From contig JAEBUN010000030.1 of assembly GCA_023014365.1 (NCBI GenBank), positions 1 to 64,000 of the forward strand: DNA of 64,000 bases, written 5' to 3'. The notes under the pieces were generated by a model, which had not been told where the DNA came from, did not search any database, and saw only the letters and a list, made by a program, of their open reading frames with translations. This document shows positions 1 to 64,000 of this stretch, one piece after another; the first letter of the stretch is position 1; each line of letters opens with the position of its first letter. Made by a program: the position numbers and the translations under genes. The DNA is from Lepiota brunneoincarnata. Lineage: Eukaryota > Basidiomycota > Agaricomycetes > Agaricales > Agaricaceae.

Positions 1-618
1 ATCTGGGAGCATTATTGCTAAAGGGAATTGGCATACGCTCATGTCCCATTTTACTAGCTGTAGTTGTTGTAGATGGCATAGTTTGGTTTGTCTGTACAGT
101 CGGAGTTGACTGTGATATCTGTGGTACTGTAGAGGCACCAGGAGGGTTCATATGAAACAAGTTTTGGTTTGTAAACGCTAAGCTTAGTGTAGAAATGGTC
201 TGACCGTCCTGGCTTTTGGTGTGCAGAATATGCGCTATGTTGCAAGCTGAGGCTGGAAGCCTTATAGTAATTCTGGGCGCAGTAGAGATTGGCGGTACGA
301 CTTCTCTCAATACTGCAACTGCTAAACTGCTCGCTGTGCTTGCAGTTATACATAGAACTAGTAGGATCTTTTCACTTTTGAGAGGTACTAGCGGCAATAA
401 GGCCTTCAGAACCTTCTGGATGATTAGAATTCCGAGTAGTTCTCTGTTTTGGGGGGTCGACCTTCCTGAGACTGCTCTTGAAGGACATTTTGGGTGACTG
501 TACGGTCTTTGCTTGAACCTTTTTCTGCTTTGCAGGTGAAAGGCAGGCCAGTGTCCAAGCCTTTTGGTGTTTGTCTTGTGAAATTCAACTGAAAACCCCC
601 CTCGCGGTGGGCTCCAGA
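1..618 (-). pseudogene. 5' part of gag of an E4-family retrotransposon (truncated by window edge)
   Basis: This stretch aligns base for base, with scattered transitions, to 56236-56849, the gag start and leader of the complete E4 copy. Recognisable gag pieces are the Ser/Thr/Pro-rich N-terminal segment and the basic start region. The frame is broken compared with the complete copy, so only short fragments stay open. The primer-site-like sequence next to the LTR (CTCGCGGTGGGCTCCA on the plus strand) is kept at about 601-616. The rest of the element would lie left of the window. It is clearly older than the 38-58 kb copy. Confidence 0.85.
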
Positions 619-1904
619 TGAAAAGGTGTAAATGTTTGTGGGGTTTAATATAGATAAAGGGCTTGTTCTCACTAAGCTTAGTCGAAATTTGATAAGCTTA
701 AGTTAATACAAGTAGTATGAGATAGATAATGAACAGTTTCATCTTTTAGGGTGTTCTGGGGGTGCATTCTGACAGCAAAATTCAAGAGAATGGTGTTTTT
801 AGAGGTTAACGAACAGCCGTTGAAGTTATCTTAGCCATACGGTGCACCAGTGAAAGGACAATCCCTGTCAATTCAAAGCGCGGGGTCTCTAGTCTCTGGT
901 CTCTGGTCTCTGAACTCTGTTCTCTGTCTCTGTCTCTGTCTCTAGCACTCTGGAACTCTAAACTCTGGACTCTGTTCTCTGTCTCTGTCTCTGGGTTGGT
1001 TGACGACCAAAGAAATCACACTTAACAACGCACACTAAATAGTCCTCTGAAACCAGTTCTTGATCATGGCTCACAGACTTGCATGTGGAAGTGGGGGTGA
1101 GACCTCTTGCTTCTCCACAACAAGCGTGACCATATTTATATTGTTTAGATACATATGAGAGATAGTAAATATGAAATAGAAAACAATAAGCTTAATTGTT
1201 ACAGCTACTGCAGAATATTTTGGAAGGTTCGGCAAGTATTTCGACCTGCCCTGGGTTATGGGTTTTTCTCTGATTGACAAATGGCAATCCAGCCAGACAT
1301 GTTCTGTGCTTGTCTGCATTATTCTGCATCCATGCGAGCGTGTTACGCCTCACGGATCAATTATGATTGGAATGTATGGCGTAATGGACAATCCCTTGAT
1401 CCGTTGTAATTAATCTCAGTCAGGCAATATGCCGAGGTGCCAGGACCCACAAAGCACTCGTTAATTATGAGTCTTTGATATGTCTAGGGTTTTGGGCATC
1501 AGGTGTTGCCTCCCGAATGTTGGATGTTCCGTTCCATGATCCAGTCATCATTATTGGGCTCGCTATGGGCATAATACACCTGCAACAGCCACTATGTACA
1601 TTCTTTAGGTTCCAACAAATCTGAGTTCATCAGAAAACTGCTTGTAAGGTCCCTTGATGTGACCAGAGTATACTCGATAGGCTATGTAGAGTCCAGAATC
1701 CCTCTGGAGAGCATTCTGATAGCTTGGTTCACTAAGCTTAGTGATAATGAGCTGGTTTGAACACTTCCAAGGCTCAAATATCCTCAGTTTGGTCGAACTG
1801 GCTACTATGGGACATAGTACCAATCCTCTATAGAGTTCTTTAATGATATAGCCAATGTTTCTATGTAGAGAATCGTTCCAGAGTACGGAATTCATGTATA
1901 GGTG
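619..1904 (-). repeat. LTR of an E4-family element (older, slightly truncated copy)
   Basis: Homologous along its length to the 1302-bp LTRs at 56850-58151 and 38014-39096 plus 45267-45485. It starts TGAAAAGG like them, but the match stops near 1904, some 17 bases before the LTR end seen in the others. It carries four copies of the palindrome TAAGCTTA (673, 693, 1187, 1733) and a TCTCTG hexamer tract. Many differences from the young LTRs are C/T or G/A transitions. Confidence 0.88.
880..990. repeat. TCTCTG/GGTCTC microsatellite inside the E4 LTR
   Basis: Degenerate run of CTCTGG, TCTCTG and AACTCTG words. The same tract sits at the same place in the other E4 LTRs. Confidence 0.85.
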
Positions 1905-2790
1905 TTAGAGCTGGTGCAGAACGGGGCCGAGTCGGAGAGGTTGGGATGGTTTCCTTGGTATAAGGTAGCCAGGTCAGAGTGAAGTCAGTACGTAGACTTT
2001 GGGACCAAGATGGAGTACTTTGGATGGGGGGGTGGACTTGTGGCCTCAGCTTATGTGCTGTGCCCTCCTACTGTCCTAGTCCATATTTCAGGATGTCGGA
2101 GCTGAAGCAGAGTGAGGCAGAAGAGAGAGGAGGATATGGAACAGGGAACTGGTCCGCTGCTTGATTCAATTATCAGACTGAAGAGTACAAGCCAAGTACC
2201 TATGGTATATATACTACTGGCCTTACAAACTATGACTTGTACTGACTACGTGCGGAGCGAAGCAGAGACTGATATAGTTACAAATGGATTACGAACGGAT
2301 TACGAATGGATTACAAAGGAAATGGAGACTGGTATGGGTATGGAGACTGATAATGTCTCTTGGTTACGGATGGAGAATGGAGAACTGAAAAGTAGCACCA
2401 AGGGTCAGGTGACCATGGCATGTGCGGAGATGGTCATGTGATCGGGGCAATGGGTTATGGTTGGAGTGAGTCAGGGCCGAATCGGAGGGCAGAGGGTTGT
2501 TATGTGGAGCGCACATGGAGTCGAGAAGCCAAAGTATAATGGTTAAGCTCTGGGTTTGGCATGGATATGACAATAGGCATGAAATCGGCATATCACTGGT
2601 GGCAATAGTACTCTTTTTTCCCCGTTCCTCCCAAACTTGTTGAAGGTGAAGGAAATAATGCACAGTCCATTGCATTTCATATTGGACCAGGATCAATTCC
2701 TCCTGCCACCATTGGGTTTGAGCCCAGACATGGAGCCAATGTACATGTTGGACTAGGACAAGGCCATGTTACTCAGTTTTAGAGCTAGGG
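1905..2790. other. Unassigned spacer between the E4 LTR and the KDZ relic
   Basis: No convincing gene. The open frames are short and overlap on both strands. Around 2281-2350 there is a small run of GGATTACGAA/GGATTACAAA words followed by TATGGAGACTG words, a local degenerate direct repeat. I saw no terminal inverted repeat that would mark the left end of the KDZ element. Confidence 0.5.
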
Positions 2791-3089
2791 TCATGCATGA
2801 CCAATTACTTTGTGAAATGGGGTGACATACATTCCTTCAGTGCATCGGGTGAGTCTCGTTTCCCTGCAAAATCAGATTACCATATCCATGAAAGTCGAAC
2901 TGATGATTATCCAAGTTGGTTTGGGTTGAGGAGTGCCATACTGCATTTAACATCATTCCTGGAAAGGACTTGCAGTCCGGCCAAAGTTAAAGAATTGGCA
3001 TGCAGCCGCAGTATTGCCACCTGGCACTTCGAATATGTGAGAATACTGAAAAGACTTTTCGGCAATGGTGCTACAAAGGCTGCTCAGAT

Positions 3090-6000
3090 GCCAGAAGGCT
3101 TGCTGTTTTCAGAATACCAGTTCAATAGTGGAAAGTGCAGGGTCTGGGACTTCAAAGGTGGATGGCATGCAAATTGGGCATTGTTCCACCGGTAACATGT
3201 TCGCCGCTGAGAAAGCATCGTCATCATCTGTGCCGGTTGTGGCCGGTGCTGTGGATGAATCACCATCATCATCCAAGTCATCAAATGCTTCCCAAGCGTC
3301 AGTGTCACTATCCATCACCACTACAGTCACCTGGTGTATTTTGAGATGGTGTTGCTTCATCTCCAGCTTGGCAAGATCTTCTTGCGGTGCATTTGAGCTG
3401 CCACGAATAATAGATTGCAGTTTGACTCTGATGGCTCCCCATTATCTCTGATATTTATGTGCAGTTTTTCTACAGCTAACAATTACTCACTGGTGTTCTT
3501 CAATCTCAATTGCCAATTGAACCCACTGCTCTGTTGGGGTGTATTCTTGCTCCTGGGCGGATGCTGCCTGCTGTCTGTGGCTGCCCTGCACACCCAAAAT
3601 GTCCATGGCCTTTGGAGAGGCCAGGCGGCAAGCCTCGGCAAATGTAATTGCTGCTGTCCACTGCTGCTGATCGTTTTCACTAATACTCTGGCTCAGAGAT
3701 TTAAAATAATTCCCTGCTGTCTTGCTTGTTGTTTTCGCCTCTGAATATTGGTCACACAATGCTGCTGCTGGGCCCATGCACATTAGAGATCCAATGAGAG
3801 CTGAAAACTTGATGAAATTTACTCACTGATATTAAGCATTTTCTTGTGATTAGAATCAGTGGCATGATCATCAATGGTTTCGGCATGATTTGCTAGTGTT
3901 GCTGTTCGGACTGTTGGCGAAATGGCATTTAATGATGACCACAGTGATTCCAGAATCTCGCTGACAGTTATGCCACTTCCAGGGATGAAGGATGTTGCAT
4001 AATGGAAAAAACATTCTGGTTGGTGGCTGTGGACATGGAACAATCCAATAGCTCGGTCTATGACCAGATCATTGGGTAGATATTGCCCAATCCTTTTCCA
4101 GAGATGTACCAAATATTGACAGGCAATGTCATAAATCAACATTGCCCCTTGTTCTGGATTGAGGTGTGTTGTAGCCAGGGATTGAAGTAGGACCCAATCT
4201 ACATTTTTTTGCTGTTCCCCTTTGAATAAATTGGCTATAGCATTGGGGGCAAAGCAACCATGTCATGCACAGGCAATGGCCACTATGCCAGTCACATCAC
4301 ATGCTTTGGAGCCGACCATCGCAAGCTCAATGGCATGGAAACAGTTCTGGCATGGAGCCTTCTATATTCATTTCATTGTCACTTAGTTTTATTGCAACAC
4401 ATTGGCGGTAGCATATGATGCTATCACACATACTGTTGACATTTCAATGGCATCCTTCAGGAAATTCTCGTACTGGGCACGTGTGGAAAACATGCTGGCT
4501 CCTTCCGATAACCATATATCTGAAGTGTTGTTGGGTTGCTGCACATGGTCAGCCTTGAAATTGCCATTGGCAACCAAGAATCGGTGGTATGCCCATCTAA
4601 TAATGTTCATGATGATGTCAACGTGACAATGGTGAGAGAGGCATTCTTTATTTTTACTAACCTATTCGTATCCTCCTTCCAATCTGAGGGAAGATTAATG
4701 CTGGGTTGGGGGCATGCCAGACAGAAATTTGCAAGTGTCCCTGGGTGTGTTGCTCCATCTGCTTTGGGCACACCATGGCCATGACCAGCCCACTTTCACT
4801 TCTTTAACCAGCACCAGAGCCATGCCATATGCAGTAGTTCCTGATATAAGTTTGGGACCTCTCCTGGTGCCATTGGTGATGTGAGCCTGCGGAGTTTCTG
4901 GAAATATTGATATGCCAAAGCTTTGCATTCCAAATTTTCAAGTTGGAAGTCTTCAAGAACATCAACCGTGAATAAAGTCCGGCATCGAATGAAAGTCGCT
5001 GGCACAAGGCGGCAATACATCAAGTCGGCAATGACCTCCACCCTCCGGTGGCATGGGCAGGTAACAAGAGTGATATTGTGGATGCCATTTGTATGAATGA
5101 CCCTCACACATTGATTTTTCAGTGGATCCAGCTGGGGAACATATTTTTGTTTTCCAAGACCCAGTTGACCTGGAATGTGTCCATGGGATCCATCATAATT
5201 TTGGTTCGTTGGTGCATTGGCTGCCTCACTGCTATTGTTCCCCAGATCATCCCACCAGCCATCCCCAAATGCAGGGCATGTATTGTCTGTGCTTTCCCAA
5301 CTATCCTGTTCAGGGGCAACCTTGTTCCCAAGTGGCACTGTACTGCCGCCTTGTTCACCGGCTAGCAGTATTTCTTGTTTGGCATTATCTGCAATTTGCT
5401 CACATAGCTCAAGCATTTGCATCTGCTTGCTAAGTTGTTCACATGTGGATGCCCCATGGTTGTGAGACACACGTATATATGTCCCCACTTCTGCCATGGC
5501 AGCCAAGTGAAAAAACTTCCCTGTCCACCATTCTAGCCAATGCAGAGGATTGTTGAAATGTGAGTGTCACATGCATATCCGGCATAACATCTTGGCCCCA
5601 AAGCAATCTTTACACCTCCAAATTGCCTTTCATCGCTCCGCACAATTTGAACACCTGCCGCTGCCTGGAAACGCCTCCTATGCAAGTTGTGCTGCCAGCA
5701 AATTGTTGGCATGCTTAACAAAATCTTCTATCCAGTTCTGTTGCTATATACCTCACACCATTGGATTTCCTCTGTTGGATGACTTGTAAGTGATAACTGA
5801 CTTTGTTTGAGCCAGCTTCCTTTGCATCCCCCTCCTCTATGTCAATGTCACTCATATCCAGATGATTGTCAGATCCATTGTGTACTGTCATGTTATCACT
5901 TTTGGATGTGCTGCCTCCATGCTCTTCTGTGGCTCTTATGCTTGACCCAAAGTTGAACAGAACCTCAACCTCTGTCTTGACAGGCCCTTGGGCTGTCTCC

Positions 6001-6122
6001 ATTGTTATCTCCTCATATGTCCAAGCATCAACAAGGTCATCAGCAGTTTTAACCACCCACCCATCCTCTTTCCCGCACTTGTGTCACTTCGATGTTTTGT
6101 GAGGCACGACCAAGTAATCCAT
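3090..6122 (-). pseudogene. KDZ (Kyakuja-Dileera-Zisupton) transposase, decayed
   Basis: Read on the minus strand. The start is probably ATG at 6122 (MDYLVVPHKTSK), followed at once by a stop. At about 5506-4796 is the cysteine-containing region that precedes KDZ transposases (CPCHRR... then R-x-LFTVDVLEDF). At 4610-4389 and 4320-3819 come transposase segments: ADHV...DIWLSEG, the DVTG box, LFKGEQQKNVDW, YDIACQY, LFHVHSHQPEC, FIPGSG, EILESLW and DSNHKKML. These are typical of fungal KDZ proteins, which move large DNA transposons. Several stops and frame changes break it, for example a TGA in the CARHG-like box near 4275. The C-terminal part to about 3090 is less certain. It diverges from the gene at 6156, with about 35 bp between the two starts. 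Confidence 0.85.
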
Positions 6123-6155
6123 GGGATCTGAAGAAGGGGACGTAGTCGGTATTGG

Positions 6156-8428
6156 ATGAAGGCAGGGACACGTGCCTTCAGCATAGCTCAAAATATCACG
6201 GTTGGTCCCTCATGGCCTTTATTCCTACTGTATCTGATCACCACCATGCAAGCCATCATAAAGGAAAAGAAGCCCAGAGTGAACTGTCAGTATTCTCCTG
6301 CCAAACGGAAAGTTATCCATAAATACAAGGAGAACTACCAAAAACAAACGACTCCTGAGCACCAAGGAATGATTTTCAGATCACAAATTCTGCCTGATAT
6401 GTTTAACTACTGGACTAACAATGGGGCAAGGGCCATGGCAGCAGATGAGGTAGAACAGTGTGTCAAGGTATGCAGCAATTGCAAGTCACCCTGGCAAGGA
6501 TGTCGGATGATGGTTTGACAGGCATTAGGGAAATGGCTGACCAACAACTGGCGTCCATATGCTTCCCGCAAAGCAATAAACCATGGTGCCAAAATAGATC
6601 GAAACCAAGCAGTGTGGAGGACGGAGAAAGTAGCTGTTGAAGAGGAGATGAAAGCAATTCTAAATGTCACAGAACTCCATCCAGGATTGCAGGAATACTT
6701 TCAAAATCGTACTTGGGCCACCAAAAACATGTATGGACAGATGGATGATGCAGGAAAAGAGGCAATCAAAGAATACATTTGGTCATACAAGACCATCAGG
6801 AATGAGCCAGAACTCAAAAGAAAGTAAGTTGGCAGGATCACCAATCCAGCGGCATGTTCATATTGTGCTCAGTGAGGAGGCTGATAAGATATATAAATAT
6901 AGGATAGCAACAGAACATGCCAAGCAACGTATGAAAGAATGGTCAAGGAAATGTTGGCTAGAGATGGGGGTTGTAATGATGACATTTTTTGCATTTGCCG
7001 GGGGTGATGATGGAGAGATAAGGTTTGGCATGTGAGGCCCAGTTTTCCCAAAGTATGCCTGATACTACTAACTAACACATGATGGCAGTTTTGATGAGAT
7101 CGTGGCAACTATGGGTGTGGCGGCAACACCATTCGTCAAGACCCACAAGGTGCCTGTGCTGGCATTGGAACAAGAGTTTTTATTGTATGTCAAGGGACTC
7201 CACCGACAAAAGGAATCCTTGCTGCCATTGCCGTGTGTGCTGCCATTTCTGCTTTCCATGGCCACAAAGGCAACCCCACATTTTGACTGCACCAAAAATG
7301 GATTTCCAATCGTTTCATCAGGGATCATGCTGAAGAAAATGAAAAAGGAAGAGCTGGAGGAGTTACTGCATACTTATCTGACTATACACTATGGTAAGCA
7401 TTCAATTCGATCGGCAAATGGAATGGTCATTCATTGTGATTATTTCTTGGGTTGGAAGCATTAGCCTCCGGCAACCAATCTTGCTATGTGCCTTTCAAAA
7501 CCTTGGCAACCTTGCGGCCAAAGATGATACATTGGAAATTTATTCTGAGGAATTTTCAGTTGTGGGATCCCCGGAACATTTGGAAGCCAGAGATACAGCA
7601 CTTCTTTGAACATATCATTGGGCGCCAAGCAACCTTTGGTGTTGAGCATGCATTTCGTTTCTGTGCTCATCTTCATAATGGAGAATACCTGCCAGTAGAA
7701 TATCCTGGAACAATCAAGGCATCAATGGCAGATAATGGCAAACCACCCAAGATCAGTGGCAAGTTGGCAGCAGGAAATCCAAAGGCCTTGACCAATGTGG
7801 CACAAATGGCAATTAATAGTATCATTAGCCAGACCCCACCTGGTGGGATGGTGTCACTGATTGATCACAATGACAATGTATACAATCATCATGGCAAAAC
7901 AGCGAAAGCACATGCTGAAGGCCTGGCATCACTACAGGCTAACTTTAGTGATAAACATGTGCCAGAAGCAGTCACCATCCTATCCGACCCCACATTTCAT
8001 GGGCCGGCCCAAGTTGCTGGAGGGATGCCGCTCATGCCAGAGCTCAAAGCAGACACAGGCATGATCTTGCTACAGCAGGAATTCATGGATCGATTGGTGG
8101 CAAGTGGATTTGCACCTACATTGCCAAGCAATGGCCCTGCCGAGGGAGATCCGCAATATGCTGTGCCTGTATCCTCCATACTCAACCACATCCCAAGGCT
8201 CCCCCCAGGAAGTTCCACAGTGCCAATGAACATGCCGGGACCAACATCAATGGCGCAAAATGCTTTGCCAGCACTTACAATTGACCCACTGGTAATGCCA
8301 GTGAATGAACCACATGCAGGTATTTTCCTTGTCAACTTATTATCTTTGAACCTCTTTCTAAAAATTGTGCATTCATAGGCCCATCCCGACTACCACAACA
8401 AGCTCAGCAGAGGAGGCGGAAAAAGTGA
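6156..8428 (+). CDS. Unknown 662-residue protein, six exons, apparently intact
   Basis: I do not recognise the family. Exons 6156-6467, 6522-6823, 6873-7031, 7089-7393, 7459-8319 and 8379-8428 join with canonical GT-AG introns of 49-65 bp and sum to exactly 1989 nt (663 codons including stop) with no internal stop. That is strong evidence for a real gene in an otherwise decayed block. The N-terminal third is basic and helical, with a WR-x8-EEEMKAIL segment and a Lys/Glu-rich helix. The middle has conserved-looking hydrophobic stretches. The last exon ends in a basic QQRRRKK tail that could be a nuclear signal. It diverges from the KDZ relic and converges with the zinc-cluster gene, which suggests cargo of one large transposon. 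An upstream start is possible. Confidence 0.72.
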
Positions 8429-8584
8429 ATTGAGGGGAGAATCAGCCAGTGATGCAAGAACAATGAAATACCCCATCATATTAGGTCAAAATTATAAAAA
8501 AAATGTAACATTATGTATAGATCAGATAATGAATGTACAGGGAACAGGGGGTGGAATAGGAGGATTCAATAGTCATCAAGAAGG

Positions 8585-11213
8585 TCAAGGCTTTGCTTGT
8601 TGTGACTCCCGCTCATCAGGATTGTCCCCAGATAGCTTACGCTTCTTGCCATGCGGCATGTTAATGTTTGCCACTGTTGGCAAAGAGGATTCCATAAGCC
8701 AGGGACTATGCCATGGCATATGGGACGATTCAGCAAGAGGGTCACCATTGGGTCCGTTGTTCCTCTCACAATCAGCGTGTGACTGTGAGTGAGTCCGGGG
8801 CCAGGCCATGACAGAACTTGGGGGCTCTAATAGGGTGACCTCCTGTGTGACATCATCTTGAGAATTGAGGGGTGTAGGAGGAATGAGTCGCACTCCTAGC
8901 ATAACAACAGCAGAGGCAGGTTGCTGACCAGGAAGGGAGTTGTCAACAGCTTTGGTGGCAATACAATTCAAGTCAACATTTGCTGCCTGAGAGGTGTTAG
9001 CAATTGAGACTTGTGAAGTGTCCAACTCGGGAGGTTCTGAGGAGGTGCCCACAATTGGGAGAGAAAGGTCTGCCGGAGTTGGTGGAGAATGTGCTGGGGT
9101 GTGAGTTTCCAATGTTGCCTGGGACAAGGAGGGGACATATGCAGCAGGGCCAGGAGGCTCTGCCACCAAAAGAGTGGCAAGATTTGGAGGGGGGAGATTC
9201 ACTGGTATTATTGGACCAGGGGTGGGATCATTTGCAGGGATGGATCCCATATAATCTTCTGGTATGTTCAAAGTACCATTGCTCATGATGGGGGAGGGGA
9301 AGTCTGCCATGGCAGCAGTGGCACCCAATGCCGGCAGAGCCTCAGAAGATGTTGGCCTGAGTACGAATGGGGTGGGGAGTTGCCCTGGTGCTAATCGGCG
9401 CCTGGTCGCATGCATTTGAGTATTAGCATATGCCGCCTCCATAATGTCAGACTTGGCAGCAATGCCGGGGGCAGCAGCAAGTGCTGGCACTGTAATGGTC
9501 TGAGTAAATCACCAAATCGCACAATTACATTGTGCATTACCTGAAGGCAATGCCAATGGTCTTGGCTGACTCCCCTGAGCATCCTCAAGACATGTTATTG
9601 GGGTGGTCCCTACAGCAGGATGAGACATAGCCACTGGACTTTCCCATGGCAACTCAGGAGAGAGGCAGTCAGCAGTATTTTGCAGATCTGCCATGGGATT
9701 GCAGGGCATGTCAATGGCAGACAGGCTGTGTATCTCCAGCATTGGCGGTGGGGTGGGTGGCGACGGCAAGGGAGTGTGGTCAGCAGTATCAACCTCCATT
9801 GCCGCGGCACCTGCAGGTACATCTAGCACTGTTGTGTCTGCCGTGGCAGCACTGCTGCTGACCAGTGGTGCAGGACAAAGGGCATCTATCCGCTGAGATA
9901 GCCTTTCCATTGCAGTCTCCAATGCACTGACTCAGCTGTTGAATATGAGGTGTGTGGCCGGTGCCACAGCTTCAATCCGGTTTGCAACCTCTGTCAATTG
10001 GTCACCGAAAGCATTCACACATTCTTCGAGCCTGAAAAGGCGCAGGACCTGGATCCTTGCCTGCCTCTCGGCGTGTGAAAAATGTTTGATCAGCCATTGA
10101 TCAAATTGGTTGAGATGTTCCTGGCAATATTTATTCACTGGAAGAAAAAGCAAGTGGGAGCATGAATTATTAGTGGAGACCAGATAGTGAGGTTTTTTAC
10201 TTACTTTCCTGCAGTTCCACCTCTTTCTCAGGGCCCCATTCCATGTCTTCAATGGGGTCCTCGGCATAGGTTGCCGCCACCTTGCCTTTGCCCTTCTCAA
10301 GTGCCGTGAGTACTTCCGGAACCTGAACCTCATCTTCTGACTCCATAGAAATCAATTCGTCCTCCCCATCTGTCGCGACCTCCACATACTTCTTTGTCGG
10401 CCACTCTTCCTTGAGTCCCTTTCGCCGCTTTGCTGGTCGTTGTGGCAATGTTTGTGGTACGTTCCTTTGCTGCCGCCCTACCCCCCGTAGACTAGTGTAA
10501 TTCGTGCATTGGCATTTCTTCACCATACAGGCACAGCATGCTCCTCCACCAGCATCCATTTTACAAGGTTGATTTCTTGAGGCACAATACTGGCATGCCA
10601 CATTGAAGAGTTCTCTGGTTGGCTGTGGCCTACGGCGCAGGGGCTGGGGCCCCTGGGCTCTTTGCCAGCACTGTGGCATGACCCTATGCCAGCCACGCCC
10701 ACAGCCCTCATTGTCTCCCACTGTAGACTTTTTCTCCACCATTGGTGCCTTTCCCTTCCCTTTGCTCTGCAAAACTGGTGGAGGCGATGCGGAGGGTGTT
10801 ATCAGAATCCACATCAGAAGGACGGTTATTTTTAGTTTACATTCCCATGTCACTATGAAACAATCAGTAGTGTACATCAGAAGGACTATTCTAGTTGCGC
10901 CTCATGTTCCTTATCTCTGACTTGTAGTTACTCTGGTCCGGACTATTATAGTAGGAGTACAGCCTCACCGAGAAGTATATAAAGATACAGTACATCACCT
11001 TGTATCTTTATCTTAGTGTTATAAAGTTCTTGCCTCCTATACCTCTTTGCCATAACCGGCTGGACTTATAGTGCTTCGTCATCTCCAAGTCATGCCTAGT
11101 AGGACAGGACCAAGTCTGTATAGACATCCTGCCATGAACGCCGTGCTACTCAAGAGCGAACCCCTAACCCGGGTAACAGAGGGTTTATATGACTCCGAGC
11201 TTGAGACCTCCAT
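8585..11213 (-). pseudogene. Zinc-cluster (CX2CX6CX8CX2CX6C) Pro-rich protein gene, split by a solo LTR
   Basis: Minus-strand model: 11213-11179, then an LTR insertion, then 10791-10205, 10137-9541 and 9489-8585. Introns are 67 and 51 bp. Removing the LTR and one TSD gives exactly 708 codons. Residues 78-107 hold six cysteines spaced as in fungal Zn(II)2Cys6 DNA-binding clusters, flanked by KGKGK and KRRK basic runs. Then come an acidic stretch, a helical segment (exon 3), a long Pro/Ser/Thr-rich tail, and a KKRK motif near the end. A nuclear DNA-binding role is inference. Lesions: the LTR after codon 11 or 12, and one in-frame TGA at 9934-9932. Its ATG overlaps by one base the TGA of an upstream minus-strand frame (TGATG at 11215-11211). 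It converges with the 6156-8428 gene, 157 bp apart. Confidence 0.75.
10797..11178 (+). mobile_element. Solo LTR of the E2 family
   Basis: Starts TGTTATCAG and ends GGGTAACA, 382 bp, homologous to the 386-bp LTRs of E2 at 15265 and 22791. It is flanked by the 5-bp duplication GAGGG (10792-10796 and 11179-11183). The TATATAA box and the TATCTTAGTGTT self-priming word of the family are kept. It interrupts the zinc-cluster gene near its start. Confidence 0.93.
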
Positions 11214-12030
11214 CACATTATCCAAAACAACGATTGGGGGCTGTGATGCTGCAGCATGCTGGGCACATCCAGCTGTTGATGTTTCAGGCTGGTCATGTCA
11301 CTCGGGCATTGCTGTTGGGACCAAAAGTGAATGTGGCATTGGGCTTGTACCTGTTTGACCTGGTGCCAGTCACGGCATTTCTTGTGCTGGCTTGCATTGG
11401 CCAATGGGAATATAACCTGTGCTACTCTGACTCTCCATCTTGTGTTTGGTAAGTTGAAGTTGCTCTTGTCCTTGGCTGTTCCTCAATGCTGGCGTTATGT
11501 TTGCTGGCAGCAGCAGGTGTTTAACAGTTGGCAGCAAGTCCGTAGCTGTCATTCCAGTAACCGCACCTTGTTTGCTCGTGTATGCCCCCTATAAAACATT
11601 AGTTAGTTGCATACCACACAAAAACAGTTTGCTGGATCACCCACCAATTTATGGACATTCTTTTTCGCTTGTTTTTGCTCATGTTTTGCCAATGCCACCA
11701 ATTGGGTCATGGCAAACGAGGGTTCACTGCCGTGTTCACACCATTCTGCTAGGAACCTTATGAGGAACTTATGTGCTTTGAATGCTGCATGAATTTCCGG
11801 GTCTTGACTGCTTGTATGGGCAAATGTCCTCTGCTGCAAGTGGTAATATATATATCAATGGGGGGTTGGCAATGAAATGATAACCATGAGGGAATTCTTA
11901 CCATTTCTTCTCTATGTTTTTCCATCAATTCTTGTATTGTGCCACTTTGTAATCCAAGCTGCACAATACCCTCATACTTTTCCAGGGCAGCCGATATTTC
12001 TCTTTGCTGATTGTGGACATCTCACAAAGA
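11214..12030 (-). pseudogene. Hypothetical multi-exon gene, start and ends uncertain
   Basis: Minus-strand coding signal in pieces. A helical exon lies at about 12024-11893 (REISAALEKYEG...ELMEKHREEM). A GTAAGA-TTGCAG intron follows, then 11831-11605 (FAHTSSQDPEIHAAFKAHKFLIRFLAEW..., Lys-rich end). Further open pieces run to a stop at 11215-11213. The junction near 11600 gives an intron of only 26-31 bp in the models I tried, so a frameshift or a wrong model is likely. I do not recognise the protein. It may be the 5' part of, or a partner of, the zinc-cluster gene that starts one base later. Confidence 0.4.
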
Positions 12031-12253
12031 TCTTTTTCTTATTTGCCGAAATGAAGATGAGATGTTTGTTGTTGATGGGAGGAATACAGAAAGCAGGAAT
12101 ATAACATTGGAAGCACAAGAAAATTTTTCAACACAAGCTATGTGATCAAATCACAAATTGCTTAATAATCAGTCTTCAATACAATTTGCCTTAAGTGCCA
12201 CCCTTAACACCTTCATTCCCCCCCAAAATCCACCCATGTACCATCCATCCATC

Positions 12254-13031
12254 ATGAACACTGCAGCACCCCTCAACATGGAATCACTGGGGGACACATC
12301 CAAATCCACCGCTTTGGGAATTAGGTTGCCTCTAGACTCCATGCCTGGATATTTAGTCAATGCCGACAAGCTTTGCCACCAAAATGCTGAAATGAAACAA
12401 CTATTCAATGTTCAAAACATCAAAGTCACGGTATGTTCCACTTCCAACATTCAACCCTTTTCTCCCCACATTGCTGCAGCAATCGGCATTTTGCCAGTGA
12501 TTTTAACAAACCTGCCACTTGGGTAATGTATCCATCCACTCACTCATGCCTTCATTGTTGGATACTACTAATCATTCATTTATTATGCTTCTTTGCTCAC
12601 CATCCGTTTCATATTTCAGCCAACTTTGATGGAGGATCTCCCTCATGCCATCATTGGCTGCAGCAAAATCATGGTTCCCACCCTTCTGGTACAGCCGTCC
12701 ACATTGTATATCATATTAAAATGCCAGGCCCTTATTTGATCCATTTGCCCAGAGTCTCACTGAGCATGAACTCCTTGCTGCTCATGCCAAGATTAAGGCA
12801 TTGCAGCAACATCAAGGCCTGAGCTACAAGGATGCAGCTCACCAATTGTACCACTCTGGAACCCTAAAGCTTGCTGTCCAAGACGACGCCCATGGCAAAC
12901 TTGTCAAATTATGGCAATCTGTTGACAAACTTATTGAAGAGGATATCACAAAACACCTTCTCACCATTGACGGCATCAACTCTAATACTACTCACATTGT
13001 CCCTAACCTCCCCATCTTGCCGAACATTTGA
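12254..13031 (+). pseudogene. Hypothetical helical protein gene, broken
   Basis: Two coding-looking pieces. 12254-12430 is ATG to a GTATGT donor, exactly 59 codons (MNTAAPLNMESLG...). A downstream piece begins near 12620 (PTLMEDLPHAIIG) and, after a frame change near 12720, continues to a stop at 13031 (SLTEHELLAAHAKIKAL...WQSVDKLIEEDI). The second piece is helical and hydrophilic. The 12431 donor has no acceptor that keeps frame at a normal distance, and the frame change suggests decay. It diverges from the minus-strand gene at 11.2-12.0 kb. Family unknown. Confidence 0.4.
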
Positions 13032-13655
13032 ATCATTGTGTATATACCATACATAATAATTGCTTATGGTTTTGAAGGCATCCCTGACCCCCATTGCTCA
13101 AAACTTTGCCTGCCCTCATTTCAGGCTATCCAGTACAATGCCACCCCATCTTGCGTAATATCTTCTAATACATGCCCATGAAAATGGTCTTCTGGTTTTA
13201 TCACACCATCTTGATTCTTCTCAAAAGTGCCACAATGAGCTTGCCACTCATGCTGCCCACCCCCCATATCATTTGGCAATGTTCATTCTGTGCTGCCCGC
13301 CGCCCCATGCCAGCTTTTTTCTTGCTGTCACTTTTCTTGACTTGTTGTTGCCTTATCCATCACTCATTGATTAGATTCCCCCCTCTTCCTTTTTCCAACC
13401 AGACTGATTCACCTCACTCATGCCGCCCCAAAATTGCCACCCATACCACCTAACCCAATACCATTCAGCACTTCAATTATGTCAAATATCTATTATCACT
13501 TAATTTTTGTCAAGCAATCAATCCATGGAAATGTTCTTATTTAGTCTCATGCCATGCCACTGCTCTGCAATTGCTTGCTATCCACTTCCGAGCCCAGCAT
13601 TCTATGCCTCCGTGATCCTTGGATCCTAAGGGCCCCTCTGATGTGCTTCCCAAAT
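13032..13655. other. Gene-free spacer before the R array
   Basis: C/T-rich sequence, still rich in TGCCA words like the block to its left. I could support no gene, LTR or inverted repeat here. Confidence 0.5.
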
Positions 13656-14984
13656 ACACGAGCAGAGCTATCGTCTTATTAAGAATGGGACAAGGCCGTG
13701 GGAGTGATGGGTGCTGAGTCAGAGCTGACCAATTCTGACATAATATTTTCTGATTGGCTGGCTGGGGGGGTCAATGACAAGGAGGGGGTTTAGAGTTCTA
13801 TAAATCTGGGGATCTAGGGGGGTGGATAGTGAGATGTGAACGGCGAAATTACGAAGCAGGTTGATAGAAAGAATGTTGAGGAATAAATTGATCTTTGTGG
13901 GGGAAGAAGTGTCTGTAGAGGGCTGGGAAATGGTTCAATGGCAATGGTACTTGGGATTCCGGTTGGGGCGCACTGGCTCTCTCCCTTTGCGAAGACGCAA
14001 AGCAAACCAATAGAGAGAACAATGAGGAATAACACCTTTGATGGGGATATTGATGGGGGTATTCCCAGTGCTAGAAGCGTTCATTTGCAATGTTACTTTG
14101 GGATTGGGGAGCGGCTATAAGCATGGCAAACCCCTGATTTAACGGATATTTATTGATAGGTGGGATGTTGAGGGATTGGACATGGCCCCTGATGGCCATC
14201 AGAGGGAAAAATGCAAAAAGCACAATTCGAGTGGCTTCCACTGGCTCAATTGCTACAATACCTTGGAGCCCCTTTGGGGCACAGATTACAAAGACCTCGC
14301 AAAAATCTGGAACAGAATCAATAGGGAGATTGTGGAGAAATTGCAATTACACTGTAATTCTGAAGGAAATTCGTCCCAGGGCCCTACATTTATTTGGAAT
14401 ATTCGCTGCTTGGTCCCATGTTACCCCTCCTATGGGTGGACATGTCCTCAAAGTCCTGAAGCAAATCGATAGGTACAATATTGTGCAACACTCAGTTTTA
14501 TATATTACATGATATTCAATATCTCCGCTTATATGCTCATTCCCCTCGCGCCAGACCTGGGATTCACGTGTCTTACATCTCCGCCATTGCCCCCAAGCAA
14601 TCCGCAAATAAATCGATAGATGGAATGTCGAGCAATTGGAATTTCTTTGGAAACATCGAAATTCTGGCAATTGCTGACAAATCCGGATCAATGCCCATCT
14701 GCGCTTCTCACGCTCAGTCCACCATGCCACCATCCCTCTCCAGCCATAAAAATTCGCTAAAAATACGCATAAATTCCCCAAAATTTGGATAATATTGGAT
14801 ACATCCAACATCATTGTAAATCACAAATAAACTGTAAAAATAATCGTTAAAAATTCAGGAAAATTAGAAATAAATTACAGATAAATCTAACTGCTCAGTT
14901 AATAGTGGAAATTTGATATAATCAATACTAAGTGACCACAAATCCATACTATGTCCAAGATATAAGTAACATGATTAGGATAAT

Positions 14985-15264
14985 GCTAAATTGCAATGGA
15001 AATTGACCACATATGCATGCCAGAGGCATGGATTGTGGTCAGTTTCATAATGTGTTTAAGATATAAGTAGTATAACATATTCAGATAATGCTAGATTGTG
15101 ATGGAAATTGATCACACATACATGCTGAAGGCATGGATTGTGGTCAGTTTCCTGCTGTGTTCAAGATATCAGTAACACAACATATTCAGATAATACTAGA
15201 TTGTGATGGAAATTGACTACACATGCATGCCAAAGGCATGGATTGTGGTCAATTTCCTGCTGTG
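14985..15264. repeat. 105-bp hairpin tandem repeats, first part (split by E2)
   Basis: Three units centred at about 15016, 15119 and 15224. Each holds an inverted repeat CATGCC-nnn-GGCATG inside a wider one, TGACCACA...TGTGGTCA. The array resumes at 23177 after the E2 insertion. Confidence 0.88.
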
Positions 15265-15650
15265 TGTTATCAGAAACCACATCAGAAGGACGGTTACTTT
15301 TAGCTCACATTCCCATGTCACTATGAAACTATCAGTAGTGTACATCAGAAGGACTATTCTTAGTATACGCCTCATGTTTACTTATCTCTGACTCATAGTT
15401 ACCCCGGTCTGGACCATTATAGTAGGAGTACAGCCACACTTAAAAGTATATAAGGATACAGTACAATACCTTGTATCCTTATCTTAGTGTTATACAGTTC
15501 TTGCCTCCTATACCTCTTTGCCCTTAAACCGGCTGGACTATAGTGCTCCGTCGTCTCTAAGTCACGCCTAGTAGGACAAGACCAAGTCTGTATAGACATC
15601 TTGCCACGAACGCCGTGCTACTCAAGAGCGAACCCCTAACCCGGGTAACA
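15265..15650 (+). repeat. 5' LTR of E2
   Basis: TGTTATCAG...CCCGGGTAACA, 386 bp. It has two direct copies of ACATCAGAAGGAC in U3 and a TATATAAGG box at 15447-15455. The 60-residue frame that recurs in every copy on the opposite strand is just LTR sequence. Confidence 0.97.
15447..15491 (+). promoter_or_regulatory. E2 promoter: TATA box and putative transcript start
   Basis: TATATAAGG at 15447-15455 lies about 30 bases before TATCTTAGTGTT (15480-15491). This word is the exact complement of the bases just inside the LTR and so probably marks the start of the RNA in a self-priming element. Confidence 0.65.
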
Positions 15651-15651
15651 A

Positions 15652-15663
15652 AACACTAAGATA
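15652..15663 (+). other. Self-priming primer-binding site of E2
   Basis: AACACTAAGATA directly follows the 5' LTR. It pairs 12 of 12 with TATCTTAGTGTT at 15480-15491. No TGG-type tRNA site is present. The layout is that of Tf1/sushi elements, where the RNA 5' end primes reverse transcription. Confidence 0.7.
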
Positions 15664-16021
15664 CTCTGCTACTTATCTCTTGCTCGCCCTCTACTCTGCT
15701 CTGCTTTGCCGATGTACTGAACGCGTCGAGGTACCCTGGTCGTTCAAAATGACGTACGAAAGAAAACCGCCTCTCTGTGTAGCCATCGCTACGTCCCTCA
15801 ACCTCTCCCCGCCAGAAGACCTGGCTTACCTATTGATTTTCGTTTTCACCTCTACCGCCACCCTCATCGCCTATCGAATCATCACCCTAGAACTCGAACG
15901 TATCACGTGCCCCTGTCACTGTTGCGTCGTCAGATCGTGGAACCTATATTCAGGAATATCCATAATCGCCACCCAATTCTTCATACTTCTAGCGATAATC
16001 GATCGCTAGACAAAAATCACC

Positions 16022-17827
16022 ATGCCTCCAAAGAAATTCTCGGCCCGAGAATCCCCATCACCTCCCCCTCCTCCCAAATCGAGAAGCAGAATCTCAGGAT
16101 CAGGAACCCAGAACCCAGATCCCAGAAGAAACCCTATCCCCACTCAGACACCATCCCCATTCTACCCCCCATCTCCATTCGACTCACCCACTCCAAGTAC
16201 ATCAACACGTACAAGAACAAGCTTTGCTGACGAATTAGCTGAACGACAAAGACTACAACAAGAAAGAGAATTAAAAGAACACCACGAACAAGAAGAAAGA
16301 AAACGCAAACAAGCCGAAGAATACCGTGCTAAAGTAGACCCATTGAACGACTACGAACTCCAAAGACTTAAACACGCCCTCAAACAACCAAGAGGACTTT
16401 CCACATCAGAAGAGAACTTACTCACACGCCACGAATACGCCGTAAATCAGGGAAAAACTCCCCCAGCAGATAACGACTCCGACGTCTATATAACGGACGA
16501 CAACCAATCAGATCCCGATCCACAACCACCCGCATTACCCGCACCAAACGTACCCTTAGCCCTACCGGCTCCCCTGTTACGACCAACACAACCACCATCA
16601 CCACCACCGCCGCCGCCACCAGGACAACTACAAATAATGGCTGCCACAGCTACCCCAAAGGAGTTAGGACTCCTCAAACCCATCGCCTTCGATGGAAGCA
16701 GAAGACTATTCGAAGATTGGATCTTCCAATGTGAAGTTTACGTGCTCGCCAATGCGACCACTTACAACACCGACCTCGCTAGGACCCTATTCGTCCTTTC
16801 AACGATGCAATCAGGAGACGCCCGAGCCTGGGCCAGACAATACCTCCACGAGAGAAACGCCCAAACTCCACAAGGGCAACCCATAATCATGGAGTCATGG
16901 GACAACTTCACCGCCCGACTTAGGGCTGACTTCACCCCAGCGGACGAACACGCGTACGCACATACCAGACTCCAAACCCTGCATCAAGCAGGCAAACCAA
17001 TGACCGAGTTCAATGCTCAGTTCAAAGAACTCGTCCGACAATCCGGACTAAACGAAGATCGCACTTTAATCGATCTATACTGCAAAGCAATCGATCGTCG
17101 CATTGCCATGAAGATCGATGAATTGGAAAACCCTCCGACAACTATCACCACTTGGTACACCCGAGCAAACAAACTCGACGACAATTTCCGCTGAATCAAC
17201 GCCCTCTACAGCACCCCCAGAAACACGTTTCCCCAAAGAAACCAATACCAACCCAACCGTGGACCAAGTCGACCAAACAATAACGTGCCCTATGCGCAAT
17301 TCTACCAAAGGAGCAATGCTCCACGATTCACCCCACGCGACCCACATGCCATGGAAGTAGACCATGTTACGATAGAAGAAGGATTCGAAGATCCTTATCC
17401 CGAAATCCCACAACCGGAATATGCCGAAGAAAACTCCACACAAGAACAACTGGAGTTAGATGCCGTTGTCACCAGACAACAAATGAAATCATACCAAAAC
17501 CAGGAATGCTTCCGATGTGGAGCCAAAGATCATTGGGTCAGCAAATGCCCTCAACCACCACCAGCTAGACGCTTCCCAGGAATGTGCACCAATCCCCCTC
17601 GCCCTGCGAGAAACCCCAACCGTCCCTTCCCTGGACAACAAAACACTCGTCCCGGATTTCCAAACCGGAACGCCCAACAATCACCGCAACGCAAGTATTC
17701 TCTTGCAGTCGCAGAAGTTGCATCTCAGATGCGCCAAATGGTCGATGACCTCGATCCTGAACTCCAACAAGAACTCCATTCCGCGCTAGCCAAGGACCCG
17801 GAAATGCGTCCATTCCAGGATTTTTAA
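16022..17827 (+). CDS. gag: E2 gag (capsid and zinc knuckle) with one in-frame TGA
   Basis: 602 codons in one frame from ATG 16022, split by a TGA at 17192-17194 (390 residues before it). The N-terminal part is Pro/Ser-rich with a charged Glu/Arg/Lys helix. A capsid-like helical region follows (F-D-G...FEDWIFQCEVYV, W-x-F-x-ARLRADF). After the stop the same frame continues to a CCHC knuckle, CFRCGAKDHWVSKC, and a Pro/Arg-rich end. Gag packages the element RNA in virus-like particles. The stop separates capsid from nucleocapsid. It may be a mutation of an ancestral CGA or a readthrough site, and the sequence alone does not decide. Confidence 0.85.
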
Positions 17828-17949
17828 AAAGGAACGCTGTCGACAGATGTGCCCCTGCACATTCCAGAACTCAGAAGGACATTTCGTACTCTCACTCCCA
17901 GAAGGACATTTTCTCGATAAACTCTGTACAATTACAACTATCCCCGAAT

Positions 17950-18190
17950 AAACGATCCCTTTTCTTACCCATCGAGATTTGGAGTGAACGGACATCAAAA
18001 CCCGTGGCCATCACCGCCCTAATAGACTCAGGAGCCCAAGGAAATTTCATCTCCCACAAGGTCGTTGAACGACATGGTTATCAAACCAAACAGCTGGACC
18101 AACCAATTCCACTCAGTAACGTTGATGGAACTGATAATCAACATGGCAAGATCCATGAATACATCAAAATCAAACGTTGACCTCGACACC
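17950..18190 (+). pseudogene. E2 aspartic protease, damaged
   Basis: The active-site triad DSG is encoded at 18025-18033 (LIDSGAQGNF) in a frame that differs from the pol frame starting at 18065. This protease frame ends in a stop near 18180, before the usual C-terminal half of the domain. The pol frame then opens with sequence that does not look like protease. A deletion with frame change is the likely explanation. Confidence 0.65.
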
Positions 18191-21100
18191 TTCTCTTTAG
18201 AAAGAGAAATGAACCCGATGCTTCTAACCCCATTAGAAATAAACGCTAAAGCAACACATGCCACAACGCTCCACAATGAGCAACACAATCCGACAAAATC
18301 GGCAAACCAAAAAGGAAAACAACTGGAATCAAACAAGGAACCACCCGAGATCCCTCGGAGATTCACCCGATGGGCTAAAATATTCAACAAAAAAGCCTCC
18401 GAACGGTTCCCACCATCAAGAACGTTTGATCACAAAATCGAACTAAAACCAACATTCGAAGCAAAATCAATGAAACCTTATCAAGTGGCACCTGCCAAAG
18501 AAAAAGCGCTAAAAGAATTCATAGATGAAAACCTCCGAAAAGGGTACATCCGACCCTCAAAATCCCCTATGGCATCACCCTTTTTCTTCGTTGCCAAGAA
18601 AGGAGGAGACCTCCGACCCTGCCAAGACTATCATTATCTAAACGATCATACCGTCAAAAATGCCTACCCAATCCCCATGATTTCCTCTATCATGGATAAA
18701 CTCAAAGGAGCTAAGTATTTCACCAAGCTTGATGTCCGCCTAGGATACAATAACGTCAGAATCAAAGATGGCGATCAATGGAAAGCAGCGTTCAAGACTC
18801 CCATGGGTCTTTTCGAACTGACTGTCATGTTTTTCGGACTTTGCAACAGTCCCGCGACGTTCCAACATATGATGGACACGTTATTCTCCGAAATAATGGA
18901 GAAAGGAGGAATCATCATCTACATGGATGATATCCTAATCTATGGTAAAACCCAGGAAGAAACCGACCGACTTACGGAAAAAGTACTGCAAATCCTGCAG
19001 GAAAACGACCTCTACCTTAAAACGGAGAAATGCGAGTTCAACAAACAACGACTCGAATATCTCGGCATGATCATCACGCCAGACGAGATCAAAATGGATC
19101 CCGGAAAACTCAAGGGAATAGAAGACTGGCCAGTACCAAAAACAGTCCGACATGTTCGGAAATTCATTGGATTTTGTAACTTCTACCGGAAGTTCATCCG
19201 CAACTACTCCCACCACACCAAACCCTTGAACCAACTCCTTTCCAAATCAAACAAATTCGAATGGAAAGAAGAACAACAGAAAGTGTTCGAAACACTCAAG
19301 AATGAATTCCTAAAGGAACCGGTACTCCTCATGCCTGACTCCACAAAACCCTTCGAAATAGAAGCCGATGCTTCTAAATTCGCATCAGGAGCTGTCCTGT
19401 ATCAATACGACATCAACAGAATACGGAAACCCGTATCATTCTATTCAAAGATGTTTGGACCAGCGGAACGCAATTACGATATCTATGACAGGGAACTCCT
19501 CGCTATTATCCGAGCCCTTGAGGAATGGCGCCACTACCTCCTTGGCAGCCCCCACACTGTTCATATCAGAATGGACCACCAAAACCTCACATACTGGCGT
19601 AAACCCCAGAAAATCAACCGCCGACAAGCACAATGGGTACAAACCCTCGCTGACTACAACTTCAAATTAGAACATGTCCCAGGATCAAAGATCCCTGCAC
19701 CAGACGCCCTATCAAGACGACCAGACCACATCCCCGATGAGGACAATGATAACGAAGATGTTACCATGCTCCCAAACAACCTCTTCGCCGCCAACGCTGA
19801 CATAGAAGATCAAAACCTGATCACAGTACTCCCAGAACACCTCTTTATCGCCACCATCGATATGGAACTCCAAGAAAGAATCACAGAATCACCAAAATAC
19901 GACGCTAGAACCACCGAAGCATTCAAACTCCTAAAAGAAGCCCACCCTAACGCCGCCGATAAAGACTTCGGAACAGTTCCAACCCCGAGTGGTTCACTCC
20001 TCACGTTCCAAGAACGTGTCATCATCCCAGAAGATCTCCAACTCAGACGCGATGTCATCGCAAGGTACCACGACCACCCTACACGTGGTCACCCTGGAGA
20101 ACAAGAAACGTACCGCCTCGCCAAGAAAGAAGTGTATTGGCCAGGAATGTCGACGTTCATAAAGAATTACATCAAAGGCTGTCCAGAGTGTCAGCAACAT
20201 AAAATCATACGCAGACCAGATCGCGCACCGACCCAACCGATCCCTCCACCAGCGTCTAAACGCCCATTTGCCCAGATCTCATGGGATCTTATCACCGGTC
20301 TACCACCTAGCGCCAGCCATAATGCGATATTGTCCATGGTGGACCACGGCCTTACGAAGGGGGTAATTTTCATCCCAACGTCAGATCGATCAAACGCCAA
20401 CGACATCGGACGACTATTAATAGAAAAAGTCTTCACCAGATTCGGACTACCCAACAAAATCATATCAGATCGAGACCCCAGATTTGCGGCCAACTCCCTC
20501 CGACAACTAGCCAAACGACTAAATATCCAACAAGCATTCTCAACCGCATACCATCCCCAGACAGATGGCTCCACCGAACGATACAACCAGGAAATCGAAA
20601 CCTACCTCGCCATATATTGCACCAGAAACCCTCTTGACTGGTCAGAAACCCTCCCCATCGCCGAGTTCGCACACAACTCCAAAATACATGCCTCAAGGCA
20701 GAAATTCCCATTTGAACTAATCATGGGATACAACCCTCCACCGATACCCACGGTAATGGAAACATCGAACTTTCCATCAGTAGACGAACGCATCAGACTC
20801 CTTGACGATGCCAGAAAAGAAGCACACGCGGCACATCAACTCTCCGCCGACATTATGAAACAAAGAACCAGAAAAGCGGTCAAACCCCTTGAAACACGTC
20901 AAAAGGTATGGCTAGAAGCCAAAAACCTCAAACTTCCCTTCATTTCCAACAAAATATCCCCAAAACGACTAGGACCCTTCCTTATCACAGAAGTCCTATC
21001 GCCGCTCACCTACAAACTAAAACTTCCAATCAAATGGAAGATACACCCAATATTCCACAGAAACCTTCTAACTCCATATACCGAAACAGAAGCATACGGA

Positions 21101-21382
21101 TCTCATCCGACCCCACCACCACCAGACATCATCAATGAAGAAGAAGAATACGAAATAGAAGCCATTCTAAATCACCGCCAATACCGCGGAAAACTCCAAT
21201 ACTACGTCAAATGGAAGGGATACTCCCACACGGAGAACGAATGGATCACCGACGAAACACTTCATGAGAACGCCAAGGAATACTTGACCGAGTATAAAGA
21301 AACTCATGGAATCCTCCAGAAAGAACAGGAACCCACCAGAACCAACCAAAGACAACTTCGCTCCCACACCAAACGTACTTAA
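18065..21382 (+). CDS. pol: E2 pol: reverse transcriptase, RNase H, integrase, chromodomain
   Basis: 1105 residues from the first ATG. The true start is unclear because the protease part is in another frame. RT: KLDVRLGYNNVRI, FFGLCNSPATFQ, YMDD at about residue 285. RNase H: EADASKFASGAVL and [19 protein letters not shown] (about 430-530). Integrase: an H-H-C-C zinc finger (about 665-715, HDHPTRGH...CPECQQH) and a D,D,E core (SWDLITG, ISDRDPRF, TERYNQEIE). C-terminal chromodomain at about 1025-1080 (YEIEAILNHR...YYVKWKGYSHTENEWI), which in chromoviruses guides insertion to heterochromatin. No internal stop. It ends two bases before the next ORF. Confidence 0.95.
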   Translation: MNDMVIKPNSWTNQFHSVTLMELIINMARSMNTSKSNVDLDTFSLEREMNPMLLTPLEINAKATHATTLHNEQHNPTKSANQKGKQLESNKEPPEIPRRFTRWAKIFNKKASERFPPSRTFDHKIELKPTFEAKSMKPYQVAPAKEKALKEFIDENLRKGYIRPSKSPMASPFFFVAKKGGDLRPCQDYHYLNDHTVKNAYPIPMISSIMDKLKGAKYFTKLDVRLGYNNVRIKDGDQWKAAFKTPMGLFELTVMFFGLCNSPATFQHMMDTLFSEIMEKGGIIIYMDDILIYGKTQEETDRLTEKVLQILQENDLYLKTEKCEFNKQRLEYLGMIITPDEIKMDPGKLKGIEDWPVPKTVRHVRKFIGFCNFYRKFIRNYSHHTKPLNQLLSKSNKFEWKEEQQKVFETLKNEFLKEPVLLMPDSTKPFEIEADASKFASGAVLYQYDINRIRKPVSFYSKMFGPAERNYDIYDRELLAIIRALEEWRHYLLGSPHTVHIRMDHQNLTYWRKPQKINRRQAQWVQTLADYNFKLEHVPGSKIPAPDALSRRPDHIPDEDNDNEDVTMLPNNLFAANADIEDQNLITVLPEHLFIATIDMELQERITESPKYDARTTEAFKLLKEAHPNAADKDFGTVPTPSGSLLTFQERVIIPEDLQLRRDVIARYHDHPTRGHPGEQETYRLAKKEVYWPGMSTFIKNYIKGCPECQQHKIIRRPDRAPTQPIPPPASKRPFAQISWDLITGLPPSASHNAILSMVDHGLTKGVIFIPTSDRSNANDIGRLLIEKVFTRFGLPNKIISDRDPRFAANSLRQLAKRLNIQQAFSTAYHPQTDGSTERYNQEIETYLAIYCTRNPLDWSETLPIAEFAHNSKIHASRQKFPFELIMGYNPPPIPTVMETSNFPSVDERIRLLDDARKEAHAAHQLSADIMKQRTRKAVKPLETRQKVWLEAKNLKLPFISNKISPKRLGPFLITEVLSPLTYKLKLPIKWKIHPIFHRNLLTPYTETEAYGSHPTPPPPDIINEEEEYEIEAILNHRQYRGKLQYYVKWKGYSHTENEWITDETLHENAKEYLTEYKETHGILQKEQEPTRTNQRQLRSHTKRT

Positions 21383-21384
21383 AG

Positions 21385-22509
21385 ATGCCCATGAACCTCG
21401 ACCTCACTCGCCCCCAAACTACTCCCCCTTTCTCTACAACACCTTCACCAACCTCCTCGTCATCCTCCATCGTCATCATAAACAATGCAAGCGTCGAACA
21501 TACTACACTTCAAACAACTCCCATTCCGGCCCCGTCTCCCTACACCCCCTCTCACACCTTCGCCACAACATACGCCTCCCCCAGGGACGAGACCCCCGAC
21601 CCCAATGACACCCCAGAACCAACAGCCGCCCCAGCCGCCTCCCTTAGATACCATACAGCTGGAGTACGATCATATGGACCAGATCACCCTTCTGATGGAG
21701 ATCTGCGCGAGGCTGCCACCGACGGAGCCTTTACGACTAAATTGGAACACACTCCAATTTCAGAATACGACCGACAACTCTGGTATGACTATACCCACCA
21801 CGTACAACAGACTAAGGCTCTCGCTACTGCGTACAATACGCAACGTGCCTGGGCAGAATCACTCGAGCGACTTCTCCGCTCAAGATCGGGCCTCATGTCC
21901 GAGGTGTCGAAGAACCTACCCAAACGAAATGAGGTACATACCTCGCAGCCCCCCACCACAACCATCCCCACCACTACCACGACGACCACTGCCGCTATCA
22001 TCACCACCACCCCCAGTAAGGGAAGAAAGCCCGCCAGTATCAGAAATCCCTTCAGACTTCTCACCCCCACCAAGGACACCACCCACACCGTCGCCAGTAA
22101 CAACGTCCCAGTTTGGAACTCCCCCAACCCCATTCACCCACGAACCAACCCCCGAACCACCGACAGATTGGTCTGCATCCAATGCAGACACACAGGACAC
22201 TGGGCTATGGATTGCCCCCAATTTGCCTGTCTCGGATGCAAGCAATATGCCCCGGGACACTACTCATACGACTGCATCAAATACAGATGCCCCCACTGCG
22301 CCGTCTTCCAACCGCGCCATAAACGGACCGAATGCCCAAGTCAAAAGACTCGACACGCCCCCTACTCCAGAAATACTACAACCTGTCCCTCGACCATTCC
22401 CACAACTCACCATCGATACATCGATCTCACCCACGACGATTATTACGAGGAGTGCTACGATGACATGGCCAAATCAAACATCACAGGAGAACCATGCGGC
22501 TCCTTCTGA
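21385..22509 (+). CDS. E2 ORF3a: three zinc knuckles downstream of pol
   Basis: 374 residues from an ATG just after the pol stop. The N-terminal two thirds is Pro/Thr/Ser-rich with a short Trp/Tyr-containing helical segment. The C-terminal part has three consecutive knuckle-like motifs: CIQCRHTGHWAMDC (CX2CX4HX4C), CLGCKQYAPGHYSYDC and CPHCAVFQPRHKRTEC (both CX2CX6HX4C). This looks like a second nucleocapsid-type RNA-binding protein in the position where env sits in other elements. It overlaps ORF3b for about 1 kb in another frame. In the old copy at 36.6-37.5 kb this frame has several stops. Confidence 0.7.
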   Translation: MPMNLDLTRPQTTPPFSTTPSPTSSSSSIVIINNASVEHTTLQTTPIPAPSPYTPSHTFATTYASPRDETPDPNDTPEPTAAPAASLRYHTAGVRSYGPDHPSDGDLREAATDGAFTTKLEHTPISEYDRQLWYDYTHHVQQTKALATAYNTQRAWAESLERLLRSRSGLMSEVSKNLPKRNEVHTSQPPTTTIPTTTTTTTAAIITTTPSKGRKPASIRNPFRLLTPTKDTTHTVASNNVPVWNSPNPIHPRTNPRTTDRLVCIQCRHTGHWAMDCPQFACLGCKQYAPGHYSYDCIKYRCPHCAVFQPRHKRTECPSQKTRHAPYSRNTTTCPSTIPTTHHRYIDLTHDDYYEECYDDMAKSNITGEPCGSF

Positions 22510-22753
22510 ACCAAACCAACTCACCCCACCAGAAGAAAGAATCGAAAGTCCCCACTTCAGATGTCTCCTATATGATATCTTTTACCCAGGACAACCCCCA
22601 TCCCCAGAAACCGCCACCATACTCGATCTTCACAGAACTCCCACTCCTACCTTCTCCCCTGTCATTCCCCCCAGACCAGACTCCACCGACCTACCACAGA
22701 TCGACTACTACAAACCAAACTACCTAGCCGAATACCCGGAAGAAGGAAACTAA
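21485..22753 (+). CDS. E2 ORF3b: long Pro-rich frame overlapping ORF3a
   Basis: 422 residues, Pro/Thr-rich throughout, with less repetitive stretches (DQITLLMEICARLPP, RIESPHFRCLLYDIFY). It overlaps ORF3a by 1025 bases in the other frame and ends 37 bases before the 3' LTR. No known domain. It is homologous and still open across both halves of the old E2 copy (36606-37563 and 60038-60435), although pol and ORF3a there are full of stops. That is either selection or a composition effect: ORF3a and pol are rich in CGA codons that decay to TGA, while this frame has few. Confidence 0.55.
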   Translation: MQASNILHFKQLPFRPRLPTPPLTPSPQHTPPPGTRPPTPMTPQNQQPPQPPPLDTIQLEYDHMDQITLLMEICARLPPTEPLRLNWNTLQFQNTTDNSGMTIPTTYNRLRLSLLRTIRNVPGQNHSSDFSAQDRASCPRCRRTYPNEMRYIPRSPPPQPSPPLPRRPLPLSSPPPPVREESPPVSEIPSDFSPPPRTPPTPSPVTTSQFGTPPTPFTHEPTPEPPTDWSASNADTQDTGLWIAPNLPVSDASNMPRDTTHTTASNTDAPTAPSSNRAINGPNAQVKRLDTPPTPEILQPVPRPFPQLTIDTSISPTTIITRSATMTWPNQTSQENHAAPSEPNQLTPPEERIESPHFRCLLYDIFYPGQPPSPETATILDLHRTPTPTFSPVIPPRPDSTDLPQIDYYKPNYLAEYPEEGN

Positions 22754-22754
22754 C

Positions 22755-22775
22755 GAGTTGTATGGAAAACAACTC
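22755..22775 (+). other. Conserved hairpin just upstream of the E2 3' LTR
   Basis: GAGTTGT and ACAACTC form a 7-bp stem between the last ORF and the LTR. The old copy keeps the same stem at 60437-60458 with a loop of different length. There is no clear polypurine tract here, so the hairpin may matter for plus-strand priming or RNA processing. Confidence 0.4.
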
Positions 22776-22790
22776 TAGAAACGGACCTAA

Positions 22791-23176
22791 TGTTATCAGA
22801 AACCACATCAGAAGGACGGTTACTTTTAGCTCACATTCCCATGTCACTATGAAACTATCAGTAGTGTACATCAGAAGGACTATTCTTAGTATACGCCTCA
22901 TGTTTACTTATCTCTGACTCATAGTTACCCCGGTCTGGACCATTATAGTAGGAGTACAGCCACACTTAAAAGTATATAAGGATACAGTACAATACCTTGT
23001 ATCCTTATCTTAGTGTTATACAGTTCTTGCCTCCTATACCTCTTTGCCCTTAAACCGGCTGGACTATAGTGCTCCGTCGTCTCTAAGTCACGCCTAGTAG
23101 GACAAGACCAAGTCTGTATAGACATCTTGCCACGAACGCCGTGCTACTCAAGAGCGAACCCCTAACCCGGGTAACA
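22791..23176 (+). repeat. 3' LTR of E2
   Basis: 386 bp. I see no difference from the 5' LTR at 15265-15650. Followed by the target duplication CTGTG. Confidence 0.97.
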
Positions 23177-23405
23177 CTGTGTTCAAGATATCAGTAATAC
23201 AACATATTCAGATAATGCTAGATTGCGATGGAAATTGACTACACATGCATGCCAAAGGCATGGATTGTGGTCAGTTTCCTGCTGTGTTGACAATACAAGT
23301 AACATAAGATATTCAGACAATGCTAGATTGCAATGGAAATTGATTACATATGCATGCCAAAGGCATGGATTATGGTCAGTTTCCTGCTGAATTCAAGATA
23401 TAAAT
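23177..23405. repeat. 105-bp hairpin repeats, continuation after E2
   Basis: Two units with hairpin centres near 23250 and 23355. They continue in register the array cut at 15264. Confidence 0.85.
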
Positions 23406-23420
23406 AACATAACATACTTT

Positions 23421-24060
23421 ATAGTTCAAATAGCAAAGACCTGACAAAAGTCCAGAAGGGAATCAATAGGGGGAATGTAGAGTAACAATAATTACACTGT
23501 AATTCTAAAGGAAATTCATCCCAGAGCCCTGTATGCTTTCTGCATCTTTACTATTTGGTCCCGGACTACCCATCCAATGGGTACACATACCCCCAAGGTC
23601 CTGGACCAGATTGATATGAATGATATTGTGCAGCACTCAATTCCCTTTTGTGCAAGAGACTCAATATCCCTGCTCATATACTTATTCCCCTCACGCAAAA
23701 CCTGTGATTCACGTGTAGTACATCTGCAGCATAATTCCCAAGCAATCCATAAATAAATCGATAGGTGGAATATTGAGCAAGCGGAATCCTTTGGAAATAT
23801 GGAAATCTGGCCATTGCTGACAAATGCAGATCAATGCTCATCTTCTCATGCTTAAACAGATGGCTTCCAGCCACCAAGTTGAGCTGTCTCTCTCCAGCCA
23901 TAAAAAATTGCAAAAAATTCGGAAAATATTAAAACCATACTTAGTGTCAAACAAGACCAAGCAGTACACCAAAAAATCATCATAAATCACAAAGAAAAAC
24001 ATAAAAATAATCGTAAAAATTCAGGAAAGTTAGAAATAAATTACAGATAAATCTAACTGC
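23421..24060. repeat. Partial R-unit block
   Basis: Aligned with the second half of the 1.2-kb R block (GACCTCGCAAAA-like start, AATTACACTGTAATT, the calls around CACGTGTAGTACATC, AATAAATTACAGATAAATCTAACTG). The first half, including the AGAATGGGAC marker, is missing here. Confidence 0.75.
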
Positions 24061-24089
24061 CCAGGTACAGGTGACAATAATCAATAAGA

Positions 24090-24400
24090 TTAGGATAATT
24101 CTAGATTGTGATAGAAAATGACCACACATCTATACTGTGTCCAAGATATATATAACATAATGTATTTAGACAATGCTAAAATCAAGATAATGCTAAATTG
24201 CTATGGAAAATGACCACACACTCATGCCAAAGGCATGTGTTGTGGTCAGTTTCATGCTGTGTTCAACATACAAGTAGCATAACATGTTCAGACAATGCTA
24301 GATTGCAATGGAAAGTGATTACACACACATGCCAAAGGCATGTGTTGTGGTCAGTTTCATACTGTGCTCAAGATATAAGTAAAATCACAGACTTAGACAA
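24090..24400. repeat. 105-bp hairpin repeats, variant with longer stem
   Basis: Units near 24220 and 24325 read ACACATGCC-aaa-GGCATGTGT with flanking TGACCACA/TGTGGTCA, extending the stem relative to other units. Confidence 0.8.
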
Positions 24401-24498
24401 TGCTTAACCATGTTAGGAAGTAACTGTTAAATAAAGTGACAGATCACTTATTAGTTAGTAACGAATTATGATATATAAGTAATTAGTTGTTATGTACA

Positions 24499-24567
24499 CC
24501 CATCCCTTGGGGATGTCAATTAGTGGACACCGAGTTTCACGCCTCGTGTCCATTTTGACAGGATGGG
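24499..24567. other. Isolated long imperfect hairpin
   Basis: Arms pair as CCCATCC (24499-24505)/GGATGGG (24561-24567), TGTCAA (24514-24519)/TTGACA (24555-24560), TGGACAC (24524-24530)/GTGTCCA (24546-24552) and GAG/CTC, with an 8-base loop. That is about 23 pairs with small bulges. It is not part of the other R units. A structured RNA, a MITE relic or a cruciform are all possible. Confidence 0.5.
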
Positions 24568-25002
24568 ACCTTAGACTAGCCAAATCCTATTATGTGAAGG
24601 GGAGTTACATACGAAGAACCTTTACACTTGACCAAATCAGTGGGCTTATCAAATCACACTATTATTAACAACGTGTGAATACATCAGTGATTGTTGATCA
24701 ACTCGAGCTAGTGACTAGTGATCAGTGTGTCACTGATACTATTGACTCTACTCAGTTCAACAGTAACCACATCCATGCCCGAGTTATAGTTGATTTTGAA
24801 TTTCAAACAATTAGCACACTCCAAGTGCCCAGGCCAAAGGGTCTGGGCATCTATTCAGATAATGCTAAGGTCATCAAATACAATCATGTGATCTATTCAG
24901 TGATGCACAAACAGATGTAAACAAAGTCATGTGACTTCCAAAACCCTTTTTTTCACTCATATCTTTCTAAACTTAACTATAATGCTAAAGTCACCCAAAT
25001 AT

Positions 25003-27525
25003 GTGTGCCGAAGGCACACGAGCGTAAGCTTGTCTATAAGAGAATGGGACAACGAGCCTGGGATGATGGCTGATGACCAATTTTTAGTCAGCGCTGACCA
25101 ATCCTGACATAATATTTTCTGATTGGCTGGCTGAGGGGGTGGATTCCAAGGAGGGGGCCTGGGGGCCTATACATTTGGGGATCTGGAGGGGTGGATAGCG
25201 AGATGTGAACGGCGAAATTAGTAAGCAGGTTGATAGGAAGAATGATGAGGAATAAATTGATCTTTGTGGGGGAAGAGGTGTCTGTAGAGGGTTGGGAAAT
25301 GGTTCAATGGCATTGATACTTGGGATTCCGATTGGGGCATGCTGGCCCTCCCCTTTCGCGAAGACGCAAAGCAAATCAATATAGAGAACAATGAGGAATA
25401 ACACCTTTGATGGGAATATTGATGGGGGTATTCCCGGTGCCAGAGGCGTTCGTTTGCAATGTAAATTTGGGAGTGGGGAGCGGCTATAGGCATGGCAATC
25501 CTCTGATTTAACGAGTATTTATTAATAGGTGGAATGTTGAGCAATTGGACATGGGCTTTGATGGCCCATCAGAGGGGAAAATGCAAAAAGCGCATTTGAG
25601 TGGCTTCCACTGGCTCAATTGCTACAATAATTTGGTACTAATTTGGGGTACAAACTGCGAAGACCTCGCAGAAATCTGGAACAGAATCAATAGGGAGAAT
25701 GTGGAGGAATAGTAATTACACTGTAATTTAAAAGGAAATTCATCCCAGGGCCCTGCAATTATCCTATATCTTTGCTACATTGACACATGTTACCCCTCAT
25801 CTACGTGCACATGCCCTCAAAGTCCTGGACCATACCCATAGGAACAATATAGTGCAACACTCACTTTCATTTTGTACATGATATTGAATATCTCCGCTCA
25901 TATACTCATTCCCCTCGCGCCAAACCTGGGATTCACGTGTCATACATCCCCATCATGGCCTGCAAGCAATCCACAAATAAATCAATAGGTGGAATGTTGA
26001 GCAATCGGAATTTCTTTGGGAACATGGAAATTCTGGCAATTGCTGACACATCCGGATCAATCCCCACCTGAGCTTCTCACGCCCCGTCCACCATTGATCT
26101 TCCTGCCACCATCCCTCTCCAGCCATAAAAAATCGCTAAAAATACGCTTAAATTCGTGGAAATTCGGATAATATTAGAAGAATACTTATTGTTCAACAAG
26201 ACCAAGCAATATATCCAAAATCATTGTAAATAGCAAATAAAACATAAAGATAATTGTAAAAATTCAGGAAAATTAGAAATAAATTAAAGATAAATCTAAC
26301 TGCTCAGTTACAGGTGAGAGAAATGCAAAGTAAATTGATGTAATCAATGCTAAGATCAGGATAGTGGTAAATTGTGATAGAAAGTAACCACACATGCATG
26401 CCAACAGCATGGATTGTGGTTAGTTTCATACTGTGTTTAAAATATAAGTAGTATAAGATATTCAGACAATGCTAGATTGTGATGGAAATTGATCACACAT
26501 GCATGCCAAAGGCATGGATTGTGGTCAGTTTCCTGCTGTGTTCACAATATAAATAACACAACATATTCAGACAATGCTAGATTGTGATAGAAATTGACCA
26601 CCCACTACTGTGTTCAAATATAAGTAATATATTATACCTAGACAATGCTAAGATTAGGATAATGCTAAATTGCAATGGAAATTGACCACACATGCATGCT
26701 GGAGGCATGGATTGTGGTCAGTTTCATGCTGTGTTCAAGATATAAGTAATATAACATATTCAGACAATACTAAATTGTGATGGAAATTGACCACGCATGC
26801 ATGCTGAAGGCATGAATTGTAGTCAGTTCCCTACTGAATTCAAGATATAAATAACACAACATACTTAGATAATACTAAGCTTTAGATAATATAAACAACT
26901 AGCACACTCCAAGTGCCCAGGCCAAAGGGTCTGGGCATCCATTCAGATAATGCTAAGGTCATCAAGATATTGATTAACATAATCATGTAATCCATTCAGT
27001 GAATGCCAAAGTCATCAAAGCATTGATAAACAAGATCATGTGATCTATTCAGTCACTTATAAACATCAGTAAATAAGGTCATGTGACTTCCAAAAAAAAA
27101 ATTTCACTCAAAATCTCTAAACTTAACTATAATGCTAAAGTCATCCAAATTTGTGTGTAAGCTCAGGCATGTATTGTGATTATTTTCATGCTGTATTTAA
27201 TATATAAGTAATATAACATACCTAGGTAATACTAAGCTTCAGATAATATAAACAATTGTTACACTCCAAGTGCCCAGGCTGAAGGGTCTGGGCATCTATT
27301 CAGATGATGCTAAAGTCATTAAAATAATGTTAAATGCAATCATGTGATCCAGAAAAAACTTATACTAAATTCATTTAACTAACAGATTTCAAGTACTCAA
27401 ACCATCTCAAATAATACCAAAGTCATTAAAACATTCATAAATAAGGTCATGTGATCAAAATACAGACAAACAAATATCATCAAATAAAGTCATGTGACCT
27501 AACAAAATTTTGTTATTATACTCCC
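25003..27525. repeat. R unit (2.5 kb)
   Basis: Begins with the double hairpin GTGTGCC-GAA-GGCACAC then CGAGC-GTAA-GCTTG, followed by AGAATGGGAC, the 1.2-kb block, 105-bp repeats (about 26370-26870) and a long tail with two TGCCCAGG...CTGGGCA hairpins. Very similar to the unit at 29607-31870. No gene. Confidence 0.85.
26370..26870. repeat. 105-bp hairpin repeats in the second full R unit
   Basis: Hairpins near 26395, 26500, 26690 and 26797. The unit near 26590 has lost its hairpin (CCACCCACTACTG). One unit reads CATGCCAACAGCATGG with a changed loop. Confidence 0.85.
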
Positions 27526-29606
27526 TGTGCCGAAGGCACAGCTAGGGTCTTACCCTAGTCTTATAGAGAATGGGACAAGGCCGTGGGATGATGGGGGGAT
27601 GACTCAGCTTAGTCAGTTCTGACATAATATTTTCTGATTGGCTGGCTGGGAGGGTCAATGGCAAGGAGGGGGTTTGGGATTCTATAAATTTGGGGATCTG
27701 GGGGGGTAGATGGTGAGATGTGAACGGCAAAGAAACCAAGGAAGTTGATAGAAAGAATGTTGAGAAATAAATTGATCTTTCTGCGGAATGAAGGGGGCAT
27801 GGAGGGTGCTACAGCAGCTCAATCAGCACGATACCTTGGGGGCCTTGGGAGGCCTATTGGCCCTCCCCTCCGGCGAAGGCGCAAAGCAAGTCAATAGAGA
27901 GAGTATTGAGCAATAACACCGTTGATGGGAATATTGATGGAAGTATTCCCAGTGCCAGAGGCGTTCGCTTGCAATGTAAATTTGGGATTGGGGAGCGGCC
28001 GTAAGCGCTGCAATGCTCTGATTTAATGGGTATTTATCGATAGGTGGGATGTTGAGGAATTGGACATGGCCCCTGATGGCCATCAGAGGGGAAAATGCAA
28101 AAAGCGCATTTCGAGTGGCTTCCACTGGCTCAATTGCTACAATACCTTTGGGCCCCTTTGGGGTACAGATCGCAAAGACCTCGCAAAAATCTGGAACGGA
28201 ATCAATAGGGAGATTGTGGAGAAATCGTAATTACATTGTAATTCTGAAGGAAATTCGTCCCAGGGCCCTGCATTTATTTGGAATATTCGCCGCTTGGTCC
28301 GATGTTACCCCTCTTATGGGTGGACATGTCCTCAAAGTCCTGAAGCATATTAATAGGCACAATATTGTGCAACACTCAGTTTTATATTGGACATGAGATT
28401 CAATATCTCCGCTTATATGCTCATTTCCATCGCGCCAAACCTGGGATTCACGTGTCTTACAGCTCCACCATGGCCCCCAAACAATCCGCAAATATATCGA
28501 TAGGTGGAATGTCGAGCAATTGGAATTTCTTTGGAAACATCGAGATTCTGGCAATTGCTGACAAATCCGGATCAATGCCCATCTGAGCTTCTCACGCTCA
28601 GTCCACCATTGATCTTCCTGCCACCATCCAGCCATAAAAATTCGCTAAAAATACGCATAAATTCCCAAAAATTTGGATAATATTGGATACATCCAACATC
28701 ATTGTAAATCACAAATAAACTGTAAAAATAATTGTTAAAAATTCAGGAAAATTAGACATAAATTAAAGATAAATCTAACTGCTCAGTTAATAGTGGAAAT
28801 TTGATATAATCAATACTAAGTGACCACACACCCATACTATGTCCAAGATATAAGTAACATGATTAGGATAATGCTAAATTGCGATGGAAATTGACCACAC
28901 ATGCATGCCTCTGGCATGGATTGTGGTCAGTTTCATGATGTGTTTAAGATATAAGTAGTATAACATATTCAGATAATGCTAGATTATGATGGAAATTGAT
29001 CACACATGCATGCCGAAGGCATGGATTGTGGTCAGTTTCCTGCTATGTTCACAACATAAGTAACATAAGATATTCAGACAATGCTAGATTGCGATGGAAA
29101 TTGATCACACATGCATGCCGAAGGCATGGATTGTGGTCAGTTTCCTGCTGTGTTCAAGATATCAGTAACACAACATATTCAGATAATGCTAGATTGTGAT
29201 GGAAATTGACTACACATGCATGCCGAAGGCATGGATTGTGGTCAGTTTCCTGCTGTGTTCACAATACAAGTAATATAAGATATTCAGACAATGCTAGATT
29301 GCAATGGAAATTGAGTACATATGCATGCCAAAGGCATGGATTGTGGTCAGTTTCCTGCTGAATTCAAGATATAAATAACATAACATACTTAGATAATACT
29401 AAGCTTTAGATAATATAAACAATTAGCACACTCCAAGTGCCCAGGCCGAAGGGTCTGGGCATCTGTTCAGATAATGCTAAGGTCATCAAATAAGATCATG
29501 TGATCAATTCATTCAATACCAAACATCAGTAAACAAAGTCATGTGACTTTCAAAAAACTTTTTTTTCACTCAAATCTTTCCTATAATGCTAAAGTCGCCC
29601 AAATAT
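27526..29606. repeat. R unit (2.1 kb)
   Basis: Starts with TGTGCC-GAA-GGCACA (27526-27540) and CTAGGGT-CTT-ACCCTAG (27542-27558). The second hairpin has a sequence unrelated to CGAGC-GTAA-GCTCG of other units but sits in the same place. The 1.2-kb block here resembles the 13.7-14.9 kb unit more than the 25 kb unit. Confidence 0.85.
28890..29390. repeat. 105-bp hairpin repeats, most regular stretch
   Basis: Five units at almost exactly 105-bp spacing with hairpins near 28903, 29010, 29115, 29220 and 29325. Loops are TCT, GAA, GAA, GAA and AAA, while the CATGCC/GGCATG stem is constant. Confidence 0.9.
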
Positions 29607-31870
29607 GTGTGCCGAAGGCACACGAGCGTAAGCTCGTCTTATAGAGAATGGGACGTCGAGGGTGGGATGATGGGTGCTGAGTCAGAGCTGACTAAGATTT
29701 GTCATGCTGACATAAAATTATCTGATTGGCTGGCTGGGGGGGTCAATGACAAGGAGGGGGTTTGGAATTCTATAATTCTGGGGATCTGGGGGGGTGGATA
29801 GCGAGATGTGAACGGCGAAATTACGAAGCAGGTTGATAGAAAGAATGTTGAGGAATAAATTGATCTTTGTGGGGGAAGAGGTGTTTGTAGAGGGTTGGGA
29901 AATGGTTCAATGGCAATGATACTTGGGATTCCGGCTGGGGCGCACTGGCTCTCCCCCTTCGCGAAGACGCAAAGCAAATTGATAGAGAGAACAATGAGGG
30001 ATAACACCTTTGATGGGGATATTGATGGGGGTATTCCCAGTGCCAGAGGCGTTCGTTTGCAATGTAAATATGGGATTGGGGAGCGGCTATAGGCATGGCA
30101 ATCCTCTGATTTAACGAGTATTTATTCATCGGTGGGATGTTGAGCAATTGAGCATGGGCTTTGATGGCCCATCAGAGGGGAAAATGCAAAAAGCGTATTT
30201 GAGTGGCTTCCACTGGCTCAATTGCTACAATACTTTGGATCTCATTTGGGGTACAAACTGCGAAGACCTCGCAAAAATCTGGAACAGAATCAATAGGAAG
30301 AATGTGGAGGAATAGTAATTACACTGTAATTTAAAAGGAAATTCATCCCAGGGCCCTGCAATTATCCTAAATCTTTGCTACATTGGCACATGTTACCCCT
30401 CATCTATGTGCACATGCCCTCAAAGTCCTGGACCATACCCATAGGAACAATATAGTGCAACACTCAATTTCATTTTGTACATGATATTGAATATCTCCGC
30501 TCATATACTCATTCCCCTCGCGCCAAACCTGGGATTCACGTGTCATACATCCCCATCATGGCCTCCAAGCAATCCACAAATAAATCAATAGGTGGAACGT
30601 TGAGCAATCGGAATTTCTTTGGGAACATGGAAATTCTGGCAATTGCTGACACATCCGGATCAATGCCCACCTGAGCTTCTCACGCCCCGTCCACCATTGA
30701 TCTTCCTGCCACCATCCCTCTCCAGCCATAAAAAATCGCTAAAAATACGCTTAAATTCGTGGAAATTCGGATAATATTAAAAGAATACTTATTGTTAAAC
30801 AAGACCAAGCAATATATCCAAAATCATCGTAAATAGCAAATAAAACCATAAAGATAATTGTAAAAATTCAGGAAAATTAGAAATAAATTAAAGATAAATC
30901 TAACTGCTCAGTGAGAGAAATGCAAAGTAAATTGATATAATCAATGCTAAGATCAGGATAGTGGTAAATTGTGATAGAAAGTAACCACACATGCATGCCA
31001 ACAGCATGGATTGTGGTTAGTTTCATACTGTGTTTGAAATATAAGTAGTATAAGATATTCAGACAATGCTAGATTGTGATGGAAATTGATCACACATGCA
31101 TGCCAAAGGCATGGATTGTGGTCAGTTTCCTGCTGTGTTCAAGATATCAGTAACACAACATATTCAGATAATGCTAGATTGCGATGGAAATTGACTACAC
31201 ATGCATGCTAAAGGTATGGATTGTGGTCAGTTTCCTGCTGTGTTCACAATATAAGTAACACAACATATTCAGACAATGCTAGATTGTGATAGAAATTGAC
31301 CACCCACTACTGTGTTCAAATATAAGTAACATATTATACCTAGACAATGCTAAGATTAGGATAATGCTAAATTGCAATAGAAATTGACCACACATACATG
31401 CTGGAGGCATGGATTGTGGTCAGTTTCATGCTGTGTTCAAGATATAAGTAATATAACATATTCAGACAATACTAAATTGTGATGGAAATTGAGCACACAT
31501 GCATGCTGAAGGCATGGATTGTAGTCAGTTCCCTACTGAATTCAAGATATAAATAACATAACATACTTGAATAATACTAAACTTTAGATAATATAAACAA
31601 CTAGCACACTCCAAGTGCCCAGGCTGAAGGGTCTGGGCATCTATTCAGATAATGCTAAAGTTATTAAAATATTGTTAAATGCAATCATGTGATCCAGAAA
31701 AAACTTATACTAAATTCATATAACTAACAGATTTCAAGTACTCAAACCATCTCAAATAATACCAAAGTCATCAAAACATTCATAAATAAGGTCATGTGAT
31801 CAAAATTCAGGCAAACAAATATCACCAAATAAAGTTATGTGACCTGACAAAAATTTATTATTATACTCCC
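29607..31870. repeat. R unit (2.3 kb)
   Basis: Starts GTGTGCC-GAA-GGCACAC (29607-29623), then CGAGC-GTAA-GCTCG (29623-29636). Near-duplicate of 25003-27525 through block, repeats (30980-31560) and tail, which implies recent unequal exchange or segmental duplication. No gene. Confidence 0.85.
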
Positions 31871-32312
31871 TGTGCTGAAAGCACAGCTAGGGTCTTACCC
31901 TAGTCTTATAGAGAATGGGATGTCGGGGGTGGGATGATGGGTGCTGAGTCAGAGCTGACTAAGATTTGTCATGCTGACATAAAATTATCTGATTGGCTGG
32001 CTGGGGGGGTCAATGACAAGGAGGGGGTTTGGAGTTCTATTAACCACACATGCATGCCAACAGTATGGATTGTGGTTAGTTTCATACTGTGTTTAAAATA
32101 TAAGTTGCATAAGATATTCAGACAATGCTAGATTGCGATAGAAATTGATCACACATGCATGCTGAAGGCATGGATTGTGGTCAGTTTCATACTGTGTTCA
32201 AAATATAAGTAATATAGCATATTCAGACAATGCTAGATTGTAATGGAAAGTGTCCACACAAGCATGCTGAAGGCATATATTGTGCTCAGTTTCATACTGT
32301 GTTCAAGATATA

Positions 32313-32519
32313 CAGTGACCCACAAAACTGTTCCAATGTTTTGTACTTTTGACTTAAAGTAGTAATAGCTCAGTAAATAAAATAGCTAAATTTGTGAATA
32401 TATTTATAAACATAGCCAAATATGTCATATCTGACCCTGCGAAGTCGCATTATGTAATACTTCTAAAGGAGGCAATTATGAATTTTGTAAGCATTTTAAG
32501 TCATTGGAACAGTTTTGTT
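32313..32519 (+). repeat. Left terminal inverted repeat of the Tc1 element
   Basis: The outer end has ACAAAACTGTTCCAATG followed by ACTTAAA. The inner end has the same core in inverted orientation (TTTAAGTCATTGGAACAGTTTTGT). Each TIR therefore holds two putative transposase sites facing each other. Confidence 0.9.
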
Positions 32520-32606
32520 AATGGTAATTTTTAATACTAATCCAAGCAATCACATGACTCCATTGATTGTGAATCAACAAGATCATGTGACCACGTGTCT
32601 TTGACA

Positions 32607-32614
32607 TATAAATA
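32607..32614 (+). promoter_or_regulatory. TATA box of the Tc1 transposase
   Basis: TATAAATA, 48 bases before the ATG at 32662. Confidence 0.5.
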
Positions 32615-32661
32615 GATGTGCTGACAGCCATGTCCCATCATTCTCAACCCCCCTACCTACC

Positions 32662-33678
32662 ATGAAGCCATTATCTTCTACTCTAAAGCAAACCATCCTC
32701 TCTTTGCTAAATTCTCATCATTCCTATACTAAAATTGAGGCAATTACTGGTGTTGGGCGCAGTACCATATCCAGGCTAGCCTCTAAAAATTGTTCCAGCC
32801 TTACTAAATCACTTGGAGGACGTCCTTCAAAACTCTCTACCACTAATATTCGGCATGCTATCCATCTTATCTCTGCTGGCAAGGCTGAAACTGCTGTAGA
32901 TATAGCCAAATCTCTTGCTCCCATCATTGGGACATCAGTCTCTTCACAGACTGTAGCAAGGCATCTCAAACAGGCAGGAATGAAGGCTGTAGTCAAGCAA
33001 AAAAAGCCTTTACTCTCTGACAAGCATAGGAGGGCTAGGCTGGATTTTGCTCTGACACACCAGCATTGGACTATGGAGGACTGGAAGCTGGTTGTATGGT
33101 CTGATGAGACCAAAATTAATCGTTTGGGGTCAGATGGGAGGAAGTGGGGATGGAAAAAGAAGGGAGAGGGGCTTAGTGAAAGATTGGTCAAGGGAACTCT
33201 GAAGTATGGAGGAGGATCAGTGATGGTTTGGGGCTGTATGCTGTGGGATGGCCCAGGCTATGCAGTGAGGATTGATGGAAGGATGGATGCAGAGTTGTTT
33301 GTGCAAATTTTGGAGGAAGATTTGAAGAAGAGTCTCCGGTGGTACAAGCTTAAACCCCGAGATATTATCTTTCAGCAAGATAATGACCCCAAACACAAGA
33401 GTACACTGGCCAAAGAATGGTTTCAAAAAAATCATTTTAGGCTCCTAACCTGGCCAGCACAGTCACCTGACCTCAATCCCATTGAACACTTATGGGAATA
33501 TGTGAAGAGAAAGTTGGGAAAGTATGAATCTCCTCCCAAGGGTATGGAGGAGTTGTGGCAGAGGGTAGAAAAGGAGTGGGATGCTATTCCAGCTTCTGAG
33601 TGTCAGAAGTTAATTGAAAGTATGCCTAGAAGAGTAGCAGCTGTACTCAAAGCCAGGGGGGGCTACTCTAAGTACTAG
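32662..33678 (+). CDS. Tc1/mariner transposase (DD34E)
   Basis: 338 residues, no intron. The N-terminal helix-turn-helix (about 8-50, SLLNSHHSYTKIEAITGVGRSTISRL) and the second DNA-binding region (about 60-110) bind the TIRs. The catalytic triad is D148 (WSDETKIN), D240 (QQDNDPKHKS) and E275 (SPDLNPIEHLWEY), with 34 residues between the last two, the classical Tc1 spacing. All catalytic residues are present and there is no stop. Cut-and-paste transposition into TA is expected. Full length for the family, so this copy could be active. The 155-aa frame on the other strand is a shadow. Confidence 0.96.
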   Translation: MKPLSSTLKQTILSLLNSHHSYTKIEAITGVGRSTISRLASKNCSSLTKSLGGRPSKLSTTNIRHAIHLISAGKAETAVDIAKSLAPIIGTSVSSQTVARHLKQAGMKAVVKQKKPLLSDKHRRARLDFALTHQHWTMEDWKLVVWSDETKINRLGSDGRKWGWKKKGEGLSERLVKGTLKYGGGSVMVWGCMLWDGPGYAVRIDGRMDAELFVQILEEDLKKSLRWYKLKPRDIIFQQDNDPKHKSTLAKEWFQKNHFRLLTWPAQSPDLNPIEHLWEYVKRKLGKYESPPKGMEELWQRVEKEWDAIPASECQKLIESMPRRVAAVLKARGGYSKY

Positions 33679-33711
33679 AAATAATAGGATAGCCTAGTAT
33701 AATATGTCATT

Positions 33712-33918
33712 GACAAAACCGTTCCAATGACTTAAAATGATTACAAAATTCATAATTGCCTAATTTGGAAGTATTACATGACGCAACTTTGCAGAGTCAG
33801 ATATGACATATTTGGCTATGTTTATAAATATATTCACAAATATGGCTATTTTATTTACTGAGCTATTACTACTTTAAGTCAAAAGTACAAAACATTGGAA
33901 CGGTTTTGTGGGTCACTG
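33712..33918 (-). repeat. Right terminal inverted repeat of the Tc1 element
   Basis: Reverse complement of the left TIR with a few differences (for example CGTTCC for TGTTCC). Ends GGGTCACTG before the TA duplication. The inner inverted core is also kept. Confidence 0.9.
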
Positions 33919-34295
33919 TAAGTGACATGACATATTTGGAAAATAAGGTATGGATTGTGGTCAGTTTCATGTAGTATTTAAGATATGAGTAACATAACAT
34001 ATTCAGATAATGCTAAGCTTCAGATAATACCAGATAACATTAAATTATTTGCTCAAGATATATAATAAACCATTAGCATACTCCAAGTGCCCAGGCCGAA
34101 GGGTCTGGGCATCTATTCAGATAATGCTAAGGTCATCAAACAAGATCATGTGATCCATTCACTGATGCACAAACAATTGTAAACAATGTCATGTGACTTC
34201 CAAAAAACTTTTTTTTTCACTCAAATCTTCCTATAATGCTAAAGTCGCCCAAATATGTGTGCCAAAGGCACACGAGCATAAGCTTGTATAGGATG

Positions 34296-34402
34296 ATGGA
34301 CCAACCCAGTGGGCCTGCTGAGTCCCACTCACTTGATACAATGTATATCTCAGCAGGCCTGCTGAGCCCCACTCACTCGATACACTGTAGGTTGACTACC
34401 TG
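34296..34402. repeat. Short tandem duplication at the R array/E2 relic border
   Basis: Two copies of GGCCTGCTGAGYCCCACTCA followed by TYGATACAMTGTA, about 50 bp apart, fill the junction. They could be the target or debris of the deletion that removed the 5' half of the E2 copy. Confidence 0.6.
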
Positions 34403-37400
34403 CATCCGCAGTTACTCCCACCATACCAAACCCCTTAACCAACTCCTATCCAAATCAACCAAATTTGAATGGAAAGAAGAACAACAAAAAGTGTTTGAAA
34501 TGCTCAAGAACAAATTCCTAAAGGAACCAGTACTCCTCATGCCCAACTCCACAAAACCCTTCAAAATAGAAGCTGATGCTTCCAAATTCACATCAGGAGC
34601 TGTCCTATATCAACACAACATCAACGGAATACAGAAACCCGTATCATTCTATTCAAAGACATTTGGACCAGCGGAACACAACTATGACATCTATGACAGG
34701 GAACTCCTCGCTATTATCTGAGCCCTCGAAGAATGGCGCCACTACCTCCTTGGCAGTCCCCATACCATCCATATCAGAACAGATCACCAAAACCTCACAT
34801 ACTGGTGTAAACCCCAGAAAATCAACTGCTGACAAGCACAATGGGTCCAGACCCTTGCCGACTACAACTTCAAATTAGAACATGTCCCAGGATCAAAGAT
34901 TCCTGCACCAGATGCCCTATCAAGACATCCAGACCACATCTCTGATGAGGATAAGAATAACAAAGATGTCACCATGCTTCCAGACAACCTCTTTGTTGCC
35001 GCAGGTGACTTAGAAGATCAAAACATGATCACAGCACTCCCAGAACACCTCTTTATTGCCACTGTCAATATAGAACTACAAGAAAGAATCACAGAATCAC
35101 CCAAATATGACGCTAGAACCACCAAAGCATTCAAACTCCTCAAAGAATCACACCCTAATGCCACCAATAAAGATTTTGGAACAGTCCCGACCCCAAATGG
35201 CCCACTCCTCACATTTCAAGAACATGTCATCATTCCAGAAGACCTCCAACTCAGACGCAAGATCCTTGCAAGATACTATGACCACCCTACACATGGTCAT
35301 CCTGGAGAACAAGAAACATACTGCCTCACCAAGAAAGAAGTGTATTGGCCAGGAATGTCTACGTTCATAAAGAACTATGTAAAAGGCTGTCCAGAGTGTC
35401 AACAACACAAAATCATCTGATGACCGGACCATGCTCTGATTCAACCAATTCAACCAACATCCTCACTGTGCCCATTTAGCCAGATCTTTTGGGATCTAAT
35501 CACCAGTCTCCTACCATCCATGGGAAACAATGCCATATTGTCCGTGGTGGACCACGGCCTTATGAAGGGGGTAATTTTCATCCCTACATCAGAAAACACC
35601 ACAACCAATGACATTAGAAGACTTCTTATCGAAAAAGTATTCACAAGATATGGTCTCCCTGACAAAATCATATCAGATAGAGATCCCAGATTTGCCACCC
35701 AGTCCCTCAGACAACTAGCAAAACGACTAAACATCAAACAAGCCTTCTCTACCACCTATCATCCACAAACAGATAGAACGACTGAACGATACAACCAAGA
35801 GATAGAAACCTATCTATCCATATATTGCACCAGAAACCCTCACAAATGGTCAGAAACACTCCCAATCCTCGAATTCTCCCACAACTCCAAGACACATGCC
35901 AAGAATCAAAAGTTCCCTTTCAAACTCATCATGGGATACAACCCCCTGGCAATCCCCACCATCATGGAAACATCAAACTTTCCATCAGTAGATGATCGCA
36001 TCAGACTTCTAGACAATGCCTGAAAAGAAGCACATGCTGCTCACCAAATAGCTGCCAATATTATGAAACAAAGAAGCAGAAGAACTGCCAAACCCCTTGA
36101 AACACTTCAGAAAGTATGGCTAGAAGCCAAGAACCTCAAACTTCCATTCCAATCACAAAAAATATCCCCAAAACAACTAGGACCATTCACCATTATGGAA
36201 GTCCTGTCACCAATAACATACAAACTCAAACTCCCAATCAAATGGAAGATACATCCAGTATTCCACCAAAACCTTCTTACCCCATTTAACAAAAAAGAAG
36301 CATACGGATCTTACCCAACACCACCACCACCTGACATCATTAATGATGAAGAAGAATATGAAATTGAAACTATCCTCAATCACCACTGATATCGTGAAAA
36401 ACTCCAATACTATGTCAAATGGAAAGGATACTCCCACATGGAGAACGAATGGATCACCGATGAAACACTCCACACAAATGCCAAAAAATACTTAACCGAG
36501 TATAAAGAAGCCCATGGAATTCCCCAGAAAGATCAGGAACCCACAAGAACCTACCAGAAACAACTTCGCTCCCACACCAGAACAACTTAAAAATGCCCAT
36601 GAACTTTGACCTCACTTGTCCCCAAACTACTCCCCTCTTTTCCACAACACCCTCTCCCACCTCCTCATTGTCCTCGATCATCATCATCAATGACCAGAAT
36701 GTTGAACATACAACATTTCAAACAACTCCCATTCCAGCCCCATCTCCCCACACCCCCTCTCACACCTTCAATGCCGCCTACGCCTCTCTTAGAGACGAGA
36801 CCCCTGACCCCAACACCACCCCAGAACCCACAGTCGCCCCAGCCACCTCCCTTAGATTCCACTCAGCTAGAGTATGACCATCAAGACCAGATCACCCTTC
36901 TAATGGAGATCTGTGCGAGGCTGCCACCAGCCAAACCTTTACTAATAGATTGGAACAATTTCCAATTTCAGAATACGACTGACAACTCTGGTCTGATTAC
37001 ACCCACCACATACAACAGACTAAGGCTCTTGCTGCTGTGTACAACACACAATGAGCCTGGGCAGAATCACTTGAGGAACTTCTCCAAACACGATCAAGCC
37101 TCATGTCTGAGGTGTCAAAGAACATACCCAAATGAGATGAGGTACATCCCTCAAAGCCCCCCACCACAACCGTCTCCCTCATTGCCACAACTACTCCTAC
37201 CCCCATCACCACCACCACTCCCAATAAGGGAAAGAAATCCACCAACCCCAGAAACCCATTCAGACATCTCACCCCCACCAGAAACACCACCCACACCATC
37301 ACCAATAACAATGTCCTGGTTCGGAACTCCCCCAATCCCATTCACACACGAACCGACCCCCGAACCACTGACAGATCAGTCTGCATTCAATGCAGACACA

Positions 37401-37563
37401 CCAGACATTGGGCTATGGATTGCCCACAATTTGCCTGTCTTGGATGCAAACAATATGCTCCAGGACACTACTCATACAATTGCATCAAGTACTGATGCTC
37501 CTATTATGTGGTTTTCCAACCCCACCATAAACGGACTGAATGTCCAGCTTGGAAGACCCAACA
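34403..37563 (+). pseudogene. Old E2 copy, first part (RNase H, integrase, chromodomain, ORF3)
   Basis: Homologous to E2 from 19196 to about 22355. It starts inside the RT/RNase H region, so the 5' half is missing. The pol frame is broken by at least five stops, mostly TGA, several at codons that are CGA in E2 (near 34719 and 34828; others near 35417, 36021 and 36387). Differences are mostly transitions at CG dinucleotides, the mark of methylated-cytosine decay. The copy breaks off at 37563 with CAACA and resumes at 60033 after the E3 nest. Confidence 0.93.
36606..37563 (+). CDS. ORF3b homologue still open in the old E2 copy (first part)
   Basis: An open frame matching E2 ORF3b (DQITLLMEICARLPP is kept exactly) runs through this whole stretch and, after removal of E3 and one CAACA, continues to a stop at 60435, about 450 codons in all. 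The overlapping zinc-knuckle frame ORF3a has at least four stops in the same DNA. Expression is not shown by the sequence. A composition effect is the main alternative to selection. Confidence 0.45.
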
Positions 37564-37890
37564 TGTAAGGGGACTTGCGGTGACACTCCCCCTTACACAA
37601 GGTATGTTTAGAGGTCTGCAGTTTGGTGTCCAGGCTTGGCCTCTCTAGCTGATGCCCGATGACTGAGCCCAGCCTCAGCCTTCAGCCACCCCCATCCCTG
37701 AGCCTGATCTAGCAGACAATCATATTATCTAATGTTGTTGTATATTGCTTGCACGTGTTATTTCTAGTAGTCTATGTAGTGTTGGACTACCCAGTCTGTG
37801 CGCATGCCTCTATGTATTTAAATAGTGCAGGTGTCAATTGCAATTGGCACCTGAATATCAACTTGGTTCTGGTGCCCTACTCCCCTAACA
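37564..37890 (+). repeat. 5' LTR of E3
   Basis: TGTAAGGGGACTTGC...CTCCCCTAACA, 327 bp. It has a TATTTAAAT box at about 37814-37822, and the word ACCTGAATAT at 37849-37858 lies about 30 bases on. Confidence 0.93.
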
Positions 37891-37892
37891 GA

Positions 37893-37902
37893 ATATTCAG
37901 GT
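37893..37902 (+). other. Self-priming primer-binding site of E3
   Basis: ATATTCAGGT starts two bases after the LTR and pairs 10 of 10 with ACCTGAATAT at 37849-37858, the expected RNA 5' end. No tRNA-type site. Confidence 0.6.
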
Positions 37903-37972
37903 CTCTACACAGACTTGCCCCTTCCTAGCTCTCTGCACCCCCCCTACCCTGTTAAACAGCCCTGTTGCTAGT

Positions 37973-38013
37973 ATGCCCCGCTGAAAATCCTCAGGCAAGC
38001 AGAAAGCACCCGC
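37973..38013 (+). pseudogene. 5' end of the E3 ORF, cut by E4
   Basis: ATG at 37973 opens a frame that, after removal of E4 and one CCGC, joins exactly in frame to the ORF at 58156-59266. The fourth codon is TGA, probably a later mutation. This 5' piece adds about 14 codons to the KH-like protein. Confidence 0.7.
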
Positions 38014-39096
38014 TGAAAAGGTATAAACTTTTGTAGGTTTTAATATAGATAGGGGGCTCGTTTTCACTAAGCTTAGCCGCTATTCGATAAGCTTAAGCTA
38101 ATACAAGTGGAATGAGATAGATAATGAACAGTTTCGTCTTTTAGGGTGTTCTGGGGGTGCGTTCTGACAGCGAAATTCAAGAGAGTAGTGTTTTTTAGAG
38201 GTTAACGAACAGCCGTTGAAGTTATCTTAGCCGTACGGTGCAACAATGAAAGGACAATCCCTGTCAATTCAAAGCGCTGGGTCTCTGGTCTCTGGTCTCT
38301 GGTCTCTGAACTCTGGTCTCTGTCTCTGTCTCTGTCTCTAGCACTCTGGAACTCTAAACTCTGAACTCTGGTCTCTGTCTCTGTCCCTGGGTTGGTCAAC
38401 AACCGAAGAAATCACACTTAACGACGCACACTAAATAGCCCTCTGAAACCGTTCTTGATCACGGCTCGCAGACTTGCGTGTGGAAGCGGGGGTGAGACCT
38501 CCCCCTTCTCCACGAACAAGTGTGACCGTATTTATATTGTTTAGATACATACGAGAGATAGTAAATATGAAATAGAAAACAATAAGCTTAATTGTTACAG
38601 GCACTGTAGAACATTTTGGAAGGTTTGGCAGCATTTCTACCTCACCCTGGGTTATGGGTTTTTCTCTGATTAACGAATGGCAATCCAGCCAGACGTGCTC
38701 CGTGCTCGGCTGCATTATTCTGCGTCCACGCGAGCGCGTTAAGTTTCCGGATCAATTATGATCGGAATGTATAGCAGATGGACAATCCCTTGATCCGTTG
38801 TAATTAATCTCAGTTAAGCAGAATGCCAAAGTGCCGGGACCCACAAAGCACTCGTTAATTAGGAGTCTTTGATGTTTCTAGGGTTTTGGGCATCGGGTAT
38901 TGCCTCCCGAACGTTGGACGTTCCGTTCCGTGGTCCGGTCATCATTATTGAACTCGCTATAGACGTAATACGCCTGCAACAGCCGCTAGGTACATTCTTT
39001 TATGTTCAAACGCATTCGGGTTCATCAGAAAACTGCTCGTAAGGTCCCTGGATGCGACCGGGGTATACTCGATAGGCTATGTAGAGTCCTGAATCC
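38014..39096 (-). repeat. E4 3' LTR, part A (before the E1 insertion)
   Basis: Matches 56850-57932 with few differences. It begins TGAAAAGG after CCGC and ends in AATCC, the E1 target duplication. Contains TAAGCTTA at 38068, 38088 and 38583 and the TCTCTG tract at 38278-38392. Confidence 0.96.
38278..38392. repeat. TCTCTG microsatellite in the E4 3' LTR
   Basis: Same tract as at 880-990 and 57117-57225, with nearly identical unit order to the latter. Confidence 0.85.
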
Positions 39097-39549
39097 TGTA
39101 AGGGGACAATCCACAAACACCCCTAAGCCTCCCAGCACACTGTACATCCCCCCTTTCAAACGCTTACACCCCAAACATAACCAGAATGCACCAGAGGTCC
39201 CCTCACTGCCCAGTTAAACCCCTCCCTTCACCCTCCTTAACCCTCACCTGCTTCCTCCCATTTCCTGTAGACTTCAGACTGTTATCTTCACTCCCCACAC
39301 TCATTTTAATCACACCTGGCCTTGTGCAACACCCAGACACCACCGTCAAGCCTTGTTCAATTTATATTGATTATATAAGTCAAGTATATACATAGTTTTC
39401 GCCTGCAGGGGTTCCCTCATCCTATTCTCTTAGGATTTCCCTGCAGGTATGGACTCCCTACTTAGCTCACAGATTAATAATACTTAGGATTTCCCTGCAG
39501 TGACGTTTCGGCTCCCTGAGTTGTCCGAACCCTCCAGGTTGCCCTAACA
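39097..39549 (+). repeat. 5' LTR of E1
   Basis: TGTAAGGGGACAATCC...GCCCTAACA, 453 bp. It has TATATAAG at 39372-39379 and TATATA at 39385-39390. The word CTTAGGATTTCCCTGCAG appears twice. The C/A-rich U3 is also read as the last 38 codons of pol in the 3' copy. Confidence 0.97.
39419..39428 (+). promoter_or_regulatory. Putative E1 transcript start/self-primer
   Basis: ATCCTATTCT lies about 34 bases after the second TATATA and is the exact complement of AGAATAGGAT just inside the LTR. Confidence 0.6.
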
Positions 39550-39551
39550 GA

Positions 39552-39561
39552 AGAATAGGAT
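39552..39561 (+). other. Self-priming primer-binding site of E1
   Basis: AGAATAGGAT, two bases after the 5' LTR, pairs 10 of 10 with 39419-39428. There is no TGG-type tRNA site, as expected for Tf1/sushi-like chromoviruses. Confidence 0.65.
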
Positions 39562-39683
39562 CCCCCTAACGAGACCAGTCCGGTGTCCATAGGCCCTACC
39601 CTGTCCATAACGTGTTTTTCGACTCAGTAGCAGCCTAACACTCAGCACTCTTCTCTCCCCTCGTCCAACCTCGTCTCTCACTC

Positions 39684-40886
39684 ATGTCACAGCAAAATGC
39701 ACCGGAGAACGGGCCCTCAGACCCTTTGGCTATGATTGCCCAACTCCAGCAGGACGTGGCATCGGTGATGACTAGGCAGGCCGACTCCGAGCTGGCCCTC
39801 ACGGAAGTGATCCAGTCGATTCAAACCACCCTTCAAGAACTCTCCCAACGTCCAAAAACCCCAAATGCTCCTGACGCGACTCCACCCGTCCCCGACACGT
39901 CCCCTCCCTCTACCCAACGCACTCGCTCCTCAAAAGTCAAACCAGCGACTCCACCAGACTTCTCGGGTGACCGAACGCGTGGGAGGGCCTTCTTGAACTC
40001 CTGTAACACTTACCTACGACTCTGCCCGACTCATTTCGCCTCGGACCAGCAGAAGATACTCTGGGCTATGTCGTTCATGAAAGAGGGGCGTGCTGCTAAG
40101 TGGACGGATCAGATATTTCGGTGGGAAGATAGGAACCAAGGAGCAGAGAGGTTCCTAGATTGGAAGGACTTTCAAGGCGAATTCCGTAAGCACTTCTTCC
40201 CCGTGGACTCCGAGGCAGCTGCTGTCAATCGGCTGGAAGGTACAGAGTACTTCCAACGAAACAGGAACGTCGAAGACTACCTGGACGAGTTCCTAGAGCT
40301 TATCTCGGACTCCGGGTACAAAGATGACAAGACCATCGTTGTCAAGTTCCGTCGAGGCCTCCGCCCGGCCATACAGACCGCAGTAGCCACGATGACGGCC
40401 AACCGACCCTCGGACAATGCTCCGGAGGCTTGGTACAAGGCAGCGCAGCTCATAGATCAGAACCGAGCTGCCAACGATGCCTTCCAAGCCTTGGGGCGGA
40501 CACAAATACCCTCGGCAAAGCCCTCCGCCAACCCCTATCGCCTCACATCTGCCCCTGTCGCCCCCCTTGCCACGTCAACTTCGACCCCCTTTCCATCAGC
40601 CCGCTCCTTTGCCCACGTCACCCCCACTCCGACCAAACCCGTCCCAATGGATATTGATGCGACCAGAAAGGCCACGACGACGCCCGTAGTCTGCTACAGA
40701 TGCCACCAGCCGGGCCACGTCAAATCCGAATGCCCTAGGCGCTTCGACGTTCGCTTCTTAGACTTGGAGGAGAGGGAAGCCCTGATTCAGCAATTATTAG
40801 CCGAGAAAGACATCGTGGAAGCTCAAGGGTCATCGGAACATCGAGAAAGCGAAGACGAGACGGATTTTGTCTCAGGCGGTCGGTGA
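39684..40886 (+). CDS. gag: E1 gag
   Basis: 400 residues from the first ATG after the leader. The N-terminal coiled-coil-like segment is rich in Gln/Ala, followed by a Pro/Thr linker. The capsid region is at about 95-260 (FLNSCNTYLRLCP, W-x-D-F-x-FRKHFFP, NRNVEDYLDEFLEL). The zinc knuckle is CYRCHQPGHVKSEC at about 338-351, and the C-terminus is acidic. Length and layout are normal for fungal chromoviruses. The pol frame overlaps its 3' end in the -1 frame, so pol is probably made by a -1 shift from this gene. Confidence 0.95.
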   Translation: MSQQNAPENGPSDPLAMIAQLQQDVASVMTRQADSELALTEVIQSIQTTLQELSQRPKTPNAPDATPPVPDTSPPSTQRTRSSKVKPATPPDFSGDRTRGRAFLNSCNTYLRLCPTHFASDQQKILWAMSFMKEGRAAKWTDQIFRWEDRNQGAERFLDWKDFQGEFRKHFFPVDSEAAAVNRLEGTEYFQRNRNVEDYLDEFLELISDSGYKDDKTIVVKFRRGLRPAIQTAVATMTANRPSDNAPEAWYKAAQLIDQNRAANDAFQALGRTQIPSAKPSANPYRLTSAPVAPLATSTSTPFPSARSFAHVTPTPTKPVPMDIDATRKATTTPVVCYRCHQPGHVKSECPRRFDVRFLDLEEREALIQQLLAEKDIVEAQGSSEHRESEDETDFVSGGR

Positions 40887-43800
40887 ATAGTGTGCCCCGG
40901 TCGCCCACAGGGAGTAGGTACAGTGTATTACCCATAGACCTAATAAACGACACTGTCCCTACCCGAAACCCGATCCCTGTACAAGACACACCCCCTTTAA
41001 GCTCTTCCTTGCCTAAACGACTGAGACGGCCGAAATGGGAGCGGCGTTTGCCCCCGGTGTTCAAGATATCTTCAGCAGAGTCTCCGCGGTCGCTTCATCT
41101 GACAGTGGAGCTAGAAACGACGGACACAGCGGAACGGAAGGTCACTCAAGCCCTCCTGGACAGCGGGGCGACAAGCTGCTTCGTCGACCGCGATTTCGTA
41201 CAGAGAAATCGTCTCAACACGCGCCCCCTTTCCCAGCCCATCCCCGTCTTCAACGTTGATGGCACCGAGAACGAAGCGGGTTCAATTACGGAGGTCTTAG
41301 ACATAGTTCTCCGTTACAAATCTCACTCAGAGCGCACCACCTTGGCGGTCACATCGCTCAGAAAGCAAGACTTACTACTCGGCTTCTCATGGTTGAAGGA
41401 GCATAACCCCGAAGTAGACTGGCAGACAGGTGAAGTCGGGATGACCCGATGCCCAGATAGGTGTTGCACACTGTGTAAGGAACAGCTGAGAACTGAACGA
41501 AAGCTCCGGAAGGCTGAGATTAAAGCAATCTCGATGTGCTCGGAAGGCCCTTATCCACTCTCGGATGACGACTGGGAGGAGATTCAAGAGATCCCGGGTC
41601 TTCAACCAAAATCCGAACGAGGGACCGGAGACGGCGAACGTATCTGGGCCACTGTTCTCCGCCCGGAACCCCAGTTCATCCAAGCGACCAGCACTACCTC
41701 CCAAAGACTCGCGGAGGCCTTCCACCGCAATTCGCAACCTCCTCGGGCATCCCCTGAAATCTCCGGCCTACTGGATCCCATTCCCGAGTATCTCCGTGAC
41801 TTCGCCTCCATGTTCGAGAAAGGGTCCTTCGACTCTCTCCCGGAACAAAGGGCTTGGGACCATGCTATCGAGCTCATACCGGGAGCGACGCCTACAGGCT
41901 GCAAGGTATACCCTCTGGCCCCCTCTGAACAGTCAGAACTCGACTCCTTCATTCAGGAGAACTTAACTACCGGGAGAATCCGTGCTTCGAAGTCCCCCAT
42001 GGCCTCTCCGGTGTTTTTTATTAAAAAGAAGGATGGCTCGCTCAGATTGGTTCAAGATTACCGAGCTCTTAACGCAATCATGGTGAAAAATAAATACCCA
42101 CTCCCACTCATCTCGGAGCTCGTAAATCAACTCCGAGGGGCCAAGTATTTCACCAAGCTCGATATTCGCTGGGGTTTCAATAACGTACGGATTAAACCCG
42201 GAGACGAATGGAAAGCAGCCTTCCGCACCAACCGGGGCCTCTTTGAGCCTCTAGTGATGTTCTTCGGACTTACCAACAGCCCCGCTACTTTCCAGACGAT
42301 GATGAACGATATCTTTAGGGACCTCATCGCAGAAGGGGTCGTTGTAGTATATCTCGACGACATCCTTATCTTCACAAGGACCGTAGAAGAACATAGAAGA
42401 GTTACCCGTCGCGTTCTAGAGATACTTCGCCGCCACCGGCTCTACCTCCGACCGGAGAAGTGCGAGTTCGAGAAGACCAGGGTGGAGTACTTAGGGCTAG
42501 TCATTTCGGAAAATAAGGTGGAGATGGACCCGGTAAAGGTCGCCGGAGTACAGGGGTGGCCGACGCCTACAGACAAGCGAGAGGTCCAGGCGTTCCTGGG
42601 CTTCGTGAACTTCTATAGGCGTTTTATCCAAGATTTTTCACACTACGCTCGCCCTCTGTTTGATCTCACTAAATTGGACACTCCTTGGCGATGGGGAAAG
42701 CCAGAACATAGCGCTTTCACCACCCTTAAGGAGCTAATCACGTCCGCGCCCGTTCTCGCCTCGCCGGACACCTCCTTGCCTTTCCGGCTCGAAGCGGACA
42801 GTTCGGATTTCGCCACTGGAGCGGTACTCTCTCAGCAGTCGGAGGAAGGTAAATGGCACCCGGTGGCATTCTATTCTAAATCCCTGGACCAGGCACAACG
42901 AAACTACGAGATTCACGACAAGGAAATGCTGGCGATCATCCGAGCACTCGAGGAATGGCGGCACTTCTTAGAAGGCGCCCCCCACGTCGTGGAAATCTGG
43001 TCAGACCACCGAAACCTAGAGTATTTCATGACAGCTAAAAAACTTAATCGCCGCCAAGCTCGCTGGTCACTCGTCTTGGCTCGCTTTGACTTCAAGCTTC
43101 ACTACCGGCCGGGTAAATCGATGGGGAAAGCCAACGCATTGTCCCGCCGTGCAGACCACGGCCCCGGAGATCGTGACAACGAAGATGTCGTCCTCTTGAC
43201 GAGGGAGAAGCTCGCGATCCGAGCCCTCGAAGGAATTCAAGCCGCCGGCGAAGAACAAGTCCTTCTACGAGACATCCGAGCAGGGAATCGCTCCGAGACT
43301 GCAGAAGAGGCAGTCGCGAATTCGGCCCGCAGGCTCAAGGAGTCCTCTTCTAGAACCGTACACTCATCCGAGTGGTCTAATGTGGACGGACTGCTATTAT
43401 TCCGAGGCCGGATCTACGTCCCGAACAGCAACGACCTCCGACGCCGCATCGTGGCCCTCTGCCACGATTCCCCGATCGGTGGGCACGCAGGTCATTGGAA
43501 GACACTCGAATTGGTCTCCCGAAACTACTGGTGGCCGCAGATGTCTCGCTTCGTAGGTCAGTATGTCTCCACATGCGACTTATGCCTCAGAACAAAGCCC
43601 CATCGTCACCTCCCTACCGGAGAACTTCACCCCTTGCCTATTCCCAAGTCCCGATGGGATACCATCAGCGTTGACTTTATTGTAGAGCTTCCTCCTTCGG
43701 CTGGGTATGACGCCGTGATGACCGTAGTCGATTCGGCCTCCAAGCGAGCCCATTTCATCCCCACACACACCACGGTGACGGCCGAAGGAGCCGCTCGGCT

Positions 43801-44929
43801 ATTCCTGCACAACGTATGGAAACTACATGGTCTCCCCAAACAGGTAGTGTCCGACAGAGGCCCCCAGTTCGTCGCAGAGTTCACCAAGGAACTTTACCGG
43901 AAGCTAGGAATTAAGGTAGCGAGCACGACGGCATGGCACCCCCAAGCAGATGGTCAAACGGAAAGGGTTAATCAAGAATTAGACCAATACCTTCGGATCT
44001 TCGTCAACGAGAGGCAGGACGACTGGCTAGATCTCCTCCCACTGGCCGAATTTCAACACAATAATCATATCCACGCCTCGACCCAGCACTCCCCCTTCCT
44101 TCTCGACACTGGTAGACACCCCCGGATGGGCTTTGAACCTCACCAACGACCTTCTCGTCTAGAAACGGTCAACGAATTCACTAACCGGATGAAAGCGACG
44201 CTGGAGGAAGCCAAAGCTGCCTTGGTACGGTCTAAAGACGAAATGGCGAGATACTACAACCAACGCCGCACCCCAGCACCTACCTTCAAACCCGGGGACC
44301 GAGTTTACTTGGACGCGAGTGATATTCAAACCACCCGACCGTCCAAGAAGCTGTCACACCTCAGACTAGGCCCCTATACAGTAGAACGACGGGTCGGCGC
44401 CAACGCCTACCGCCTGAAACTTCCCCAGTCCATGCGACGCCTCCACCCAGTCTTCAACATCGTAAAACTTCTCCCTGCGCCAGAGGACCCATTCCCAGCC
44501 CGACAGCCACCCCCACCACCCGATCCAGTAGTCATCGACGACGAGAAGGAGTGGGAAGTGGAAGAAATCCTAGACAGCCGATTCGTACGACGAAAACTCA
44601 AATTTTTGATCAAATGGAGAGGTTTCGGTCGCGAACATAACTCCTGGGAAGACTCGGCTGACGTACGTGCACCGGAACTCGTTAAGAAATTCTACGAGCA
44701 ACACCCCGGAGCCCCACGCTTCATACGAGCTCTCCAGTTCGGTTCCATCCCATTCCAACCACTCCCAACCATCACGTCGAGTCGCCGCGATCCTGAAGGG
44801 GGGGTAGATGTAAGGGGACAATCCACAAACACCCCTAAGCCTCCCAGCACACTGTACATCCCCCCTTTCAAACGCTTACACCCCAAACATAACCAGAATG
44901 CACCAGAGGTCCCCTCACTGCCCAGTTAA
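40883..44929 (+). CDS. pol: E1 pol: protease, RT, RNase H, integrase, chromodomain
   Basis: 1348 residues from a GTG at 40883. No ATG sits there, and the frame is open further upstream across at least 90 bases of gag in the -1 register, so it is likely translated by frameshifting. Protease LLDSGATSCF (DSG 93-95). RT KLDIRWGFNNVRI, FFGLTNSPATFQ, YLDD at about 490. RNase H LEADSSDFATGAVL and HDKEMLAIIRALEEWRHFL. Integrase H-H-C-C finger at about 855-900 and a D,D,E core (SVDFIVE, VSDRGPQF, TERVNQELDQ). Chromodomain at about 1220-1270 (WEVEEILDSRF...FLIKWRGFGREHNSWE). The last 38 codons are encoded by the 3' LTR. No internal stops. Confidence 0.95.
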   Translation: MNSVPRSPTGSRYSVLPIDLINDTVPTRNPIPVQDTPPLSSSLPKRLRRPKWERRLPPVFKISSAESPRSLHLTVELETTDTAERKVTQALLDSGATSCFVDRDFVQRNRLNTRPLSQPIPVFNVDGTENEAGSITEVLDIVLRYKSHSERTTLAVTSLRKQDLLLGFSWLKEHNPEVDWQTGEVGMTRCPDRCCTLCKEQLRTERKLRKAEIKAISMCSEGPYPLSDDDWEEIQEIPGLQPKSERGTGDGERIWATVLRPEPQFIQATSTTSQRLAEAFHRNSQPPRASPEISGLLDPIPEYLRDFASMFEKGSFDSLPEQRAWDHAIELIPGATPTGCKVYPLAPSEQSELDSFIQENLTTGRIRASKSPMASPVFFIKKKDGSLRLVQDYRALNAIMVKNKYPLPLISELVNQLRGAKYFTKLDIRWGFNNVRIKPGDEWKAAFRTNRGLFEPLVMFFGLTNSPATFQTMMNDIFRDLIAEGVVVVYLDDILIFTRTVEEHRRVTRRVLEILRRHRLYLRPEKCEFEKTRVEYLGLVISENKVEMDPVKVAGVQGWPTPTDKREVQAFLGFVNFYRRFIQDFSHYARPLFDLTKLDTPWRWGKPEHSAFTTLKELITSAPVLASPDTSLPFRLEADSSDFATGAVLSQQSEEGKWHPVAFYSKSLDQAQRNYEIHDKEMLAIIRALEEWRHFLEGAPHVVEIWSDHRNLEYFMTAKKLNRRQARWSLVLARFDFKLHYRPGKSMGKANALSRRADHGPGDRDNEDVVLLTREKLAIRALEGIQAAGEEQVLLRDIRAGNRSETAEEAVANSARRLKESSSRTVHSSEWSNVDGLLLFRGRIYVPNSNDLRRRIVALCHDSPIGGHAGHWKTLELVSRNYWWPQMSRFVGQYVSTCDLCLRTKPHRHLPTGELHPLPIPKSRWDTISVDFIVELPPSAGYDAVMTVVDSASKRAHFIPTHTTVTAEGAARLFLHNVWKLHGLPKQVVSDRGPQFVAEFTKELYRKLGIKVASTTAWHPQADGQTERVNQELDQYLRIFVNERQDDWLDLLPLAEFQHNNHIHASTQHSPFLLDTGRHPRMGFEPHQRPSRLETVNEFTNRMKATLEEAKAALVRSKDEMARYYNQRRTPAPTFKPGDRVYLDASDIQTTRPSKKLSHLRLGPYTVERRVGANAYRLKLPQSMRRLHPVFNIVKLLPAPEDPFPARQPPPPPDPVVIDDEKEWEVEEILDSRFVRRKLKFLIKWRGFGREHNSWEDSADVRAPELVKKFYEQHPGAPRFIRALQFGSIPFQPLPTITSSRRDPEGGVDVRGQSTNTPKPPSTLYIPPFKRLHPKHNQNAPEVPSLPS
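44793..44808 (+). other. E1 polypurine tract
   Basis: GAAGGGGGGGTAGA immediately before the 3' LTR is the usual primer for plus-strand synthesis. It lies inside the pol reading frame. Confidence 0.75.
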
Positions 44930-45261
44930 ACCCCTCCCTTCACCCTCCTTAACCCTCACCTGCTTCCTCCCATTTCCTGTAGACTTCAGACTGTTATCTT
45001 CACTCCCCACACTCATTTTAATCACACCTGGCCTTGTGCAACACCCAGACACCACCGTCAAGCCTTGTTCAATTTATATTGATTATATAAGTCAAGTATA
45101 TACATAGTTTTCGCCTGCAGGGGTTCCCTCATCCTATTCTCTTAGGATTTCCCTGCAGGTATGGACTCCCTACTTAGCTCACAGATTAATAATACTTAGG
45201 ATTTCCCTGCAGTGACGTTTCGGCTCCCTGAGTTGTCCGAACCCTCCAGGTTGCCCTAACA
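44809..45261 (+). repeat. 3' LTR of E1
   Basis: 453 bp. No difference from the 5' LTR was seen on reading. Followed by AATCC and the rest of the E4 LTR. Confidence 0.97.
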
Positions 45262-45485
45262 AATCCCTCCGGAGAGCGTTCTGATAGCTTGGTTCACTAA
45301 GCTTAGTGATAATGAGCTGGTTTGAACACTTCCGAGGCTCGAATATCCTCAGTTCGGTCGAACTGGCTACTACGGGATATAGTACCAATCCTCTATAGAG
45401 TTCTTTAATGATATAGCCAATGATTCTATGTAGAGAATCGTTCCGGAGTACGGAATTCATGTATAGGCGTGAAATCGGCGTATCA
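45262..45485 (-). repeat. E4 3' LTR, part B (after E1)
   Basis: Continues 57928-58151, ending GCGTATCA. It carries TAAGCTTA at 45298. Directly followed by the E4 polypurine tract. Confidence 0.95.
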
Positions 45486-45497
45486 TCTCCCCCTAAC
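45486..45497 (-). other. E4 polypurine tract
   Basis: On the minus strand GTTAGGGGGAGA abuts the LTR start TGATACGCCG, the proper place for a plus-strand primer. A near-identical 19-base copy lies inside the element at 48236-48254. Confidence 0.7.
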
Positions 45498-45812
45498 CAA
45501 ATTGCTGACTGTCCTCAGTCATTATCTCCTTCAAATTTGCAGTATCTGAGTCTCTCTGACGCGCTCTATGGTCTAGAACGTTCACCAGCTTCGAGGGTAG
45601 CGCACTTTCGCTAAGCTTATTTCAGAATGATGTCATGTCACCGAGTTTAAATGTATAGATCAACTTCTTGTTGCTATAGCTTAAATTTTTATCTCTTTAT
45701 TGGGTCTTTTAAATGTCCCAAGGTCTCGTTTCATCTCCTTCGTTCTCCCTCTCACTTCTTACTCATCTATTGTGCTCGCATATTCACTTTCCAACGCTCA
45801 CTTCTATCAACA

Positions 45813-47843
45813 ATGGACAGAAACACGCGCAGCAGCAAACGTGCTTGCTACGAGGAGGACTCGGACTCTTCTTCCAGTAAGTAGAGTTCGAGTTATAGTT
45901 TTGTCTGTTTTCTTAACACTGTTTTCAGGCTACCCTGGGCCGAGCAACGCCTCAACGGCTTCCCAAGGCACGCCTTCATCATCGATCGCGCAACGTAAGT
46001 CGCGTTTTCCCCTGTTCTCGTTGTCTTTACTTATGTTTTCTCTACTTTTAGGTCTCACTATTCGCCTCCTGGCACGTCGCAACCTCCTACCTCAATGGGA
46101 ACCACCAGCACCGCGTACTAGGAGGGCTAGAGGAGGGTGAGGAGCTCGAGGAGCTTGCGGAAATCATCAGGTGGGTGTGGCAAGGACCCCTCCTCCACCA
46201 TACTCTCCGCCCCGCGAACCAACTCCTCCACCGGCCTCTCCTTTGTACGCTCCAGTGCCAAGACGCATGATTTCCATCGCGTCGTTGTGCAATCCAACCG
46301 ATGAGCGCTCTGCCGGATTTTCCGCAGAACCCTCGTCAGGTATCCCCGTTGGTGGGCCCTCTGGTGGATTATCCACAGAGGCTTTGTCCAGTTCAATGTC
46401 ACTGCCCCCTCTCGCCATCTCTCTGCGCACCCTGGACAAGGAAGACTCGCTGGTGCTCTCTCCCTTGGGTATTGCATCAGGTTCGGAGGTGCCGGGCCCT
46501 TCAACAAACCGGCCTTCTTCCCCCATACTCTCTTCTGCTACTTCAACGCGTAAGCTTAGTCGTTTTTCACGATATATTTGTTCTTTCCGCTGACTTCTGC
46601 TTTAGCGCATATACCAGCTGCCTTTAAAGGCAAACAGAGGGCGAAATCATCGACGCCGCCCCCTCTCCCCTTATTCCTGGCGGGTTCTAACTCGTCATCG
46701 CGTTCTCCAGTCCCTGAGATCTCTCAAGCCGACCTCTTCAAAATCTTTAGCTGGTCCTCTTCTCTGGATGGGCAACAGGTGCTGGCTTCGCCTAGGTGCC
46801 CAACACCATCACCACCTCACTTAGCTGGCACTCCAGTCGCGTCTCCTGCAAGCGCCGTGGAGATTTCTCCTTCTCCAGATTTGGAGCTCCTTCTGGAGCC
46901 TTCGCCTGCCCCTCAAGAACCGACTTTTGTTTTTCAAGACGCGTTCTTAGCTTCTCCGACCCCCGTCCTTTCTCGTTTGCCTAGCCCGGTGGTTCCGGAG
47001 ATCCCTCAAGAGTCCCCTCATGCTGGCCCGTCGCGTCAACAACGCGTCCTTTCGTCCAAGAAGAGTTCCAACACGCGGACGAAGAAATACGTTCCCCGGG
47101 CTCGCGTTCGGCGCTCTGAGGCCGAAATTATTCGGGACCATGGATACCGGCACCCAGTCCCGCTCTTTTGTGAGGACTTTCCTAGGCTGCTGGCAGCTAG
47201 CCAGCTTTCGGTACATTCTCCAAGTTTTCTCGTGGTTCCTTACTGATGGCTTTGACATCTGCTCCAGTACGTGCCACCTCGGTCTCAGTGTCCTTCTTGC
47301 GCTGCTCGTAAGTTGGAGTGCGAGCCTCTGGGCAAGGGTAAGAAGTGTCGCAGCTGCGACTTGTACAACTACCCTTGTACCTTCGTGGACCATCTCCGGG
47401 TTTCGGCCGGCGTTGCGAACGCCCTGGTCACATCCTCACTGACCAGTGAATACCGTAAGTTTCTCTGTTCACTATTTTTCCCTTTTCTTATTCTCTTTAT
47501 TTTTCTAGATCTGGCCGCGTTCGCGCGTGTTGTGTCCTCTAGCTTGGTCAGCCTGGAGGTGAACCGCGTCGCTTACAAGGCTTCAGCGTTTCACCACCGC
47601 CGTGTAGTTTATCAATTCGTCCAGGAGATGCAAGCTACCAGGACTGCCTTGGACGGTAATGACGTGGCTTTTGTAGAGATGGGTATGGCCGACTCCCTTG
47701 AAGACGTTCGGGCGTTCTTTGAGTTCGCCAACAACTTTCCGGGGGTCCCGACATACGAGGAATTCGAGGAGCTCAAATCGCTTCTCTTCCTCGCTTTCCC
47801 GATGACTCAGGATCCGGAGTCTGTTCTAGAAGACCTTGAGTGA
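45813..47843 (+). CDS. Antisense gene A in E4: Zn(II)2Cys6-type, Pro/Ser-rich protein with introns
   Basis: Plus strand, opposite to E4 gag-pol. Supported exons: 45813-45876, 45929-45994, from 46052, to 46549, 46606-47210, 47268-47454 and 47509-47843. The introns between them are 52-57 bp with GT-AG ends and keep frame. The join between 46130 and 46171 is unsure (a 34-bp intron would be needed). The product is a Ser/Pro-rich N-terminal half, a basic stretch (KKSSNTRTKKYVPRARVRR), then six cysteines with spacing CX2CX6CX8CX2CX6C (CPSCAARKLEC...CRSCDLYNYPC), and a helical acidic C-terminus. The cluster fits fungal zinc binuclear DNA-binding domains, so a nuclear regulator is inferred. The intron at 46550 begins with GTAAGCTTAG, a copy of the E4 palindrome. 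Confidence 0.72.
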
Positions 47844-48528
47844 TCTCTGCGCCTAGTTTACTTCTTGGATGTAGTATATAATCTTGTCATGTATATACAT
47901 CCCAATAGTCATCTTGTTGTTCCTTGTCTCCTACTGAGTTAAGCTAAACTGTTTTTGACTTTCTTGTCATCTCCTAAAGCTAAGCTAAAGACCTCCTGGG
48001 AGACTCCTAAGCTAGTTTAGGTTGCCAGTCACTTATATACTCATTATATGCCTCTCTGATCTATCAGTGATGTTTATTGATATCTCAGCGCGCCGTGACC
48101 CGCAACGCGTAGTGACCCGGCTCATCCGCTCCAGTTTTCTTACAAGCCCGAACCAGCCTGTCCACGCTGTTCGAAAAAGCTCCTTGCGAAAAAGCTCGCG
48201 TCAAACTGTCAAACTGAAGCGCCCCTTGGGACCCATCTCCCCCTAGCCAAATTGAAATCGGTGCCCTCACCGTTCCATCAGAATCCCTGTGCACACTGAT
48301 AACCGCAAGACCCTGGTGACATGTTACCTAATAAGGCAACTGTGGTTCAGCAAGTCTGTCGAAGGCTGGCTACTCAAGATTACAGGTTTCCTAGGCCCCT
48401 CAGGTCATAAGCTTAGGGTGGAGGGTGCTCTTCATCCACTCGTTATGATTCATCATCACTGCCTACGGCCTTTTCTTATAAAAGCGAGGGAGCGACGTCT
48501 CATTCTAGCAGACACCCTTTGCAAGAAA
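47844..48528. other. Spacer between antisense genes A and B, with a second polypurine-like tract
   Basis: No gene seen. At 47940-48020 there are repeated AAGCTAAG-type words. 48236-48254 repeats the E4 polypurine tract and its flank (CCCCCTAGCCAAATTG) with one difference in 19 bases. TAAGCTTA is at 48408. A TATAAAA box for gene B may be at 48478-48483. Confidence 0.55.
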
Positions 48529-49875
48529 ATGGCTTCTTCTATCCCCCATCTCCAGGTTGAGCTCGACGATCTCATCAGCAACGCCAAAGGTCGTCTTCAG
48601 CGCCTGCAAAACGGCCAAGTCACTCTTCCCCTCGTCGAGAAGGCTCTCCTTGCGTTCGACGCCCCTGGGGTATGTCTACTCTTTCCATGCTTCTCTCGCC
48701 GTTTCCAAATCATTTCTAGTCTGCTTATATTGAAGCGTTATCGGAGGATAATGAGGCTATCAAGCTTCATGTCAACCAGGACTACGTCTTCCGTATCCGC
48801 AAGCTCTACAAAATTTACCAAAACAACTACCATTCATCTTATGAGATGCCCGCGATCTATAAGGCGCTCTCTGAATGCTGTAGCCGCATTAATCGCGTTC
48901 GTTCCGAAGAATCCCACAAATCCAGGACCAAAGAGGCTCAGAACCCATCGTCCACGACTGGCTCTACTTCCTCCAACATTGCCGAAGGCTCTGCTGTCCC
49001 CAAACGCGTAAGCTTAGCGTTCTTTTGGCTCCAATCGTCTCCTCATGTATAAGCTTAGCCTCGCAAAGGTTGCAAGGCCCCTGTCTCTGCTGCTGTTGTG
49101 GTAGACACCGATACCGAGCTTGCTGAGAGTATGCCCAGTGCTTCCAACTCCCGAGCAACTGGTGCTGACACGGTAATATAGCTGCTTCTCAACCTATTAC
49201 ATTGGCTGAGATAATCGCTCACCTCCAGGACATGATGGTCGATGAGGAGGTCTCTCAAGCTATCGTCGAAGAGGTTTGTGTAGTCTCGCCTTATCGCAAG
49301 CGTCGTTTGTCTACCTCCGACGTGGTGCGCCAGCTCCACTCCCCCCAACCACTGATTCTGACTTCCTCCCTCTTTAGGAGACCGTCAAAAAGTCCTCATC
49401 GTCTAAAGGCACCGTCCGTCTTCTTTCCTATTGTCAAGTTCCCAATATGAACACTAAACACTGCTGTTATGTCCGGGCTGAACAGGTTCTAGCCAAAGCC
49501 AGCGCCAATACTGCCAAGCGCGCCCGTACCGAGTCTGCTTCCAATGAGCGCACCTTTGCGGGCTTATCTGGTGGGCAATTTCTCACTTCTCTTCGCTAAG
49601 CTTAACGGTACTGACACTTCTCCCAGGCAGCTCGTTTGCTCCAGGAACTCCAAAACCTCCTGTCTCACTCTTGCGACGAGTACGAATCCGAATCTCGCGG
49701 TGACGACGCTCGGTCAGTCAAATGCGACCTCAATTCGCTCAGCCGGGACTTCATCGATGCTATTCCCTCACTCGAAGCCAACTTAAAAAGGTTCCAATTC
49801 CTCATTCAAGAGCGCATCCATCTCAAAAGCCTTTTGCGCAACCTTTCCGACTTGGACAAGTCCTCCCCCGCTTAA
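48529..49875 (+). CDS. Antisense gene B in E4: helical protein of unknown function, with introns
   Basis: Plus strand, convergent with E4 integrase (77 bp between stops). Firm exons: 48529-48669, 48720-49007 and 49059-49172, all in phase 0 with introns of 50 and 51 bp. Probable later exons are 49229-49273 and a last one ending in TAA at 49873-49875, with uncertain joins between. The N-terminus is a Leu/Glu/Gln-rich helix (LQVELDDLISNAKGRLQRLQNG), the middle is basic and Tyr-rich (RIRKLYKIYQNNYHSSYEMP), and the end is a coiled-coil-like helix (LNSLSRDFIDAIPSLEANLKRFQFL). No family recognised. The 49008-49058 intron starts GTAAGCTTAG and ends ATAAGCTTAG, and the stop codon also lies in a TAAGCTTA copy (49873). 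Confidence 0.65.
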
Positions 49876-49951
49876 GCTTAACGCTTTTACAGTCCCCAGG
49901 ATAGTTTTCCTTCGATAAGTAGATAGTTCTGTCCACAATATCAGGTTTTTT

Positions 49952-52057
49952 CTATCCCTCCAACTCTTCTGGCTCCCATCTGTCACTAGGCTCATCCTCA
50001 GTAGTCTCCTCCAGGGTCTTCAGTCCCTCTGGCGACAGATCTAACAACTCTTGTAACTCCAGCGGCAACAGCATATGTTTTCTGGCTAAGCAGGGAATTA
50101 CTCTGAACGCCACCACTTTATTCTGCCATACAGAGCCATCCAACTCTGCCAGGATATATGATCCTCCCTTCGATCTAGATATGACCACCATGGGTCCTAG
50201 ATACCTGGGTTTCATCTTCCTGTCTGCTGAGCTCTCTATAGCTGTGTTTCTCACTAATACTAAATCTCCCGGGCCAAAGCGATAATCTTTTATCTTATGC
50301 GCTGCTTGTCGTTCCATCTCCCAAGCCTTGCTAAGCTTAGTGTCTGAAACACGCTGACGCACCTCCTCAACATGCCGAACATGTTTTGCCAAAGCCTGAG
50401 CTCGGTATCCTATTAACTTGGCCGTGGTTAAGTACTTATTTGGTAGTTGTACTAGCCAAGTGGCCTCTTTGACATCCAGAGGTAGCGTCGGGTGCGCTCC
50501 GGTTACCAGAAAGTACGGGGAACACCCCATTCCTTTTCTAATGGTTATCCGATCTGCCCACATAACGTGCGGTAGGTGCCAATACCACTTTTTGACATCT
50601 CCATCTGTAGCTTTGTACAACATTTGCCGCACATCCCAGTGGGCTCTTTCAATAATCCCGTTTGCTTTGGAATTGTAAGGAGATATCGTTACTCCTTTTA
50701 TCCCATATTTTTCTTCCAGCCATCGAACAGCTTTCTTAAATGGAGAACCGTTGTCTGTGACAATCTTCACTATACAGCCCCATCTGCAAATGATATCTTC
50801 AAATAACCACTGCGCAATCGAACTAGCATTCTCTTTTCTCAAAGCTTTTGCCTCCATCCAGGACGACAGTCCACACCTTCCATGCACAATATAACTACAC
50901 CCATTAGAACTTGGCGTCATATGTAGTGTGTCCACATGTAGCACTTGGAATATCGACGGCGTGGGCGTTACTATTGGCGGCGTCTCGATGATCGCCTTTT
51001 GTCGTTGCTGGCATAGATGGCACAATTGCACATACCAAGTTACGTCTCCTTCAACTTCTGGCCACCAGAACCTCTGCATTATAAGCTTAGTGGTTGCGTA
51101 TATTCCCCTGTGTCCTAGGAAGTCGTGGCTGGCTCGCAACATATACATACGTTGCTCCTTATCCACTACTAGCTGATGCTGACCGCTAGGGCTCATCCTA
51201 TACAGTCTCCCCTCTTCGTCCAAGAAGAAATGCTCCACCATATGCTTAAGCTTACGCAGATCCGGCTCATCCAAGCCTTCAGCTGCGCTACTGCCCCCTG
51301 TTTTCAGGTATTCCCTGACTTTGGGTATTCTTCCGTCTTGTATTCGCGCTGTATCTGTCCTACGCGATTCATCATACGCTTCCTCTATCTCGGTCAACTT
51401 TTCCTCTTCGAAATCTGGCACTAGCCTGACATCCGTCATTAAGCTTAGTACTTGTCGGTGGTTTTCTGGGCACGCTGGGTCTTCTATAACCCTAAGCTTA
51501 GCCTGTTGTTCATCCAAGTACTCTTCCCGAGCTTGATCCAGCTCATACTCAAAATCATACACATCACGCGCCAGACCCTGGTAGAAGCCAGAGCGACTGT
51601 CGATCTCATCACAGAAGGCTTCCAAGGGTAACGGATCTGCAGCCCCCGGATCTCCTTTGATCAACTCGAACTCCTCTCCCTCGTCCTTGGATCCGTTGTC
51701 GAAACGACAGGCTGTCTCATCACCGGGATAGTAACGTCGTCTGGACAGTCCATCCGGCCCAAATGTCTTTCCTTCTTTGTGTACTAGCGTGAAGTGGAAC
51801 AATCTAATGAAGTCCACCCAATGGTTTACAGTAGCGTTCGGGAGTTTTCCTGGGTTGTTTAACATCCCAAAGAGAAACTTCGCGTCTGTTTCCACTACTA
51901 GATTTCTCGATCCCCACAACAAATATTTCTCCTGTTCCAGCACCATTCTTAAGCCGCATAGCTCTCGCTTGGGCTGAGAATACCTCTGCTGTCTCTTGTC
52001 CAACAATATTGACCCAAACTTCACATAATGTATGTATAAGCTTAGCGTCTTCTCCAT
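49952..52057 (-). CDS. E4 integrase with C-terminal RNase H part
   Basis: 701 residues on the minus strand. RNase H end: [23 protein letters not shown] and [13 protein letters not shown] (residues about 25-80). Integrase zinc finger [14 protein letters not shown]...CHLCQQ at about 310-350. The catalytic core has D at about 374 (LHVDTLHM), D at about 434 (VTDNGSPF) and E at about 470 (NGIIERAHW). The C-terminus has the GPxxLVRN-like GDLVLVRN fold. No chromodomain is visible, unlike E1 and E2. The frame begins by overlapping the RT frame by 254 bases. The shift from RT to this frame falls at a TAAGCTTA copy (52037), which suggests a small indel there in this copy. Confidence 0.9.
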
Positions 52058-53705
52058 CTCGCTGATATATGTAGTATCCCACCGCCCTCCATGAGGTATC
52101 CACGGCTACTACTATGGGTTGTTTACTTGGGAATTCAGGGTTCCTGGTCAGGAAACAGCGTTGAATCGCATCTTTCAGCTCCTGCTGTGCTTTCCGTTCA
52201 TTTTCTCCCCATTCAAACTCTTGCCCTTTCTTAAGCTTTTTGTATAGAGGTGCAGCAATGGCTATGAACTTCGGGATATGATTCCTGCAGCGCATAGCTG
52301 TTCCTAGAAAACCCCTTAGCTCGGAGACATTCTCGCAATCCCCCCATCTTAATATCTTCCCAATGGTGTCTGTGGCAGGCAACTGTCCTTTATAAGAGCA
52401 TTCAAAACCCACTACGGTGATTTCATCAGCGCAGATAGTCGTCTTGGGCCCAGAGAAGGTTCCTCCTACGTATTTCATCCTCTGTAGAATCCTATTGACT
52501 GTCTGCATGTGTTCCCATACAAATTGTCGGATCCCTGGGTTTTCTTTCAGTGTCTCTTCCGTGCCATCTGGCAACTCATATCTAGTTTTGGGTCCTCTGA
52601 TAGGTACATCATCTATGTACGGCATTGTGTATTCTGGTATCTCACTGGTTAGGATCGCTGTTACATCCTCATGAAATATAGGCACTGAATTGGTCCATCC
52701 CATGGGTAACGTCACTAAGCGTAGCGCTCCAAAAGGCGTCTGGAATGTTGTTAAGTCCTGAGATGACTCAGCTAACAGTCGTTCGTCATAGCCAACATAT
52801 AGATCCAGAATGCCTCCGCAAGCTCTGCCTGCGAAGTGCATTGCCAAATCTTCCGTTGCTGGCGGCAGTCCTGAATGCGCTATCGTCACTTTGTTCAGCG
52901 GTTCCAAGCTGTGTACCAGTCTCAAACTTTTCCCATCTTTCTTCACCACACAGAACCATCTGGATCTATAGGATGAGTTCGACGGCTCGTATACACCAGC
53001 ACTAATCTTTCTCTTTATAATGGCACAAACTTCATCATAGATCGCTGGTGGAATCGGAATGGGTTTCTCAACCCACGGAGTATGTTCTACCATCGGTATC
53101 TCGATCAGCGGGAAGAAATCTTCCCTAAAACATCCCTTTTCCTCATCTGTCCAGGCGAATGCCTTTTCTTGAAGCATCATGATGTGGTGCATCAGCTTTC
53201 TTTCCTCTGGCCACAAGAAATCCCCTGCATGGGCTTCGTCCAGCTTAAGCTTACGCTCCTCCGTATATCTGCCTGTCGGGACAAACTCTGGAGGATGCAC
53301 ACTAAGCTCAGGCATTTCTGCCAGTGGGTCCCCTTTTATTTCTCGTTTTATCCTGAATCTCTCCGGTAGATCACCCAACACTGGCCTCACTTTTAAGGCT
53401 ACTGGTTTATATTTCTTCCCAGCCAGGCATTGTACCGTATCTTTGTCATCTTCTTCTGTTTCGAAGACAGTTATTCCCTGGTCCTCTGTGCCCTGCGCGT
53501 TGGCTATGCGTCCTAGGCACAATAACGCCGTTGCTTTATCTTCCTGTGGGCAGTCCTCATCGTGTATGACTCGGTCAATGAACATTAGCTGTAGCTCGGC
53601 CTCTGAGAAGCTTCCTTTTGCTAAGCTTAGTGTTTGTGCGACGACAGGGCCCTTCTCATCATCATAGTCTATTATACAAGCCACCTCTCCTTGTCCCTCA
53701 GTCAA
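51804..53705 (-). CDS. E4 reverse transcriptase
   Basis: Minus strand, 633 residues. RT motifs: [50 protein letters not shown], and the catalytic box [10 protein letters not shown] at about 362, followed by [16 protein letters not shown] and a connection region. The YIDD box and PMGWTNS mark a gypsy lineage distinct from the chromoviruses here. The first in-frame codon is not ATG. The frame is open from about 53735, just after a TAG inside the palindrome at 53743. After about 52040 the frame leaves the conserved RNase H sequence, which continues in the overlapping ORF. Confidence 0.9.
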
Positions 53706-53767
53706 CTCATCGAGGTTTCTTGAAAATTTTGACTGTTTTCCCTAAGCTTAGGAGGATTACACTCTCC

Positions 53768-54826
53768 TCAAGCATAAGTTGGTAACACAGCCCTTTCTCT
53801 GGTATTTGGGTCCGTAATAACCAAGGTTTGCTCGCCACTGGTGCTATTCCTGACTTCGCTAGCCGTCATTACATCAAAGGGTCGTCCCAGGAGTACTCGA
53901 TACGCGGGGCTACGAACGATGTGAACTTGCAAATAGATTGTGACTCCCCCACAGGTAAAGCCTACATTCTTTGCCAATCCACAAGTCTTTTCAACCTGCC
54001 CATTCGCACTCTGCAAATTTATCGTAGTATCTGGGTCCCAAGAAACTTGACATGCAATCGCCGCTTCCTGACTCATGGAGACGATCTGTGACCCGCTATC
54101 TAGCAAGGCCTCTTCCTGCCGAATCCCATTTATCAGAGTTGGCACTACTCTCAACAACTCGCATTCTTTCGCAATAAACACTTGCTGTCCCCTGTCTCTT
54201 CGGGGCAGTGACTCCAAGTACTGCATGATTGGATCCTGAGCTACCCAGGCTTGGGTTGCCGAGCCTTCTCGGAGCACCGTATCATACTTCCGAGAGCCAT
54301 CTGCCAACTCCGTTATCATGACTTGTACATTAATCTCTATATCTTCTGTATTATCGTCCCCGGGCCCTACTCCTGCTATTAAGCTTTGACTCGTGGGTAC
54401 CCATTTTCTCATAATGCGCTCTCTATAAGCATTCCTGTATATCGGTGACAAGGCCAAGAGTTCTCCATGCGATACTGAGGCTTCTCGCTTCAATACCCTG
54501 CTGAGTACTTCCTCAACATCGACATTCCTCTCTATAGGGGCCTGGTGCTTATATGCAGGCTCCTTCTTGGATGGTTCCATCCTTCTGACAGGTAGTGGTG
54601 GTACCTCAACGACCGGGCACAGTGGTTTCACATTTCTATATGGTAATTCTCCTGCTGCGGCACGCATTGGTTTCTCCGTTGTCTGCCCTATTTCCTCATT
54701 TTCTGATTCTTCTGATCGCTCGGAATCCGACGCGTCCTCAGGAGTCTGTCCTCTGGCGAAGGCGACCTTCTTCTTCAGAGCCGGCTCCTTCCTCGAACCC
54801 TTTAGAAACCCGACTCCGAGTTCCAA
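53768..54826 (-). CDS. E4 aspartic protease region
   Basis: 352 residues, overlapping the gag end by 25 bases in another frame. The Pro-rich, charged linker is followed by the retropepsin active site ALLDSGSQIVSM at about 240 and an ILGRPF-like box (RVLLGRPFDV) near 325, both in the right order and distance. It processes the Gag and Pol proteins. It ends in TGA, and the RT frame opens about 30 bases later. Confidence 0.85.
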   Translation of the reverse strand: MELGVGFLKGSRKEPALKKKVAFARGQTPEDASDSERSEESENEEIGQTTEKPMRAAAGELPYRNVKPLCPVVEVPPLPVRRMEPSKKEPAYKHQAPIERNVDVEEVLSRVLKREASVSHGELLALSPIYRNAYRERIMRKWVPTSQSLIAGVGPGDDNTEDIEINVQVMITELADGSRKYDTVLREGSATQAWVAQDPIMQYLESLPRRDRGQQVFIAKECELLRVVPTLINGIRQEEALLDSGSQIVSMSQEAAIACQVSWDPDTTINLQSANGQVEKTCGLAKNVGFTCGGVTIYLQVHIVRSPAYRVLLGRPFDVMTASEVRNSTSGEQTLVITDPNTRERAVLPTYA

Positions 54827-56763
54827 GTCTTCGCGCCACTCCTGGTGTCCAAATACTGGCTTGCCGAGGGCGTACCATCCATCAAACCACTAAGCTTAGC
54901 CTGTATCTGGGCCAATTGCTCGGCCAAAGACTGTATCTCGACATTATCATCCTTTCTGGTCATAAGCTTAACCTTTGGGGCACTCCCGGCGTGGATGGCA
55001 ACTGTCTCTAACATTTCCATGTGCTGCTTCAGACGGTGGACTTCTTCTTCCGCTGGTGACCTTTGGTTTTCTGACCTCGGGAACGCTCTCTGTGCAAACA
55101 CCGCTGACGTTGGCACTTGCGGTAACTCAGGCTCAACCTCCGGCAGTTCTGGTATCTGAACAAAGAGTTGTCCCTTTGTCGCATAGTACTTTGCCACTTT
55201 CTCTTTAATAGGCCCTTCTCCTCGAGGGATACTCGAGCCATCTCCCATATATATTTTGTTCCCTTCGACTCTAATTCGGCCAGCTTGTTTATCCGCCTCC
55301 ATGTCCGGGCAGAATAACCAACTATGCCCTAATAACCAGCAGTAGAAACACTTGCGATCGGAAAGCGACCCTGCCGACCCACTTCCGGTATTCCTCTGAG
55401 CGTGATTATAACTGGCATGATTATGTCCTTCTTTCGCCAAACTCTCTAAGTATGATTTTAAGGTATGCCCCTGGATATTCATGAGGTCCTTAAGCTCAGC
55501 GAGACCGCCTGCCATCTGCGAGACTTCATCCTGAAACTTCTGTTTTAAGCTTTGCAGCTCTCGCTTTACTACAGGGTCATAAGTCCCTGTTCCGGACGTC
55601 GCAGGTGGATGGCTCATTGATGCCAAGTTCACCGGCCTTGAATCCTGATGAAGGGATCGCATAAGTGTTTTGCCAATCGAAATTTTGACAGCTTTATCCA
55701 CGACGATCCTCCAATCATAGGGGTCCTCTTCACGTAAATCCTTCGCAGTTAGTGCCGACCCATCGCTCGCAGTTCTACGCGCCCCGGTGATCGCTAATCT
55801 CGCATTGAGTATGTCCTGGAACACGGAGTCCAGTGCGCTTGTAAATAACTCGACTAGCTCTCGGTTCGAGACTACCGCCGGCGACTTCAGGCACTTCTCT
55901 GCTTCTAGGATGAATTGCCTTTTGAAGTCTAAGACTCTATGCTCCTCATTCATTGCAATGCCTCTACTCTCTGTGCAGAGTTCCCTCAATCATCGCACTG
56001 AGCCCTGCTCGGCTGCCACAGTCTCGGGATACTCTTTCTTCAATCTCTCTACGAAGCCTGTCCAGCTTCCTGCTGGGAACTCCGCAAAACTCATCCACTC
56101 TTCACGGATATCCTGGTCCACATATGACACTGCCCAATTTATCCTTTCTGCATCGTCCGTCGTCTTCGTTATCGTGAAGAGCCATTCAAGCGTCCAGAGA
56201 TAATTTCTCAATGTCTGTGGTTTTGATGCATCCCATCTGGGAGCATTATTGCTAAAGGGAATTGGCATACGCTCGTGTCCCATTTTTCTAGCTGTAGTCA
56301 TCATAGACGGCGTAGTTTGGTTTGTCTGTACAGTCGGAGTTGACTGTGATATCTGTGGTACCGTAGAGGCACCAGGAGGGTTCGTATGAAACAAGTTTTG
56401 GTTTGTAACCGCTAAGCTTAGCGTAGGAACGGTCTGGCCGTCCTGGCTTTCGGTGCACAGAATATGCGCTATGTTGCAAGCTGAGGCTGGAAGCCTTAGT
56501 GTAATTCTGGGAGCAGTAGAGGTCGGCGGTGTGACTTCTCTCGATACTGCAACTGCTGAACCACTCGCTGTGTTCGCAGCTAGAGAGTTAACGGGATCTT
56601 TTCGCTTTCGAGAGGTACTAGCGGCGATGAGGCCTTCAGAACCTTCTGGACGATTGGAATTCCGAGTAGTTCTCTGTTTTGGGGGGTTGACCTTCCTGAG
56701 ACTGTTCTCGAAGGACGTTTTGGGTGACTTTACGGTCTTGGCTTGAACCTTTTTCTGCTTCAC
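54802..56763 (-). CDS. gag: E4 gag with one in-frame TGA
   Basis: One frame of 654 codons broken by TGA at 55992-55990, giving pieces of 257 and 395 residues. The first codon used, at 56763, is GTG. The frame stays open upstream toward the primer site and I see no ATG there. The first part is basic at the N-terminus, then Thr/Ser/Pro-rich, and ends in a capsid-like helix (LRNYLWTLEWLF, W-x-x-FVERLKKEYPE). The second part continues capsid helices and has a CCHC knuckle, CFYCWLLGHSWLFC, at about 214, and a coiled coil at the C-terminus. The TGA follows CGA-TGA-TTG. Mutation and readthrough are both possible. Confidence 0.85.
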
Positions 56764-56829
56764 AGGTGAAAGGCGGGCCAGTGTCCAAGTCTTTTTGGTG
56801 TTTGGCTCGTGAAATTCAACTGAAAACCC

Positions 56830-56847
56830 CCCTCGCGGTGGGCTCCA
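56830..56847 (-). other. E4 tRNA-type primer-binding site
   Basis: On the minus strand TGGAGCCCACCGCGAG starts two bases after the 5' LTR. It would pair with a tRNA ending CTCGCGGTGGGCTCCA. I could not assign the tRNA. This differs from the self-priming sites of E1, E2 and E3. Confidence 0.65.
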
Positions 56848-56849
56848 GA

Positions 56850-58151
56850 TGAAAAGGTATAAACTTTCATAGGTTTTAATATAGATAGGGGGCTCGTTTT
56901 CACTAAGCTTAGCCGCTATTCGATAAGCTTAAGCTAATACAAGTGGAATGAGATAGATAATGAACAGTTTCGTCTTTTAGGGTGTTCTGGGGGTGCGTTC
57001 TGACAGCGAAATTCAAGAGAGTAGTGTTTTTTAGAGGTTAACGAACAGCCGTTGAAGTTATCTTAGCCGTACGGTGCAACAATGAAAGGACAATCCCTGT
57101 CAATTCAAAGCGCTGGGTCTCTGGTCTCTGGTCTCTGGTCTCTGAACTCTGGTCTCTGTCTCTGTCTCTGTCTCTAGCACTCTGGAACTCTAAACTCTGA
57201 ACTCTGGTCTCTGTCTCTGTCCCTGGGTTGGTCGACAACCGAAGAAATCACACTTAACGACGCACACTAAATAGCCCTCTGAAACCGTTCTTGATCACGG
57301 CTCGCAGACTTGCGTGTGGAAGCGGGGGTGAGACCTCCCCCTTCTCCACGAACAAGTGCGACCGTATTTATATTGTTTAGATACATACGAGAGATAGTAA
57401 ATATGAAATAGAAAACAATAAGCTTAATTGTTACAGGCACTGTAGAACATTTTGGAAGGTTTGGCAGCATTTCTACCTCACCCTGGGTTATGGGTTTTTC
57501 TCTGATTAACGAATGGCAATCCAGCCAGACGTGCTCCGTGCTCGGCTGCATTATTCTGCGTCCACGCGAGCGCGTTAAGTTTCCGGATCAATTATGATCG
57601 GAATGTATAGCAGATGGACAATCCCTTGATCCGTTGTAATTAATCTCAGTTAAGCAGAATGCCAAAGTGCCGGGACCCACAAAGCACTCGTTAATTAGGA
57701 GTCTTTGATGTTTCTAGGGTTTTGGGCATCGGGTATTGCCTCCCGAACGTTGGACGTTCCGTTCCGTGGTCCGGTCATCATTATTGAACTCGCTATAGAC
57801 GTAATACGCCTGCAACAGCCGCTAGGTACATTCTTTTATGTTCAAACGCATTCGGGTTCATCAGAAAACTGCTCGTAAGGTCCCTGGATGCGACCGGGGT
57901 ATACTCGATAGGCTATGTAGAGTCCTGAATCCCTCCGGAGAGCGTTCTGATAGCTTGGTTCACTAAGCTTAGTGATAATGAGCTGGTTTGAACACTTCCG
58001 AGGCTCGAATATCCTCAGTTCGGTCGAACTGGCTACTACGGGATATAGTACCAATCCTCTATAGAGTTCTTTAATGATATAGCCAATGATTCTATGTAGA
58101 GAATCGTTCTGGAGTACAGAATTCATGTATAGGCGTGAAATCGGCGTATCA
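56850..58151 (-). repeat. E4 5' LTR, complete
   Basis: 1302 bp, TGAAAAGG...GCGTATCA on the plus strand. It has TAAGCTTA at 56904, 56924, 57419 and 57964 and the TCTCTG tract at 57117-57225. It differs from the split 3' LTR at only a few positions (for example CATAG/TGTAG near 56868 and TCGAC/TCAAC near 57232). Confidence 0.96.
57117..57225. repeat. TCTCTG microsatellite in the E4 5' LTR
   Basis: GGTCTCT and TCTCTG units, the same order as at 38278-38392. Confidence 0.85.
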
Positions 58152-58155
58152 CCGC

Positions 58156-59266
58156 GCCCACCCTACTGACAGCAGCCCCTGCATCTGCAGGACCCTTGTG
58201 CTCAGGTGAGGACACACAGGCCTTATTGGCCCAAATCAGCAAGCTTAACCGCTCGATTGGTTTGCTCTCAGCTCACCTCTGCACTGTTGAGGATCATACT
58301 TCGATGGCTGCTGCCATGCCCTCCCCAGCTGTCATCCACATGGCCACTACCCAGAAGGGCTGCTCACAGATCTCTACAGGTGTCCCACGCACTCCCACCT
58401 GCTTAGGCCCCACTCGCCCCACGGCCAAAGATACCTCTACCACCCTCCCACTCTCAGCTCACTACCCGTGGGATGACCAGGCCAATTGCTCTCAGGCCAC
58501 CCTTGTCATTGCTGACAACATGGGTGGGCATGTGGTTGGTTGTGGTGGCTGTGGCCTTAAACAGGTCGCAGACATTAGCAGCACTCACCTCCAGGTCTAC
58601 TCAGTGGCCACAGATGGTGCTGACAAGCGCCATGTCTCTATCAGGGGGACCGAGCAGCAACTCAGTGATGCCCTCATGGTGTTAGGTAAGTGGATTGTGT
58701 GTAAGTGCATCCATCTTCCAAAGACGAAGAAGGAAAAGATGATAGCAGCTTCCGGCCCTGCCTCAGCAGCCCCCAGACTGTCTGCTCCTGTAGCAGCTCA
58801 GGCTCCCATTCTGGCCCATGTGGACCCTGTTGCCTCTGGTTCTGCTACCCTGGTCCCTGACTGGGTGCACCTGGGCACACGGTCCTCTTTGCAGGCCTCT
58901 TCTGTCACTCCCACTCCCCCCAAGATCTCTACCCCAGCTGACACTCTGTCGACTACTATGCATATGGCTGCATCTACCCCCACCCCTATTCACTCGCCCG
59001 TGGGTTCTTGGCAACTGTCGCACAGCTCCCCTATGCCCATCTCTACCCCCTCCGGTAGGTCTACTCCCAGAGTCCCATCAGTCCGGATGGGAAGTGCTAC
59101 CCCTACCCTGGCCTTGACCCCGATGGAGGTTGACAGTGTCATCTCAACCTGGGGCCAGGGACTTCCACCTGTCACCTACCCAGCCTGTCTCGACTTCGCC
59201 CATTCTCTTCTGATGGATGGGGTTGTCATTTGGCTTGTGGATGGCCACTGGGCTCACACTACCTAG
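58156..59266 (+). CDS. E3 ORF: KH-like RNA-binding protein, Pro/Ser/Thr-rich tail
   Basis: The main body of the only E3 ORF. It continues in frame the piece at 37973-38013. After a Leu/Ile helix (ALLAQISKLNRSIGLLSAHL) comes a KH-like domain: VVGCGGCGLKQVADIS with GCGG as the GxxG loop at about 58538-58549, then a strand LQVYSVA, HVSIRGTEQQLSDALMVLGKWI, then a basic KTKKEKM. The rest is low-complexity Ser/Thr/Pro. KH domains bind single-stranded RNA or DNA. Here it could act as a Gag-like packaging protein for a non-autonomous element. The nearest downstream marks are the purine tract GAGAGGGGG and the 3' LTR. No stop within this part. Confidence 0.65.
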
Positions 59267-59300
59267 GATGAAGGAACTGAGTTACTGGGTCATCAACTCT

Positions 59301-59314
59301 TGAGAGGGGGCTGG
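59301..59314 (+). other. E3 polypurine tract
   Basis: TGAGAGGGGGCTGG directly before the 3' LTR. Confidence 0.6.
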
Positions 59315-60032
59315 TGTAAGGGGACTTGCAGTGATGCTCCCCCTTATGCAAGGTACATCTAGAGGTTTGCGGTTTGGCGTCTGGGCTCAGCCTCTCTAGC
59401 CAATGCCTGATGACCAAGCCCAGCCTCGGCCTTCGGCCACCCCTGTCCCTGAGCCTGATCTAGTGGACAATTGTATTATCTAATGTTGTTGTATATTGCT
59501 TGCACATGTTATTTCTGTTACCCGGGTTAGGGGTTCGCTCTTGAGTAGCACGGCGTTCGTGACAAGATGTCTATACAGACTTGGTCTTGTCCTACTAGGC
59601 GTGACTTAGAGACGATGGAGCACTATAGTCCAGCCGGTTTAGAGGCAAAGAGGTATAGGAGGCAAGAACTGTATAACACTAAGATAAGGATACAAGGTAT
59701 TGTACGGTATCCTTATATACTCCTAAGTGTGGCTGTACTCCTACTATAATAGTCTGGACCGGGGTAACTATGAGTCAGAGATAAGAAAACATGAGGCGTA
59801 TACTAAGAATGGTCCTTCTGATGTACACTACTGATAGTTTCATAGTGACATGGGAATGTGAGCTAAAAGTAACTGTCCTTCTGATGTGGCTTCTGATAAC
59901 AATTTCTAGTAGTCTATGTAGTATTGGACTACCCGGTCTGTGCGCATGCCTCTATGTATTTAAATAGTGCAGGTGTCGATTGCGATCAGCACCTGAATAT
60001 CAACTTGGTTCCGGTGCCCTACTCCCCTAACA
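59315..60032 (+). repeat. 3' LTR of E3, interrupted by a solo E2 LTR
   Basis: 59315-59515 and 59907-60032 together give 327 bp, collinear with 37564-37890. Ends CCCCTAACA, followed by CAACA. Confidence 0.93.
59516..59901 (-). mobile_element. Solo LTR of the E2 family, reverse orientation
   Basis: 386 bp, exactly the E2 LTR length, TGTTACCCGGG...CTGATAACA, with the 5-bp duplication ATTTC at 59511-59515 and 59902-59906. Very similar to the LTRs of E2 at 15 kb, so it is younger than the E3 LTR it sits in. Confidence 0.95.
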
Positions 60033-60473
60033 CAACACACCCCCTACTCCAGAAAATCAACAACCAGTCCCTCGATTACCCCCACAACTCACAATCAATA
60101 CATCAACCTCACCAACGACAACTATTATGAGGAATGTTACAACAAGATCACCAAATCAAACATCACAGGAGAACCATGCAGTGCCTTCTGAAGAAAACCA
60201 AACCACCCCAACAGAAGAAAGGATAGAAAGTCCCCACTTTAGACAACTTCTCTATGACATCTTTTACCTAAGACAACCCCCATCCCCAGAAACCACTGCC
60301 GCACTCAACCTCTACAGAACCCCTACACCTACCTTTTCTCCCGTTATTCCCCCTCAACCAGACTCCACCGAACAACCCCAAATTGAGTACTACAAACCCT
60401 ACTACCTCACCAAGTACCCAGAAGAAGGAAACTAATGAGTTGTGATGGAATACAACTCTCAAAACGGACCTAA
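60033..60473 (+). pseudogene. Old E2 copy, second part (3' end of ORF3b)
   Basis: Resumes the E2 relic broken at 37563. It contains the end of the ORF3b frame to a stop at 60433-60435 (RIESPHFR, SPETTAALNLYRTPTPTFSPVIPP) and the GAGTTGT...ACAACTC hairpin at 60437-60458. Confidence 0.9.
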
Positions 60474-60866
60474 TGTTATCAGAATTCCACATCAGAAGGA
60501 CAGTTATGTTTAGTTTACTCTCTCATGTCAAATGTCACTATAAAACAATCAGTAGTGTACATCAGAAGGACTATATTTAGTTTATGCCTCATTGTCTTAT
60601 CTCTGACTCATAATTACTCAGGTCCATCTACTTATAGTAGGAGCATAGCCACACTTAGTATTATATAAGGATACAGTACATCACTATGTATCCCTATCTT
60701 AGTGTTATACAGTTCTTGCCTCCTATACCTCTTTGCCTCTAAACCGGCTGGACTTATAGTGCTCTGTCATCTCTAAGTCATGCCTAGCAGGACAAGACCA
60801 AGTCTGTATAGACATCTTGCCTCGAATGCCATGCTACTCAAGAGTGAACCCCTAACCCAGGTAACA
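60474..60866 (+). repeat. 3' LTR of the old E2 copy
   Basis: TGTTATCAG...CAGGTAACA, 393 bp, diverged from the young E2 LTRs (transitions plus small insertions such as a repeated ATGTCA). Confidence 0.93.
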
Positions 60867-63236
60867 ATACTCCCACACAGAGCAAGGGTGGCAGATACTC
60901 CCCACCACCTCCTTGCCTGGAGATCCTCCCAGCCCTCATGAGAGCATCTCTCTATTAGTCATGTGATAACAAGAAGCCTACCTCCACAACCCAAATGATT
61001 GCCCACTGATTGTTTGCAACTTATCTTCACATCTTCTTACCTAGATAAAATATTCCTACCCTGATTTCATCTACCAGGTACTACATGCGAAGAATTAACT
61101 TATCTGGCACCCTACATCTACACTGTATTGCATAATTTATAGTAAAAACAGACAGCCTAGCTTACATCATACCTCATGTCATACCTCTGATTGAGAAACT
61201 GTGCAGAGCTATTTCTACTATGCAAACACCTGTAAGAACATCTGTAGCCCATCTTGGGTTTCAGCATAGCCCTCAAACATGAGCAAAAACTTTTATGGAT
61301 TTTGGGAATAAAACTTGCATGCAACTCTGAGGAATACAATTTTTGGTGATCACAAAGTCCAAGTGGAATCTACAGAACAAGTGACATGATGCTAGCTGAT
61401 ATGGACAAGTTCCAACATATATGCCTTGTTCAGGCTGTTGGCATGGTCCTGATTAATGGGTGGAATTGATCTGTTTGAAGGAGGTGTCTGAGTAGCTTGC
61501 TGAGGGTCAGGAGATACTGAAGGAAGCCTTGGGCACAGCCAGTGCAGTGGTTGAGGCTTGACCAATTGCAATGGCGGTGGGCTACTGAATTTGATTCACC
61601 TCACCCCTGTCCCACTAAGTTGAATATGCTCTAGACATTCTAACCTGCCATGCTAGGGGAATGTTGTGAAGAAGAGAACTTCAGCATAATCAATTTGATG
61701 ATTTCAAGCCCACAACCACAAGGGTGGATGAGGATGATAATCATGACAATGTAGATATCAGCCAATGCCTCAGCAGAGAACTGTGTGGGACAGATGCATG
61801 CAATCTTTATCCCTTTAAGAGTGGTTCTTAAATTTACACTGGTATTGAACAAGTCCAACACAATAGTAATTTACTGCTCAATAATACCTTGGTCATAATC
61901 GACCATTTATATGCAATCATAGAATACAGGGGAAATGGCAGGGGAGCTACCCATGGAGAATGGATACTCAATGTTGAGACAAACATCTAAGCAGGCTGGT
62001 GAGAAGATTTGTGTATGCACACCATTGACAGCTAATGATGGTGCATCAGTGGCACAGGAGAGCATGCAATGCATTGGTACCAAGTGTGCAGAACATATTC
62101 ATGAATCAGTTGCATGACAATATTGGCTGGATAGACAACAGGATTGTAGATTATTCACAGACTGGAATGAGCATAATGTGAGAATGTCAAAACAATCTGC
62201 ATCTCCAGGTTTTCCCAAAAATCTAAAGCTATCCACTACTTCTTTTGTTTCCTGTGTTTTTTCCCTGCTTTGCCTTTGCCTTGGCCTGCTTTACTGGGCC
62301 CAGCTTCACCATAGGGACCACAGGTGAATGTTTTTTGGTTTTTTCTTTGGCTTTGTTCATTATTGTGGCATTTAGATTATTGGGCATATCTGGGCTGTTT
62401 CTCTTATTGCCCGTATCATCTGCCACCATAGTGTTAACAAAAATGATTGAGAGCAGATATTATTCAACCATACAATATGTTATTAGAAAATGGGGTCCTG
62501 TTGACATTCTTTGAATCTGTGGTCCTGTTGTTGATCAATAGATGAATCAATGTAGGGCATGATCATGCGTACACACGTATTTTTGGGGGCTTGGTTGTTA
62601 ATTAGTGTACCAACCAGGCGGAGAGTGTTGGGGGGCAGGTATGTACACAAAGAGGGCAGTGGTCACTTCTTAACCTGTCGTCCCAAAGCAGATGTTGGCT
62701 TGTTATATATACGCCCCATCCATTCCTGCTGCCTGAACCACGAGCTGGATGGCTACACAAAGATGGACCCACAACGAGGCTGTGTGGTGATGTGGTTGCA
62801 GGTGACAGCACGAATCAGACAGGCCCCCGGAGTATCCCTCCGTATGTAGGTTGGAGGACCCTGGGGACAAAAATAGGAAAAATCATAAGTTCAGACTGGT
62901 GCTCTGGATACTTGAGGGGCCAAATGTTGGAGGTTACAGTGCAGACATGATCTCCACCCCTGGCAAAAGTCAGAGCCGCTGCGGGAAAGATAGTGCAGTG
63001 TTTGGTGGCCAAATAGACGAGTCCTTACCACCTTGTTTTGTGCATGTGTCTGTCCAACCGATTTCCAAATTACAGCAGCCTAGCCAAATATATTGGACGA
63101 CTTCCTGAAGGAAATCTAGAAAATTCTAGGGACTCGGAGTTACTTTGAAATATGAGCCTGATAAAATCTGGGAGTTTTTCGATTCCCGCTCCCTGTTCCA
63201 AATAATCAATTCATCACTACTACTGTATTGATAAGT
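60867..63236 (-). other. Largely unassigned; weak traces of minus-strand coding
   Basis: No complete gene. Minus-strand pieces that look coding are 62429-62229, a Lys/Ala-rich tail (KAKEKTKK, KQAKAKAKQGK), 61861-61650 and a Pro/Gln-rich piece at about 61595-61420. A possible intron with a GTTAGA donor and TTCAG acceptor lies between 61650 and 61590. They may belong to one decayed gene of the type seen at 8.6-12 kb. 62520-63230 shows nothing I can support. Confidence 0.3.
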
Positions 63237-63883
63237 CTACCGTACCACTGCCGAGTGCATCTTCGTAATCCCAGGTCGGGTCACCTGCACCCTTCATATT
63301 CTTCAGCACACCTTGAAGAAAATGATCGCGCAAAAGAGTGTCGGGGGGACGCAGGTTAGCATCAAGGACGTGATCAAGTTTGACGGTTTTTCCAGCGATA
63401 TCATCGTACCCAGGGATGAAGGGAACAATAAAATACTTATCCCTGTGGTGATGGGACTTGGCCTTAGGGAGCTAATACCGCAAATAGATAACAAAAAGAT
63501 ACAAATGTCAGGGATAACACCAAACCGGCAAACGGAGCAGGAGCACATTCCGAGTGGAGGTCAAACTTGGTAGGTCCGCCGACTTGTGAAAGAGGCGCAG
63601 GGCCTGTAACAAGATTTGGAATACATCCTGTAACCCACTTGACGTTCATTGTTTGACAAAAAGGAACGAAGGGAGCACTGTGAACATACATGGACGTCAT
63701 GGCTCGTGGAAAGATATATCCAATCTTGAAGCGACCAAAATCACTTCTGATGACTGGCAGGCGTGATATAAGGCAGCACGTATCGCAAGTACGCTCATGC
63801 TTCTGGTAATGCTCCGGCTGTGGGGAATTGATTTTAAATGATGGGATTATGTGAGTATGCCCCGCCGAAGGTGTGCGACACAC
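63237..63883 (-). CDS. Hypothetical protein, two-exon fragment at the window edge
   Basis: Minus strand. 63883-63526 is open (LISRLPVIRSDFGRFKIGYIFP, ...PTKFDLHSEC). A 54-bp GT-AG intron at 63525-63472 leads to 63471-63237, which encodes a charged segment (FIPGYDDIAGKTVKLDHV, LLRDHFLQGVLKNMKGAGDP) ending in several stops. The second exon looks well conserved in character. I do not recognise a domain. The true start, and any further exons, may lie to the right. Confidence 0.4.
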
Positions 63884-64000
63884 ACCTGAAGGGGGTATCG
63901 GACAATTAGACCGGCAGTGGTTGGAGTACGGTCTGCAAGAGCTTGGTGAAATAACACATAGGAACGATGAGGGCCGTTGCCCTACCCGGGTGAAGAGGTA

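Follow-up and report, generated by a model that had tools for sequence, protein, structure and literature searches.

The window analysed here, a 64-kb stretch of Lepiota brunneoincarnata DNA, carries a Ty3-type LTR retrotransposon designated E4 (Table 1). Its assignment follows from LTRs with TG...CA ends, a short target duplication, a polypurine tract and protease, RNase H and integrase zinc-binding domains; the reverse transcriptase and integrase core domains did not reach Pfam cut-offs. Without its nested insertion the element is ~14 kb long, with about two dozen sites of the octamer palindrome TAAGCTTA throughout. Two genes, A and B, lie antisense to gag and pol. Gene A encodes a protein under purifying selection with a six-cysteine cluster, neither of which features in the original prediction.

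Table 1. Features of E4 and sites of TAAGCTTA ('motif') in the 64-kb window
Feature	Positions	Strand	Remarks
E4 element, Ty3-type LTR retrotransposon	38014..58151	-	interrupted by nested element 39097-45261; CCGC common to both flanks
5' LTR	56850..58151	-	TG...CA ends; 4 motif copies
3' LTR, outer part	38014..39096	-	3 motif copies
3' LTR, inner part	45262..45485	-	1 motif copy
Nested chromodomain Ty3 element splitting 3' LTR	39097..45261	+	0 motif copies; internal negative control, outside the E4 system
Putative primer-binding site region	56826..56849	-	starts TCTGGAGCCC; by inspection, no tRNA match
Polypurine tract AGGGGGAGA	45486..45494	-	by inspection
pol: RNase H and integrase zinc-binding domains	49952..52057	-	domain matches
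pol: probable reverse transcriptase part	51804..53705	-	RT_RNaseH_2 match under cut-off
Aspartyl protease domain	53768..54826	-	domain match
gag-like ORF	54802..55989	-	by position; dN/dS 0.23, purifying selection; no domain above cut-off
Gene A, coding exon	46171..46549	+	5' end of gene provisional
Gene A, next coding exon	46606..47209	+	
Gene A, exon with C-x2-C-x6-C-x8-C-x2-C-x6-C cluster	47268..47439	+	Zn2Cys6-like spacing; 57 aa
Gene A, C-terminal helical exon	47518..47843	+	strongest purifying selection, dN/dS 0.20
Gene B, provisional, several short exons	48532..49875	+	stop codon inside motif at 49873
Motif, older E4 copy (internal)	179..186	.	exact match
Motif, older E4 copy (LTR)	673..680	.	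exact match
Motif, older E4 copy (LTR)	693..700	.	exact match
Motif, older E4 copy (LTR)	1187..1194	.	exact match
Motif, older E4 copy (LTR)	1733..1740	.	exact match
Motif, 3' LTR	38068..38075	.	exact match
Motif, 3' LTR	38088..38095	.	exact match
Motif, 3' LTR	38583..38590	.	exact match
Motif, 3' LTR	45298..45305	.	exact match
Motif, between 3' LTR and gene A	45612..45619	.	exact match
Motif over GTAAGC, an apparent 5' splice site in gene A	46551..46558	.	exact match
Motif, between genes A and B	48408..48415	.	exact match
Motif at probable 5' splice site, gene B	49009..49016	.	exact match
Motif at probable 3' splice site, gene B	49050..49057	.	exact match
Motif, antisense region	49597..49604	.	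exact match
Motif at gene B stop codon	49873..49880	.	exact match
Motif, pol, K-L frame	50332..50339	.	exact match
Motif, pol, K-L frame	51082..51089	.	exact match
Motif, pol, K-L frame	51247..51254	.	exact match
Motif, pol, L-S-L frame	51440..51447	.	exact match
Motif, pol, K-L frame	51493..51500	.	exact match
Motif, pol, overlap of two ORFs	52037..52044	.	exact match
Motif, pol, K-L frame	53246..53253	.	exact match
Motif, pol, L-S-L frame	53622..53629	.	exact match
Motif, between listed pol ORFs	53743..53750	.	exact match
Motif, gag-like ORF, K-L frame	54891..54898	.	exact match
Motif, gag-like ORF, K-L frame	54963..54970	.	exact match
Motif, ORF adjoining 5' LTR, L-S-L frame	56413..56420	.	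exact match
Motif, 5' LTR	56904..56911	.	exact match
Motif, 5' LTR, 20 bp from neighbour	56924..56931	.	exact match
Motif, 5' LTR	57419..57426	.	exact match
Motif, 5' LTR	57964..57971	.	exact match

TAAGCTTA is the top-ranking 8-mer of the window. The original prediction had counted 32 copies, all in E4 DNA, and both statements proved exact: five copies lie at 1-1905, four in the split 3' LTR, seven in the antisense region, twelve in the gag-pol region and four in the 5' LTR, so that 32 of 32 fall within 15,871 bases of E4 and none in the remaining 48,129 bases. Against a Markov background (order 1-3, motif masked), 24 copies are seen in 45262-58136 where 0.10-0.16 are expected, or 0.20-0.56 if the motif is not masked. 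The further claim that most copies extend to CTAAGCTTAG was wrong, as 13 of the 32 do so.

Across the 55.6-Mb genome TAAGCTTA occurs 5370 times, compared with 842, 419 and 675 occurrences of the control 8-mers ATTCGAAT, TTAGCTAA and AATCGATT, and CTAAGCTTAG 2011 times against 39. Equal abundance genome-wide, which the prediction had named as evidence against itself, was not found. Among the first 100 listed of the 5370 sites, all within the first 876 kb of contig C1, 96 form eight clusters spanning 53 kb together and four are isolated. That the motif is private to the E4 family is well supported.

Within E4 the motif occupies LTR and intergenic DNA as well as apparent introns, and in gag-pol it occurs in two reading frames. 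Listed ORFs contain eleven of the twelve gag-pol copies, each read in either the K-L or the L-S-L frame and never in the stop frame, and the twelfth, at 53743, falls between ORFs. An origin as a by-product of codon or peptide preference was rejected on account of the two reading frames and the LTR and intergenic sites. Origin from tandem repeats was likewise rejected, since the single tandem array found, of a heptamer in the LTR (57116-57219), is free of the motif.

In 63 aligned loci of the same genome none of 3304 cells of TAAGCTTA was altered, against ~100 changes expected from trinucleotide context (P ~6e-14, with columns treated as independent); the four most distant of these loci are 9-12% different outside the motif. 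Unchanged motif bases in these loci, together with the excess of copies over background, lend good support to the prediction that the constraint acts on DNA and not on protein. The other outcome that was to speak against the prediction, a rate in the motif equal to that around it, was absent over the whole element, but at one pol site (51440) the motif is no slower than the non-CpG flank. This site has 123 copies with three or fewer mismatches, and the 100 listed carry 105 mismatches: four CpG bases account for 45 of these, a single position shared by a lineage for 55, the eight motif positions for two and the remaining 16 positions of the flanks for three. The LTR pair 56904/56924 has 340 copies, with 66 single mismatches among the 100 listed, none of them in the 16 motif bases and representing only four distinct variants. 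LTR site 57419 has 512 copies with exact flanks, and of the 39 with letters shown 38 are intact and one is altered; its neighbour control has 547 copies (letters not shown). These three single-site looks do not, on their own, discriminate selection from its absence.

Could conservation be mimicked without selection, by a CpG-free motif in a recent expansion from few founders whose mutations fall largely at CpG? The pol site fits such an account, as does the make-up of the loci used in the rate test, which are mostly best matches and hence young. We nevertheless consider it highly improbable: the comparison of ~100 expected changes with none observed was matched for trinucleotide context, which reduces the scope for a CpG artefact, and copying and expansion cannot yield two dozen occurrences in unlike flanks of one element.

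The six-cysteine cluster of gene A is present in both the window copy and the L068 element, and 209 of 210 of its Cys codons are kept. Its spacing fits that of the Zn2Cys6 family (PF00172), C-x2-C-x6-C-x5-12-C-x2-C-x6-8-C. PF00172 scores were 13.6 and 15.9 bits, below the Pfam gathering score of 21, and a model of the cluster gave weakly scoring fold matches, solely to zinc-cluster DNA-binding domains of the Gal4 type. For a 190-aa ORF that reads through an intron, the fold search returned 18 weak matches, and no title among them names a zinc-cluster protein. The window gene A sequence found no match in a PDB sequence search, and four haemoglobin chains and MAS5, returned by the gene A alignment, were taken as chance. 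In the protein database a single-sequence query found no homologue and the alignment query one 99-aa fragment (93% identity). A diverged gene A homologue exists without TAAGCTTA; an alternative motif was looked for in the L068 element and none was found.

Zn2Cys6 regulators are often dimers on palindromes, and their clusters bind CGG-type triplets. Gene A resembles these fungal (Gal4-type) regulators in its Cys spacing, short helices and weak sequence and fold matches, but differs in falling below the Pfam cut-off, in a putative target that lacks CGG and in being encoded antisense in a retrotransposon.

We propose, at roughly even confidence, that TAAGCTTA is an operator-like site private to E4, kept by selection on double-stranded DNA, and that gene A is its most likely reader, acting in anti-silencing or auto-activation. 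The gene A product, with its Zn2Cys6-like cluster and helical C-terminal part, would bind zinc and, as a symmetric dimer, the palindrome. With about two dozen sites over 14 kb to bind, it would recognise hardly any DNA other than that of E4, and the bound protein may keep E4 accessible or active, as VANC does for VANDAL. More tentatively, E4 may possess a self-recognition code, in which a zinc-cluster protein from its own antisense gene covers the integrated copy via these palindromes, even in gag-pol, so that the copy stays active or exempt from silencing. The motif-less diverged homologue, pol site 51440 and the limited extension to CTAAGCTTAG were all counted against the gene A reading.

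Gene A is tied to the motif solely by residence in one element and its homologue occurs without it, so the reader might instead be a host DNA-binding protein (an activator, insulator, silencer or chromosome-structure factor) whose sites E4 has gathered, gene A having a separate role. We regard this as rather unlikely. The first 100 listed sites, spread over 876 kb of C1, include four isolated ones, so that few host targets would be on offer to a host factor in that region. Relatives of the pol protein (best 120 of 348 matches listed) include proteins from Cyclocybe, Armillaria, Candolleomyces, Galerina and Mycena, and for 11 chosen relatives, with six sites shown and 52037 left out because two ORFs overlap there, residues permit the motif in three of 55 site-relative pairs (P0001-P0003, all at 51082); a conserved host factor common to the relatives is therefore not suggested. 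DNA of E4 relatives in other species was not found in viral_contigs or genome_contigs.

Other products of E4 itself (gene B, gag or integrase) might read the motif, for example in packaging or tethering, or for integration close to copies already present. Gene B carries a coding signal, with dN/dS of 0.35-0.73 in four stop-free pieces (0.55 and 1.55 in two with stops), and motifs coincide with its stop codon and its apparent splice sites. We think this improbable, as the pieces of gene B give Pfam matches below threshold (E 0.014-0.098) or no match, an RNA role needs no perfect palindrome, and copies lie throughout the element, both LTRs included. Less probable still is a role in RNA, in splicing or termination, rather than in duplex DNA. 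TAAGCTTAG does offer splice-like words (GTAAGC/CTTAG) and stop codons, and three sites in the antisense genes lie at apparent splice sites and one at a stop codon. Against this, the gag-pol region contains 12 of the 32 sites, of which 11 occupy ORFs in two frames, and each LTR has four; the motif is mostly preceded by C, where GTAAG would require a G; and the full 8-bp symmetry is left unexplained.

The original prediction likened the motif to two known systems. HIP1 is, like TAAGCTTA, a highly repeated octamer palindrome, but one spread over whole cyanobacterial host genomes; with sites clustered in one element family and none in the window's 48.1 kb of non-E4 DNA, the likeness is superficial and the analogy was rejected. 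VANDALs are MULE-type DNA transposons, whereas E4 is an LTR retrotransposon, and VANC is not, to our knowledge, known as a zinc-cluster protein. The likeness to VANC is partly supported. VANDALs of Arabidopsis and E4 share a short family-specific motif present in many copies and rare elsewhere (PMC5735166, PMC10398659). An element-encoded protein that recognises the motif is proven for VANC (PMC5735166) and proposed for E4, where the candidate with its Zn2Cys6-like cluster strengthens the comparison. The layout differs: the VANC21 motif, YAGTATTAY, is described as asymmetric, arrayed with a single orientation, frequently within tandem repeats in non-coding regions, and subject to fast gain and loss (PMC5735166), whereas that of E4 is a perfect palindrome, dispersed, strongly conserved, present in coding DNA and without tandem repetition.

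Plant retrotransposons are known to carry antisense genes in the interval from pol to the 3' LTR; the function of these genes is described as unknown (PMC7264820, PMC11963269), with a regulatory role proposed (PMC7264820). Retand has such a gene in the same place as E4, with predicted DNA binding but a domain different from that of gene A; about half of Retand elements have tandem repeats there, and the excerpt mentions no element-private dispersed motif in the plant elements (PMC7264820). Boty/BcGypsy1 of Botrytis is likewise a fungal retrotransposon with an extra antisense gene, brtn, and no motif is mentioned in the excerpt concerned (PMC8365987). In the titles and abstract openings that our literature search listed, neither the E4 element nor its motif nor the gene A protein is described. 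The string TAAGCTTA occurs in 810 papers, and the 20 listed are unrelated by title.

By its sequence, antisense gene A resembles a DNA-binding regulator, and an obvious, conserved candidate target lies in the very element that encodes it. If the proposal is true, E4 would be the first retroelement and the first fungal counterpart of VANC, independently evolved, as far as the literature was searched, and a function would be supplied for antisense genes of LTR retrotransposons. Sequence-specific self-recognition by transposons would then extend from plant DNA transposons to fungal retroelements.

The 8-base palindrome TAAGCTTA is highly concentrated in E4, a family of Ty3-type LTR retrotransposons. 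A recount of the window returned exactly the 32 copies, distributed as in the original prediction, and the predicted enrichment in E4 was borne out: 24 copies are found in 45262-58136 against 0.10-0.16 expected under a Markov model from which the motif was masked. No copy is present in any of eight other window stretches, each tested separately. Across the genome (55.6 Mb, 95 contigs) the motif occurs 5370 times, compared with 419, 675 and 842 for three control 8-mers, and is thus not simply as common as other words. The first 100 listed sites all come from contig C1, and 96 of them group into 8 clusters that together cover 53 kb within its first 876 kb; compared by spacing, the clusters show distances (e.g. 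20, 41, 72, 193, 750, 1209) that recur in E4. A different repeated palindrome, CATGCATG, tracks the repeat units of an array at 23176-32322, with 15 copies often ~105 bp apart.

E4 and associated features in the window
Feature	Position	Strand	Remarks
E4	38014-58151	minus	Ty3-type LTR retrotransposon
5' LTR of E4	56850-58151	minus	
3' LTR of E4	38014-39096 + 45262-45485	minus	two parts, nested chromodomain element between
Heptamer array	57116-57219		GGTCTCT, ~15 copies, within 5' LTR
Gene B (second antisense gene, provisional)	48532-49875	plus	several short exons, coding signal in some, no recognised domain
Stretch of another E4 copy	1-1905		90% identical; all five corresponding motif copies present

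The E4 LTRs start with TG and finish with CA, and CCGC is common to both flanks. The insertion is young, judging from its LTR pair, which differs at just 12 of 1323 aligned bases (7/1091 and 5/232). Relatives of the E4 pol protein were found in agaricomycete fungi by protein database search, which makes a mushroom-forming host probable; for 11 of these and five pol sites, the residues are compatible with the motif in just 3 of 55 pairs, and the array therefore seems specific to the E4 lineage.

Within E4 the motif is irregularly spaced (20 to 1857 bp), none of its sites lies in a tandem repeat, and the adjoining bases are slightly and symmetrically biased (C at -1, C or G at -3). The gag-pol region holds 12 sites, of which 11 are within listed ORFs; these read in the K-L or the L-S-L frame, and the frame giving a stop codon is not used. 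No site overlaps the mapped exons of the antisense region; three of the sites there fall on apparent splice sites and a fourth on a stop codon. Two motif copies apparently form splice sites of gene B, whose stop codon lies within another.

Of 64 genome loci, 63, mostly best-matching copies, could be aligned to E4. With data for 21 of the 24 sites, 0 of 3304 motif cells are changed, against 4.4% of other cells. Since mutation in this genome is largely at CpG, expectations were computed from trinucleotide context. These predict changes in 100.4 motif cells and variation in 27.7 of the 168 columns, but neither a changed cell nor a variable column was observed. The same is true outside gag-pol (83.8 changes expected, 0 observed) and within it (19.4 and 0), probabilities by region being indicative only, as columns are treated as independent while the copies are related. 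We infer that the motif is maintained in the replicating E4 lineage, not by repair in dead copies.

In larger samples the motif is occasionally altered: at one pol site 2 of the 100 copies listed differ, and at one LTR site 1 of 39. At that pol site there are 2 changes in 8 motif positions against 3 in 16 comparable flank positions; the motif evolves no slower than its flank, which counts against constraint at this single site. The expectation that the motif would change more slowly than its neighbours thus held over the aligned loci and failed here, and that no selection acts on the motif at all is very improbable. Sites also turn over among copies: at the position corresponding to 47981, two subfamily copies carry an extra TAAGCTTA in place of the TAAGCTAA of the window. 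In the listed E4 pol copies TGA accounts for most stops, and mismatches among copies are enriched at CpG, suggesting that E4 DNA undergoes cytosine methylation and deamination in this fungus.

The motif is a real, strongly conserved, element-private palindrome. Retention of a perfect palindrome at two dozen positions, whether or not they are coding, points to a protein that reads duplex DNA sequence-specifically, and E4's own zinc-cluster protein is a plausible reader and the simplest candidate. Reading by a host protein is unlikely, and by a different E4 protein somewhat less likely still. Bearing on the zinc-cluster candidate is locus L068, the one locus not aligned (1-5750; G000:C60:118373-126372), in which a homologue of gene A, the antisense gene with a Zn2Cys6-like cluster, is flanked by two degenerate direct repeats (at 513-1094 and at 4936-5536, 76% alike). 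TAAGCTTA is absent from L068, indicating that the gene A family exists without this motif; the homologue may recognise a different target or may no longer be functional. No pol was seen on inspection of the L068 ORFs, and the locus is possibly a non-autonomous LTR element. A neighbouring ORF presumably resembles a histidine kinase.

Neither known system considered matches E4 in all respects. The motif of VANC21, an Arabidopsis anti-silencing protein, is described in PMC5735166 as asymmetric and mainly non-coding, in dense arrays that are often tandem repeats, whereas that of E4 is a perfect palindrome, irregularly spaced and also in coding DNA. E4 resembles plant Retand elements in having an antisense gene with a predicted DNA-binding product; for Retand antisense ORFs, PMC11963269 reports predicted DNA binding and unknown function. 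A zinc-cluster protein encoded by E4 would read palindromes across the element, and the likely benefit to E4 would be recognition of its own DNA, leading to VANC-like anti-silencing or activation.
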